Source: Zingiber officinale (Eukaryota; Streptophyta; Magnoliopsida; Zingiberales; Zingiberaceae). Taken from it: a stretch of 64,000 nucleotides of DNA. Made by a program: the position numbers and the translations under genes. This document shows positions 1 through 64,000 of the stretch, in pieces (positions within the stretch are counted from its first letter, which is position 1; each line of letters opens with the position of its first letter). The notes under the pieces were generated by a model. It did no database searches. It saw only the letters and a list, made by a program, of their open reading frames with translations, and was not told the origin of the DNA. The stretch covers positions 163,568,209-163,632,208 of the forward strand of contig NC_055988.1 of assembly GCF_018446385.1 (NCBI RefSeq). Direction: 5' to 3'.

Positions 1-1395
1 CATTGGCCGGCCACATCATTGGAGAACAAATTGGACAAGTTTCAATCAACAATTAAAACTTCCTAATTTGTTTCCGAAAATTTTAAAATTAAAATTTCTC
101 TTTAAAAATCTCTACATGGTTAATAAAAGAAAATTTCTATAATTTTAATTTTACAACATGTGAATAATTTTTAAAGAGAAAATAAAATATCTCACCAATC
201 TACAAATAAGGAAAGAGATCTAATCTCTTTCTTTAATCTTTTGTAAATTTTACAAGAGAGATAATTTAATTTAAATTCTCTTTAATAAATTATTTCTTCC
301 ACATAATAAAAATTAAAATTAAAATTCTTTTAAATTTATTTTGGCCGACCCTACTAGCTTGGGTTCAAGCTAGGGCCGGCCACCCAATCTTATACCTAGG
401 TCGTCCCTAGCTTGTTCCCAAGCTAGCTTGGCCGGCCCCTATTGGGTGGGTATAGAAGGTGGGTATAGGTGGGTATAGAACTCTATAAATAAGAGGCTAC
501 GATAGGGACCGAGAGGAGGAATTGGTTTTGGTCTCCTGATAAAATTAAGCATCCCGTGTTCGCCCCGAACACACAACTTATTTTTATCAATTATAATTCA
601 TTCCACTAGAGAACTATCATTGAACTACCGCACCAATCCCAAATTACATTTTTGGGCTCCTTCTTATTATAAGTGTGTTAGTCTCCCTGTGTTTAAGATA
701 TCGAATGTCCACTAATTAAGTGAGTTACTGACAACTCATTTAATTAATATCTTAGTCCAAGAGTAGTACCACTCAACCTTATCGTCATGTTGGACTAAGT
801 CCACCTGCAGGGTTTAACATGACAATCCTTATGAGCTCCTCTTGGGGACATTATCAACCTAGTATCTCTAGGACACAGTTTCCTTCTATAATCAACAACA
901 CACACTATAAGTGATACCATTTCCCAACTTATCGGGCTTATTGATTCATCGAACTAAATCTCACCCATTGATAAATTAAAGAAATAAATATCAAATATAT
1001 GTGCTTGTTATTATATTAGGATTAAGAGCACACACTTCCATAATAACCGAGGTCTTTGTTTCTTTATAAAATCAGTATAAAAGAAACGACCTCAAATGGT
1101 CCTACTCAATACACTCTAAGTGTACTAGTGTAATTATACAGTCAAGATAAACTGATACCTAATTACACTATGACCTTCTAATGGTTTGTTCCTTTCCATT
1201 TTGGTCGTGAGCTACTGTTTATAATTTATAAGGTACTGATAACATTATCTTCTGCATATGACACCACATGCTATGTTATCTACAATATAAATTAATTGAA
1301 CAACTACAAATAAATGTAGATGATTTGACCAAATGTGATTCTTTATTCAAGACAAATGTTTACAAAAGCTTAGGCTTTCAGTATACACTCCAACA
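1..1395 (-). mobile_element. LTR of an LTR retrotransposon, cut by the window start
   Basis: Read on the minus strand, the sequence starts at 1395 with the TGTTGG typical of plant LTRs and runs unbroken to the left edge, so at least 1.39 kb of LTR is present and its other end is outside the window. No coding sequence or primer-binding site is visible. A TATA-like stretch (CTCTATAAATAAGAGG) lies near 480-495. Whether this is a solo LTR or one end of a longer element cannot be told. It interrupts the internal region of the element that continues at 1396. Superfamily is not assigned; copia is a guess from its general look. Confidence 0.6.
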
Positions 1396-2685
1396 TACCT
1401 TGCATGTGTATGAAAATACTTAGAATGATGTGAGATGCATAGGGTACTGTCTGGACTTAAGAATGCTTATGTATGTGCATCGACATAAGTCTGGGCAATA
1501 AATATCAATTTACATTAATCAAGTTAAGTTATCCTGTCTTAGTCAAATCTAATTGGATCACTGACTTAACTTGACTAACCAAGTGAAAGTTGTTTCCCTC
1601 TAGGTAAACAACTAGTAGCTAATGGTTAGACATTTGGCTAAGGAAATTAAGTATTTAGTTTAATTTTTTAATTACTCATGCTTGGACTTTAGGACTTTTT
1701 GGAAAAGAGAACTAACTTTTTCTTTAAAATTGACTTACTCTTTATGGTTCTAAGTGAAAGTGGCCTTAGCTAAAGGTTTACAAGTTGATACTATTTAAGC
1801 TAAGTATTTTTCAAATTTAACTAAGTTAAATTACTTTTTGAATCTCTAAATTTTTCTTTAAAGTTTTATCAAATATTTTAAACTAAAGTTTTTTTGCTAA
1901 GTTACTTTCAAAGTCAACAAACTATTCCTTAGCTAAAAACTTCTTTCCAAACTTAGTTTTTGAAAATTATTTAGGGAAGAGGTTTTTTTATTAAAAAAAT
2001 CTAAATATTTTCTCAAAAATTAGATTATTTTTAAAGAACTAAGCTCTCTACTTAACTATTGATAAAAGTTTTTTTATTCATTCACTTAGCTAAAAAGTCT
2101 ACAAGAAAATTAATTCTAAAAGCTAAGTGTTTATCAAAATATTTTAAGTATTTGTTCAACCTTCTATAATTTTTTAAGTTAATTTTAGCTAAAAGTTTTT
2201 GTGTATTCTAAAAGCTAAGTTTTTTTTTAATCTTTCTAAGGTTAAATTTTTAAAACTAAGTTTATGAAAGCTAAGTTTTTTCAAACCTTTTGAAAAGCTA
2301 AGTTTTAAAAGATAAAATATTTCTCAAACCCAGTTATTAGCTATGTACTTTTAAAACTAAATTCTTAAACTAAGGACTATGATCAACTTCTCAACTTGTC
2401 TATTTTTATTGATTATACCTTCTTTTTGCTGTTTTTTGATATATGGCAAAGGGGGAGAGTATATGAAAGTTCAAATATGAAATTTCTAAAAAGAGGAGCT
2501 TTAATTAAGGGGGAGTTTTTCACTTAAGCTTTTATTAAGGGGAAGCTTTGCCTTTAAATTTTTGCTTGTACTGTCATTCAATTTTGCTTGCATTGTTCTG
2601 AAATTCTTTACAACATTATTTCTTTATTCTTTATATATTTTATTTAACTTTGAATTTTTGTTGTCATAATCAAAAAGGGAGAGAT
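1396..2685 (+). mobile_element. 3' internal region of an LTR retrotransposon (fossil)
   Basis: AT-rich non-coding sequence that ends in a purine-rich tract (2672-2684) directly before an LTR start at 2686. This is the layout of the 3' untranslated region and polypurine tract of an LTR element. Near 2450 and 2510 there are further 'AAAGGGGGAG'-like tracts of the kind seen in the other gag-only elements of this window. No gag or pol remnant is present here; the rest of the element lies beyond the LTR at 1-1395 or was lost. Confidence 0.6.
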
Positions 2686-3925
2686 TGTTGGTGCAAGAAG
2701 CATTCGACGATCAAACTTGAATTTTGATAATGGCAAATGATTCAAAGTTAAGATTATTTGTGATTTAATATGTTGAATGAACTTGCAGGAAAAGTCCTAA
2801 GATATTTTAGGCAAAAGTCCTAGCTGCGGTTAGGCAGACAGGAAAACCCTAGGGGGTGGTAACCCTAGGCGGAAAGCCTTGGCGGGTCGAGGTCTTTGGG
2901 CAAAAGTCCTAGAGTCAGATACTCTAGGTGAAAATCCGAGTGTCGCGGATTGGGTGGAAAGTCTGGGCGGGTCGTTGAGCGAATGTCCAACAGAAAGACC
3001 TGAATACTCAGGCACTGAGCAAAAGCCCAGTCGATCTAGAGGATCGAATTGACAACAGGTATACTCTTCTGAGTGGAGTAGGTAAGGGCGCGTTCCCCGC
3101 TAAGGGAACAGTAGGCATCGGTTTGACCTAGGATTTTCGGTCGGAAATTCGAAGTCAAAATCAGGCAGTCCAGTGACTGTCGAACATTTATTTTTATGTT
3201 ATTATTATGTGCTAAACTTTGTTTTACGAGATATGTTGTTATTTTGTGGACTAACGTATCTTGCAGGACGTAAAAAGAACTCAACTTCTCGGATGAACAG
3301 TGTCCGGGGCGCCTCCATGGAGCTTGGAGGCACCTCGGATGCTTTGGAAGAAGGAGTGCGCGAAGTCAAGCTGGAGGCGCCCTCAAGGAGTGTTGAGGCG
3401 CCTCGGATGGGCTTGAAGGCGCCCCCCATGGCATTGGAGGTGCCTTCAAAAGGATGAGCGGCGACTTCTTCAACCCTTATCTTCGCTGCGGAGTTGGCTG
3501 CGTTAAGGGCGCCCTCAATGGGCTTTATAAGGAGGTCTCGAGCAACAACATCAATAATCAAGTTCTAAACAACCTTTCTTCAGCGCACTGCTAACGAGAA
3601 GATCCGGCTAAGCTACAATAAGAACCCGATGACCCAAAGCTGCAAAACTTCAATTCTTTGTTGTCGATATAGCTTTTTCAATACTGTCATTGTAATCATT
3701 CTTGTAATATTTGCACGATTATAGTTGTTGCCCAAAGTAAACGCTCAACGAGCATGAGCCTTGGAGTATGAGTCGTCCAAGGCTCCGAACCAAGTAAATC
3801 TTGGTGTCTTTCTGTGTTCCTTTATTTATTATTCCGCTATGTTATCCGATAAGTTTTCCGAATACGAAAAGTGAAAGCCACGAGCGCTATTCACCCCCCC
3901 CCCTCTAGAGCATCTCGATCCAACA
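2686..3925 (+). repeat. 3' LTR with U3 stem-loops and GGCGCC palindromes
   Basis: A 1240-bp LTR bounded by TGTTGG and CCAACA. From about 2795 to 3035 U3 holds a string of short inverted repeats, each with its own stem, such as CCTAGAGT with ACTCTAGG and AATCCG with CGGATT. From 3306 to 3445 it holds repeated GGCGCC palindromes inside larger imperfect hairpins. A TATA-like TTTATAAGG sits at about 3523. A reverse-strand relative of this LTR is at 9697-11060. Target duplication is not testable because the left end of the element is missing. Confidence 0.7.
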
Positions 3926-4256
3926 CCTTCATCCCTCAGATGCACCCGAGCCCGTGGCTCCTCTCCGTACCATCCTTCACGTTGCCTTGAAGTCCGCTTC
4001 CCTTGGCTCAACTCCATTACTCCTCGTCCAGCGGTCCCTCAGATGTCTTCCACATTATCCTTCATCGTCTCAAGGACCTAAGCCCTAGGATAAGCTTCCC
4101 AAGATTAGCCACACCAAGCTCCTCATGTGTATTTCACCAAGTCCTGCATGACTCAAACACACATATCAAATTAATATGAAAGGCTAACTTAAACTCTTTG
4201 ACATACACATCAAAACCATGATCGTACCGATCAAACTTAGGTCGATTGCACCAACA
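3926..4256 (-). mobile_element. LTR fragment, reverse strand
   Basis: On the minus strand the sequence opens at 4256 with TGTTGGTGCAATCGACC, an LTR start resembling the other families in this window, and fades into unassigned sequence next to the LTR end at 3925. Only the first roughly 330 bp remain. No partner LTR or coding remnant is seen. Confidence 0.45.
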
Positions 4257-4503
4257 CACAGAACCCCCCTCAAGTAGAAAGCTTATCTGTTTGATGTATG
4301 ATTCTCAACCCACCAGGTCTTACTGCTCCTCTGTCCAATCGACCTATTAGGTTTTCCTGTCCCTCGGTCCACCTGACCTACTAGGGCTTCCTTACCCCTC
4401 AGTCCAACTGACTCACTAGATCTTCCTTGCCTAGCTGCAACTAGGGCTTCTTTGCCTGGCTGTCCACTAGGGCTAGTGTCTAGTCATCTTGATTCGGACA
4501 CGG
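4257..4503 (-). other. Degenerate short inverted repeats between two LTR elements
   Basis: About 250 bp between two LTR boundaries. On the minus strand it contains spaced CCTAGT/CTAGG and CCAGG-type short inverted repeats, for example CCTAG and CTAGG separated by six bases near 4430-4450. They look like a worn version of the stem-loop arrays in the right-hand LTR (63842-63999). It may be U3 sequence of the fragment at 3926-4256. No gene is visible. Confidence 0.35.
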
Positions 4504-4508
4504 GAGTG

Positions 4509-5625
4509 TTTGTGCAGTTAGCACTAACAGTCTAACTCAAGTTTTGATGAATGACAAAGTAGGTTAAGTTAGTTTCATTGTGATCTAACACTTTGACCAA
4601 GTGTACAGGAGAAGCCCAGCTAGGTCGACGAGCCGAACGGATAGCTGACACGAAGTCCAAATAGTTCGACGGGCTGACCAGATGTCTGACATGAAGCCCA
4701 GCTAGGTCGACGGATTGACCGGATAGTTGGCACGAAGCCCAGCTAGGTCGACAGGCCGACTGAATAGCTGGCACAAAGTCCAGACAGGTCGACGGCCTAA
4801 CCGGATGTCTGACACGAAGTCTAGACAGGTCGAAGGGTTGACCAGACGTCTGGTAGGTAAGTTAAAGTAAGTAACTGGAGGGGAGTGACTGTGAGGATGC
4901 GTTCCCGGAAAGGGAACTTAGGTGTTGATCCAACTTAGAACCATTTCGGAACTCTAAGTTGAGATCCTGACTAGATTCCGATCTCGACGAGACAGAATCT
5001 AATTACTATTTTATTATTATTATAATTGTACTATGCTAACACATTGTTTTGCATGGTAGTTTTGTATTTTACCTTGGACTAACGTTTTCTTGCAAGTTGC
5101 TGGAAAATAGAGGTCCGGGCGCCCGAAATGCAAGTTTTATCCTCTTATCACTTCGCCACGTGGAGCACTCTGGTTGGACGGGTTACGTCACATTTCAGGT
5201 GCCCGAAAGGGATTCGGGCGCCCGGAGCCTCCTATAAAAGGAGGATGCGCCCTGGAGCAAAGAACAATTCACGACAACATTTTCTAACGCTTGCTCTGCT
5301 GTGTTGTGCTCTTGCCACGAAGCTTCTCCGACAATGTGCTTCCTTTCTTCTTCATTCCTTATTATTGTTGGTATTTATACTTTAAAAGCATTTGTAATTT
5401 CACTTGTAATCACATTTTTCGAATTGCTAGTGGATTGTCCAACGAAAGCACTCGATGAGTGCGGGCCTTGGAGTAGGAGTCGATGAAGGCTCCGAACCAA
5501 GTAAAAAATTACTTGTTTTAGCATTGTTCTATTTTCGATTCTATCTTTCCGCTGCGTACTCGATTTTCTACTTGAATTTCTAAATCGCTATTCACCGACC
5601 CTCTAGCGAATTACTCGATCCAACA
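4509..5625 (+). repeat. 5' LTR of the gag-only element
   Basis: About 1.12 kb, ending CCAACA just before the primer-binding site. Order inside: an array of 41-bp stem-loop units (4616-4853), a GTAAGT-rich stretch, a CTAAC plus TTTTCTTGCA stretch near 5080-5097, GGGCGCCCG-type palindromes, a CACGTGG motif near 5158, a TATA box (TATAAAAG at 5233-5240) and the R/U5 part. The 3' LTR at 7055 has the same order. Confidence 0.8.
4616..4853 (+). repeat. Six 41-bp tandem stem-loop units
   Basis: Units start at 4616, 4657, 4698, 4739, 4780 and 4821, exactly 41 bp apart. Each has an outer inverted repeat of about 7 bp (CCAGCTA with TAGCTGG, or CCAGACA with TGTCTGA), an inner GGTC/GACC pair and a linker ending GAAGT or GAAGC. 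Several stems carry mismatches, consistent with age. It is the older homologue of the perfect array at 26701-26979. Confidence 0.8.
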
Positions 5626-5627
5626 AG

Positions 5628-5639
5628 TGGTATCAGAGC
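5628..5639 (+). other. Primer-binding site
   Basis: TGGTATCAGAGC, the standard initiator-methionine tRNA primer site of plant LTR retrotransposons, two bases after the 5' LTR end. Two hairpins follow: 5635-5651 (AGAGCA with TGCTCT, loop TGTAC) and 5655-5670 (TTGGTG with CACCAA, loop CAAC). The first overlaps the site itself. Confidence 0.9.
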
Positions 5640-5905
5640 ATGTACTGCTCTAATTTGGTGCAACCACCAATCAGACAGGGGGTGAAATTCTTTTACATTT
5701 TTTTCGATTTTCAGTTTTATGTTATAAATCCAAACTGGTATCGTTACCTTTTTGGAAATCTTTTCATAGTAATTAAGCTGAATTGGTGCAATACCAATTC
5801 AGTTTTAGATTCTTTTTAATTTTATTCCGCACTACTAATCCAAGACCAAGTCTTGGGATTCCTCGTTTCTTTATTTATTTGTCTGCAGGATAAAAATGAC
5901 TCAAG

Positions 5906-6776
5906 TTGAAGGCTTCAGTACAGTGCGCCCCTCCTATTCAACGGGGACGACTTCCCCTACTGGAGAAGCGAATGGAGGTCTACTTGAAGACCGATTTCGA
6001 CCAATGGTTCAGCGTCACCAGAGGCTACAAGGTGTCGGTCGACAACTCTAGAAATCTACTAGACCTGGAACAGTGGACTCCGGACATGAGAAAGAAATGC
6101 TCGATGGACTTCAAAGCTCTCAACACACTGCAATGCGGGCTAATGAAGGAAGAACTGAACGGAGTGGAATCGCACCAAAATGCGAAAGAATTATGGGATA
6201 AGCTGATCGAACTACACGAAGGAATGAGCGACGCCAAGGTAACTAAGCGTGACCTTCTTTTAAATAAACTATTTAATATCAAAATGCAGGAAGGAGAAAC
6301 AACGAGTCAACTTCATGCGAGGATCAAAGACATCCTCAACGGACTCCATGCGATAGGCCACCAAATGGAAAATAGCGAAGATAACTAAGCGTGATCTTCT
6401 TTTAAATAAACTATTTAATATCAAAATGCGGGAAGGAGAAACAACGAGTCAACTTCATGCGAGGATCAAAGACATCCTCAACGGACTCCACACGATAGGC
6501 CACCAAATGGAAAATAGCGACTTAATCATGTACGCATTAAATGCTTTTTTGCGAAATTCATTACAGGCATATATCGTGGATGGCTACAAAATTTCAAAAA
6601 AATTATCTAAATTGAAACTTGATGAGTTATTCTGTGAACTTGAATTACACGAGCAGACTAATGCTGGAACCGAGAAAGGTATTGCCTTGTTTGCATGTTC
6701 CTCCAAGGAAAGGGAAAAGACCAAGCCTGAACCTGAAGATGAGTCCAATCAGGATAAACCTACTTTTGAAAACTAG
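5906..6776 (+). pseudogene. Retrotransposon gag remnant (UBN2/gag-polypeptide type)
   Basis: The translated pieces contain features of the plant copia-type gag domain: a 'WSVTRGY'-like start, 'AKELWDKLIELHEG', the 'SDAKVTKRDLLLNKLFNIKM' region and the 'MQEGETTSQLHARIKDIL' helix. Gag forms the particle that packages element RNA. No zinc knuckle or pol follows before the polypurine tract. It is broken (a few breaks) and is a fossil of the element at 4509-8191. Confidence 0.75.
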
Positions 6777-7054
6777 TTTTTGAGAAATTTTCAATGTTTT
6801 CTAATTTAGACTCCCCCGAGTCAATCTGATCTTAATTCAATTTCTCGATTGCATTTTCTTTTACTTCCTTATTTTTTCTGTATTGTTTTTGATGAATGTT
6901 AAAGGGGGAGGGTTAGGTGGTTTAAGTTAGTTTAAACAACAAAAAATACCAAATATAAGACTAACTTTAAACCCTTATAAAATACTTGTTTTACTTGCAT
7001 ATTTTTTTCACTAACTTAACGCAGGTTTGTCATTACATCAAAAAGGGGAGATTT

Positions 7055-8191
7055 TTTGTACGGTTAGCACTAACAGTTTAACTCAAGTTTTGATGAATGA
7101 TAAAATAGGTTAAGTTAGTTTCATTGTGATCTAACACTTTGACCAAGTGTGCAGGAGAAGCCCAGCTAGGTCGACGGATCGACCGGATAGCTGGCACGAA
7201 GTCAAGACAGGTCGACGGGCTGACCGGATGTCTGACACAAAGCCCAACTAGGTTGACGGGCCGATTGGATAGTTGCCACGAAGCCCATCTAGGTCGACGG
7301 GTCGATCGAATAGCTGGCACGAAGTCCAGATAGGTCGACGGACTGACCAGATGTCTGGCACGAAGTCCAGACGGGTCGAAGGGCTGCCCAGACGTCTGGG
7401 AGGTAAGTTAAGGTAAGTCACTAGAGGGGAGTGACTGTGAAGACGCGTTCTCGAAAAGGGAACTTAGGCGCCGATCCAACTTAGAATCATTTCGGAACTC
7501 TAAGTTGAGATCCTGACTAGATTCCGGTCTCGACGAGACGGAATCTAATTACTATTTTTTTTATTATAATTATACTATGCTAACACTTTGTTTTGCAGAT
7601 TAGTTTTGTATTTTACTTCGGACTAACGTTTTCTTGTAGGTTGTTGGCAAACAGAGGTTCGGGCACCCGGAAGGGATCCGGGCGCACGGAATGCAAGTTT
7701 TATCCTCTTATCGCTTCGCCATGTGGAGCACTCTGGTTGGACAAGCTACGTCACATTCCAGGAGTCTGGAAGGGATCCGGGTGCCCGGAGCCTCCTATAT
7801 AAGGAGGATGCACCCTGGAACAAAGAACAATTCACGACAACATCTTCTAACGCTTGCTCTGCTATGCTGTGCTCATGCTGCGAAGCTTCTCCGACAACGT
7901 GCTGCCTTTCTTCTTCATTCCTTATTGTTGTCGGTATTTCTACTTTAAAAGCATTTGTAATTTTACTTGTAATCATATTTTTCGAACTGCTAGTGGATTG
8001 CCGAACGAAAGCACTCGACGAGTGCGGGCTTTGGAGTAGGAGTCGATGAAGGCTTCGAACCAAGTAAAAAATTATTTGTGTTAGCATTATTCTAATTTCA
8101 ATTCTATCTTTCCGCTGCATACTCGATTTTCTACTTGAATTTATAAATCGCTATTCACCCCCCCCCCTCTAGCGAATTACTCGATCCAACA
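7055..8191 (+). repeat. 3' LTR of the gag-only element
   Basis: About 1.14 kb, preceded by a purine tract and ending CCAACA at 8191. It aligns along its whole length with 4509-5625. The TATA equivalent is TATATAAGG at about 7797. A C-rich run just before the end (about 8158-8167) is longer than in the 5' LTR. Confidence 0.8.
7162..7399 (+). repeat. Six 41-bp tandem stem-loop units (3' LTR copy)
   Basis: Units start at 7162, 7203, 7244, 7285, 7326 and 7367, again spaced by 41 bp. Outer stems are CCAGCTA/TAGCTGG-like or CCAGACG/CGTCTGG-like, with scattered mismatches. The order of stem types matches the 5' LTR array in most but not all units. Confidence 0.8.
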
Positions 8192-9290
8192 GAGTGCCTC
8201 CACTTCCTTTGTTCGAGGTCAATATTCTACTCACATGACTTAATTAGACTATATTTCTTGTGCACAGTAATACCAATTGTTATGACAAAAAAAATCACAT
8301 ATCTTCACAATGGTATGATATTGTCCACTTTAGACCTAAGCTCTTATGATTTTATTTTTGGATTTTACTCATCATATCTCATACCAATGGAGATATCTTC
8401 ATCTTTTAAATACATGATTTTTTAATGTCTCTCCAATATGAGACTTTGATTATATTCTCAATAATTCTTCCCTCAAATGAAGGACTACCATTCTCTCATG
8501 ATTTGGACCTCCCTGTAAGTATTTCATCACTCTTAACCTACTCTAGGTCTCCCTACAAACATTCGGCAATTCTTAACCTGCTTCAGGCTCCCTGCAAGCA
8601 TTTAGCCACTCTCTACCTGCTCCGGGCCTCCCCTCAACTTCATTCAAGACCATCCCACATGGTATATGGTCTGAACCATGACTTTGATACTATTTATTAG
8701 GACTAAAAGAATTCATATATTTTCATAATGGTATGATATTGTCCACTTTGAGTTTAAACCCTCATGTTTTATTTTTAAATTTTACCAAAAAATTTCATAC
8801 CAATGGAGATATTTTCATCTTTTAAACTCATGGTCTTTTCCATGTCTTTCTAATGTGAGACTTTGATTGTATTCCCAACAATCCTCCCCTCAAACGAAGG
8901 ACCACCATTAATCTAATGGTTTGGGCCTCTTAGCAAGTATCTAATGACTCTTGACTTGCTTTAGGTCTCCCCATAAATATTCAATCACTCTTAACCTACT
9001 TCAGGACTTTTCGTAAATATTTGATCACTCTTGACCTGCTATAGGCCTTCCCTCAATTTCATTCAAAATCATTCCACATGACATTTGATTTAGATCATAA
9101 CTCTGATACCAATTGTTGTAACTGAAGAAATTTAGATATCATATCTCCAAAATAATATGATATTGTCCACTTTGAGTCTAAGTCCTAATAATTTTATTTT
9201 TAGGCTTTATCCAAAAGGCCTCATACCAATGGAAATATCTTTCCCTTATAAGCCCATGATTTTTCTCATATATTTTCAATAAGTGGTTTT
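8192..9290 (-). mobile_element. Tandem TRIM-like LTR cluster, reverse strand
   Basis: Three diverged copies of one short LTR-like unit follow each other at about 420-bp spacing. The shared marker GATATTGTCCACTTT is near 8310, 8730 and 9153. On the minus strand each unit starts near TGTTGGGAATACAATC (8881) or its worn equivalent (about 8461). It ends next to a primer-site-like motif, the reverse of TGGTATCAGAG, near 9103-9114, with worn versions near 8683 and 8262. LTRs are about 185 bp and internal parts about 235 bp with no coding capacity. This fits a terminal-repeat retrotransposon in miniature arranged as LTR-internal-LTR-internal-LTR. The internal parts hold their own short C/T-rich repeats. 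Confidence 0.6.
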
Positions 9291-9696
9291 TTTTGTAACC
9301 TGTAAACCCAATAGTTCTGACCCTAGCGGCTAAGCTAAATCAATCATATCCCAAGAAGGCTGGCCGTTTATATGCCTATCACAGGTAGCATGGGTATTTT
9401 ACTCACGAATGCAAACAGTACATGAAACAACTTCGTCAAGCCAACAAGTCTCAACTACATGACAGAAGATCACCCTTGGCATCCTCGCGAAGGTCTCTAG
9501 CTAATATGCTCGGTGTGATAACTTGAATCATTGAACAGATCATCGAATATACTCGCCATCAAGGAGGTCTCAAGAGATGGCCTGACGCCATCAGGATACC
9601 CGGACTGTTGTTGCTAGGGAGGGTTCCCCTCGCTAAGGAACAATCAACATGATCTCAGGGGTACAATCGATGGGGACTCAAACTAAGCAAGGAAGA
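9291..9696. other. Unassigned 400 bp between repeats
   Basis: No open reading frame of note, no LTR boundary and no inverted repeat seen. It includes a GTTCCCCTCGCTAAGGAAC inverted repeat near 9625-9643. Similar 'GTTCCC...GGGAAC' motifs occur in the LTR U3 regions of this window, so it may be a worn LTR piece. Confidence 0.3.
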
Positions 9697-12125
9697 TGTA
9701 GGATCGAAAGCGCTAGAGGGGGGGTGTGAATGACGCTCGTGGCTTTCACTTATGTTTTTGAAATACGCAACGGAATAGAAGTAAATAAAAAACAATCGCT
9801 AACACCAAGAGTTTTACTTGGTTCAGAGCCTGTGGCGACTCATACTCCAAGCCGACACTCGTTGAGTGTTTACTTTAGTCAATTCACTATCAATCCGAAA
9901 ATATTATAAAAGGAGTATTACAATTTAAATGCAATAAATAAAAGTATACCAATAACTCAAGAATGGAGAAAGTCGAGCTTGTGGTTGTCGGAGTAGTGTT
10001 ACAGCTTTGCCGGATTGTTTCATTAGTAGTGCGCAGTAGAAGAATTATGAATTCAAGTGTTGTTTAAGCCTCTGCTCGAGACAGGCTTATATAGTCTATT
10101 GAGGGCACTCTCAACCGCATGGAAGGCGCCTCCAACCCCGTCGAAGTCGCAGCGTCGATAAGCTCTGCTTCCCTCGTTGCTTATCCACCTGACGGCGCCT
10201 CCAATCTTCATGGAGGGCGCCCTCTGCCCAGTGTTCAGGGTGCCTCCAAGCTCCATAGAGGGTGCCCTCTGCCTTGCTGCGCGGAGGTCTTTGACTAGTG
10301 CACCCGAGGCGCCTCCAAGCTCCATGGAGGGCGCCTCAAGTACTGTTCATCCGAGACTTTACATCTTTTTCACTCTCTACAAGATGTGTTAGTCCAAAAT
10401 ACAAAACATATCTTGCAAAATAGAGTTAAACACAATCAAATCAGATTAAGATAAATATTTGACAGTCACCGGACTGTCCAATTTTGATTTTATATTTCTC
10501 TTCCGGAAACCCTAGGTTGAACTGACGCCTACTGTTCTCTCACCGAGGAATGCATCCTCACCTACTTCACTCAGGAGAGTTTACCTGTTGTCAGCTCGGT
10601 CCTCCAGACCGATTGGACTTTTCACCTAGGGTTACCACCCCCTAGGACCTTGGGTTACCACCCCTTAGGATTTTCCTCACCCTAGGGTTACCACCCCCTA
10701 TGATTTTCCTCAGCCTAGGGTTTTTACCCCTAGGACCTAAGGTTACCATCCCCTAGGGTTTTTCTTCACCCAGGGTTACCATCCCCTGAGACCTAAGGTT
10801 GCCGCCCCTTAGGGTTTTCCACCACTTGGGTTACCACCCCCTAGGACCTAAGGTTACCGCCCCTTAGGGTTTCTATCACCTAGGGTTACCACCCCTAGGG
10901 TTTTTCACCTGCCTAACCACAGCTAGGACTTTTGCGTAAGATAACTTAGGACTTTCCTGCAAAGTCAACAAACCTTGTTAGATAACAAGACAACTTAACT
11001 TTGAACCCTTTGACATAATCAAAACACAGGTTCGATCGTCAGATGTTTCCCGCACCAACAATCTTCTATTTTTTTATTATGATAACACGGTTCAAAGTTA
11101 AGTAAAACATAACAAGATAATTAAGGTATTTAAGCATGAGCATAACTAAAATACTTCATAAAAATTTCCTTATGCTCTTCTTTTCATAAAAATTATGTTT
11201 AAATTCTTAACTTTAACTTTACTCTTCTCCTTTGATATAAATAAAAAATAATACTAAATAGAGAGAAGGTTGTAAAGATAAAAAAAAATTTAAATCTTTA
11301 GCTCCCCCTGAAAGGCAACACTTAGCTTCGAAAATAATTTCTTTGAAAAACACTTAGCTAAATTAGAAATTCTGTGAAAATACTTGTTTTTTCAACAAAA
11401 ACGTAGATAAACTTAGTCTTGTAGTGCCCCATCTTACTATACTCAAAGCATTTGATGTGGCTCTTCCCACTCTACTTGGTGGATGAGGTGGAGGATTGAG
11501 CTTCTAAGATCTCCTCTTCCTTGGATGACTTCTCTTCCTCTTCACTCGAAGATGTGGACGATTCTACTTCCTCTTCCCTTGAAGATGTGGATGACACTTC
11601 CTCATTTTCCTTCTCCTCCTCAGATGTTGAACACGTGTCAACATCTGATTGGTCCTTCTCCTCTTAGACTAATGAGCTCTTTTCCTTGGGCTCTTCCACT
11701 CCTTGGAGTTTTGTAGGATCTTTATGAAATGCAATGATCTTTTTCCAAAGATCACATGCATTCTTGTAATTACCTACATTCGACAACACGTTAGGAGATA
11801 ATAAATTCAATAGAATTTTCGTTTCCTCCTTATCCACCTCTGAATTGCTCCCTTTGCTCCTTGGTCCAATATCGAGGTTGGAGACGATTCCCCTTCTTGT
11901 CCGTTGGAGTCTTGAATGGTTCTTCCAAAGTCATCCAATGGTTTCACTCCATTTGAAACCAAATCTCCAACCGCTTCCTCCAATACTCGAAATCATTCTT
12001 CTCGTATGGATGTGAGATCTGAATATCTCATCCAAGAAGTCATTCGGACTCCATCTTTCTCTAGCGTTTTGCTCCCTCGACGATTAGTCCGTAGAAGAAT
12101 GATATGTTCTGATACCACTTGTTGG
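9697..12125 (-). mobile_element. Gag/LTR retrotransposon remnant, reverse strand
   Basis: Minus-strand order from high to low coordinate: a primer-site-like TGGTATCAGAAC at about 12109-12120; a gag-like coding remnant whose antisense shows serine/glutamate-rich repeats (about 11480-12100); an AT-rich untranslated part with a polypyrimidine complement of a polypurine tract; then an LTR from 11060 (TGTTGGTGCGGGAAAC) to 9697. The LTR resembles 2686-3925. Only one LTR is found; the sequence beyond 12125 does not match its end. Incomplete, non-autonomous and old. Confidence 0.6.
10625..10910 (-). repeat. CCTAGG/CCTAAGG stem-loop array in LTR U3
   Basis: About ten short inverted repeats in tandem with a GTTACCACC-like loop. 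Stems vary but stay complementary: CCTAGGG with CCCTAGG, and CCTAAGG with CCTTAGG. Spacers are T-rich (GGTTTTTC, GGATTTTCC). It belongs to the LTR at 9697-11060; the corresponding part of 2686-3925 lies near 2845-2880. Confidence 0.75.
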
Positions 12126-12686
12126 GACCTTGATGTTCACTAAAGAAGGATCAATAACATCTCACCTAAAACATCAAACTCAATATATTTTTTAAACTGA
12201 AACTCAAATATTAATATTTTTATATTATTCAACTCTATTTTATTCATTTGCACCTCTAATTTGATCCCTCTTTAACATACCAAGTTGCCTTTCTATGGTT
12301 TGCCTTTTAATCTTGGTTATCATCAAGATCCTGAACTCTTTTGCCTTTAAAATCCTTCAAATTTCTTTTCTATAAAAAAAATTGAGATAGGCGCCATTCT
12401 TTATTACCCACTTCAATAGTTTAAGAAACTTTAATGTAAAAATAATAATAAATTAACTTTTAATTTATTCATCCATTATTTTATTTTGCATTAAAAATAA
12501 CAAAAAAAAATGGCTTAAATTTTAATATTATATATATACTATATAATTGAATAAATAAAAAAGTATGGACTCTTCTTCCTCTCACTTTCCCAATTCTACT
12601 ACTTGTGTTCATTCCCAAATCCCCCAAATCCCTCCATTACCGGACCTTGACCTGTAGCAGCGCAAGTCGCTCTCCAGTCTCCTCCC
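12126..12686 (+). promoter_or_regulatory. Upstream region of the HMGA gene
   Basis: About 560 bp between the retroelement remnant and the HMGA start codon. The distal part is AT-rich. A TATATATATACTATATAA stretch near 12528-12545 is the best TATA candidate, followed by a pyrimidine-rich leader (CTTCTTCCTCTCAC, near 12573-12586). The leader up to 12686 is C/T-rich, as in many plant 5'UTRs. No further motif is claimed. Confidence 0.4.
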
Positions 12687-13258
12687 ATGGCGACACCCGA
12701 AGACGACCCGCGGACCCAGCCTCTCCCTCCCTACCGTCAGGTACTGCTGCTACTCCGTCCTCTCTCGCCCTCAAATCCGTTTTTTGATTCCCTGATTCTC
12801 GCTTTCAGATGATTTTGGCCGCGATCTCCGCCGCCGGTGGCCACAGCGGCGCCAGCAAGTCCTCGATCTCGGATCACATCGAGTCCACTTACTCCGACCG
12901 CCTCCCGCCGTCCCACGCCTCACTGCTCGCCGCTTATCTCGCTACCATGGCCTCCGCCGGCGAGCTGGTCGTCGTCGGCCATGACGTCTACCTCCGCCCC
13001 GATCCGGAAGCTCCTCCGCCCAAGCGCCGCGGCCGGCCTCCCAAGCCCCGGCACCCCGCCCCCGCCGATGCCGCTCCCAAGCGTCGTGGCCGCCCGCCCA
13101 AGAGCGTCGACCCCCTGGCCCCGCCCAAGATCCCGCGCCCCCGCGGACGCCCCCCGAAGCAAGACGGTGACCCCGATCAGCCTGGCCTGGCGAAGAGACC
13201 GAGGGGGCGACCGCTGAAGGCCAGGCCGCCGCAGTTCACCGAAGTGGGGTTCGTGTGA
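12687..13258 (+). CDS. HMGA protein: linker-histone-like domain plus four AT-hooks
   Basis: The gene has two exons, 12687-12740 and 12809-13258, with a 68-bp GT-AG intron, giving 167 residues. The start is chosen because exon 1 encodes MATPEDDPRTQPLPPYRQ, and the PPY followed by MILAAI is the usual entry to the H15 domain of plant HMGA proteins. Residues about 16-88 form the winged-helix H1/H5-like globular domain. AT-hooks follow at about 90-97 (KRRGRPPK), 109-116 (KRRGRPPK), 128-135 (RPRGRPPK) and 147-155 (KRPRGRPLK). Plant proteins of this family are nuclear architectural factors that bind the minor groove of AT-rich DNA. The length is a little short for the family, which is near 180-200 residues. 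The coding sequence is strongly GC-rich against AT-rich surroundings, common for monocot genes. The methionine at 12809 could be mistaken for the start, but the spliced start gives the better N-terminus. Confidence 0.92.
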
Positions 13259-14135
13259 GCTCCGCTCTGCTCCCGCAACGTGAGAAAGCTAATTGTTTGA
13301 CCCAAATTGGCCTTCTGCTGCTGGAATCAACTCGATATGAAAGCTTCGGCTGTGGTTTTCTAGTAGGATTCACCCGACAAGAAGGTTAGTGTTGTATTTG
13401 TTCCACTACTTATTGTTCTTGTTCCATTGCCTTTTTCTACTGAAAGAAAAAGACCAACTTTTCTATTGTGCTGATTGCAATTTAATTTAGAGTCAAACAT
13501 ATTCCTTCTCCATGAATGTATTGCTCATGTTGTCGTGGGAATCTCATATGTTCTCTTCAACTCTTTCTGTGCAAGAATCTGTTTCTATCATCACACTTCT
13601 GAACAAATCACTACCTTTATAGTTTTTAATCCACAAACACCATTTATTACAGTAAAGATCTTGTAATTATGGATACTGATCATTGAGATTGTTGAAGGAA
13701 TCACTTGGGGGATGCTGATGATTGACCACAGCTGGATAAGCACAATATATATGAATGGGATAGACAGATGCTTTGGAAAGTTTAGGAAGAAAGGAAAAAA
13801 GGGCAAGTGTTCACTTGAAGAATGTGGTTGAACATTACCTTTCTTCTTCACCTATTCAAATGTTGAGTAATGCAATAGATTCAAAGAACAGAGAGAGAGA
13901 GGCTACTCTTAGTGTATGGAGGATGATGAATTTGGGCATTTGACAGCCTGAGATGCGGTGGAGGGTCATCCAGTGATGCAAGGGCAGTTGAAGTAGGTGA
14001 CAGACTTAACCTAATTAGGGTCTTTAGTTCTTACCCTTTTCTAGAAGTTTTCATTAGCTCACTTTCCTTTGCTATCTTTTCTTCTTCATTTTCAGGTTTG
14101 GAAGTTTTGTTTCTTTCTTGTTTTGACAAATAATC
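13259..14135 (+). other. 3' flank of the HMGA gene, non-coding
   Basis: The 3'UTR probably occupies the first few hundred bases. A possible splice donor (AAG followed by GTTAGT near 13384) suggests a 3'UTR intron, but this is not proven. Two short open frames around 13475-13851, one on each strand, have no recognisable content. No other gene is visible. Confidence 0.4.
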
Positions 14136-14163
14136 ATATATATATATATATATATATATATAA
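14136..14163. repeat. (AT)n microsatellite
   Basis: About 13-14 uninterrupted AT dinucleotides. Likely length-polymorphic. Confidence 0.95.
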
Positions 14164-15834
14164 TCTAGAGTGAGAAGGAAAGTCAACCAATTGCATGAAT
14201 GACTTTCTCCCTGAATGTGACCATTGAGATATCCATAGATACTTCTCCATGGAGATTGGTTCTCTTATTGACCTAGAGATCAAGAAGGAGGAGTTGTATC
14301 GTCAATGGGCCGTGCTGGGTCATGCATGGGCTGGGTCCATGACAGGCATACTTTTGGTCATGCGAGGCGAATCATTCTTACTTTGCTCTATATTATAGCA
14401 AAGGTTATATAGGGTGCCCTAAGTGGTCCAGTACCATCGGTCTTACGATAAGATACAAGCAGGTAAGTCACGTAGGGTATTTTGTCCTAGCACAGCGGCC
14501 CTTTACATAAGAGAGGTTAGATACTAATGAGGTATTTCTGAATTGATCCTAAGACCTATTAGACGAACACCTATGCAGATACCAATACTTTGCTATCTAG
14601 CCTTCAATTAGTTATTATGTTCATGGGAGGCTCATTTGTGACCCAACACAAATCATTTCTACCAAAAAAATATACTTGTAGCTAAAATTAGGCTCATTCT
14701 TTGCACAACAAAATAATTTTGAAAAAATTCTAAACAAATTAAATTATTTTTAATATTGATCCAAATTGTTATTAAAATTTCTTTAAAAAATAATTTTTTA
14801 TTATTAAATATCCATATTGAAAAATATTTTTTCTTTCTTAAGGCTGAGCTGATTGGACAAAAACACTAGATGAAATCCACACAATTGAATTGACCAGTAC
14901 GTATATTTCTAGGTCTAGCCCACTTAGTCAAACCGAGTAGGTTGATCAAATTAGGTGGATCGATTGAACTAGATTGAATGATCGAACCAAACAATTAGTT
15001 AGCTAGCCAATTCAATTAGACAAATAAAGTTGACAAGTCATACAAACTGTATTATAAATGAATCAATTTGGTCAATGGTTAGAAGGGAAGACAAATCAAA
15101 CAGTTTAAGTACAAAGCGATTCATTTCACTAGTTTTATCATACCATTTTTTATGATTAATAAAGAAATATAATTCATATTTTCTTTTTTATATTCCATTT
15201 TGTTTGATTTCTAATCTTATTCGATTGCATTTTATTAGTTCAATTGAATACTGTCTTGTCCTTTGACAAGAAGATTAAATGCACAAAATATTTCTCGGCA
15301 AAACTCAAAAGAGCCTTTATTTTGATTATAGTTAAAAGGATGTTTCATTTTTAAAAGGAAATTGAAAAGAGCATCACACTATATTTTTCATCCTTAAAAT
15401 TATTTGTATTCCAAACTATTTTAGAAGTTAAAGCCAAAGCTACCATACTACTAATTCACTCCACGTTGCAATAATTATATTCATATTGTTCTACGCAATA
15501 GTTAGACGGTTTGATTTTCATAAAATTGAAATAATTTAAGAGAAAATCAAAAAGGTGTCCCCTAATTGTCACAATCATTAAAAGGGTATTGTAAGGATAT
15601 TCTATCATATTTCAAGTACTATTTTTTTTTTTATTTCAATGGTGATGTAACAACGATATAGTAATCTTACTATTTTATTAAAAATCTCCTCCCTCTACTA
15701 ATTAACTTTAATGAAACCTAAAATGTATTTACGTTAACGTTTTTTTTTTATTTATAATAAAAATAATTTCAAGGTTTATTAGTAATTCCATAGGCGAAAC
15801 AATCAATGATTTAGAGTTTAAAACTCAGCTACAG
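14164..15834. other. Intergenic, unassigned, mostly AT-rich
   Basis: About 14200-14650 is moderately GC, unique-looking sequence without an open frame. About 14840-15120 has loose repeats of a TTGATCAAAT/GATTGAAC type. The rest is AT-rich. I see no gene, RNA gene or clear element boundaries. Confidence 0.4.
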
Positions 15835-15842
15835 CGTATTAT

Positions 15843-16479
15843 TAGGGCTGTAAATGAACCAAGTGTTCGTGAACAAGCTTGGTGTTCGGCTTGGTAAGAG
15901 CTTGTTTATGTTCGTTCAATATACACAAGATTGATTAAACAAACAAGCTTGAACAGCTCGTTAAGCTAAACAAACAAGCTTGAACACATATGTGTTCAGC
16001 TCGTTAACGTTCGTGAACAACGTTCGTGAACAATGTTTGTGAACAACGTTCGTGAACAATGTTCACGAACCATATTCATTAATAAAACTCTTTTCAATAT
16101 GCTAAATAAATAATAAAAATAAAATAAAATAAATAAATAAATTTAAATTTCCAAGCTCAATAACCAATCAAATAACTAAAAGTTTCAAACAATCAAACAA
16201 GCTTGAATTGAAAGCTCCATAACATCTAAACGAACCAAGCTCGAACCAAGCTCGAACCAAGCTCAAGCCAAGCTTGAATTGAGAGTTTGATAACATCTAA
16301 ACGAACCAAGCTCAAGCCAAGCTTCAAACAAGCTCAAGCTCATAAAAAATAAACCAAGCCAAGCTTGAACACTCATTTCAAAAGCTTGGTTCATTTTAAG
16401 CTCGGCTCGGCTCGGTTACCTTATCAAACAAGCTTGAACACCCCAAAGCTTGGCTCGGCTCGGCTCGTTTACAGCCCTA
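15843..16479. mobile_element. hAT-type MITE with 8-bp target duplication
   Basis: A 637-bp non-coding element with terminal inverted repeats TAGGGCTGTAAA and TTTACAGCCCTA, flanked by the 8-bp direct repeat CGTATTAT (15835-15842 and 16480-16487). YAGGG termini with an 8-bp duplication define hAT-superfamily insertions. The interior is built of repeated 'GTTCGTGAACAA' and 'CCAAGCTCGAA' style motifs, and the right end has GCTCGGCTCGGCTCG. No transposase, so it needed one in trans. The intact target duplication suggests no later rearrangement. Confidence 0.92.
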
Positions 16480-16487
16480 CGTATTAT

Positions 16488-17959
16488 TATGAATTTTTTT
16501 CATCATTAATTTTCTCTGATTGTTTTATATAAAAAAATATAGTTCTCTTTAGTCTCATATCTTAGAATTGACAATACTATGATCAAAAAAGCTTTTATAA
16601 ATATTTTAGGCCGACGATGTTAAAAAATATATTTTTCTTAATTTTTTTTTTACTAAGACAAGTATAATATTGAATTAAAATAATTTTTTGCATAGGGAAG
16701 CCCGTTAGTGGGATTCTCTAGAACACTAGAAAATCCAAATAATTCGGATTTTCAAAGACGCAACGCGTGTGCACGATCACACTGTATCGTGGGTAGATAA
16801 TAGCTACTACTAGATGCTAGAAAAAAAAATAATTTAATTCGGTTAAAAATTATATATATAATACTTTCATATAAGAAAATTTTATAAATTTAATCAGAAT
16901 TATTTAGATTTAATATTTAATGGTAGTTACAATTACAAATCACTAATTAATTGTCTTAAAATAAGTTTAATTAATTTTAAATAATTTTAATTAAATTGAT
17001 AAAAAAAATTATATAAAATATTATATGGTGTTGTGGAGATAATTGGTATCACGTGACATGATTAAGTTAAAAATCAAGCTGAGTTAGAAGTCAAGTTAAG
17101 TTAAGATGAGCATCTAGTTAATTGAGCTTAAATCTAGTCAAGATGAACTCGGGTAATCAAACTGAGCTTAGATCTAGTCAAGATGAGCTCGGCCCTCCTA
17201 GAAGGCCTCAAGTCAAGTCCCTCTAAGTCACATTGTCCTTAGAAGAGGTGTGTCCTCTAAGTCAAGAGAAAAGAGATGTGTCCTTTGGGAACCAAAATCA
17301 TCTTTTGGATGGGATGAGGAGATGGTTCATTAATGGAAGGGGAGGTAAATTATTTATGTTTATCTTGTTTAAGAGGAAGGGAAGATTTAACATGTATTAC
17401 TCTGGGAGAGGAGAATAAAAGTTAAATATATCACATTTCAAATTGAGGTGTAAGAAAATATTTTTCAAGGTTGAAGCTTACCGAGTCTACCTTACCTAAT
17501 AATCAGACCTCTTGACCTACCAATCTGATCTCTATGGTACGCAACAGTGGGAAGCCGATCTCCTGAGAAGTCATCCGAAAAAAAAACAGTAGATCTCCAA
17601 ACAGATCAGACCTCTTGGACCTACCAATCTGTCGAGCAGAGTCGAGCTCACGACCTACTGAGTAGGGCTAAGCGACCGACATGAATAGACTGGAAGAAAG
17701 TCGAATAAAAAATGAAAAATAAGATGAGTCAAGAATTAGCGGCACTTTTTAAATTTTCATCCGACTAATTTTTTAGTCTGTACAGCATACCTAACATAAA
17801 ATTTATTCTTTAGAATTAAAAAAGAAAGAAAAAAAAAAGAGACGATTTTTTTTTATCAAGTACGAGTAAATCTAATATAAAATTATTCTTTAAAAATATT
17901 ATTTGATTTTAATAATTTTTTATTAAATTGAATTTGAATTAATACGATCTATTTCTAAC
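16488..17959. other. Intergenic, unassigned
   Basis: AT-rich with no supported gene. A stretch at 17035-17240 has direct repeats of a 'CTAGTCAAGATGAGCTCGG' kind, twice near 17133 and 17172, and may be a worn LTR. A 61-residue open frame at 17233-17418 has no recognisable content. Confidence 0.35.
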
Positions 17960-19057
17960 ATGTCACCTTTCCTGTCTAGCTGTCTACTTGTCAGGGGGAA
18001 AAGTCGGACCGTGTTACACGCGGTTCAGCCAATCAAGGAGACGGGATCGTTCGGGATTTCTGATGCCGCGAATCGTGCACCTACACGTGTCTTGTTATTC
18101 TCAACGAGAGTCCCACTGACTGTAAACTATTCCACTCGTTTAAAAGTTAAATCTACTCATATTCGTACCCGTCTTTACATGAGAACCGACAGAAGGTCCC
18201 ATATTGCCACGTCTCTGTCCTTCCAATCTCGCCGCCACCGGTGAGCCGTTGGGTAGACAAGGTGTTGCCCTATTTTCTCCCATCACGGCTCTCTCTCTCT
18301 CTAGAAAGCACGATCAAAAGGCAGGGAAAGGGTAGAGGGCAAGGATTGGGAGAAAGAATCGCTAGGGCGTCTCGCTTCCTTTGCGTTGAAGGGTACGCCT
18401 TTCCTCCGCTTTCGTTTCTCTTCATCACGCGCTGTTGATTGTTCTTCTAAGATCATGTTGTTGGTTCTCGATTCGAAAAGTTTCATCTTATACGGAAGCG
18501 GAAGAATTTTGTGGTCCATTCCTGCCGAATGTTTGGTTCGGCGTCTGGCTTGTGATTTTAGGTTTAGGTTGTCTTCGAAACGGTTTGCTCTTCTAAGATC
18601 ATGTTGTTGGTTGTTGATCGAAAAGTTTCATCTTTTGCGGGTTAGGAAGAATTTTGTTGTCTATTCCTGCCGAATATTTGGTTCGGCGTCTAGCTTGTGT
18701 TTTTAGGGTTAGGTTATCTTCGAATCGGTTTGCTCTTCTTGGATCATGTTGTCGATTCGAAAAGTTTCATCTTTTACGGAAAAGGAAGGATTTTGTTGTC
18801 CATTTCTGCCGAATATTTGGTACTGTGTCTATCTTGTGTTTTTAGGGTTAGGTTGTTGAATATTTATTTCTCTGTCTTGTGGCGTCTGGTTTTGTCATCC
18901 TCTGATCGTGCCTAAAGCCATATTTTTCATACAAAATCCTTATTCTTTGTTGCTTTTGAATCTTGATCGTGTATTTGTTGTGTGAGTTGGGATTTTAATG
19001 CCGATCTGGTGTCCGAAATTCGATAGAGGAAGATTTCTGTGATCCAGATCTAGCAAC
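17960..19057 (+). promoter_or_regulatory. Promoter and 5' leader of the 14-3-3 gene
   Basis: Sequence becomes GC-richer from about 17960. A CTCTCTCTCTCTAG pyrimidine repeat near 18289-18302 is typical of plant core promoters and leaders. A likely 5'UTR exon ends around 18390, and the remainder to the start codon at 19058 probably contains a 5'UTR intron, as many plant 14-3-3 genes have. Exact splice sites are not fixed: GGGTACGCC near 18391 is a possible donor and the CAG/TAG positions at 19040-19052 possible acceptors. Open frames here (18386-18706, 18654-18845, 18697-18915) follow the tandem repeat below and are not taken as coding. Confidence 0.5.
18441..18855 (+). repeat. Three imperfect 145-bp tandem repeats in the 14-3-3 leader
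   Basis: The marker GATCATGTTGT occurs at 18451 and 18597, and its equivalent GATCATGTTGTC at 18742, giving periods of 146 and 145 bp. Each copy continues with GAAAAGTTTCATCTT, GGAAGAATTTTGT, TTCCTGCCGAAT, a TTTGG stretch and TTTAGG(G)TTAGGTT. Copies differ by small substitutions and gaps. The location is the probable 5'UTR intron of the 14-3-3 gene. Confidence 0.85.
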
Positions 19058-23134
<4,077 letters not shown>

Positions 23135-24229
23135 TCTCAACTTAGTTCGTAGTTTACGCGGATATAAAAATCCATTGTTTCAAGTAGGTGTAGTTACTAT
23201 CTAGTAAGTTTCATCTGCGTGTGGACATACCTAGACAACTAGTATTGCCTAAAGATCGAATTCACATTTGTCGTAAGTTTTCCCCATTGCCGTACCACCC
23301 CGCTTGTGATGGAAAACTCAGTGTCTCATTCTGATTTAAGGTGGATGTGGATTGGGTAAATCATGTTCTTCTTGTAATGGTTCACAAGAAGGAATAGAAT
23401 TGCATTACGAGTTGAATTGCTATTTGCAAACCTCATTCCTCCTGGCCCTTGTAGCTTCCTTGCATGTTTCATGATTTGTTGCTCTATTTTTTGGGAGTTG
23501 ATGTAAGATTTAGATCATTCCAATTGTTAATCAAAGTTGGAGCTAACTTGAATTTGATCATGATGCTAAAATTTCTAAGGAGAATAAGCAGTTCAACAAT
23601 TGTATTGCGCTAAAGAAAATCCTCAAGTTAATTAAATAACCTTCCTTGTTGTGTAGCCCGCAAAGTTTGTTAGAATTAAATGTAAAGGTATATATTATTG
23701 GTGCAAAAATAGAATATATAGGATTATAAATGAATTAAACGTGATCAAGTTTGAGTTTTATTTTTTATTTTTTAGATGATCAATATTAAATAAATAATCT
23801 TGAATATATATATATATATGTTAAAGTCATGAATAGATATTAGAGGTGACGCTATGTCAAGATTTATCGTATTTTTTAAATTTATTTGATGAACGGAATG
23901 TGAGGTCAGATCGATAACTATTAGTAATTTAAATATTAGGTATAAAAAAAAATGAATAGATGTTAGATATTGTGAACTGTTTATGAATAATACTCAGGAA
24001 TAAAATTTATGAATAATATCCAACAATAACTAAGTTTTGAAATGCAAAAGTTAAAATTAATCAGACAAAATTTGAATTGAAAGTTTAACGAATAAAGTTT
24101 TAATTATGTTTTAACCAAATAATAATTTCAATGACTTATATTTTAGATTTGACTTGACTTAATTCGATTATCTTATCAAATAAATTTGAACATCTTAAAA
24201 TTTGAATCGATTTGACTCATCTATCGATC
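23135..24229 (+). other. 3'UTR of the 14-3-3 gene and AT-rich flank
   Basis: The first 300-400 bp are probably 3'UTR. A pair of ATATATAT runs near 23803-23819 and AT-rich sequence follow. No gene or element boundary is recognised. Confidence 0.4.
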
Positions 24230-25470
24230 TAAGGATAAGCAAATCATTGAACATGCACTCGATATGCCATGTCACTAAAAAAAGTCTTAATATGCTAAAT
24301 GTTTTTTTTAATGAGAAGAAGAAAAGAAAACTTCATGTGGCAACAAAAGGCGATTCCTTCGCTCCTAGCACCTCTATCAATTCGTCTATAAATTAACACG
24401 GATGAAATAAATTATGGGTGGTTAAGAAACGAAAATTTCATGTGGCAAAAGATGATTCACTCGCCCCCAGCGCCCCGTCAACCCGTCTCTAGGCCAACAC
24501 GGAGGAGGTAAATCACGGGTGACTACTAGCCATTAGTGCAAATGTCAAGACATAAGGAAGGTTATGCTCGGTCACGCCAAGTTTCGACCCCAAAATCTCA
24601 TATAATAATACCTCATGTCTTAATCATCACACCGTCCCGAGGGACAAGAAGCGAAAACTTCATGCACACTATAAAAATAAACATATATCCCTTGATTAAA
24701 GGCCGACAAGGAATAACCCTAAGGCTCATGTCTTCATGTAGCTAGGGGCATGTAGCCTTTACTTAAAGTTAACATTCTCTCTTGTTAATGAAATTCTAAT
24801 CTAATCTACATGTCTAATGATAGCTGACACCTTTTGTTTTGTGTTTCTTTTAGTATGTAATAAGAAACATTTTTTTTTGGGATAATTTTGTAAAGTAGTT
24901 GATTTGATTAAATAAAAATGGTGATTCTTGCAGTGAAATTAATTAATTAAGTGGTAATGAGTGCAGTTAATTGCCTTTTTTCATAAATTATTTTTTAAAT
25001 GAATAGAAAATTAGATGGCATAAAAACGAAGACGAAAATACTATTAATTAAGATTTCAAATTATATTAGTTAATGCAATTTTGTGTGCTATGATTGGAAT
25101 GAGGAGTTATTTCAAAATCCTAAAAATTTTCGTCTTTATCTATCTTCCTTCCTTCCTTCCTTCAGATTAGATAATCTAGGTGTTTAACTTTACGTGGCTA
25201 ATCTGGATGCAAAGAGTTTTCCCTCCTAGATCACTTATCGAGTAAATTTAAAAACATGTAATAGAAGGTGATTCATTCATCTTCGGTATCTCTATTAATT
25301 TGTTTCTAGGTTAATATGGAGGAGGTGAATTACGGGTAGCTATTAACCATAAACTATTAGTACAAATGACCAAGGCATAGGAGAGGACATGCTCGAACAT
25401 GTCAAATTTTGATCCTAATATTTCATATGATAACATCCTATGTCTCAACCATCGTACCACCAAAAAAAAA
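24230..25470. repeat. Diverged interspersed repeat, two or three partial copies
   Basis: A unit with the markers CTTCATGTGGCA, GGCGATTC, CAACACGGAGGAGG, CACGGGTGACTA, CATTAGTGCAAATG and CTCATGTCTTAATCATC appears at about 24320-24420 (partial), 24425-24660 and, more diverged, 25255-25470. It has no coding potential and no clear ends. It is probably a non-autonomous retroelement common in this genome. Between copies the sequence is plain AT-rich DNA with a CTTCC(TTCC)n microsatellite at about 25146-25163. Confidence 0.5.
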
Positions 25471-25769
25471 ACTATGTAAGTTAAAAAACATACACACTCA
25501 AAAGTTAGTCGACTTCTAAAATATTCAGCCCATTTAATATTCAAATCTTGAATTCCTTATTGTTCCTTACCACTACATCACACCCAGGAGGACCAAGCAT
25601 CACACTTGATTATCTTCTTTCATTCCATTAATTGAGCACCTTTGCATTTAATATTACTTCTTATCTTTATGGATTTACGTAGTTAGTATCTACATGAGTA
25701 TATACTCTAATAAGTCTTGATACCAATTATCAATAAATACAAAATATCTCGTTGGATATCTAACCTCTC
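25471..25769. other. AT-rich spacer, nothing recognised
   Basis: No open frame, repeat boundary or structured element could be supported between the diverged repeat on the left and the LTR fragment on the right. Confidence 0.4.
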
Positions 25770-26592
25770 TCATACAAAGGGTTGTTGTGCTAGAGTAAAA
25801 TACCCCTTATGATTGGCGATATTGAGCTGCTTGAGATGAACAATATCACCTTTTGCTTTAATATTACTCTCTTCTCTCTTTCCTGTTGGTGCAATTGTCC
25901 TTGGATCCAGGTTGAGCAGTTTGACTAAACTCAAGTTGGCTCGAGCTTGAGTTTCGATGTTTGGCAACATGTGAGAGAAAAGTCAAGTTGATCAAGGGAG
26001 AATCAGATACTTGTTTAGAAAAATCTTAACTAGAGGTCAGGTAACGAGAAGTCCTAATTAGAGGTTAGGTAACGAAAAAATCTTAGTGAGTAAAGTTAAG
26101 TAGTGGAAGTCCTAATTGAAGGTTAGACAATAGAAAAGCATAATCAGTGAAGCTAGGCAGTGGAAGTCTTAACGGGGCTAGGCAAGGAAAAAGTCTAAGT
26201 GAGTCAAAGGTTAATCGAAAACTTGGTGAAAAAGCCTTGGTAGGTGAAGGATGGTCGGATGCAGGCCTTATGTCAATCAATTAGGGCAATTGATTAAAAG
26301 TGTTTTTGCATGAAAATAGAAGACTTTGGAATCGATTAGAGCAACTGATTTGGACTTCATCAATTGATTATAGTAATTGATTAAAGCTTGTTTACAAGAG
26401 CACAATAGGTGCTTGAATCGATTAAGAGATTCTCGAAGAAAGCTTCTAAATCAATTGGGTAATCGACTAATCGATTGATATGACTCACCAATCGATTAGT
26501 CAGGTGAAAATAGTCATTCTGTAGGCTTTGAAGGTTAAACTGACGTGACAATCGATTGGGGGCAAGCCTAATCAATTAGGAGGCGTCGAAAC
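25770..26592 (+). mobile_element. Older LTR fragment with ATCGATT motifs, target of a later insertion
   Basis: Contains spaced inverted repeats (CCTAA with TTAGG; CAATTGATTA and AATCGATTAG types) and repeated AATCGATTG decamers at about 26330-26575, a style also seen in the reverse-strand LTR at 62609-64000. It appears to resume at 34727-34764 (AACCCTAGAAAAGGGGTTT), so the element at 26593-34721 was inserted into it with duplication of GAAAC. The true ends of this older LTR are not resolved. Confidence 0.5.
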
Positions 26593-26700
26593 TGTTGGTG
26601 CGGGTAGCATTAACGGTCTAACCTAGGTTTTGATGAATGACAAATAGGTTAAGTTAGTTGTGTTGTTGTCTGACACTTTGATCAAGTGTGCAGGAAAAGT

Positions 26701-26979
26701 CCAGACAGGTCGACGGGCTGACCGGATGTCTGGCACGAAGTCCAGCTAGGTCGATGGGCTGACCGGATAGCTGGCAAGAAGTCCAAGCGGGTCGAGGGGC
26801 TGACCGGACGCTTGGCGAGAAGTCCAGCTAGGTCGACGGGCTGACCGGATAGCTGGCGAGAAGTCCAAGCGGGTCGACGGGCTGACCGGACGCTTGGCGA
26901 GAAGTCCAGCTAGGTCGACGGGCTGACCGGATAGCTGGCGAGAAGTCCAGACGGGTCGAAGGGCTGACCGGACGTCTGG
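26701..26979 (+). repeat. Seven 41-bp tandem stem-loop units with covarying stems
   Basis: Units start at 26701, 26742, 26783, 26824, 26865, 26906 and 26947. Each is a 33-nt hairpin: a 7-bp outer stem, the inner stem GGTC/GACC around an 8-nt loop (GACGGGCT or one change from it), and a GGA bulge on the 3' side. Hairpins are joined by 8-nt linkers ending GAAGT. Outer stems in order are CCAGACA/TGTCTGG, CCAGCTA/TAGCTGG, CCAAGCG/CGCTTGG, CCAGCTA/TAGCTGG, CCAAGCG/CGCTTGG, CCAGCTA/TAGCTGG and CCAGACG/CGTCTGG. All seven are perfectly paired. Confidence 0.95.
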
Positions 26980-26982
26980 CAG

Positions 26983-27210
26983 GTAAGTAAGGTAAGTCAC
27001 TGGAGGGGAGTGACTGCGAGGACGCGTTCCCGGGAAGGGAACATTAGGCGTCGATCCGGCTTAGATCCATTTCGGATATCTAAGTCGAGATCGTGACTAG
27101 ATTCCGGTCTCGGAAAGACGGAATCTAAGTCATACTTTGCTTATCTATAAAACTGTGCTAACAATCTTTGCTGCAGGGTACATTTGCCTCGGACTAACCT
27201 TTTCTTGCAG
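26983..27210 (+). other. Intron-like segment in LTR U3
   Basis: AG/GTAAGT at 26982-26988, with a second GTAAGT ten bases on, is a near-ideal plant splice donor. GACTAAC, a branch-point-like motif, followed by CTTTTCTTGCAG ending at 27210 is a near-ideal acceptor, although the branch-to-acceptor distance is short. The same pair brackets the same segment in the 3' LTR (about 33949-34167), and related forms occur in the older element (about 4855-5097 and 7409-7641). Splicing itself is inference. Confidence 0.4.
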
Positions 27211-27743
27211 GAGAAGGACTTTCTGGAGAAGAGGGGTCCGGGCGCCCGGAGGGGATCCGGGCGCCCGGAGGTCCGGGCGCCCGGGAGGCAAGTTTTATCC
27301 TGATTGTGCGTCGCCACGTGGAGCTCACTGGTTGGACCTGCCACGTCTCACCAGGGTGCCTGGAAGGGATCCGGGGCGCCCTGAGCTTCATATAAAAGAA
27401 GGGGCAAGAGTGGAGCTTAATATCAACTAAGAATCCAAGATCTGCTGCTCTGTGCTCTTGCGACGCTACGAAAAGCTCTCCGACTCAGTGCTGGTTTTGT
27501 TTCAATTCTATTGTCGGTATTTTCTTTATTTGTCAATTCTTGTACTTAACTCTGTAATATTCGAATTGATAGTGATTGTCCAACGAAAGTGGTCAAGGAC
27601 CACGGGCCTTCGAGTAGGAGTCGTCACAGGCTCCGAACGAAGTAAAAAATAACTGTGTTCGTTTACCTTTCCGCTGCGTTTAAACTCTTGTTTTTTCGAA
27701 TCGATATTCACCCCCCCTCTATCGAATCTAACGGTCCTACAAG

Positions 27744-27755
27744 TGGTATCAGAGC
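27744..27755 (+). other. Primer-binding site with adjoining hairpins
   Basis: TGGTATCAGAGC, the initiator-Met tRNA primer site. A hairpin at 27751-27767 (AGAGC with GCTCT; loop AGGTACC, which contains the palindrome GGTACC) overlaps its 3' end. A second hairpin lies at 27771-27786 (TTGGTG with CACCAA, loop CAAC). Both are conserved in the older element at 5635-5670. Confidence 0.9.
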
Positions 27756-28091
27756 AGGTACCGCTCTGATTTGGTGCAACCACCAATCAGGCAAAGGGGG
27801 GACTTTTTGAAAGAAAAATTAAATATCGTTTGTCTTTAAAATAAAACCTTACGCCTTTCGTTTTTTCCCTCCAAAACTGTTTTTGAAAAATACATCGTCA
27901 TCTTTTCACTATTATTTAGTATCGACAAAATATTACATTTTCAAAAATTTGAGATAATATTTTTTATTAATATTTTAATAATATTTTATTATTTTTTTAA
28001 AAAAAAATTAGTGAAATATTATTTTTTCCAGCACTGCTAATCCAAGACCAAGTCTTGGGATTTTGTCTTTGTTTCATTGTGTGCAAGAACA

Positions 28092-29264
28092 ATGTCTTTT
28101 CAAGAAGGATGGAACCCCAATGAACCACCACCGTACGATGAAGATTTCAACTACTAGAGGCGAAGAATGGAATGCTTCTTAGGAAGCGTAGATATCGATT
28201 ATATGCTAATATTGAAAAAACCTTCTCAGAACTCGGAACTGAATAAAAACGTAAGTAAAATTATTTGTAATATTTTACCTAACAATATCATATGCAGACT
28301 AGAAAAATACAAGAATGCATATGAGTTGTGGACCCAGTTGATCAAGCTTCACGAGACGCCAATGGAGCTAGAAGATCAAGTTAAAGTCGAATCCGGACTC
28401 GAGTCAGATCCAACGGAGAAGCCTGCTGAATTAGGGGTTGCGCTCAAGGTTAGTAATATTTACCAAAACACCCTTGCTAGTAGTAGTTTAAAATATGTGC
28501 ATGTTAATTTGGATATATCTGAAAGTATATGTGAAAATAGTGTACATGACAATACTTGCGAAAATACCCCTAGGATATTTTCTGATAAAACAAATATAAT
28601 TAATTCAGAAAATACAGAAAATACCCCTAGGATATTTTCTGATAAAACAAATATAATTAATTTAGAAAATACAGAAAATCTGAAAATAATTAATAAATCT
28701 AAAAATTCAAATTTAAACCTAAACAAATTTGAAAATTCAAACAAAAAGGATGACAAGGTCAATATCAATCTAGACACAATTAATAAATTGTTTAATAATC
28801 TAGACAATATCAATCTAGAAAATTCTATCCAAACCCAAGATAATTTAATTAACAAAAAATTAAATTTTAATGATAAGACTTATTTAATAAATTCCACTAA
28901 TTATATCAACTTAAAAGGTAAAGAAAATATAAGGATAAAATCAAACACTTTGATAAAATCAAAACGGAAGTTAACAAACTTAAAATTAAATGTTAAAGAT
29001 AACATATTAAACAAAAATAATCTAGAAAATTCAAAATTAACAATTAATAAAAAGTTAAAAGATAAACCCTTAAAGAAATATAATTCAAACAATTTAATTA
29101 ACTCAAAATTAAATAAAAACCTAAACTTTAAAAATAAGCTACTAAAGAAAGATAAGTCAATTAACCCAATAAAATTAAAATTGAAAGAAAATTTAAATAT
29201 TAAATATACTCTTTTAAAGAAAGATAATTTGACCAATTTAATTAATTCAAAATTAAAAACTTAA
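28092..29264 (+). pseudogene. Gag region with a long Asn/Lys/Leu-rich tail
   Basis: The first part resembles plant retrotransposon gag (an SFQEGW-like start and a KYKNAYELWTQLIKLHETPM helix). From about 28500 the open frame becomes very AT-rich and low-complexity, with N, K, L and I dominating and repeated LINSKL and LKKD motifs. It includes a duplicated segment with NTPRIFSDKTNIIN at about 28567 and 28620. One frame stays open from 28167 to 29264 (365 residues). Its function, if any, beyond particle formation is unknown. The gag is broken at its start region; it is treated as a fossil. Confidence 0.65.
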
Positions 29265-29379
29265 ATTTAAATTACAAATTAAACATTAAAACTTAACTAA
29301 AACTAACTCTAATTATACAAGAAATCTTAAAAATAAAAATCAACATTTTAGGGGGAGGCTCCAGAATAGCTGGCACCTC

Positions 29380-29462
29380 CAAAAATAATTTACCCGACAG
29401 GGTAACCGAAACAAACTTACCCGGTAGGGTACCCAAAAACCAACCTACCTGGCAGGGTAGTT
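29380..29462 (+). repeat. Three short tandem TACCC...GGGTA hairpins
   Basis: TTACCC/GGGTAA with loop GACA, TACCC/GGGTA with loop GGTA, and CTACC/GGTAG with loop TGGCAG-like sequence, separated by about 30 bases each. They follow the gag region in the non-coding interior and repeat, on a smaller scale, the style of the U3 stem-loops. Confidence 0.65.
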
Positions 29463-30054
29463 AGGAATAGAATAAACAGGGACAAAAGTTTAACTTGACA
29501 AGTAGTACTGGTGAAGTTTTGGATGATAGTACGTTGGGGAAGCTTGGGCATCGCATGTCTAGAAAGATATGACTTCGATCTGGTGCATTTGGCCAAGTGG
29601 AACTGACCGAAGCTACCCCTTACGGATCCTAACTAGGTAGACCAAGGTTTGGTACTAAGCTCCGTGGATAGGACTATTCGGAAAACCTCGAAGGGTTGGT
29701 TACTTCTAATGATGTCCAGGTGACTCACCAAGCTCAGAAGTTTATCCGAAGAATGCCTATTTGTTGAGACCAAAGCTAAACCTGAATCTAACATAAGTTA
29801 AACCAAACTCTATAATTAAATCTAATTCATCTCACAAAATTATAGGATTCCCTGATTGATAATCTAGATCGGGTGAGATGAATAAGGATTAAATTAAATA
29901 ATTTTCAAATTAAAATTAATTTTCAAATTTCAAATTAAATTAAAATTAATTAAAATTAAATTTCAAATTTCAAATTAAATTAAAATTAATTTTCAAATTT
30001 CAAATTAAATTAAATTTAATTAAAATTAAATTTCAAATTTCAAATTCAAATTAT

Positions 30055-31850
30055 AATAACTTTAAAAACCATTTTAAAAATTCTTTAAAAACTATTTTAA
30101 AAATTCTTTAAAAACTATATTTAAAAATTATTTTCAAAATTCTTTAAAAACTATTTTAAAAAATTCTTTAAAAACTATTTTAAAAAATTCTTTAAAATCT
30201 ATTTTAAAAATTCTTTAAAAAAAAACTATTTTAAAAATTCTTTAAAAAATATTTTAAAAATTCTTTAAAAAACTATTTTAAAAAATTCTTTAAAAACTAT
30301 TTTAAAAAATTCTTTAAAATCTATTTTAAAAATTCTTTAAAAAAAAAAACTATTTTAAAAATTCTTTAAAAACTATTTTAAAAATTCTATAAAATCTATT
30401 TTAAAAATTCTTTAAAAAAAACTATTTTAAAAATTCTTTAAAAACTATATTTAAAAATCATTTTAAAAATTCTTTAAAAACTATTTTTAAAAAATTCTTT
30501 AAAAACTATTTTAAAAATTCTTTAAAAACTATTTTAAAAATTCTTTAAAATCTATTTTAAAAATTCTTTAAAAACTATTTTAAAAATTCTTTAAAAACTA
30601 TATTTAAAAATTATTTTCAAAATTCTTTAAAATCTATTTTAAAAATTCTTTAAAAACTATTTTAAAAATTCTTTAAAATCATTTTAAAAATTCTTTAACA
30701 ACTATTTTAAAAATTCTTTAAAATCTATTTTAAAAATTCTGTAAAAACTATTTTAAAAATTCTTTAAAATCTATTTTAAAAATTCTTTAAAAACTATTTT
30801 AAAAATTCTTTAAAAACTATTTTTAAAAATTCTTTAAAAAACTATTTTAAAAAATTCTTTAAAAACTATTTTAAAAATTCTTTAAAATCTATTTTAAAAA
30901 TTCTTTAAAAAACAATTTTAAAAATTCTTTAAAAACTATTTTAAAAATTATTTAAAATCTATTTTAAAAATTCTTTAAAAACTATATTTAAAAATTATTT
31001 TCAAAATTCTTTAAAATCTATTTTAAAAATTCTTTAAAAACTATTTTAAAAATTCTTTAAAATCTATTTTAAAAATTCTTTAAAAACTATTTTAAAAATT
31101 CTTTAAAAAACTATTTTAAAAATTATTATTTTAAAACTATTTTAAAAATTCTTTAAAAACTATTTTAAAATTCTTTAAAAATTTTAAAAACAATTTTAAA
31201 AATTCTTTAAAAACTATTTTTAAAATTCTTTAAAACTATTTTAAAAATTCTTTAAAAACTATTTTTAAAATTCTTTAAAACTATTTTTAAAATTCTTTAA
31301 GAATTATTTGAAAAATTCTTTAAAAACTATTTGTAAAATTCTTTAAAAACTATTTTTGAAATTCTTTAAAAACTATTTTTAAATTTCTTTAAAAACTATT
31401 TTTAAAATTCTTTAAAAACTATTTTTAAAATTCTTTAAAAACTTTTAAAAATTCTTTAAAACTCTTTAAAAAAATCCTTTTAAAAATTATTTTAAAACAT
31501 TTTAAAAATTATTTTAAAAACTCTTTTAAAAATCATTTTAAACTTTAAAAAATTATTTTAAAAATTATTTTAAAACATTTTAAAAACTATTTTAAAAATC
31601 ATTTTAAACTTTAAAAAATTCTTTTAAAAAAATTATTTTAAAACATTTTAAAAATTATTTTAAAAACTCTTTTAAAAAATCATTTAAAAAAAAAAACTTT
31701 AAAAATTCTTTTAAAAAATTCTTTTAAAACCTTTTAAAAATTATTGTTATTTTAAAAATTATTTTAACTTAAAAATTATTTAAAAAAAAAAATTTAAAAA
31801 TCATTTAAAAAATATTTTAAAAATCATTTTAAAACTATCTAAAAATTTTG
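30055..31850. repeat. AT-rich tandem repeat, about 23-bp unit, about 1.8 kb
   Basis: The basic unit is close to AATTCTTTAAAAACTATTTT plus AAA, repeated some 60-70 times with small length changes (A/T run expansion, TCT for ACT). From about 31440 it grades into irregular TTTTAAAA-rich sequence. TTTAAA/TTTTAAAA cores recur every 11-12 bp, close to one helical turn. It is preceded by simple repeats of a TTCAAATTTCAAATT kind (29905-30050). It lies wholly inside the element at 26593-34721. Confidence 0.95.
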
Positions 31851-33561
31851 TATCATTTTGAATGAAATTTTGTTAACTTAAAAATAGTAATAATAAATTA
31901 TTTCTATAGATTATTTTCACTTTAAAAATTATTATTTTGACTTTAAACTCATTTTTAATCTTAAACATCATTTTAACCTTAAAATTAATTTTTAATTTGA
32001 CTTAACTAAAAATTAAATCTTAAATTAAAACTTAATATTGAAATTAAAATTAAAATTAAAATTTTTAACTTAGAACTTGAAATTTAATTTAAACTTAAAT
32101 TAACCACTAATATTAATTTAAATCTAAAATCAAAACTGAATCAAACATATGTTAATTGACATAAAACATATTATAAAAATCATTTTAAATTCCTTTTAAA
32201 TGCTGTTTTAGTAATCCCTTTAAATTTTTTTTTAATAATCATAATTATAACTAACACTTTCATTGACCAGCTCAATCAAGTAATATGAAATTTAAATTAT
32301 TTCACTAAGTATTAAATTATTAAATCAAGTGAAAACTAATCAATAAATTATTGATAATGGTTAACTGTTATTGAATTAATAAAATCTTATCTTATTTAAC
32401 CTTAAACTAAAGTTAAGCACCTGAATCTAAAATTAATTAATAATTGATTAATCAAATTCAAATAAACAGTTATACCAAGGATACAGAGATAATAATATAT
32501 GTATTACTAAATTAGACAAATGTGTTAGGGCTTTGAAATTTAACACAACCAAACCTTAGTATTAAAGGGAAGATATTAAATTAAGGGGAGTAACCAATTC
32601 AGGGGGAGGTTCAATTTCTTTTAAATCCCCTATAAAGATTAATAAATAAGGAGGATTAATAAATTAAAGGAATATCAAATTAAAGGAATATCAAATTCAA
32701 GGGGAAGTTTATTTTTTAATTATCTCCTTAAGCGTTATTTTTTTTAATCTTCTCTTTAAAATCTCTCTAGAAAATTCTACCTCATTTAAAAAATAATAAT
32801 AATAATAATACTTTGAATATTTTTAGCAAATATTTTCAAACTTTTAAGTATCAAGTTCAGGGGGAGAAATTAATTAAAATTTTGTGTGTTTGAAAAATAC
32901 TTTTTTACATCTATTTTAAAACTAACTTATTTTTAAAACACCAGTTTTCAAAAAGTTAAATTTAACTAAGTTTAATCCCACCTAATTTTCAAACCTGATT
33001 TGAAAAATTAACTATTTCCAAAATTAGCCTTAAAAATTAATTTTGGCAAAAATTTTATTTCTTGAAAAGTTTAATTTTTGCTTTGTTTGAAAAATCGAAG
33101 TTGAAAAATTTACCTTTTTGAAAATTAAATGTTACTTAAACATAAAAAGTAAATTTGAAAAACCTGTCTTGAAAATTTCTACACGCTTGAAAAGTTAAAC
33201 TTGATTAACTTTAACTTTTCAAAACTCAACTTGTCTATTGAAATTTTGAAATTAATTTAAGTCAACTTGACTATTTTTTAACTTGGTGTTAAAAATTGCA
33301 CTTTTATCTTTCAAATTTAGAACCAAACTTAGTTATCTTTCAAAATTTGATTACCTGTTACAGTAAGTCTTCACTATGATTAGTTACCTTTGTTCATTTT
33401 TTGATGAATGTCAAAGGGGGAGGAGGGTTAGGTGGTTAAGTTAGCTAAACCAATTTGAAAATACAAACTAACAAACTTTAAAACCACATAAATGCATGTT
33501 GTTTCTTGCATATGTTTTCACTAACTTAACCAGGTTGTCATTCTATCAAAAAGGGGGAGAT
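31851..33561 (+). mobile_element. 3' untranslated interior of the young gag-only element
   Basis: AT-rich with no coding remnant. Purine tracts such as GGGGGAGG occur near 32601 and 33416-33425, in the setting 'TTTTGATGAATGTCAAAGGG'; a very similar block precedes the 3' LTR of the older element (about 6888-6915). The polypurine tract at 33549-33560 adjoins the LTR. Confidence 0.8.
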
Positions 33562-34721
33562 TGTTGGTGCGGGTAGCACTAACGGTCTAACCCAAGTTTT
33601 GATGAATGACAAATAGGTTAAGTTAGTTGTGTTGTTGTCTGACACTTTGATCAAGTGTGCAGGAAAAGTCCAGACAGGTCGACGGGCTGACCGGATGTCT
33701 GGCACGAAGTCCAGCTAGGTCGATGGGCTGACCGGATAGCTGGCAAGAAGTCCAAGCGGGTCGACGGGCTGACCGGACGCTTGGCGAGAAGTCCAGCTAG
33801 GTCGACGGGCTGACCGGATAGCTGGCGAGAAGTCCAAGCGGGTCGACGGGCTGACCGGACGCTTGGCGAGAAGTCCAGCTAGGTCGACGGGCTGACCGGA
33901 TAGCTGGCGAGAAGGCCAAGCGGGGCGACGGGCTGACCGGACGCTTGGGTAAGTCACTGGAGGGGAGTGACTGCGAGGACGCGTTCCCGGGAAGGGAACA
34001 TTAGGCGTCGATCCGGCTTAGATCCATTTCGGATATCTAAGTCGAGATCGTGACTAGATTCCGGTCTCGGAAAGACGGAATCTAAGTCATACTTTGCTTA
34101 TCTATAAAACTGTGCTAACAATCTTTGCTGCAGGGTACATTTGCCTCGGACTAACCTTTTCTTGCAGGAGAAGGACTTTCTGGAGAAGAGGGGTCCGGGC
34201 GCCCGGAGGGGATCCGGGCGCCCGGAGGTCCGGGCGCCCGGAAGGGATCCGGGCGCCCGGGAGGCAAGTTTTATCCTGATTGTGCGTCGCCACGTGGAGC
34301 TCACTGGTTGGACCTGCCACGTCTCACCAGGGCGCCTGGAAGGGATCCGGGGCGCCCTGAGCTTCATATAAAAGAAGGGGCAAGAGTGGAGCTTAATATC
34401 AACTAAGAATCCAAGATCTGCTGCTCTGTGCTCTTGCGACGCTACGAAAAGCTCTCCGACTCAGTGCTGGTTTTGTTTCAATTCTATTGTCGGTATTTTC
34501 TTTATCTGTCAATTCTTGTACTTAACTCTGTAATATTCGAATTGATAGTGATTGCCCAACGAAAGTGGTCAAGGACCACGGGCCTTCGAGTAGGAGTCGT
34601 CACAGGCTCCGAACGAAGTAAAAAACAACTGTGTTCGTTTACCTTTCCGCTGCGTTTAAACTCTTGTTTTTTCGAATCGATATTCACCCCCCCCCCCTCT
34701 ATCGAATCTAACGGTCCTACA
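33562..34721 (+). repeat. 3' LTR of the young gag-only element
   Basis: The LTR is 1160 bp. It differs from the 5' LTR mainly in repeats: four instead of three CCGGGCGCCCGG palindromes (34195, 34214, 34230, 34249), a longer C-run near 34687-34697, and a different last stem-loop unit. The TATA box is TATAAAAG at about 34367-34374. Confidence 0.92.
33670..33948 (+). repeat. Seven 41-bp stem-loop units, 3' LTR copy
   Basis: Units start at 33670, 33711, 33752, 33793, 33834, 33875 and 33916. Units 1-6 carry the same stem series as the 5' LTR. Unit 7 carries CCAAGCG/CGCTTGG where the 5' LTR has CCAGACG/CGTCTGG, and its inner stem has one mismatch (GGGC against GACC). Confidence 0.93.
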
Positions 34722-34763
34722 GAAACAACCCTAGAAAAGGGGTTTAACGAGATTTGAAGCACA

Positions 34764-35968
34764 GTTGTGTTACTCAATCTGCCGGAGATATTTGGAACTT
34801 TAGTTGAATTTAAATATACCAAATTTAAATTCTACTTATATGTTGAAATGACCTGAACTGGTAATCTCAGGCTGCCAGCAGGGGCTGGTGTCTGCCAAGT
34901 GTCGAACGCAAGCTTCACAGTGGCTGACTGGGCAAGTTAGCTGAGCGAGAGGCCGACCGGGTGAGTTTACCAAGTGAGAGGTTGACCGGGCGAATTTACT
35001 GAGCGAGTAGATGACCGATCGAGTTGGGTCAGCCGGGCAAAGAGGCCGAGCGAGCTCTTGACCCAAGTCAGATCGGGAAGAATAGCCGACCGAGCGAGCT
35101 ACCTGTTGAGCAAATTGACCGTCGACCGAATTAGCTGTCGACCGAGCGAAATAGCTGTCGACTGAGCAAATTAGTTACCGACCGCGCGAAATAGCATCGA
35201 CCGAATGAATTAGCTGCCGAGCGAATCAAAGTCTTCTGCCGAGCGAGTTGTTGCCAAGCGAGTCGAAGGCTTCTGTCGAGCGAGTTGCTGCCGAGTGACC
35301 GGGCGGGCGAACAGCAGAGCAAAACGATCGACCGAGCGAAGCCTAGAAAGCGGCCAGACGAGTGAACTGAGTGAACCGAGGCCTGCGACAAACGCAATTT
35401 CTTTGAAATAGATTTGCCCTACCTCCGACTGTGTTTCGAGGCTTTCTTGGGTGGTATGTTTCCTATGATACAATGGTAAATCGTGATTCCTACTAAGCAC
35501 TGATGGTCATGGTCAACTGAGAGGTGCCCGACTATTATCACGGGCACTCCACCGAGCAAGAAATGCACGATAGAGGAGAAGGGGAACATAGGTGGAGATT
35601 CAGCCTTTCATGTGTGTAACTTTTTATCTGTAGTCGTAACCTCCTTATATAAGAGCTAAAGACCAAAGGGGCAGTGTTAATGATCATTATTCGCCAATTG
35701 TGAAATGGGCAGTGTTAATGATTGTTCAATAATCACTATTCTACAGTTGTGAAGCAAAATCTTGGTTGTCCGGACCCTGAATTTGCACCCCTTACGCACC
35801 CATGCATGAGAGAGAGCCTCTTTCCATGCATTTGTTCACATTCTCAATGCATGTAAATTAATATAAACTAACCAACATACTTTGAAGCTCCCAACGTGGG
35901 ACTAAAGTCTCATTCACAATGGAGCTCTATGCCTCTTCCACCTCTTCTCTATTCACATATATCCAACA
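34764..35968 (-). mobile_element. Solo LTR of the copia family seen at 47603
   Basis: On the minus strand it starts at 35968 with TGTTGGATATATGTGAATAG and parallels the LTR at 47603-48713 over its whole length, including GAGACTTTAGTC, ATGCATTGA and TTATATAAGGAGG blocks. A GC-rich stretch (about 34910-35400) is made of about 18-20-bp repeats of a GCCGACCGAGCGAG type. No copia coding sequence adjoins it. The boundary near 34764 is approximate. Confidence 0.7.
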
Positions 35969-37383
35969 AGTTGTTCACTCCAGTTCTTGGAGATTCTGAG
36001 GCAAAGTGTCGCTACATTTCCAAGTCAACAAGAGGCATTTCCGAGCAACAAGAGATCAAGCAAGCAAGATTTTCATTGTATTATGTATTTACTTTTTTTT
36101 TTTTATTCTTGTTTTGAGGTTATCTCTCCTCTAAAAAGTTTCCAAAAAGTTTCCAAGAAAAAGAATTTCATAGTGGATAAGATCATGAGAACCGCATCCT
36201 TGGATTACATGATTAGTCATCTTAAAGAGGTGGAGATTAAATAGAAATGAAGATGTTAATATTGTTTCAAATTTTCTATTGCAAACCAAATTTAAAAAAG
36301 TGGTCAAAACGATTCACCCTATCCCCTTAGCTCTCTAACTATCCTAACTGGTAAAAATCTTACGAGTCATGATTTGTCAACTAGGTTGACTATTTTTCTA
36401 TAGCTCGATTGCCTCACCATGATGATGACAAGAATCAATTGCAATGAGAGCATAAATTAAATATACACAAATCCTTATACCTATACATTAACTTTATAGT
36501 TATAAAATACAAGTCCAACAAATCACCAACCAAGTCATAAAGAGAGTTTGATCACCAAAGTTGTCAAATTCTTCTGTCGATAGTAATCCATATTGTAAAG
36601 GAATCATCAATATTATTAAAATGCAAGCTAGCATAATGATTCAAATTTGATTTATTACTATATTAAGTAATATATTTGAATAAAAGGTGAAATGTATTAT
36701 CCATAGCTCCCCATGATTGCCCTTACATCATTAGGAAGGAGTAAATCAGGAAATCAAAACTAAAGGTAATTTCTTGATCGTGGCCGAAATTCAACCCTTG
36801 TTCAATTTTATAAATTACCAATTTGACTATATCCTAAAGAGACTATAGTAATATAAGTATTTCAATTCATTGTTTCCACTATGATAGTCTTATTGATTGG
36901 GATATTTTATTAGCACCACCTAACATACAACAATTAAGATCGCCTTTGATGACATCAACAACTCATCGATGGAGTCGACACCTATTCAATGATGCCAATA
37001 TCTCCTCAATGAGGTAGAAGTCATCTAAGATGCAAAGATAAGTTAGTAAAGAGTATGATAACCATGACATAACTATTTTAATAATTTTAAAATAGTTTAG
37101 ACAAAATTAATGATTTCTATCAAGCTAAATCAATTTTAATCAAATTCGTAAAAAAAAAAATTTATTTTGTCAGAGGAATCAGTCCCACGACACGTGGAAT
37201 TTTGTCAGAATATCTAATCTTTTGGTATAATAAATCCGAATCAAATTTTTTGCAATCATTAAACATTACCTAGATTAGCACCAAATCGTCACTAGATTTT
37301 GTCAAAAGTCAAACCGCAGAAACCAAAGAATCTACTTCTACAGTGGGACTGCCGCTTCGAGCACTCGATTCCTCTCTCTTTAG
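35969..37383. other. Intergenic, 3' side of the CCT gene
   Basis: AT-rich, no supported gene. The open frames at 35896-36244 start inside the solo LTR and show no known content. The last few hundred bases probably hold the 3'UTR of the CCT-motif gene on the minus strand. Confidence 0.4.
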
Positions 37384-38275
37384 TTAGGAGAGACTACCAC
37401 TGTTCATGGCGAAGACGCCGTGGTCGACGAAGCTCCGGAGGAAGCCGCCGTCGCAGTAGAGCAGCTCGTCCTCCTCCTCCGCCGCCATCATCGCCGCCTC
37501 CGGGCTCCACCAGTCGCCGCTGCCAAATGCGTGGTTCTGGTTTACCCCCGAGCCCACGTGGCCGTTGACAGCCGCCATATCTGCCATCTCCTTCTCGTCG
37601 CCGTTCTTCGCGAATCGGCCCCGCACCCGCGGCCGGCTGTCGGCGAGCGTCTTTCTGCACGCGTACTGGAAGGAATGCCAATTAGTCGATCGATCGGTCG
37701 GTTAAAATTGAGTAAAATTGGAATACGCACAGTGATCTTCTTTTGGAAGTTCCTCTGATTGCGTTTGCTCCTATATCGGTCGATCCTTTCTTTCCGTTCC
37801 TCGGCACTGTATCGCCGGACTCTTCCCGGATCGCCGGCTGATCCTTCCAGCGAACCGTATTGAGTCCCCTGCAATCGAAATTCATGGAAAAAGCTGCAAG
37901 GTCGGATCTTGATCGTAGTAAACGATCCAAAATGAGTTTTTTAGCAGGAAATATGGGAATTTCAGTTTCAGTAACCTGGAGGTCGCCGGTGCTGAGCACG
38001 GAGGACGGCGAGGAGGAGTACGGAGGAGGAGGAGGCTGGTCTTGGAGATCGCCTGACGTCGTATCGTGGTGGTAGTAGTAGTGGTGGTGGAGGGGAAGCG
38101 ACAGGGAGCAGCCGCTCCGGTGGAGGTCTGAGTACTGGGCGGCGAAGAAGGTGGAGGAGAAGGGGAAGAGGCGGCCGTAGAGAGCTTCATGGAAGTGCTC
38201 CGGAGGAGGATCGGATGCGGATGAGATGAACGGTTGGTGGCGGAGGCCGCCGTAGGAGGAGGAGGAGAGGAACAT
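37384..38275 (-). CDS. CCT-motif family protein (CMF type, no B-box)
   Basis: Three exons on the minus strand, 38275-37976, 37868-37731 and 37665-37384, with short GT-AG introns (107 and 65 bp), giving 239 residues. Residues about 116-168 hold a complete CCT motif: RRYSAEERKERIDRYRSKRN in exon 2, then YACRKTLADSRPRVRGRFAK in exon 3; the intron falls inside the motif. CCT proteins of this kind are nuclear regulators, often of flowering time or photoperiod response, that can work with NF-Y subunits. There is no zinc-finger B-box, so it is a CMF rather than a CONSTANS-like protein. The N-terminal half has a His/Tyr-rich run (LHHHYYYHHD) and a proline run coded by simple repeats. The start MFLSSSSYGG is preferred. 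An in-frame ATG 54 codons upstream (38437) would add sequence that looks like leader. The C-terminus is acidic (EEEDELLYCDGG) and could be activating, which is inference. Confidence 0.94.
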
Positions 38276-38554
38276 GGCGTTCAAGTGCTTTGCGCCGAGG
38301 AGGGAGCTCGATTTATGGACTAGGAAGGAGGCGCTGCGAGGGCCCCGCTGGATTTCGGAACCACGACAGTGGTTGGTTGGCCGACGTGGGTCCCACGAAA
38401 AATGTGAATGGGTGTGGACCGCTGAGTCGGCTGACAAGTCTTTGTATCAAATATTTCATTTAGAGGGCACTCACCTCCAGTTGACATGCTGCCTCTGTGG
38501 CCCCCTCTCTTGCCCCGGGGCGGGGCTATGGTGGACCAATATGGTGTTATAGTT
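38276..38554 (-). promoter_or_regulatory. 5' flank of the CCT-motif gene
   Basis: GC-rich leader-like sequence immediately upstream of the start codon. No confident TATA box was found; the foldback element at 38555-38935 begins within 280 bp of the start codon. Confidence 0.4.
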
Positions 38555-38935
38555 ATCTCTCAAATTACGTTTTTAGCCTTATAATTTATATTTTTTTTAA
38601 TTTTAATTTTGATATGAGTCAATTTATATTTTTTAACCCTTTAATTTGTAATATTTTTTAATTTCAATCAATTTTCTTCTACAATTAAAATTTTTCAACG
38701 GAAAATGATAAGTTGTAAATTGAATTTGAGGATTTTGATTTTTTATAACCCATGTATTTTTTATATTTCAATCATAAATTAGATATTTTCCGTTGAAAAA
38801 TTTTAATTTTGGAAGAAAAAGGACTGAAATTGAAAAATATTACAAGTTACAGGACTAAAAACGTAAATTAACTCATAACAGGACTAAAATTGTAAAAGAT
38901 GTAAATTATAGAATTGAAAATATAATTTTCTCCAA
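38555..38935. mobile_element. Foldback (MITE-like) element
   Basis: A long imperfect inverted repeat. The left arm includes TTTTTCAACGGAAAAT (about 38690-38706). The right arm begins ATTTTCCGTTGAAAAATTTT (about 38788-38807) and continues as the reverse complement of the left arm out to the ends, with TTTAATTTCAATC opposite GAAATTGAAAAA. Arms are about 150 bp and the central loop about 80 bp. Its ends and target duplication are not fixed. No coding sequence. Confidence 0.7.
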
Positions 38936-39059
38936 ATATTTATTGTTCAATTCTTAGCTATGGATTATGTGTAGAATTTTTTTTAATAAGACTTAGTTAT
39001 AACGAACATTGAGATTCTGATTATTTTGATAGACACAGGAAAATTTTTATGGAACGGGG

Positions 39060-39730
39060 TCAATCATCCTGGCTTGATGACTGTTAAAAAGCTTAGGTGA
39101 AGTCAGATCAATCGATGCTAGATCTCTTGATCCATTAAAAAATAGATCAGGAGATAGACCACTTGTAATTATGGTTGGGTCATAGTTTTGATCCTGTCAC
39201 AATTGGTTGTGATCCCTCTCTAAATTCACTATTTCTCTTAAGTTATAGTTTGAGTCGGGACGGGTGGTCAGAGGCCCAATGATGGAGCCAGCCCCGACGA
39301 ACTACCCGGGCTAATATTAGGATGTGTGCCACAAGTTTTGATGCCGACATTGTCAATGTCGTCACTCCGGGCTAGCCGCCGATGCCGACATCATTGCCCC
39401 CGAGCTAGTTGCACATTTTCCTTATTTTCCTCCTTTTTTCCACTATTGTTTCCTTTCTCATGTCGTTGGCTACCCGAGCTACACCTCGAGTAGCCATGAA
39501 CATGGCTTCGCCACTGTAGAGGCCGCCGACAGTGGACAAGTGGTTAGGTTAGTAGGTGCTGAGCGGGGGGCGACCTCTAGCCACCCGCCCCGACCCAAAT
39601 TATAATATGAGAGTTGGTGGATCCGATCATTAATTATAAGTGGTACATCTCCTGATCCACTTTTTTATGGTCTAAAGGATCCTATCTCATATCGATCATC
39701 CGGATTCGACGTTACCTATAAAGATTATTT
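39060..39730. mobile_element. Second foldback element
   Basis: The left arm near 39120-39180 (TTGATCCA, GATCAGGAGAT, ACCACTTGTAATTA) pairs with the right arm near 39620-39680 (TAATTATAAGTGGT, ATCTCCTGATC). The interior (39250-39600) is GC-richer and unrecognised. Probably a non-autonomous DNA element; ends not resolved. Confidence 0.55.
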
Positions 39731-41089
39731 TTTTTTCTCTTTGTTTTAAAGAAAAATAAACAAAATAAATTTTTTTTATGAAACCATGATCGATTTCCTA
39801 ATCCGTAATGATTATTTAAAATATTTTATTACTTTCATAGTGTTTAAGAGGTATTTGTAGGATTCCATCCATGACTTTGGGATCGAATGAGGTGCTAATA
39901 AAATGTTTTTGAAAAATTAAATAGATTGAATCAGTGTGGAAAATTATTTGATTTTAAAAAAAAATATTTGTCATTTAACGAAAATAGATTTTTCAGTTGA
40001 TTATAATCTATTATTACATCGAATATTATTAGATTAAACAAAGTGGCAGCACCCTAAACGCGAGAGACAGAGAGAGACAACGCAACCGCCTCCCAGATTC
40101 TATGGAATTGGAGTTCCACTGAAAGAAATGGGCATCGCAATACGCGCTGAAAGATTGCCCCCTGCTGCAGATTTGGTCAATAGAAGAAAGTCAACTTCCT
40201 TAAGTCGTCGTCTTGATTTGACAAAAATACTTTAGTCAGCCCATACGAAAAAAAGAGGGTTCAAACATTTTTCCCACATGACCTTCCCGCGTCCCTATCC
40301 TCGACCTGGCCCCACACGTTCTTCACCTTTCAGAAACCAATTGATCGATCGAAAAGGATTCGACCGTTGGAAAAGTGAATGAAAAATAACTGAAAAATGT
40401 TGCTCCACTCACCCTTGCACAACATGACATTGCACAAGAAAGAATTAGCAGCAGCTTCCAAGCCAATCAGAAGAGAACCCACACAGAGTCAGCAGCATCC
40501 CACTGACATTGCACAGCAGTACCTACAGCAAACAAACTTGAAGGGGCCATGGCCAACCCAACGTGATAAACTCCAGCAGCTTTTCTTCATGCCACAATTT
40601 GCAAAGCTATGTTGACTCTTCACATGCGAATGTCAAAAGCATGGTTAAGCAATCATAGAGGGAAACATATAAACAACTCACTCAGACATGAAAAGACTTA
40701 ACTGATTGAGTTCAAGAACAGACGGATAAGATACTTCATATCCTGGCAAGTAATGGAGAAGATTAGGCTGTGCTGCAATCCTATCTCTGGTCTTCAGCTT
40801 TACACTTAGTAGAACTTTATCAAAAGGTCAACTCACGGCATAGTAAAGCCACTAGAACCGAGTGGGGAGGCAATTATTGTGAGGTGATACTCCGAACCTA
40901 GATAAGATTTTGTGATTTGTTTTAATGCAAAGCATTGGCTGTTAACAACATACTATCACAAACTAGCTACATCAAAGAGCATGAATGGAACAGTCAAGGT
41001 GTTTTCAGATCAATATAAGCAGCTTTTGGGAGTCTTAAGTTTTAGGATCTATAGCATTGGAACACTGAAAGTTTTTCTCCAAGGTGTAG
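39731..41089. other. Intergenic, unassigned
   Basis: No supported gene. Open frames at 40397-40615 and 40912-41205 are short and without recognisable domains; the second runs into the LINE fragment below. Confidence 0.35.
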
Positions 41090-41440
41090 ACGACCGATCG
41101 AACAAGGCCAATTGGATGCCACATTCAGTTTTGCTGGTTACTGCTGAGAAAAACTTAATGACTTCCTGTGCGTCAACTGCTTGGCCATGGCAGAAGAAAC
41201 AGTAGGTCATTTACTTTTCAGCTGCAGTGGAAGTAGGGCAGGATGGAAATGGATTCTCGATGTCCGTAGAAGCTTGATTGGGATCTACAGTGTGTCTGAA
41301 CTGGAAAGCTCCAAAGTTCAATATCCTTGTCCATCTCCATGCATGGCTATGCAGCATTTGGATCTATCGTTGTTAGACCATTTGGTGGGACGCGCTTTGG
41401 ATGTGGAGAAACAGAGAAAGTCGAGAACTTGAGCATTATC
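41090..41440 (+). mobile_element. L1-type LINE fragment (zinc-binding RVT end), degraded
   Basis: Two frames hold pieces resembling the C-terminal zf-RVT region of plant L1-type LINE polyproteins: 'RSNKANW...LMTSC' and then 'ETVGHLLFSCSGSRAGWKW', matching the 'E(S/T)(V/I)xHLFFxCxxxxxxW' pattern. The pieces are in different frames, so at least one frameshift is present and the copy is dead. Similarity is modest. Confidence 0.45.
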
Positions 41441-42149
41441 AAAGGACTTATAATTGAGGTTAAAACTACAAGTTCAAGACAAGGTTCTTAGATTTGTTAT
41501 CAAATATCAAGATACTGTAACTGAACTAATCGCAATAGAGAGACCAAAGATTCTCTAACAAATATATGGCAGTTATTCCAGAGTTTCTACCAAGGAAACC
41601 TAGATACTCACAGATTAAACTACATATGCATCACTTTGATCCCCCAAAAGGAAGAATGCTAATTTACTAAGTGTCTTCAGGCCAATGACTCATGAAACCA
41701 TTAGCATTAAACTTAGGTCCAGAGCCCTTTAACAAAGATTGCAAAGCTATATATCATAAGTATCAGTTCGCAATCATTAAAAACAAAGGTGCCAAAGACT
41801 GGAATTAGTGTCACAAAAAGATAATTGAAACTGCACTAATCAATAGACTGAAAAAAAAACTTATCTTTTCAGATATTCTTCATAAAATTCTGATAAGAAG
41901 CAGTAGAAATGGAGCTCTAAAATTTGCTCTCTCTCGTTCAGACAAGGCAAATTTTCAGAAACAGGTTGGCTTTGCTTGGCTAATAGCTTGGGAGTACATT
42001 GGGAGGAATGCACACATAGTTTTATGTAGGGGGATGTCGAAAAATTTCAAGGAAAGTAAGCTAACATGAAGTGAAGCTTGGGTATAGGCAATATGATTAC
42101 AAATAAGCAAAATTGTTTTCCAACATACAATGAGAGAGCATATTAGGTG
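41441..42149. other. Intergenic, nothing recognised
   Basis: AT-rich sequence between two LINE fragments with no open frame, repeat array or boundary that I can support. Confidence 0.35.
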
Positions 42150-42625
42150 TTGTTTGTGATGATAAGGTACTTCTGAGCTTAAAGGGAAGATTTACAAAAT
42201 GGCGGTTAGACTTGCTATTTTAAATGGAGTTAAATGTTGGGTTATGAAGTGAGCATATAAATAGAAAATGAGAGTCGCTGAAATGGGATGTTAAGGTGGA
42301 TATGGGGACATATGGTGATGGATATAATAAGAAATGAGAGCATTAGAGAAAAAGTAAGGTTGCACTTATTGAGAAAAAACTCCAATAAATATGTTTAAGA
42401 TGATATAGATATGTACTTAAATGACCTATAAATTTTCTAGTTAGGAATACACACATTAATTGAGAAAGATAAAAAAAAACTTGGTTAGAATGATAAAATA
42501 TGATAAAATTTATTTAAATATAGATAAAGATATAGTAAGTCATCGAGTCAATGGTGTAGGGGATCCATATAGTCGACCCTAGTTAATAGAATAAAGGCTT
42601 GAATTTGTTGATGTTGTAATGAAAG
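42150..42625 (+). mobile_element. RTE-type LINE 3' fragment
   Basis: Around 42180-42300 one frame reads GKIYKMAVRLAILNGVKCWV and then KMRVAEMGC, the conserved late part of the plant RTE-clade reverse transcriptase, with in-frame stops. The fragment ends at about 42575-42620 with GACCCTAGTTAATAGAATAA and GGCTTGAATTTGTTGATGTT, the RTE-type tail. 5'-truncated and inactive. It resembles the fragment in the 14-3-3 intron. Confidence 0.7.
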
Positions 42626-44030
42626 AGCACATCACTGTATAGTTGCTTTTCAAAACTATAGATTATGGCTGGTCAAAACCTGTGTGAAGAAGAGGCTGAA
42701 AACTGAACTCACATGGGGCAAGTGGAAGCACCGATAAATTACATTATGAAACTTCAAATATCTAAAGGATGGGTGATAGTCCTTAGTGACATCTATATTT
42801 TTTTAAAAAATTATGAGTTATTGAGGCAAACTACACTAGTACTAATTTAAATATTAAACATTTGAACATGTCTAGATGACATTTATCTATGTTTATCCAA
42901 ATTATGAGGCTTTCGGAAAATCTATCGGCTTTCATATATGCTCAGTTATATATCTTTGAACACATATTTCAGTATTTTGTCACATATCTTTGAACACATA
43001 TTTCAGTATTTTGTCACATAGGCGTTGCAGTTTCAATAGAAAGTGAAAATTTGAAGACAAAGAATTGCAATTTTTTTATTCTTCATATCATAAGCATTAC
43101 AAATAAAATTTTATCAAATAATAAAATTTTTAACATCACTCAATATGCCAAGGTAATGTTAGACTCTGGTATTAATGAAGGATTATCTCGTAATGGTTAA
43201 AACTTTTAAGTTTGAAGGTTCAAGATTACTAACAAATTAGTTTATGCCTAAAACTTAGTTTATTCTCCACAATAGTTTATATAAAAAAAAGAACAAGAAA
43301 AAAAAAACACTGAAGGTTCAAGACATTCCAACTACAGATAACAATTAACAACTAAGAAATACAACTTGGTTTACTTTTTTTCTTTAAAAAAAGCTTTGAA
43401 TAAAAAAAAACAAACATACGCCTTCCTGAAATCTCTACCATTACTCTAATTCTTTTATTTATCAGAAAAAACCAGTTCTAAACGTGCAGTCAATGCACGA
43501 TCATTCATTAAACATAAAAATAAGCCTCTTGTCTTCATTCAAAGTGTTCTTCCTATTGATTAACAAGTTTATATTACAATTTATAGATAATGGCCACTCT
43601 TTAGTCCTAATAATGTTAACTTAGTAACTTAAACATGGATCAAAATTGGTCAACTGATGTCCTGTCAATATCTGCATTTGGTACAACAACTACCAATTAA
43701 ACAAACCTTAAACTTGTTTAGCTTCTAATTTGGTTTATATTTCAAGTTCTATGAAAGAACAATATCTCCAAGGTCCCCGAAAGCATGAAACTTGACCTAT
43801 GCGAGCATATTAAATCATCAGTGTTGTACTAAATTTGTGTGGTTTACTAATTAATTGCATCCATTAACTAAAATAAATTATTTTTTAAAAAACAAACAGT
43901 AGGAGACAGAGGATAATATGAAGACAGACTAATTCTCAAAATAATATAATGTTACTTACCAGGGCATGTTGAAATAGGAGAAGTATGAAGGGGTGAAATG
44001 AAAAGTTTGCCTACATCCTGCCGGCGGCTG
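42626..44030. other. Intergenic, upstream of the MAKR gene
   Basis: AT-rich; no gene. A near-perfect direct repeat of about 36 bp (ACATATCTTTGAACACATAT and following) is present at about 42948-43019. The MAKR promoter is expected in the last few hundred bases. Confidence 0.35.
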
Positions 44031-44040
44031 CTATAAAAGC
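44031..44040 (+). promoter_or_regulatory. TATA-like box of the MAKR gene
   Basis: CTATAAAAGC lies only about 33 bp before the start codon at 44065. If it is the real TATA box, the 5'UTR would be only a few bases long, which is unusual. A TSS further upstream is the alternative. Confidence 0.4.
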
Positions 44041-44064
44041 ACATCCTTCTTACGGTGCTCGTCC

Positions 44065-44796
44065 ATGGCGGAAGAAGACTTCGCCGGCTATTCTCCTCGG
44101 TCGGAGGATTTCGAATTCCACATGACTGCTGATGACGACCTAGCCCTGCTCTCTCCGGCCGATGAACTCTTCTACAAGGGGAAGCTTCTCCCTCTCCACC
44201 TCCCCCCGCGCCTGCAAATGGTTGAGCAGCTTCTGGCCAACCCACCCTCCGCCGACGATGCCGCCGGAGACGAAGGAACCGATTATCTCTCCTGCAACTC
44301 CAGCGTCATGCATTCTCATTCCAATTCGCTTCCCAAGAAATCATGGACCAAGAAGCTCCTCAACCTCAAGATCAAAGCTCCGAAATCCTACTTGAGGTCC
44401 TTTTTCCACAAATCCAGATCCTCCGAAGAGGACTTGAAGACTTCAAAGAGCATGAAACGCGATCAAAATGAGATCTTGGCGGACGACGAGCGAGTGACCA
44501 AGTCCTCTGTTTCCTCCTCCGCCGCTGTTGCGACGAAGTCGTTGTCCTTCTCGAGCACCGCCAACACGGGCGGGAAGTCGACACTGAAGAGGAGCAGCAG
44601 CGTGAGCTCCGACGCGGAGAACTCGATCCAAGGAGCGATTGCCCACTGCAAGAAGAGTCAGCTGGAAGTTGACTCGGCGGCGGCGAGGAAGAGCGCGGGC
44701 AATGTGGGCTTCTACCTCCTCTCCGCTTCCAAGATTGCTCCGGACTGCGAACAGAGCAAGAAAACAGAGATGATGCAGTTTGACTTTTGTTTTTGA
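44065..44796 (+). CDS. Membrane-associated kinase regulator (MAKR/BKI1-like)
   Basis: A single-exon gene of 243 residues. Residues 32-50 carry the family motif ADELFYKGKLLPLHLPPR, followed by LQMVEQLL. A basic, serine-rich central part (about 92-122: KKLLNLKIKAPKSYLRSFF, HKSRSS) is the kind of segment that holds MAKR proteins at the plasma membrane. Near 185-199 the C-terminal SIQGAIAHCKKSQ matches the short motif through which BKI1 and some MAKRs bind receptor-kinase domains. In Arabidopsis BKI1 inhibits the brassinosteroid receptor BRI1 and leaves the membrane on phosphorylation; MAKRs act with other receptor kinases. That this protein binds such a kinase is inference from the motifs. The start is the first ATG with a fitting context (CCATGG). 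The C-terminus ends MMQFDFCF. Which MAKR number it corresponds to was not decided. Confidence 0.92.
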   Translation: MAEEDFAGYSPRSEDFEFHMTADDDLALLSPADELFYKGKLLPLHLPPRLQMVEQLLANPPSADDAAGDEGTDYLSCNSSVMHSHSNSLPKKSWTKKLLNLKIKAPKSYLRSFFHKSRSSEEDLKTSKSMKRDQNEILADDERVTKSSVSSSAAVATKSLSFSSTANTGGKSTLKRSSSVSSDAENSIQGAIAHCKKSQLEVDSAAARKSAGNVGFYLLSASKIAPDCEQSKKTEMMQFDFCF

Positions 44797-45399
44797 TGTT
44801 TCATCTACGAAAAAAGAGAGTCAAAAGATCTTCTTCGAGCTCAATGAATGTTGGTCATCCAGATTCTTGACATCGATTTGCGTCTTCAGTTCTCAAAATT
44901 AATCATTCTCGACTCTTCAAAGTCTTAACTGCAAATGGTTTTAAGCAAACAAAGATTAATGAATACAATATCTTCAAAAAGAATATTAAATGAAAAGAAC
45001 TTTCTCCCCCAGTTAAACTGCTCAATTAATAAAGACTTCCTACAAAATTACATTAAAAAGACAACCACTTGTTTATACGTTTGTCTTAGTGTTCTTAGAA
45101 GCCAAGAAAAAAAATCTATTAAATGAAGACAAAGCCAAGACCACGGCAATTGTAATAACAGTGAAGCTCCACTTGTTCAAAGCAGCAAATGTCTCATATT
45201 GGACAAACCCACTGAAGAAAAGATTCATTGCTTGATTACAAAAACAGGTGAGAAGAATTGTTTGAGGTGGAGACGAATAAACCCTAAACTATGCACATGT
45301 GTCTTTAGAATAATTGACATGATCGAACTCAAAAGAAACAGAGCAGCCCAGTTCACGAGATGATGTGGAGCATTTGCTGAATATGGAAACATTTTAGTC
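44797..45399 (+). other. 3' flank of the MAKR gene
   Basis: Probable 3'UTR followed by AT-rich sequence; short open frames on both strands have no recognisable content. Confidence 0.4.
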
Positions 45400-46147
45400 A
45401 ATTTGTGCAAATTTCAACAGCCTCAGTTGACCCCTCACAGATTCCACCTCGTTGCTTCAATTCAATTCCAGTGTCTGTCTTCAGCTCCTGGTGCAGTTCG
45501 CAATAAGACTGCTCCACTGCTGACTCTCGACCCCTCTTTGGCTACACAGAGTCTTGCAGATCCCCCATCATTGTTCTTGTCATCCTGGAACCGACTGTCA
45601 ACCCTATTCGATCATGGCACCGCACCATGTCATGTCAATCTCAGTAGATGATCACAATGGGCGTGTTTGGAGTCCATTTGAGAGGTAGTGCAGTGGCACC
45701 AGCACAGCTGGTTTGGCGCCAGAGCAGTTTGAATCAGCTGTTGATGTGTTCAGGAGGCATGTATCATTCATTGTTCCCTTCTTGCATATCCATGCAGTTT
45801 TGTTGCTGTCTTTCCAACATATTATGTTATGCCCATTGTTAAACTATATGTCCATTTGGTCAAGCAGTGTTCATATCTCATGCTCAGATCCAGAACAATT
45901 TGATGTCATGGATGGAAGCATTCTAGTCTTGAGAATGATGACTGGAATTTGTTTTTGCCTTCTTGTGCTTGTTCAACTGTTCTTTATTGACGCTTTGCAG
46001 GACTCTTCGAAGATAGAATGCGAGAAGAACAAGGTGAGATGCTTCAGTCTGAGGAAGTATTGCCATCACAGCTTAGATTTTGATGCCTTTCTGTTTGCTT
46101 GCTTAAAAGACGTTCTTTGTGCCACTGAATTTTGTTATCTACTTTGA
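45400..46147 (+). other. Coding-like region, possible gene remnant
   Basis: Base composition and open frames suggest former coding sequence. One frame near 45630-45765 reads MSISVDDHNGRVWSPFER, a stop, then GLAPEQFESAVDVFRRHVSF, and the open frame at 45713-46147 continues with hydrophobic sequence. A possible small exon DSSKIECEKNK lies between a CAG at about 46000 and a GTGAGA at about 46033. I do not recognise the family. It could be a pseudogene, or a host gene with an unusual splice pattern (GAGAG/GTAGT next to the stop is a donor-like site). Confidence 0.25.
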
Positions 46148-47602
46148 AGATTAATCTAATCGTTGTCTTTGTACCTGAAATCAGTTGACCATGATACCGT
46201 CAAAAGTTTTGTTGATTTCATTGTTGGCTCCTGCTTTAAAAAAGATACGGAATAAATGGATGCAGCAATTTAGCACAAATAATATGGTCGTTGAACTATA
46301 AAAAAGGCAGTAAATAGCTAAATATATTCTGGAAATAGGTCTAGAACAAATATAACATCAACTTGTAATTTTCACAACTAAACGGGATGAACTAAGTGTA
46401 AATGGTCCTAGGCTCCTAGCCGATGTGGTAATTGTTACCTAAGCAATCCAAACTTCTAATGTAATAGAGGATTAACAAGCTGCTTAAGTCCTAACATAAA
46501 GGATATAACTGGTTCTCTTAAGTTGAACTGTAACTCTTAAAAACTTGATTAGCTAACTACTTATTAGCTTAAGTTCTTCATGTCTTGATAGAATAGTCCT
46601 TGGAAATAACAAGAGAGCTGCTATACAAATTGCTTACCAGACTAGTTGCCTACCATGTAGAAACTCAAACTGTATACCCTCTTAATCCTCTACGGCTACA
46701 GCTACTACATCAAACTACCAAAATATTACACGACACAGTTTAACACAAAGTTTCACAGCCATAGAAACATCTGAAATAGTTAGACAACTACATTACATTA
46801 GCAACTAAGCTCCCCTGACTAGCTGAAAAATGTAAACATAAAGAGGTTGTCTAGTCTTCAGGACTCCGAAGCTTCTTCAATTCTCATTAATTATCTTTCT
46901 ACAGCTTGGCTTCCAAAGGGATCTTCAGCATCCAACCCCAGAAAACCCTCCTCCATTAGCACAACTATCAACATCTCCACCGTCAAATATACATCAATTC
47001 CTTTCCAACCATATAGTTCTCAATAGTTTTTTTTTGTGGCCTTGACTGTTTAAATGTCCTCTTTCAAAGAACCAAAATGGCATGTATCTAGCACATGTTA
47101 GCAGTTTGATGAATAATCCTTCAACATTTCTGACTTCTTGATTTCTACTATTAATTTCAATCTGCAGCAACTCTGACTACCTGATCTCTCCAAACAATCC
47201 CACACCCCTTTCTCTATACTAGAGACATTGATCCTCTTGTTCATGTTGTGTTTAAAGTGGTCTTCCGATTCATAGCAAAGGAGCCTTCCCTTGATCACCT
47301 ATCACTCTAGAATAAGACATCACGCTCATTTTCCACCTTGTATCTGCGTCCAGCTAAAACAAAATTCCTCACTGCCATTACATCATTCCATAAAAAAAAA
47401 AAGACATCTATTTGCTTTAGGTTCATTTCCAGTGTGTTTTACTAAAGTATCCGTGTTTAATCATTTGAAAGACAAGTATCAAATATTGGAAAAAATAGAA
47501 TTGCTATGTTTAAAAATAGTACACTCATTACGATTAAATTTACAACTTAAGAACTCATGACTAATGTTCTCTTTGTCCGCTCAACATGTGCAACATGCCT
47601 AC
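46148..47602. other. Intergenic, unassigned
   Basis: AT-rich, with no LTR boundary before 47603. Short open frames (47098-47298 on minus, 47291-47560 on plus) have no known content. If the first exon at 58131-58221 belongs to a gene interrupted by the copia fossil, later exons would be expected on the minus strand here; I could not identify any. Confidence 0.35.
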
Positions 47603-48713
47603 TGTTGGTGTTGTACAATATGTTAGACAAAACAATTTGTTACCGGAAATATTGGGGAATTAGTCAAATTTAAATACATCAAATTAAATTCAATTTATTT
47701 ATCGAGATGATCTGAGCCGATAATCTCAGGCTGCCAGAAGAGGTTGATTTTCTGCCAAGTGCTGAAGGCAAACTGCACAGTGCCGAGTGGGCAGAACGGT
47801 CGGGCGACCGCGCGAACTGAGGGAGCGGCCGAGCAAACTGAGTGAGCAACCGAGCAAACTAAGCGATCGGACGAGCATGCAGCCGACCGAATGAAAAGGC
47901 CAACCGAGTTAGAGGCCGAGCGAACGTAGAGGCCAACCGAGTTAGTGGCCGAGTGAACGCAGAATTCGAGGGGGTGGATGGACCGAGGTTTGCGAGGGTC
48001 GCAATTTCCTTAAAACAGATTTGCCCCGCCTCTGGCTATGCTTCGAGGTTTCCTTGAGTCGTCTGTTTCCCAGGATACAATGGTGAACCGTGATTCCCAC
48101 CAAGCACTGATGGTCACGGCGAACTGAGAGGTACCAGACTGCTAGCACGGGCATTGCATTCTGCTGAGCAAGAGATGCACGACAGAAGAGAAGGGGAACG
48201 TAGGTAGAGAGCTTCAACTTTTTGAGCGTGTAACCTTTTGTCTGTGGTCGCAACCTCCTTATATAAGAGCTCATACCAATGGGCAACATTAATAATCATT
48301 TAATGATCATTATTCGCAAGCTGTGAAATACCAACGTTTCACTTGACTACATTAATCTTTAATTTAATGCATCCGTTACACCCTTAAATAAGCAGCAAAA
48401 GGTTTATATAGCAAAATGTTGATTGTTCCACTTAAACAAATTTTACCCCGACCGGTCCAGCATTCGGCGCACGCAGGTCGTGCTCGCACACGAGTCAACT
48501 TGGTTCAGTGCAATCCGAGCCCTAGATTTGCACCCCCTGCGTACCCACGCGTGAGAGAGAGCTTCTCCCCATGCATTTGTTCACATCATCAATGCATGTG
48601 AATCAATATAAATCAACCAATATGCCTTGAAACTCCCATTGTGAGACTAAAGTCTCATTCACAATGGAGCTTCATGCCTCTTCCACCTCTTCTCTATTCA
48701 CATATATCCAACA
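47603..48713 (-). repeat. 3' LTR of the reverse-strand copia fossil
   Basis: A 1111-bp LTR with ends TGTTGG and CCAACA, read on the minus strand from 48713 (TGTTGGATATATGTGAATAG). It directly follows the copia coding region in the expected order. It has the same blocks as the solo LTR at 34764-35968, including the GCCGACCGAG-type short repeats at 47790-47960 and a TATATAAGGAGG near 48258. The five bases beyond its outer end are CCTAC; the matching duplication at the far end is not visible. Confidence 0.8.
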
Positions 48714-49970
48714 ATCCCCCATATGAATGGAGATAGGGTATATGATAGCAATTAGCAGTTGAGTCCATTATAGGACAGGTAGGTTTTACCCTTTGAACCT
48801 TTCCGTGTGAAGATCTGACAGTACATACGATGTCCCTAAATCCAAAACTCTCCCTGATACAATTCAGTTCTCATGAGTGTGTTCATTCTTGATCATGAAC
48901 ACGTCTGGTTCTGTGAGAAGTTCTAAGAATTATGCCTTCAATTTTCTTCGAAGCGACCCTACTTTTTTCTTATATAGGGATCTCTTAAGAGTATTCCACA
49001 TTACTCTTCTTGGATCATTAAAAGTCGTGTGCCAAACCTCCATCCTTCACTAATTCATTGGGTCGTTCCACCACAGTGAGCAACTTTATCGGTACAATTA
49101 GGTTGCCCCTTTGAACAGTTCTTGGGATCTCCAGTCTGCATAGGTTGGGTTTCCTTTGCACCAAAATTTCTCATCGGCATCAAACCAATCCTTCGCGATA
49201 AGCTTGCAACTAACTCTTTGTTTAACTCCTTAGTTAACGGATCTACTAGGTTATCCTTTGGTTTCACATAGTCAACAACGATAACTCCCGTTGAGAGTAA
49301 TTGTCTAATGGTATTATGTCTACGACCTATATGTTTAGACTTACCATTATACAGATGGCTCTGTGCCAATCGATTGTTGATTGACTATCGCAATGTATGC
49401 AAATTGTCGGTACAAGTTTTGTTCATCTCGGAACATCTTCTAAGAATTATCGTAACTATTCAGCCTCTTCACCACATTTGTCAAGAGCTACAAACTCAGA
49501 TTCTATCGTTAGATCTGGCTATTACCGTTTGCTTAGAAGATTTCCAGGATATATCTACACTTCCAAGAGTGAATACATATCCATTCGTAGACTTAGAGTC
49601 TTTTATGTCAGATATCCAACTCGCATCGCTGTATCTTTCGATCATAGTAGGATATCTCGTATAGTGCAGTTCATATTCACGAGGTATACCTCAAGTACCT
49701 CAGTACTCTTGTTATCCATTTCCAGTGCTCAATACCGGGATTACTCGTGTATTTACTCAATTTACTTACTGCGTAGGTCAAGTCTGGTTGTGTACAACTC
49801 ATCAGGTACATCAGACTTCCAATCACTTGAGAGTACTCTATCTAAGAGATACTTTCATCTCGATTTTTCGATAGATGTTGACTCGTATCTATCGACGTTC
49901 GTGCCAACGCAGTATCACCCTTGGTGAATTTCTCAAAAATCTTGTCCACGTAATGAGACTGACTAAGAAC
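48714..49970 (-). mobile_element. Copia fossil, reverse transcriptase end and RNase H part
   Basis: Minus-strand reading shows the late pol region of a Ty1/copia polyprotein: a 'SQSHYVDKIFEKF'-like segment near 49935-49965, the '[16 protein letters not shown]' type region, and the RNase H/C-terminal 'SKHIGRRHNTIRQLLSTG' with 'DYVKPKDNLVDPLTKELNKE' (49055-49369). It resembles the Tnt1-94-like branch of copia. It is broken at several points. It continues at 55541 after a later insertion. Confidence 0.85.
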
Positions 49971-50815
49971 TGGTAGTACCCCAAGGTAGTTTTAATGTGA
50001 TCAACCAAATCAGGTTAGGTCCTGTTGGTGTTTAACACCTGTGTCTAAGTGTGCAGGAACTTAGGAGCACAGGAAGTCGAGCAAAAGGCACAGCTAGTGA
50101 GAAGAATGACACGGGAGAAAGTCAACAGGCTCGGTGCGTCCAAGGGACAAGGCGCTGCAGAAGAGTATGCTGGCGGACGAGGAGGTGCGTGGCGCTTTCG
50201 AGGGACGAGAAACTAGAGCAGAAGGTTGCTCCAGAAGACCGAAAAATGGATTCAGGTGAGCCCTATTCCAGATGGTCGAAATCACTCAAGCAAGTGGAAC
50301 CGGAGCGGAAGACCTGGACCAATGTGAGAGGAACCGGAGCGGAAGACCGGGATCGAAAATCAACAGGAAGTTGACTTTCTCAGTCCGGACGCCCGGACTA
50401 GGAATTTCATCTAAACGCGACGTGGCGCGTTCCGTTGCGATAGAGATAAAAGTTTATCCCCTCCAGGCGTTTGGAACCCTTCCAGGGCCCCCGATCAGGG
50501 CTATATACACAGCCCTGATCCTAGAAGCTAAACATAACATTTGTAATTGATTCCATTTGATTTTAACTTTGTAGTTGTGAGTTTTGACTACTGTAAGAGG
50601 TTTCTCTGCCCAGACGAGATTTTTAGTGAACTTTCAAATTTCTTGGATTAGCAATCCTCTGATTGCAAACCAAGTAACCCTTTTGTGCCTCTTCTTTTTA
50701 ATCAATTTTTTTTTCTTTTATACAAGTGTTAGTTTAATCAAGCTGTAAAGAACGAGAAAGGTGTTTTATTTTTGTAGGGCTATTCACCCCCTCTAGCCGG
50801 CCGTCAAGGGACCAA
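49971..50815 (+). repeat. 5' LTR of the nested gag-only element
   Basis: About 845 bp. It contains a series of CGGAGCGGAAGACC-like short repeats (50290-50370), a TATATACA box in a GGGCTATATACACAGCCC inverted repeat near 50499-50516, and ends with CTATTCACCCCCTCTAGC and a CCAACA terminus. The U5 end and primer site resemble those of the other gag-only elements. Confidence 0.85.
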
Positions 50816-50874
50816 CAAGTGGTATCAGAGCCCAATAGTTTCAAGAGGATTAACCGTCGAACAAAGCACAAGAC

Positions 50875-52206
50875 ATGGCCGGACCGAGCATCTACCCACC
50901 GAAATTTGAGGGGGAATTCATAAGTTAGAAGAAAAAAATGGAGGTATTCTTTAAGACAAATTTTGATTTACTATTAATCATGAAATTTGGTTTTGTAGCA
51001 CCAGAGGGCAAAGAAGAATACCAATGGACGAAGAAGGAGCAAGTCGACTTCGTGGCAAACGACAAAGCAAAGTTTCATCTGCTTAGCGTCTTACCACCCC
51101 AAGAAGTCAACCGAATCGAAGCCTACGAGTCAGCCAAGGAGCTTTGAGAGAAATTCCTGGAACTACACGAAGGGACTTCGAAGGCAAAACTCGCGAGACA
51201 GGATCTGCTCTGGAACCAGATCAGCAACCTCAAATTAGAAGAAGGCAAAACCGTTGCACACCTTCACTCTAGAATAAAGGAACTCATCGCCGAACTCACA
51301 AATTTCGGATAAAAGACAACCAACCGAGATTCGCTAAGGTACGCGCTTAACGTCTTTCCTAGGAATTCTGAATGAGTGTCCTTAGTAGATGCTTACTATA
51401 TCTCTAAGGATCTAGAGGTAAGTACCTTAGAAGAATTATTTTCAACATTTAAAGTTCATGAAATAAGATGTGCAGATCTGAAGAAGGAGCCAAAGCACAA
51501 CATTGCCTTAAAAGGAAAAGTGGATGAACCTGACTCTGAATCTTCACTCGATGATAATGAAACGATGTTCATGGTAAGAAGATTTAAAAAGTTGTTGAAA
51601 ACTAATAAATTTAATCAAGTGCAGGATAAAAGAAGAAAAAAGATAAGATGCTACCACTACAATGAAGGACACGTGAAAAACAACTGTCCTAAATTGAAGA
51701 GCAAGGATAAGAATAAGGACAAGGAGAAGAACAAGAAATCAGCCTATACCAAGTATAATATAAAGGCGACATGGGACGAAAAGTCGTCCGAATCAGAGAT
51801 CGAAGCCCTCGCCAGACTTGTACTAGTGGCAAATCACCAAGAAGATGAAGACGAAGCAAGCTCGTCCGAAATGAGCATCGAGAGCATCGATAAAGGGGGA
51901 GCGACATCAGAAGGAAACAACACTTCAAGGGGAGTTTCAAATAAGGGGATCGACAAGGTAAGTCAGGTACAGTCTCTACCTCTTGATAAATTATTTCAAT
52001 TTATAAAAATGTTGTCGAAGAGTTCCTACAAATTAGAAATAGAAAATAAAAAATTATTAAAAGAAAATGAAGAATTAAGATTAACCTTATCAACATCTTG
52101 TCGACTAGAGGATTTTGACAAGATAAAAATGGAAAATGAAAAATTGAAAGAAGAAATTAAACATAATGCATACTCACAAGTTAGAAAGTATAATGGACTA
52201 AAATGA
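50875..52206 (+). pseudogene. Gag remnant with zinc-knuckle-like segment
   Basis: Gag-like pieces (MEVFFKTNFD; ESAKEL with 'LHEGTSKAKLARQDLLWNQI'-type sequence downstream) are followed by a lysine-rich segment with a degraded CCHC-type zinc knuckle (YHYNEGHVKNNCPKLKSKD at about 51652-51712). A long Glu/Lys coiled-coil-like tail follows (about 51980-52190). It belongs to the element at 49971-55540 and has several breaks. Zinc-knuckle plus gag without pol fits a non-autonomous element. Confidence 0.75.
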
Positions 52207-53085
52207 CATTTTAGATACCATAAGGGTTAAATTTAAAAAATATCACAAAAATATATTCCTAAGAAATTTTTGATTAATCCTATAGGAAAGAATCTATTTT
52301 ATGTTCCAAAATTATATTTAGGTTAATTTTTTTTTCACGCCCTGTGTTTTTATTTAAAGTTAGACCAATGACTTTCAGAAAGAACATTAAATATTTAATT
52401 TCTTTAAAAGATTTTGTCCAGAAGTGGTTATTGTTCCAATAACCAAGAAGACCTAGTGTCTCGCCATAACCTGAAAACTAATTACTGAGATAAATATTTA
52501 ATTGACTAACTTTTAACTATTTAATTAAAAAATTATCTAATGCATTCAAACAAATTATTCAAAATTTTTGTTAGAAATTATTTAGAAGATAATTTTTTCA
52601 ATAAAAAAAATTTCATCACTTAGCTGTACAAAAATTTTAAAATGTTTTCTGCAAAAATTTTTTTGTAGAGTTGTTTTCAAACTTTATTTTTATGTGAAAA
52701 ATTATTATCTTTCTGGAAAAGATTTTTTTGTGTGAAAAATTTTATGTTTGCTAAACCCTTAGTAAAAAATTTTCAAAATATTTTTCAAAATTCGTTATAA
52801 GATTCCAAATTTTTCAAAAAAATTTCATAATTTTCTGGAAAATGGTGTTTTCCCTTAGACTGTGGTTTAGATTTTTTTAAATTATTTTAGAAACGTACCA
52901 CATTTTTAATGTGATCAAAAGGGGAGAAGTGAAGATTAAGTCTAAAGGGAGGGTATTATTAATTTTTGCAAATTATTATTTGTAAAATTTACCTTGTTAT
53001 TATTGGTTTATGTTTTTTCCCCTAACTTAACTTGGGTTGTTCACATCAAAAAGGGGAAGATTGTTAATATCCCAAAGTAGTTTTT

Positions 53086-54709
53086 ATTGGATCGCGACGG
53101 CCGGCTAGAAAGGGGGTTGAATAGCCTGAAAATACAAAAACAAAAACCAACCTTTCTCGAACTCTCAACAGAACACTTACATAAATAAATTAAACAAATA
53201 AACTAAAAGTAAGAGATAAAAGAGATTTACTTGGATACGACCGAAGAGGTTGTTAATCCAAGGAAAATGAAGCGCACTAGAATATCTCCTTCAGGCGGAG
53301 AAGCCTCTTATAGCGTTTAAGCACAGAAACAGAAGCTCAACTCTAAATTTAAAGCATACAAGCGTTGGAATTACAATTCTTGAGTTGTTGAAAAAGCTTC
53401 TGGACCAAGGCTATATTTATAGCTTTGGTCGGGGCACCCTGAGGGTTTCGGGCGCCCTGGGGGGATAAACTTTATCACCCAACGTTCAGATCGAGTCAAA
53501 ACTCGATCCGATCAAAAAGTCAACTCCGGGCGCCCCGGACAGCTCCGAGCGTCTCGGAGGGAAAAGTCAACCCCATTGACTTTTTCCAGCCCGGGTCTTC
53601 TGCTCCGGCTCTGTTTGCCTCAGACCGAGTCTTCCGCTCGCTTGGGTGATCTCTGTCATCCGGAATAGGGCTCACCCGAACCCAACTTCTGGTCTTCTCG
53701 AGCAGGCTTCCGCTCCGGCTTCTCGTCCCTCAGAATCGCCGCGTGCTTCCTTCTCGTCCTCCAGCGTACTCATCCGCAGTCTTCGTCCCTCGGTCACACC
53801 CTGTGCCGACCTTCTCGCTAGCTGCGTCTCTTGCTCCTCGAGCAGTCTTCCGCCGGTGTACTCTTCCGCAGCGCCTCGTCCCTCGGACGCACTGCGTGCC
53901 GTCCTTCTCACTAGCTGCGTCTTCCGCTCGACTACCTGTGCTCCTAAGCTCCTGCACACTTAGACACAAGGTTAAACAACACAGGACCTAACTTAACTTG
54001 TTGATCATACCAAAACAACCTTAGGGTTCCAACAATCTTCCCCTTTTTGATGTGATCAACCCCTCAACGTTCCCTCAACGTTCCCTGAACGTTCAGATCG
54101 AGTCAAAACTCGATCCAGTCAAGAAGTCAACTCCGAGCACTCGGAAGGGTTCCAGGCACCCCAAAGGGGTCCGGGGCGCCCCGGACTGTTCAGGGCGCCC
54201 CGGACTGTTCCGGGCGCCCCGGACAGCTCCGGGCACCCCGGAGGGAACAGTCAACCCCGTTGACTTTTTCCAGCCCGGGTCTTCTACTCCGGCTTCGTTC
54301 GCCTCAGACCGAGTCTTCCGCTCGCTTGGATGATCTCTGTCATCCGGAATAGGGTTCACCCGAACCCAACTTCCGGTTTTCTAGAGCAGGTTTCCGTTCC
54401 GGCTTCTCGTCCCTCGGAATCGCCGCGTGCTTCCTTCTCGTCCACCAACGTATTCATCCGCAGTTTTCGTGTCTCGGTTACACCCCGTGCCGACCTTCTT
54501 GCTAGCTGCGTCTCTTGCTCCTCGAGTAGTCTTCCGCTCCGGCTTCTTGTCCATTGGAACCATCGCACGTTTCCTTCTCGTCCGCCAATGTATTCTTCCG
54601 CTCGACTACCTGTGCTCCTAAGCTCCTGCACACTTAGACAAAATGTTAAAACAACACAGGATCTAACTTAACTTGTTGATCACACCAAAACAACCTTGGG
54701 GTTCCAACA
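53086..54709 (-). mobile_element. Related LTR element inserted in reverse into the 3' LTR
   Basis: Two LTR copies lie in reverse orientation: one complete-looking (54034 down to about 53086, starting TGTTGGAACCC and ending near CTAGCCGGCCGTC) and one incomplete (54709 down to about 54060). Between them is only a polypurine-type stretch (complement of 54036-54050). The LTRs belong to the same broad family as the host element but a different subfamily, with GGGCGCCCCGG-type palindromes (54170-54240). A target duplication could not be settled. Broken. Confidence 0.65.
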
Positions 54710-55540
54710 ATTTGATGTCATCAACCAAGTCAAATTAGATCCTGTTAGTATTTAACACCCGTGTCTAAGTGTGCAGGAACTTAGGAGTACAGGAAGTCGA
54801 GCGAAAAACGCAGCTAGCGAGAAGGACGGTACAGGAGAGCCGCCGACGGGCTCGATGCATCCGAGTGACGAAGCGTTGCGGAAGAGTACGCTGGCGGACG
54901 AGAAGGAGGCGCAAGGTGTTTCCAAGGGACGAGAAACCGGAGCGGAAGGTTGATCGAGAAGGTCGGAAAATGGGTTCAGGTGAGCCCTATTCCGGATGGC
55001 CAAAATCAACCAAGCAAGTGGAACCGGAGCGGAAGACAAGGACCAATGCGAGCAGAACTAGAGCGGAAGACCGAGACCGAAAGTCAACAGGAAGTCGACT
55101 TTCTCGGTCCGAGCGCCCGGACCAGGAACTTCATCTAAATGTGACGTGGCGTGTTTTGTTGTGACAGGGATAAAAGTTTATCCCCCTCTAGGTGTTGGAA
55201 TCCTTCCAGGCGCCCCGATTAGGGCTATAAATACAGTCCTAATCCTAGAAACTAAACACAACACTTGTAATTGATTCTATTTGACTTTAGCTTTCTAATT
55301 GTGAGTTTTGACTGTTGTAAAAGGCTTCTCCGCGCAGAGTAGATTTTTAGTGAGCTTTCAATTTCCTTGGATTAGCAATCCCCTGATTGGAAGCCAAATA
55401 ACCCTTTTGTGCTTCTTTTTAATCAGTTTTTATTTTATTTTATGCAAGTATTAGTTTAATCAAGCTGTAAAGAACGAGAAAGATGTTTTATTTTTACAAG
55501 GCTATTTACCCCTCTTTAGTCGGCCGCTAAGGGACCAACA
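54710..55540 (+). repeat. Main part of the 3' LTR of the nested gag-only element
   Basis: It aligns with 50010-50815 of the 5' LTR: the same opening (GATGT...ATCAACCAA), GTGTCTAAGTGTGCAGGAAC, GAACCGGAGCGGAAGAC repeats, GGGCTATAAATACAG at about 55223, and the GGGACCAACA end. Divergence from the 5' LTR is obvious by eye, about one site in ten to fifteen. Confidence 0.85.
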
Positions 55541-58080
55541 AGAACAAGTCCTTCTATTGTTCTAAGAATTTTGATTCCTAGAATCACATCAGCTAGGCTC
55601 ATGTCTTTCATGTCAAATTTTGAGTTCAACATATCTTTAGTGGATTTGATTATTTTATTATTACTCCCAATGATAAGTATGTCATCTACATATAGGCATA
55701 AGATGACGTATTCATTCTTTGTGACTTTCATGTAGACATATTTGTCACATTCATTAATCTTGAATCAACATTCTTTCATGGCATTATCAAATTTTATGTC
55801 ACTGTTTTAGTGCTTGTTTCAAGTCATATAATGACTTCACCAATCTACAAACCTTATTTTTCTGTCTTGGCACATAAAACCCTTCCGGTTGCTCCATGTA
55901 GATTTCTTCTTCTAAATCTCTGTTTAGAAAGGTCGTCTTTACATCCATCTGATGTATTTCAAGATTCCATAGAGCGGCAATAGCCAACAATACTCTAATG
56001 GAAGTTATTCTCGACACCAGAGAATACGTATCAAAGTAATTGAGATCTTCTTGTTGTCGGTATCCTTTGATTACTAATCTGACTTTGTACTTATCAATTG
56101 TGTCATCCGACTTCATTTTCTTTTTGAAGATCCACTTGCAACCTAGTGGTTTACTTCCAAGAGGAAGATCCACAAGTTCTCAAGTGTGATTTTACAAGAT
56201 AGAGTCTATCTCAGATGCAATTGCCTCTCTCCAGTGAGATCCATCAGAAGAGCCTACAATTTCTGAGTAACTTCGGGGCTCACTTTCCAACATAAAAGTG
56301 ATAAAATCCAATCCATAGAATTTTTCTACCCGAGCTCTTTTGCCCCGTCTAAGCTCAACTTCTACTGGTTCCTCATCATCATCTTCACCTTGTGTTTCAT
56401 ATGCTCGCTTTGAGGAGCTAGCATCCTTTCGGGTCTTATACAAAAACACATGCTCGAAGAACGAGACATTTCTCGATTCTATTATCGAGTTTCTGTGTAT
56501 CTCCGGTATTTATGACTTATACATAAAAAAACTAATACGCATTGTTGTTCTGTACATATCTAATAAATATGCAATCAACAGTGTTTGGTCCTATCTTAAT
56601 ACTTTTCGAATCAGGCAACAAAACTTTAATAAGACACCCACATTAGTAAATATTTGTAAGATGGTTGTCTTCCATTCCACAACTCAGAAGGGTTTTTATC
56701 TATTTTCTTTCGGGGCACCTTATTTAAAAAGTAATTAACTGCTAACACTGCTTGCTCCCACATGAACTCTAGTAGTCCAGAGCTCAATAGAAGAGCATTC
56801 ATCATCAACTTTAGAGTTCGATTCTTACGCTCAGCAATTCCATTTTGCTGAGTATAAGGAGCTATAATTTCATGTCTGATCCCATCTTCAGCACACAACT
56901 CAGTGAACGGTGATACATATTCACCGTCTCGGTCATTTCAAACCATCTTAATCTTTCTATTAAGCTAGTTTTCAACCTCATTCTTATAAAGTATAAATTT
57001 CTCTATAGTTTCATCTTTACTTTTGAGAAGATACACATAACAGTATTTTGTGTTATCATCTACAAAAGTGATGAAGTATTTATTCTCACCACGTATTGGT
57101 GTACCTTTAAGGTCGCGCATGTTGGTGTGAATTAGTCCGAGTGATTCATTGCTTCTTTCAATGTGTTGAAAGGATGACCTTATCATTTTTGCTTCAACAC
57201 AAATCTCACACTTGTGTTTCGAGTCAAGGTGGAATGCAGGTATGCTTTACATATTTATTAATCTACGCAACACATCGTAGTTAACATGCTCTAGTCTACC
57301 ATGTCATAAACATGAAACTCAAACATATAAGTGGAATACTTTTCATTCTTATTTATCTTAGGCCTAATGATCATTATATTGAGTTTAAGCAGCCTATCAG
57401 ATACATAGCCTCTTTCAATAAGCATTTTATTCTTAGACAGTATAACTCCAACTCAAAAATAATGCGAAAGGCGTGCTTGTTTAATAGTGATCCGGATACT
57501 AGATTCTTCTGAATCTCTGGAAAATACAACACTTTATTCAGAGTAAGGTTCTTGGCCGAGGTCATCTTTAGCACCACTTTTCCTTGGCTCATGATGTCCG
57601 AAGTTGCTGAGTTTCTCATGAACAGTTTGTCTCCATTGACTTCTTCGCAGTTGTGGAACAACTCATTGTTACAGCATACATGTCTAGTGACTCCAGTATC
57701 AATCCACTATTGCCGTGGGTTTGCAGTTAAAGCACTTCCCATAGAATTTCTTTTTATTGATGCCTCCTCTGGGTCCTATCTTGGAACACTTGGGTTATTC
57801 CGTTTCGAGTTTTGATCGTACTCGATCATGTTGGATTTCACAGTAGCATAAGAGAACGGCTACTGTGAAGTCTAATAATGAGAGAACTTTTGTTGTCTTC
57901 TTCGATGTGAAATCTAATAATGAGTTTCTTCATGTTCATCACCTTCTGCTTATGCTTCAGATATTTATGCATCCAACGTTCATCTCCTTCTACTTATGCT
58001 TCAAGTATTTATGCATCCACGCAGGACTCACTATACAAAATACAATTCAGATATCGAAGCACTTCCTTTCTTGCGCTTAA
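55541..58080 (-). mobile_element. Copia fossil, protease-integrase-reverse transcriptase part
   Basis: Minus-strand order from high to low coordinate: gag/protease boundary remnant (about 57850-57374), integrase core (57186-56965 and 56898-56626, with GIRHEIIAPYTQQNGIAERK), then reverse transcriptase (56173-55799 with LGCKWIFKKK and YDLKQALKQ; 55731-55541 with LCLYVDDILIIGSN). This is the gene order of Ty1/copia. The 5' LTR and most of gag are not found, so the left end of the element (higher coordinates) is missing. It has many breaks. A direct repeat (ATTTATGCATCCA twice near 57961 and 58008) marks the ragged end. Confidence 0.85.
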
Positions 58081-58130
58081 AAGCAGGTATTTTGAAGAAA
58101 AACTCATTCATGGTATCAATTGCTTATTAC

Positions 58131-58221
58131 CTGATGATGGATCGTGCGAGGAGGGCTTGACGGCCACTTCATTGTAGGCGGCGCTGCCGGCGGCGGAGGC
58201 CTTGTTCGGATTGGAAGTCAT
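58131..58221 (-). CDS. Probable first exon of an unidentified gene
   Basis: On the minus strand an ATG at 58221 opens a 91-nt reading frame, MTSNPNKASAAGSAAYNEVA and 10 more residues, ending at a strong splice donor (CATCATCAG followed by GTAATAAG). A TATAAAA box lies about 70 bp upstream (58295-58289) with a pyrimidine-rich leader after it. The composition (Ala/Ser-rich, high GC) is typical of plant N-terminal exons. I do not recognise the protein. The expected downstream sequence is occupied by the copia fossil from about 58080, so either the gene is spliced across a roughly 10-kb intron or it is broken. Confidence 0.45.
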
Positions 58222-58440
58222 CAGCCTCGATATCACACAAGTGGAATTGAGCTGGAGAAGCGAGAAAATGGATTCCGGCGAGTTAGGGTTTTATACCATC
58301 GCACGTGCATAATGGATTCCGGGCTATGTTGAGCACTAAAATGAATGGATCGGGATGGACCGGCCCGGTCGGCCCATACATGAATTCTAGGGCATTGGTA
58401 ATCCCTGTATATATTGGAAACACCAACGCAGGCTCACGCC
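58222..58440. promoter_or_regulatory. Divergent promoter between RPS15A and the unidentified exon
   Basis: It holds a telo-box (TTAGGGTTT, 58283-58291) next to the minus-strand TATAAAA (58289-58295), and a GGCCCA site (58371-58376), the complement of the TGGGCC site II element. A second telo-box TTAGGGTTT (58466-58474) lies in the RPS15A leader. Telo-boxes plus site II elements are the established arrangement of plant ribosomal-protein promoters and respond to TCP-type factors. No clear TATA box for RPS15A was seen, also common for such genes. Confidence 0.65.
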
Positions 58441-59331
58441 TCTCTCGTTTGATTCCATCGTCGTCTTAGGGTTTCGCGCCGTGCTTCCGTCGCGGACTTC
58501 ACCCTTTAGCAAGGTGTGTGGTCTTTGTCTTCTTCTGTGCTCAAAATTTTCTTCTGTCGATGTGACGGATCTTTTGCATGTAGATCCGGCGTTTTTAATA
58601 TTTGTGGAATAGCTTTCGGTTGTTGTTTGATCTCCATATCTTTGTGTATACTTTATATTTTGCTTTTAGCGTCGATAACTAGTGCTGAAGCTTCTGTATT
58701 TTGATCTCCATTTCTGAAGCTTCCGTAGTATGTTGATAATTTATGCCTTGGCCAAGTCCTCGTTCTCTTTAACAATACCTGCTTTTTTAATTCAAATTTA
58801 AAACTCTGTTGGAAAATTAGTGCAATTTTTTTAGTGCAGCAAAAAGATTCATTATTTAATTGTAAAACCGTAAAAATTATATGGTTGTAATTCATTCAAT
58901 CTAAAAATTGCAATCCCATGTATTTTGAACACAATCTAAACTAGGCAAACAGTGGCTGCAAATTTTTTCGTTTAATTGGAGAAAAACATAAAAATTGACC
59001 TAGATTTAATTGAATAGTACCTATTAGGTGTACTGTAGTATAGTTTGTTCATATAAACCTGGATCTTCAAGCAAGAAGACTGTTAGAGCTAATTTTTTGG
59101 ATGATTCTCCAAGCCTTCTCTGGCTTGGGATTCTTTCTCTGATTATGTTTGTATTAGAAATATATGTCGGAGGTATTGATCTACATTGCAGATTACTTTT
59201 GGAAGAACTTACAATTTACGTTGTTTATATTTGAACACCTTCACACTTGACCTATTCTTAAATTAGAGTATATGTTCCAGCTATAGATTCGTAGTTACAA
59301 TTTTTAGACAAATCTTCACATATATATTTAA

Positions 59332-59946
<615 letters not shown>

Positions 59947-60888
59947 ATCCATTTAGCTCCCTACTTTCATTTTTAAGATGAGTCTGATTGATCGGCTTCG
60001 ATGTCTTTGTACTGTTTTGGCAAAACTATCTTGTTGAATTAAGTGTTCAAGATCTTTCTGAATCTTCTTCTGAAGCAATTCTGAATATGTGATTGAGTTC
60101 CAGTTTCAGTTTCATTTTTTTCCATGTTGATTTCTGCAAGCAGAATGTATGTTTGCTGTTATTTTTCTCAACACAATTATAGTTTGCCTCCAAATGAATT
60201 AATAAGAATAGATAACAATCTTGTCACTTCCAAATGAATTAATTCCCTGAAAGGGCATTTGGTTAAAAAATAGATAAAGAATGAATTGATTATTTGTTGG
60301 AAGAGAACAATAATTAAGTAGAAAATTTATGGTGAATAAATTTTGAATTAGTCAATGTGGGATGGCTATAAATTTTTAAAATTTAATTTATGGAATGAAT
60401 TTTAATGGATTATAAAATTATTTTAATTTTTAAAATAAAATTTAATTTAATCTTTAAAAAACCTATTAAATTGGCGCTCCACCTCCTGCGTCGCCTGGTC
60501 AGCTCTCCTCATTTTCACAATTGCTATTGTGTCCTTTGCCTCGAGATGACCTTTGTTTTGGTTGTCATGCCGATCTCCTCCCGCTCGAGCTTTGGCGGAT
60601 CCACCTTTGCCGTGCGGGTCCCTACGGAGGGGATGACCCTCGCGGTTGACAGTGGATCTGGTGGTGCCACCGATCTTCGCCGACTTGGCTGTCGGCGGTT
60701 CCACCTGCGTCGTCCGGGCCGTGGGGCTGTGGGAGTACGAGGACAATGCCATCGACTCATGAACATACCTACTTCGTCGCCATGCTTGATTTGCATGCAC
60801 AGAAGAAGGCGTGGAAGCCGATCTCTTCCGAAAGGCGCCAAACACGCCTTCTCCTTCTTAGCATAAGAAATTGATTTTATTGGAGAAA
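59947..60888. other. 3' flank of RPS15A and a GC-rich patch
   Basis: The 3'UTR probably covers the first 250 bp. At about 60470-60850 there is a GC-rich island with overlapping open frames on both strands (153 residues on plus, 132 on minus). Neither has a recognised domain, and the codon patterns do not favour one. It may be a captured gene piece. Confidence 0.35.
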
Positions 60889-61059
60889 ATGCCTCGCTCA
60901 GAAATTTCGATTGACATAATCAAGCGAGTCGAATGCACTGAGGTAATCTATTCCCCTGCCCAATTCGCCGGTGTGCTATATCGCTAGGCTCGGATCTTTT
61001 ATCGTTGTTTGTTTTGTTTTTTGATTTTGCTATCAATTGCAGCTTCATTCACTCGAGTG
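60889..61059 (+). other. Possible exon pair of an unknown gene
   Basis: An ATG at 60889 opens MPRSEISIDIIKRVECTE and stops at a GAG/GTAATC donor (60942). After 100 bp an acceptor (TTGCAG ending 61042) is followed by 17 bases, LHSLEW in phase, and a GTGAGC donor. The fit of splice signals is suggestive only; no family is recognised and a continuation was not found. Confidence 0.2.
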
Positions 61060-61519
61060 GTGAGCTCATCAGTTCGTCTGCTTGATTTCTCATGCTGTAA
61101 ATTGAGAATCGAAACTTTCTTCACGCCCTTTTTTCACATGTTCTTGAAACCAGAAAGCTTCAAAGCATAGCTTGATTGTAGCATAAATATTACTGAGAAC
61201 TGAACAGGAAATAGACGCGTGTGCAGATAAGAAAATTCATGGGTAATGGTAAAGTCCTTGATGCAAAAGATTAATTGTAAAATCTCATTGAAAAATTAGA
61301 TGAACAATTTCGAGATGAAGATTGATCATTTACAATGAAAAATCTCAATGCCAAAAGCAAGGCAATTTGCAATGTGTTTTTTCTCGATCTATCATCTTCT
61401 ATGGAAAGGAGGAGTCCATGCTACTCTGTTTTTGCACATTAAAGTGGTTCCTCTCTTTATGTTCTGCATTCTGTTTTGACTGTTGGGAAATGGAATCAAA
61501 CAGCTAACAAGCTAACGAT
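61060..61519. other. Intergenic, nothing recognised
   Basis: AT-rich, no open frame with recognisable content, no repeat boundary. Confidence 0.35.
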
Positions 61520-61780
61520 TGTTGATTGACTAACGGCCGAAAAGACGGCGGACGAAGTCTTTCAAGGAGATTGGCGCTCAGATCGGTGACCTCCCACCGT
61601 TTGAAACTGATAGGGGCCCACAAGATGAAGAGGACGAACAGCAAGAGGATGTGGAAGAGGAGACTGATCCTGAGCTGTGACGTGATGAAGGTGAGGACGT
61701 CAACTGCAAAGGGCCATCGGATGAGGTGCGCATGGAGTTTCCGAATCCGGCCCAGCTGGCGAAGATGAAAAGCCGGTAGC
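61520..61780 (+). pseudogene. Coding-like fragment with acidic stretch, unidentified
   Basis: One frame reads KSFKEIGAQIGDLPPFETD, then a Glu/Asp/Gln-rich run (DEEDEQQEDVEEETDPEL), one stop codon, and then DEVRMEFPNPAQLAKMKSR before the final stop. The bias looks like real protein sequence. The single internal stop and lack of splice signals suggest a processed or captured gene copy. I do not recognise the family. Confidence 0.3.
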
Positions 61781-62608
61781 AGTGGGGGTGCTTGTTGCGG
61801 AGGATGGAGCACTGCTGTTGTCTGTGGCTTCCGTTTAAGGCTGCCGCTGTGCTCTTACTGCTGGAGATCGCTACATTAGAACGTTACAAATGATTTGCAA
61901 TGTTTACGTTGAGGAGATGATTGATTCATCTTCCTCAAACGTATACTGTGATTAATAGTGCTTTTAAAACATCGGTTGCGAGCCAATGTTGTTCATCTGC
62001 GTCCAAGCAATCTCGAGAAGCATCAATCAAGGTGTTCTTGAGCAAAAAGAAGAACATTAGAGCAGCAGAGGTTTTGGTTCGTGGATTTTAAGAAGAGCAT
62101 TTCGAATCAGTTTCGTGATCGGTCTTTGACGGCAAGCGGTGACCAGTGACTAAATTTGTCTCGAGAGATCATGGTGAGTTGTTACTATTTTATTTCGTGC
62201 TTGTTTCATGCGATCAAAGATACTACAATATATAATATCAGAGTATTTTTTTTTTTGAAAGCATGAATAACGGCTGAAAAATCACGTTTTCTGCAAGAAT
62301 ATGTTGGATACGATTTTGCAAATCAAAATATTGGTGCCATCGATCGTTAAAAGTCAAGTTTGACTTCAAAATAGAAATCTACGTTTCGTGTAGGTAAATC
62401 TGGACTATTAATTTACTAAAAATCGATTACGAATGAATGAAAAATTAATTGTTCAAAGATGTACTCAAACTAACATTAAGGAAAAAAATGGGGTTTTAGT
62501 CACACATCGTTAACCGGCGAGAGCCAGCGTTTCCTTATATGTGTTGTTGTGTTAATATTGTTAATACAAAAGCACAGGTGCTCTCTACCCTTGGACGAGC
62601 GTCGTGTG
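61781..62608. other. Intergenic, unassigned
   Basis: No supported gene. Ends at the LTR boundary at 62609. Confidence 0.35.
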
Positions 62609-63109
62609 TGTTAGGGTCGAAATGTAGCTAGAGGGGGGGTTGAATAGCTCGTCGCGATCGTTGTGCTCGTCGTTGCTCGCTTCTTGGGATGATGTGCAAC
62701 GGAAATACAAGAAACACAACCAACAACGCTAACTCTAGGGATTTACTTGGTATCCACCTCAAGAAGAGATGACTAGTCCAAGGATCCACACACTCACGCA
62801 CCCTCCACTATAAAAACACTTCTTCTCAGTAACTACCGAAGGCGGAGAAGCCTTACAACCTCACAATACAACAATGAGAAAGAAAGAAGCAAAATACAAA
62901 TGAATCTTACAAGATTACAATGAAAACCTTAGCTTCTTCTTCTTTTTGTTGCAACTCGTCTCTTGACTTGGATGAGCCTCCAAGAACCTTCAAGAACTGG
63001 CGGTGAGGAAGAAAAGATCGCTATGGAGAGCTGCTGTGATCGCCCGTGGAGAAGAGATGAAGAAGTGCCGAAGGAATCGCACGCCAACGGCTAAAACCTG
63101 CGCCAACGG

Positions 63110-63482
63110 TCGAATCCCAATCGATTGGATTGCTCCCAATCGATTGGGGAGGCTTTGGATCGATCGGTCGATCGATCCAGAGCGCCTTTGTGCTCTCGGA
63201 AAACACTTGAATCAATTGCCCAATCGATTCAACGTGTCTCGCGCGATTTCCATAACTATCGCGTGATTTTCTAGTCTCCCAATCGATTGCCCGATCGATT
63301 GAAGGTTTCAATCGATCAATAGATCGATTCAGAACCTCACTGTTCACTCAAAAACTCTCCCAATCGATTGACCAATCGATTGGGGAAGTTTCAATCGATT
63401 ACCCAATCGATTCAACCCATTTCTGCACGAATTCGCGTACACCAATCGATTGAACCCTCCAATCGATTGACCAATCGATTGG
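63110..63482. repeat. CAATCGATTG palindrome-rich block
   Basis: About fifteen copies or near copies of the 10-bp palindrome CAATCGATTG or its core ATCGAT, many in pairs such as CAATCGATTGACCAATCGAT (63361-63380). It lies in LTR U3. A sparser version is at 26330-26575. Confidence 0.85.
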
Positions 63483-63680
63483 AAAGTAGAAAACTGGATA
63501 GAGCTTGAAATTAGCTTCGTTTTGCATCCGAGATCATCTCATTCCGATATCCGAGTCAAAAGTTATGGCATTCGGAAGTTTACTACGTCCAAACTTCCTA
63601 GTTCCATGCCAACTCCCTATTGGACTTACGACCGCTAAGAATTCGGTCAACTTTTGACCCATCTGGACTTTCTCTTTGCG

Positions 63681-63799
63681 CCAAGTGTTCGGTCAATCTT
63701 GACCCACTTGGACTTACCATCTCATGCCAAATGTCCGGTCCTCCATGACCCACTTGGACTTCCAAACACCAGGTGTCCGGTCAACCTTGACCCACCTAG
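63681..63799 (-). repeat. Stem-loops with variable outer stem and GGTC/GACC core
   Basis: Three clear units at 63681-63711, 63727-63757 and 63769-63799, and a weaker one at about 63634. Read on plus, the outer stems are CCAAGTG/CACTTGG, CCAAATG/CACTTGG (one wobble-type mismatch) and CCAGGTG/CACCTAG. The inner stem GGTC/GACC surrounds six bases, and a three-base bulge (TTC or TCC) is on the 5' side. On the minus strand this is the same layout as the 41-bp units of the gag-only elements. Confidence 0.85.
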
Positions 63800-63810
63800 A
63801 TTTCCACATG

Positions 63811-63999
63811 CCTGACTTCACTCACCAAGTCCTTCCATCTGCCTAGCTTCACTCACTAGGACTTCCATCTGCCTGACTTCACTCACCAGGACTTTCACCT
63901 AGCTTCAACCACTAGGATTTTCACCTGGCTTCACTCACCAGGATTTTTCTTCTGCCTAGCTTCACTCACTAGGTCTTTCACCTGGCTTCCCTCACCAAG
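63811..63999 (-). repeat. Alternating CCTAG/CTAGG and CCTGG/CCAGG hairpins
   Basis: Units of 19 bases at 63842, 63872, 63898, 63924, 63955 and 63981, plus a first one at about 63811. Stems are CCTAG/CTAGG (63842, 63898, 63955) or CCTGG/CCAGG (63924; 63872 and 63981 with one mismatch), with loop CTTCACTCA or close to it. Unit types alternate along the array. Confidence 0.9.
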
Positions 64000-64000
64000 A

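Follow-up and report, generated by a model that had tools for sequence, protein, structure and literature searches.

Tandem repeats in the U3 region of long terminal repeats (LTRs), as in retroviral enhancers and tobacco Tnt1, have been described with a role in transcription (PMC3601003). RNA export elements, CTE and RTE, are described from simple retroviruses and the mouse IAP (PMC4829213, PMC2674570), and hairpins produced by template switching have been reported for rRNA and microRNA genes (PMC8794818). In plants, the Gypsy elements Ogre and Retand carry tandem repeats that are a source of satellites (PMC7004042, PMC11963269). Copia elements account for 33.66 % of the ginger genome (PMC8342452). 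Here, a stretch of 64,000 nucleotides from Zingiber officinale (NC_055988.1, 163,568,209 to 163,632,208; the window) was analysed, and an array of hairpins within the U3 of one of its LTR retrotransposons, element B, was compared with other copies in the genome.

Seven 33-nt hairpins, read directly from the forward strand, occupy 26701..26979 in the U3 of the 5′ LTR of element B, starting at 26701, 26742, 26783, 26824, 26865, 26906, and 26947, a spacing of exactly 41 bp. Their outer stems are, in order, CCAGACA, CCAGCTA, CCAAGCG, CCAGCTA, CCAAGCG, CCAGCTA, and CCAGACG. As the initial annotation had reported, these four stem sequences are Watson-Crick paired at 7/7 positions in every unit, and the inner stem GGTC/GACC and the GGA bulge are identical across all seven. 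Neighbouring units differ at up to 4/7 stem pairs at once, with cores that are nearly identical. A matching array of seven units is present in the 3′ LTR (33670..33948, forward strand), again with the outer stem 7/7 paired in all seven; its last unit is of the CCAAGCG type, with GGGC as the inner 5′ strand, so that the inner stem is broken. This last unit has a stem type, an inner stem, and a linker that do not match those of the 5′ LTR (26697-26990 compared with 33666-33960), a difference that is a whole-unit exchange during or after insertion. The 3′ LTR is also without 12 bases that include a donor-like motif, and the rest of the two LTRs is nearly identical. The folding energy of the 5′ array alone has a z of -1.5, and its stem fraction with a laxer hairpin caller (0.35) reaches but does not exceed the maximum of 30 shuffles; these scores are weak because the sequence is GC-rich and the units can pair with one another. 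A search of the whole window against Rfam gave no match at the gathering score, and an exact search of viral contigs for the 19-nt core found none.

Element B (26593..34721, forward strand; 8,129 bp) was delimited by its LTR match and by a flanking 5-bp target duplication, GAAAC, at 26588-26592 and 34722-34726. The 5′ LTR (26593..27741, forward strand; 1,149 bp) and the 3′ LTR (33562..34721, forward strand, from the LTR match; 1,160 bp) are 95.7 % identical over 1172 aligned columns, with 15 mismatches plus gaps, and they start with TG and end with CA (TGTTGG...CCTACA), as in Copia LTR retrotransposons. A TATA-like TATAAAAG lies at 27391 in the 5′ LTR, and the U3, with its border to R placed from this motif only, would run to about 27415, followed by R-U5. 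The primer site TGGTATCAGAGC at 27744-27755, after the 5′ LTR, presumably matches tRNA-Met, and the purine tract AAAAAGGGGGAGAT precedes the 3′ LTR start at 33562. Neither the 368-aa frame of element B itself nor the 367-aa frame of locus L014 has a Pfam match. Copia-type Gag (PF14223) was found in relatives, namely element A (1e-13) and locus L018 (4.5e-16), with a match below the cut-off in L010 (2.4e-05), and judged from its sequence and these relatives element B is a Copia-type LTR retrotransposon. Its internal part looks degenerate or non-autonomous. Within it there is an AT-rich tandem array of 1.8 kb (30060-31847; 23-bp unit, about 73 copies), at which the GC content of a 2-kb bin is 0.088. 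In the sister elements L018 (5903-6403) and L010 (3242-4345), a frame between the LTRs has a weak match to Transposase_32 (PF20167), below the family cut-off. The initial annotation knew of no named element of this form; the element does belong to a known order, Copia, but a search of open-licence full texts found none that describes covarying arrays of hairpins in the LTRs of plants, which is a weak negative.

The exact 19-nt core is present in 41,825 copies (21,013 + 20,812) in the 3.09-Gb ginger genome, and the core read backwards in 0 copies. Units were sampled by the core alone (5 mismatches allowed). The window and 33 stretches from the leading 10 Mb of contig 1 supplied 44 arrays and 214 units, a count that includes 18 units with at most 4/7 pairs, several of them in broken register. 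Among the 1498 stem pairs, 1347 are Watson-Crick, 45 G.U, 46 A.C, and 60 other, and 130 units have perfect stems; most sampled units are therefore not mismatched. Shuffling the 3′ arms gave a mean of 954 pairs and 36 perfect stems (maximum 52), and shuffling the arms within arrays 1014 pairs and 47 perfect stems (maximum 69). After removal of identical copies and of units with more than 3 core mismatches, the 134 distinct units had a standard-pair fraction of 0.901 and 221 both-side cells. This is far above the permuted control (mean 0.739, maximum 0.760; at most 116 cells) and the control in which the partner was slid by 1-3 positions (0.200-0.373; at most 32 cells). Neither of the two results that the initial annotation had named as refuting a maintained fold, a majority of mismatched stems or arm changes no more correlated than under neutrality, occurred in this sample.

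In 125 units each arm is identical to that of one of the four main types, and in 124 of these the two arms match. It had been proposed that the arms change together while the core hardly changes, and this pattern holds in the sample; it fits both a selected fold and the copying of one arm from the other. The sole mismatched unit, CCAGCTA with CGCTTGG in locus L019, is a chimera as expected from unit exchange. The better-kept arrays often begin with CCAGACA and end with CCAGACG, and their middle units switch between CCAGCTA and CCAAGCG; array size ranges from 1 to 8 core matches, and there is a higher-order period of 82 bp. Perfect stems one pair away from the main types also exist (CCAAACG/CGTTTGG, CCAACTA/TAGTTGG, CCAGATA/TATCTGG, CCAGATG/CATCTGG, and CTAAGCG/CGCTTAG), therefore a stepwise path is possible.

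At insertion an element has identical LTRs, and any difference between the two represents later change. For 19 LTR pairs, every hairpin that a strand-symmetric score called in one or both copies was compared. The differing stem sites were Watson-Crick in one copy and broken in the other at 187 sites, Watson-Crick in both at 7, and broken in both at 7. The agreeing sites comprised 2609 Watson-Crick, 49 G.U, 32 A.C, and 21 other pairs, although this high Watson-Crick share is partly by construction, since a hairpin was required in at least one LTR. For units found by core or loop, the agreeing sites were Watson-Crick in 321/324 (element B core) and 222/227 (E type), in overlapping sets that kept only units with at least 4/7 pairs, in 24/24 for the GGGCTCGGTAGCTCGT type, and in 284/328 for the TGAGTGAAG type, false matches included. 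LTR pairs lose pairing and lineages retain it; decay after insertion thus breaks pairs, and the variation between lineages keeps them. Since the arms covary and the change after insertion is uncompensated, base pairing is very probably maintained in the active lineages, by whatever means.

Hairpins are also found outside the array. The U3 of element B (26593-27390) contains 15 perfect hairpins, counting stems of 6 bp or longer, with a total of 111 stem bp compared with 19.2 in 200 dinucleotide shuffles (sd 9.6, maximum 53). The R-U5 has 25 stem bp against 8 in shuffles (maximum 28). The leader after the 5′ LTR is enriched (50 against 21.5, maximum 41) and the stretch before the 3′ LTR is not (92 against 78.6), therefore the hairpins of element B are not restricted to its 3′ part. 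The two family E elements tested do show enrichment ahead of the 3′ LTR, at 52 and 64 stem bp compared with 15 (maxima 38 and 43). Across the window, 29 of 160 bins of 400 bp had a z of at least 3 (12 shuffles each), and 16 or 17 of these overlap LTRs A to E by position.

On the forward strand of the 5′ LTR, single-copy hairpins are formed by TAACCTA/TAGGTTA near the LTR start (26619..26651), ACACTT/AAGTGT (26673..26689), AGTCACT/AGTGACT (26995..27015), GTTCCC/GGGAAC (27026..27042), CGGCTTAGAT/ATCTAAGTCG (27057..27087), and TAGATTCCG/CGGAATCTA (27098..27127); those between the array and the promoter are conserved. The CGGCTTAGAT/ATCTAAGTCG stem has covarying pairs in 22 LTR copies: one pair is G-C in 15, A-T in 5, G.T in 1, and A.C in 1, the adjoining pair is G.T in 14, A-T in 7, and T.T in 1, and the innermost pair, often broken, is T-A in 11, A.C in 5, T.G in 5, and A.A in 1. 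This single-copy covariation rests on few independent events. Two copies of a promoter-proximal palindrome, TCCGGGCGCCCGGA, follow at 27237..27269 (forward strand). Such palindromes are family-specific (TCCGGGCGCCCGGA, CAATCGATTG, GATCGATC) and occur in LTRs or LTR-like stretches at 27231-27290, 34188-34260, 54174-54242, and 63030-63560.

The initial annotation described one array type, which is real, but its scope was too narrow: at least four further hairpin types occupy the U3 of related LTR families, making at least five in all. Element A is an older relative of element B, with 88 %-identical LTRs (4509-5629 and 7055-8196) and arrays of six units in each (4616..4853 and 7162..7399, forward strand), the stems of which have partly decayed. 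A 142-bp tandem duplication in element A (6233-6516; 96 % identical) overlaps its Copia Gag frame. Different hairpin arrays are present at the same LTR position in families C (2795..3055, forward strand; different loops and stems), D (10600..10945, reverse strand; CCTAGGGG-TGGTAA-CCCTAGG type), and E (63630..64000, reverse strand; CCTRG-TGAGTGAAG-CYAGG units followed by the GGTC...GACC-GGA fold on different outer stems). In family E, hairpins of CCTGG- or CCTAG-TGAGTGAAG-CCAGG or CTAGG are accompanied by CCAAGC-AGGGA-GCTTGG, CCTAAC-TGGGAT-GTTAGG, and CGGAGA- or CAGAGA-GGGCTCGGTAGCTCGT-TCTCCG or TCTCTG, and the element B-type fold, with new outer stems, follows. The family E core GGTCAAGGTTGACCGGA has 11,219 + 11,625 genome copies.

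The inner fold was sought in the E loci and the window as GRTC, 6-10 bases, and GAYC plus three bases, with both members of LTR pairs counted. There were 857 matches, 127 of which had at least 6/7 outer pairs, including 94 perfect stems and 12 different outer stems. In these 127 the bulge was GGA (97), AGA (18), GAA (9), or other (3), the loops were of 6, 8, or 9 bases, and the inner stem was GGTC/GACC (101), GATC/GATC (14), GGTC/GATC (11, G.U), or GATC/GACC (1, A.C). The family D arms CCTAGGGG or CCTAAGGG with matching 3′ arms gave 65,119 genome matches with a part-degenerate pattern; the first 100 listed are mostly Watson-Crick, with 2 G.U and 2 A.C. For the TGAGTGAAG type, 126 stems were perfect among 223 loop-selected matches, false ones included, against 47 when shuffled. 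Genome-wide, with the other four pairs and the loop of this type held fixed, one stem pair was G-C in 110,714 matches, A-T in 99,394, G.T in 7,846, and A.C in 4,783, or 210,108 paired against 12,629 unpaired. Four unit patterns alone sum to 352,525 genome matches. At G000:C1:2653197-2653829 (L016), TGAGTGAAG-type units lie near an element B-type core on one strand, as if hairpin types had been exchanged between families.

These data are best explained by selection for pairing, to which template switching may contribute. The overall explanation that we favour, with confidence just short of even, is that the U3 is a string of hairpins with its pairing kept, that the sense RNA is selected, and that the string recruits protein. 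In a large group of Copia LTR retrotransposons the U3 is a string of short hairpins, both tandem and single-copy, and comparison among copies shows that active lineages keep the pairing as the arm sequences drift. In the genomic RNA, the U3 copy from the 3′ LTR would be close to the 3′ end, so that its hairpins, about 5 to 20 with single-stranded, purine-rich linkers between them, would make up a structured 3′ untranslated domain. The conserved cores, which are the GGTC/GACC inner stem with its three-base bulge here and fixed loops elsewhere, look like repeated protein-binding modules, and the free outer stems may be clamps around them. Most likely, although this is speculation, the array recruits many copies of a host or Gag protein, and this protein may handle the unspliced genomic RNA through export, protection, or packaging. 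A more general proposal, held a little more tentatively, is of a retroelement lineage in which the U3, and in some families the adjoining non-coding sequence, consists of some 15 to 30 independent hairpins in a row, drawn from at least five types, with very many arm sequences allowed provided that they pair. This modular structured-RNA domain would have diversified by type swapping, with several hundred thousand units in one plant genome.

Whether the sense RNA is the molecule under selection was addressed with array segments, of which there were 16 candidates, 14 past the length filter in the energy test and 13 in the z-score and base-composition tests. The unpaired bases of the 13 arrays are 35 % A, 38 % G, 18 % T, and 10 % C, or 73 % purine (63-78 % per array), compared with 43-55 % purine in four other stretches of the element B LTR. 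No reversed linker is present among 393 units (179, 205, and 9 of three types), 35 of which have no readable linker. Local folding z was stronger for the sense strand in 7 of the 13 segments, for the antisense in 5, and equal in 1; for the element B array it was -5.2 on the antisense and -2.3 on the sense strand. Lower energy of the sense strand, seen in 14/14 segments, was rejected as evidence for RNA, the sense not being favoured against each strand's own shuffles. With the lax hairpin caller the stem fraction was above all 30 shuffles in 9/14 segments, and not in those of B, A, D, the window's E array, and L064.

Wobble pairs give a divided picture. Genome-wide, G.U exceeds A.C in two comparisons (7,846 against 4,783 and 1,894 against 1,449), but not in the element B type (42 against 63), and this ratio was dropped as a decisive test for RNA because the genome counts disagree between types. 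Lineage-fixed G.U and A.C pairs number 4 and 0 in the E set and 1 and 1 in the element B core set, which overlap, and 8 and 2 in the recognisable TGAGTGAAG hairpins. The G.U excess in lineage-fixed units and in the inner stems (11 against 1) is suggestive only, given shared ancestry. RNA helices are expected to hold more G.U pairs than the lineage-fixed stems here, which are almost pure Watson-Crick. The purine-rich unpaired bases, the absence of reversed linkers, the exon-like borders of the arrays, and the enrichment before the 3′ LTR in E elements suggest sense RNA; the missing sense preference in folding, the inconsistent G.U bias, the few fixed G.U pairs, and the hairpins of the element B leader speak against it. 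That sense RNA is the selected molecule is thus close to an even call.

The rival that survives best is arm copying, in which template switching during reverse transcription or replication lets one arm template the other, so that imperfect inverted repeats are re-perfected and both arms are altered in one event; hairpins would then build up where no coding constraint applies, with little or no function. It explains the perfect stems well, as it does the nearly complete Watson-Crick pairing at LTR-agreeing sites of the E-type and element B core units and the change of up to 4/7 pairs together between adjacent units with nearly identical cores. The U3 is moreover full of unrelated hairpins, promoter palindromes included, and the leader of element B is enriched too. 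A published study describes template switching as a process that both creates and maintains RNA hairpins (PMC8794818). The asymmetric three-base bulge and the non-palindromic loops, which persist, are explained less well. Single-pair steps exist as perfect stems (CCAAACG, CCAGATA, CCAACTA), and the R-U5 of the same LTR is less hairpin-rich than its U3. Loop inversion, a mark of template switching, is absent among the 393 units, although this is a weak argument because the published work also found inversions to be rare (PMC8794818). With 7 sites Watson-Crick in both copies of LTR pairs against 187 breaks, any arm copying would be rare per insertion. As a replacement for selection it is rather unlikely, although the two could act together.

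A splicing role is quite unlikely, although the borders of the arrays are suited to it. The array would then be an internal exon or a structured splicing enhancer in read-through or genomic transcripts. On the forward strand of element B, an acceptor-like TGTGCAG stands directly before the array (26691..26693), a donor-like CAG|GTAAGT, read from the sequence, directly after it (26980..26988), and a branch-point and acceptor-like GGACTAACCTTTTCTTGCAG further on (27191..27210); the acceptor-like and branch-point-like motifs were judged by what we take to be the splice consensus. Acceptor-like CAG|GA before the arrays and donor-like AG|GTAAG or AG|GTAWA after them are found in families A, B, C, and D. 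Despite a variable AT-rich spacer, the branch-point and acceptor motif persists in 27 LTR copies, which were picked with this motif itself (up to 5 mismatches). In A and B, an GGACTAAC...TTGCAG motif is retained across the variable AT-rich spacer (within 26641-27212 in B). Against such a role, the motifs are short and were partly used as anchors, and the donor-like motif is lost from the 3′ LTR of element B in the 12-base gap. Splice-like signals would also excise or rearrange the array, a poor fit to a role in genomic RNA unless splicing is partial.

Slightly less probable again is selection at the level of DNA, with the hairpins as cruciforms or as dyad sites for dimeric DNA-binding proteins and the 5′ LTR as the working copy. 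The sequence GGTCAA...TTGACC contains what we take to be two inverted W-box motifs, the arrays lie upstream of a TATA-like box, the folding scores have no strand preference, and the genome counts of G.U and A.C are of the same order. However, dyad sites are fixed in sequence, yet here outer arms of many sequences stay complementary; the loops and linkers are strand-asymmetric, and the element B-type core is without one of the two W-box motifs (GGTCGA). Improbable, and already weakened as a sole explanation, is block shuffling, in which a few hairpin units had a single origin and are passed around whole by unequal crossing-over, so that the arms covary under no present constraint: the whole-unit replacement between the element B LTRs, the arrays of 1 to 8 core matches, and the 82-bp period do show unit exchange, but exchange inside the 19-nt core should give chimeras and only 1 of 125 recognisable units is chimeric (82-bp exchange steps would hide some), no source is provided for new complementary arms, yet 12 perfect outer stems surround one kind of inner stem, and one single-copy stem covaries too.

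Should selection act on the fold in RNA, these arrays would be a very large natural experiment on hairpin evolution, with the LTR pairs as an internal neutral clock. The route of compensated changes, by one-step template switching or in two steps via G.U or A.C, would be testable, and an RNA-level function in plant Copia elements would be indicated.

Among the known systems, the tandem repeats of Ogre and Retand sit in the 3′ non-coding part, and the ginger arrays likewise are tandem arrays in a non-coding part of a plant LTR element. They are, however, in Copia elements, and covarying hairpins are not mentioned in the available parts of the accounts of Ogre and Retand. Perfect stems and multi-base compensated changes are shared with template-switch hairpins; unlike those reported, the ginger hairpins form LTR arrays, and loop inversions are absent among the 393 units. 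CTE and RTE have constant core motifs with variable stems and are cis-acting structured RNAs of unspliced retroelement RNA, as the ginger array would be if it acts as RNA; it differs in its many more tandem copies and its plant host, and we know of no sequence relation between them. Like the U3 repeats of Tnt1 and retroviruses, the ginger units are direct repeats of variable number upstream of a TATA box. A repeat of the Tnt1 type would be expected to be conserved over its whole length as a factor-binding site, whereas in ginger the 19-nt core is conserved and the outer stems vary with their pairing kept; each ginger unit forms a hairpin whose complementary arms are free in sequence, and unrelated hairpin types stand side by side.
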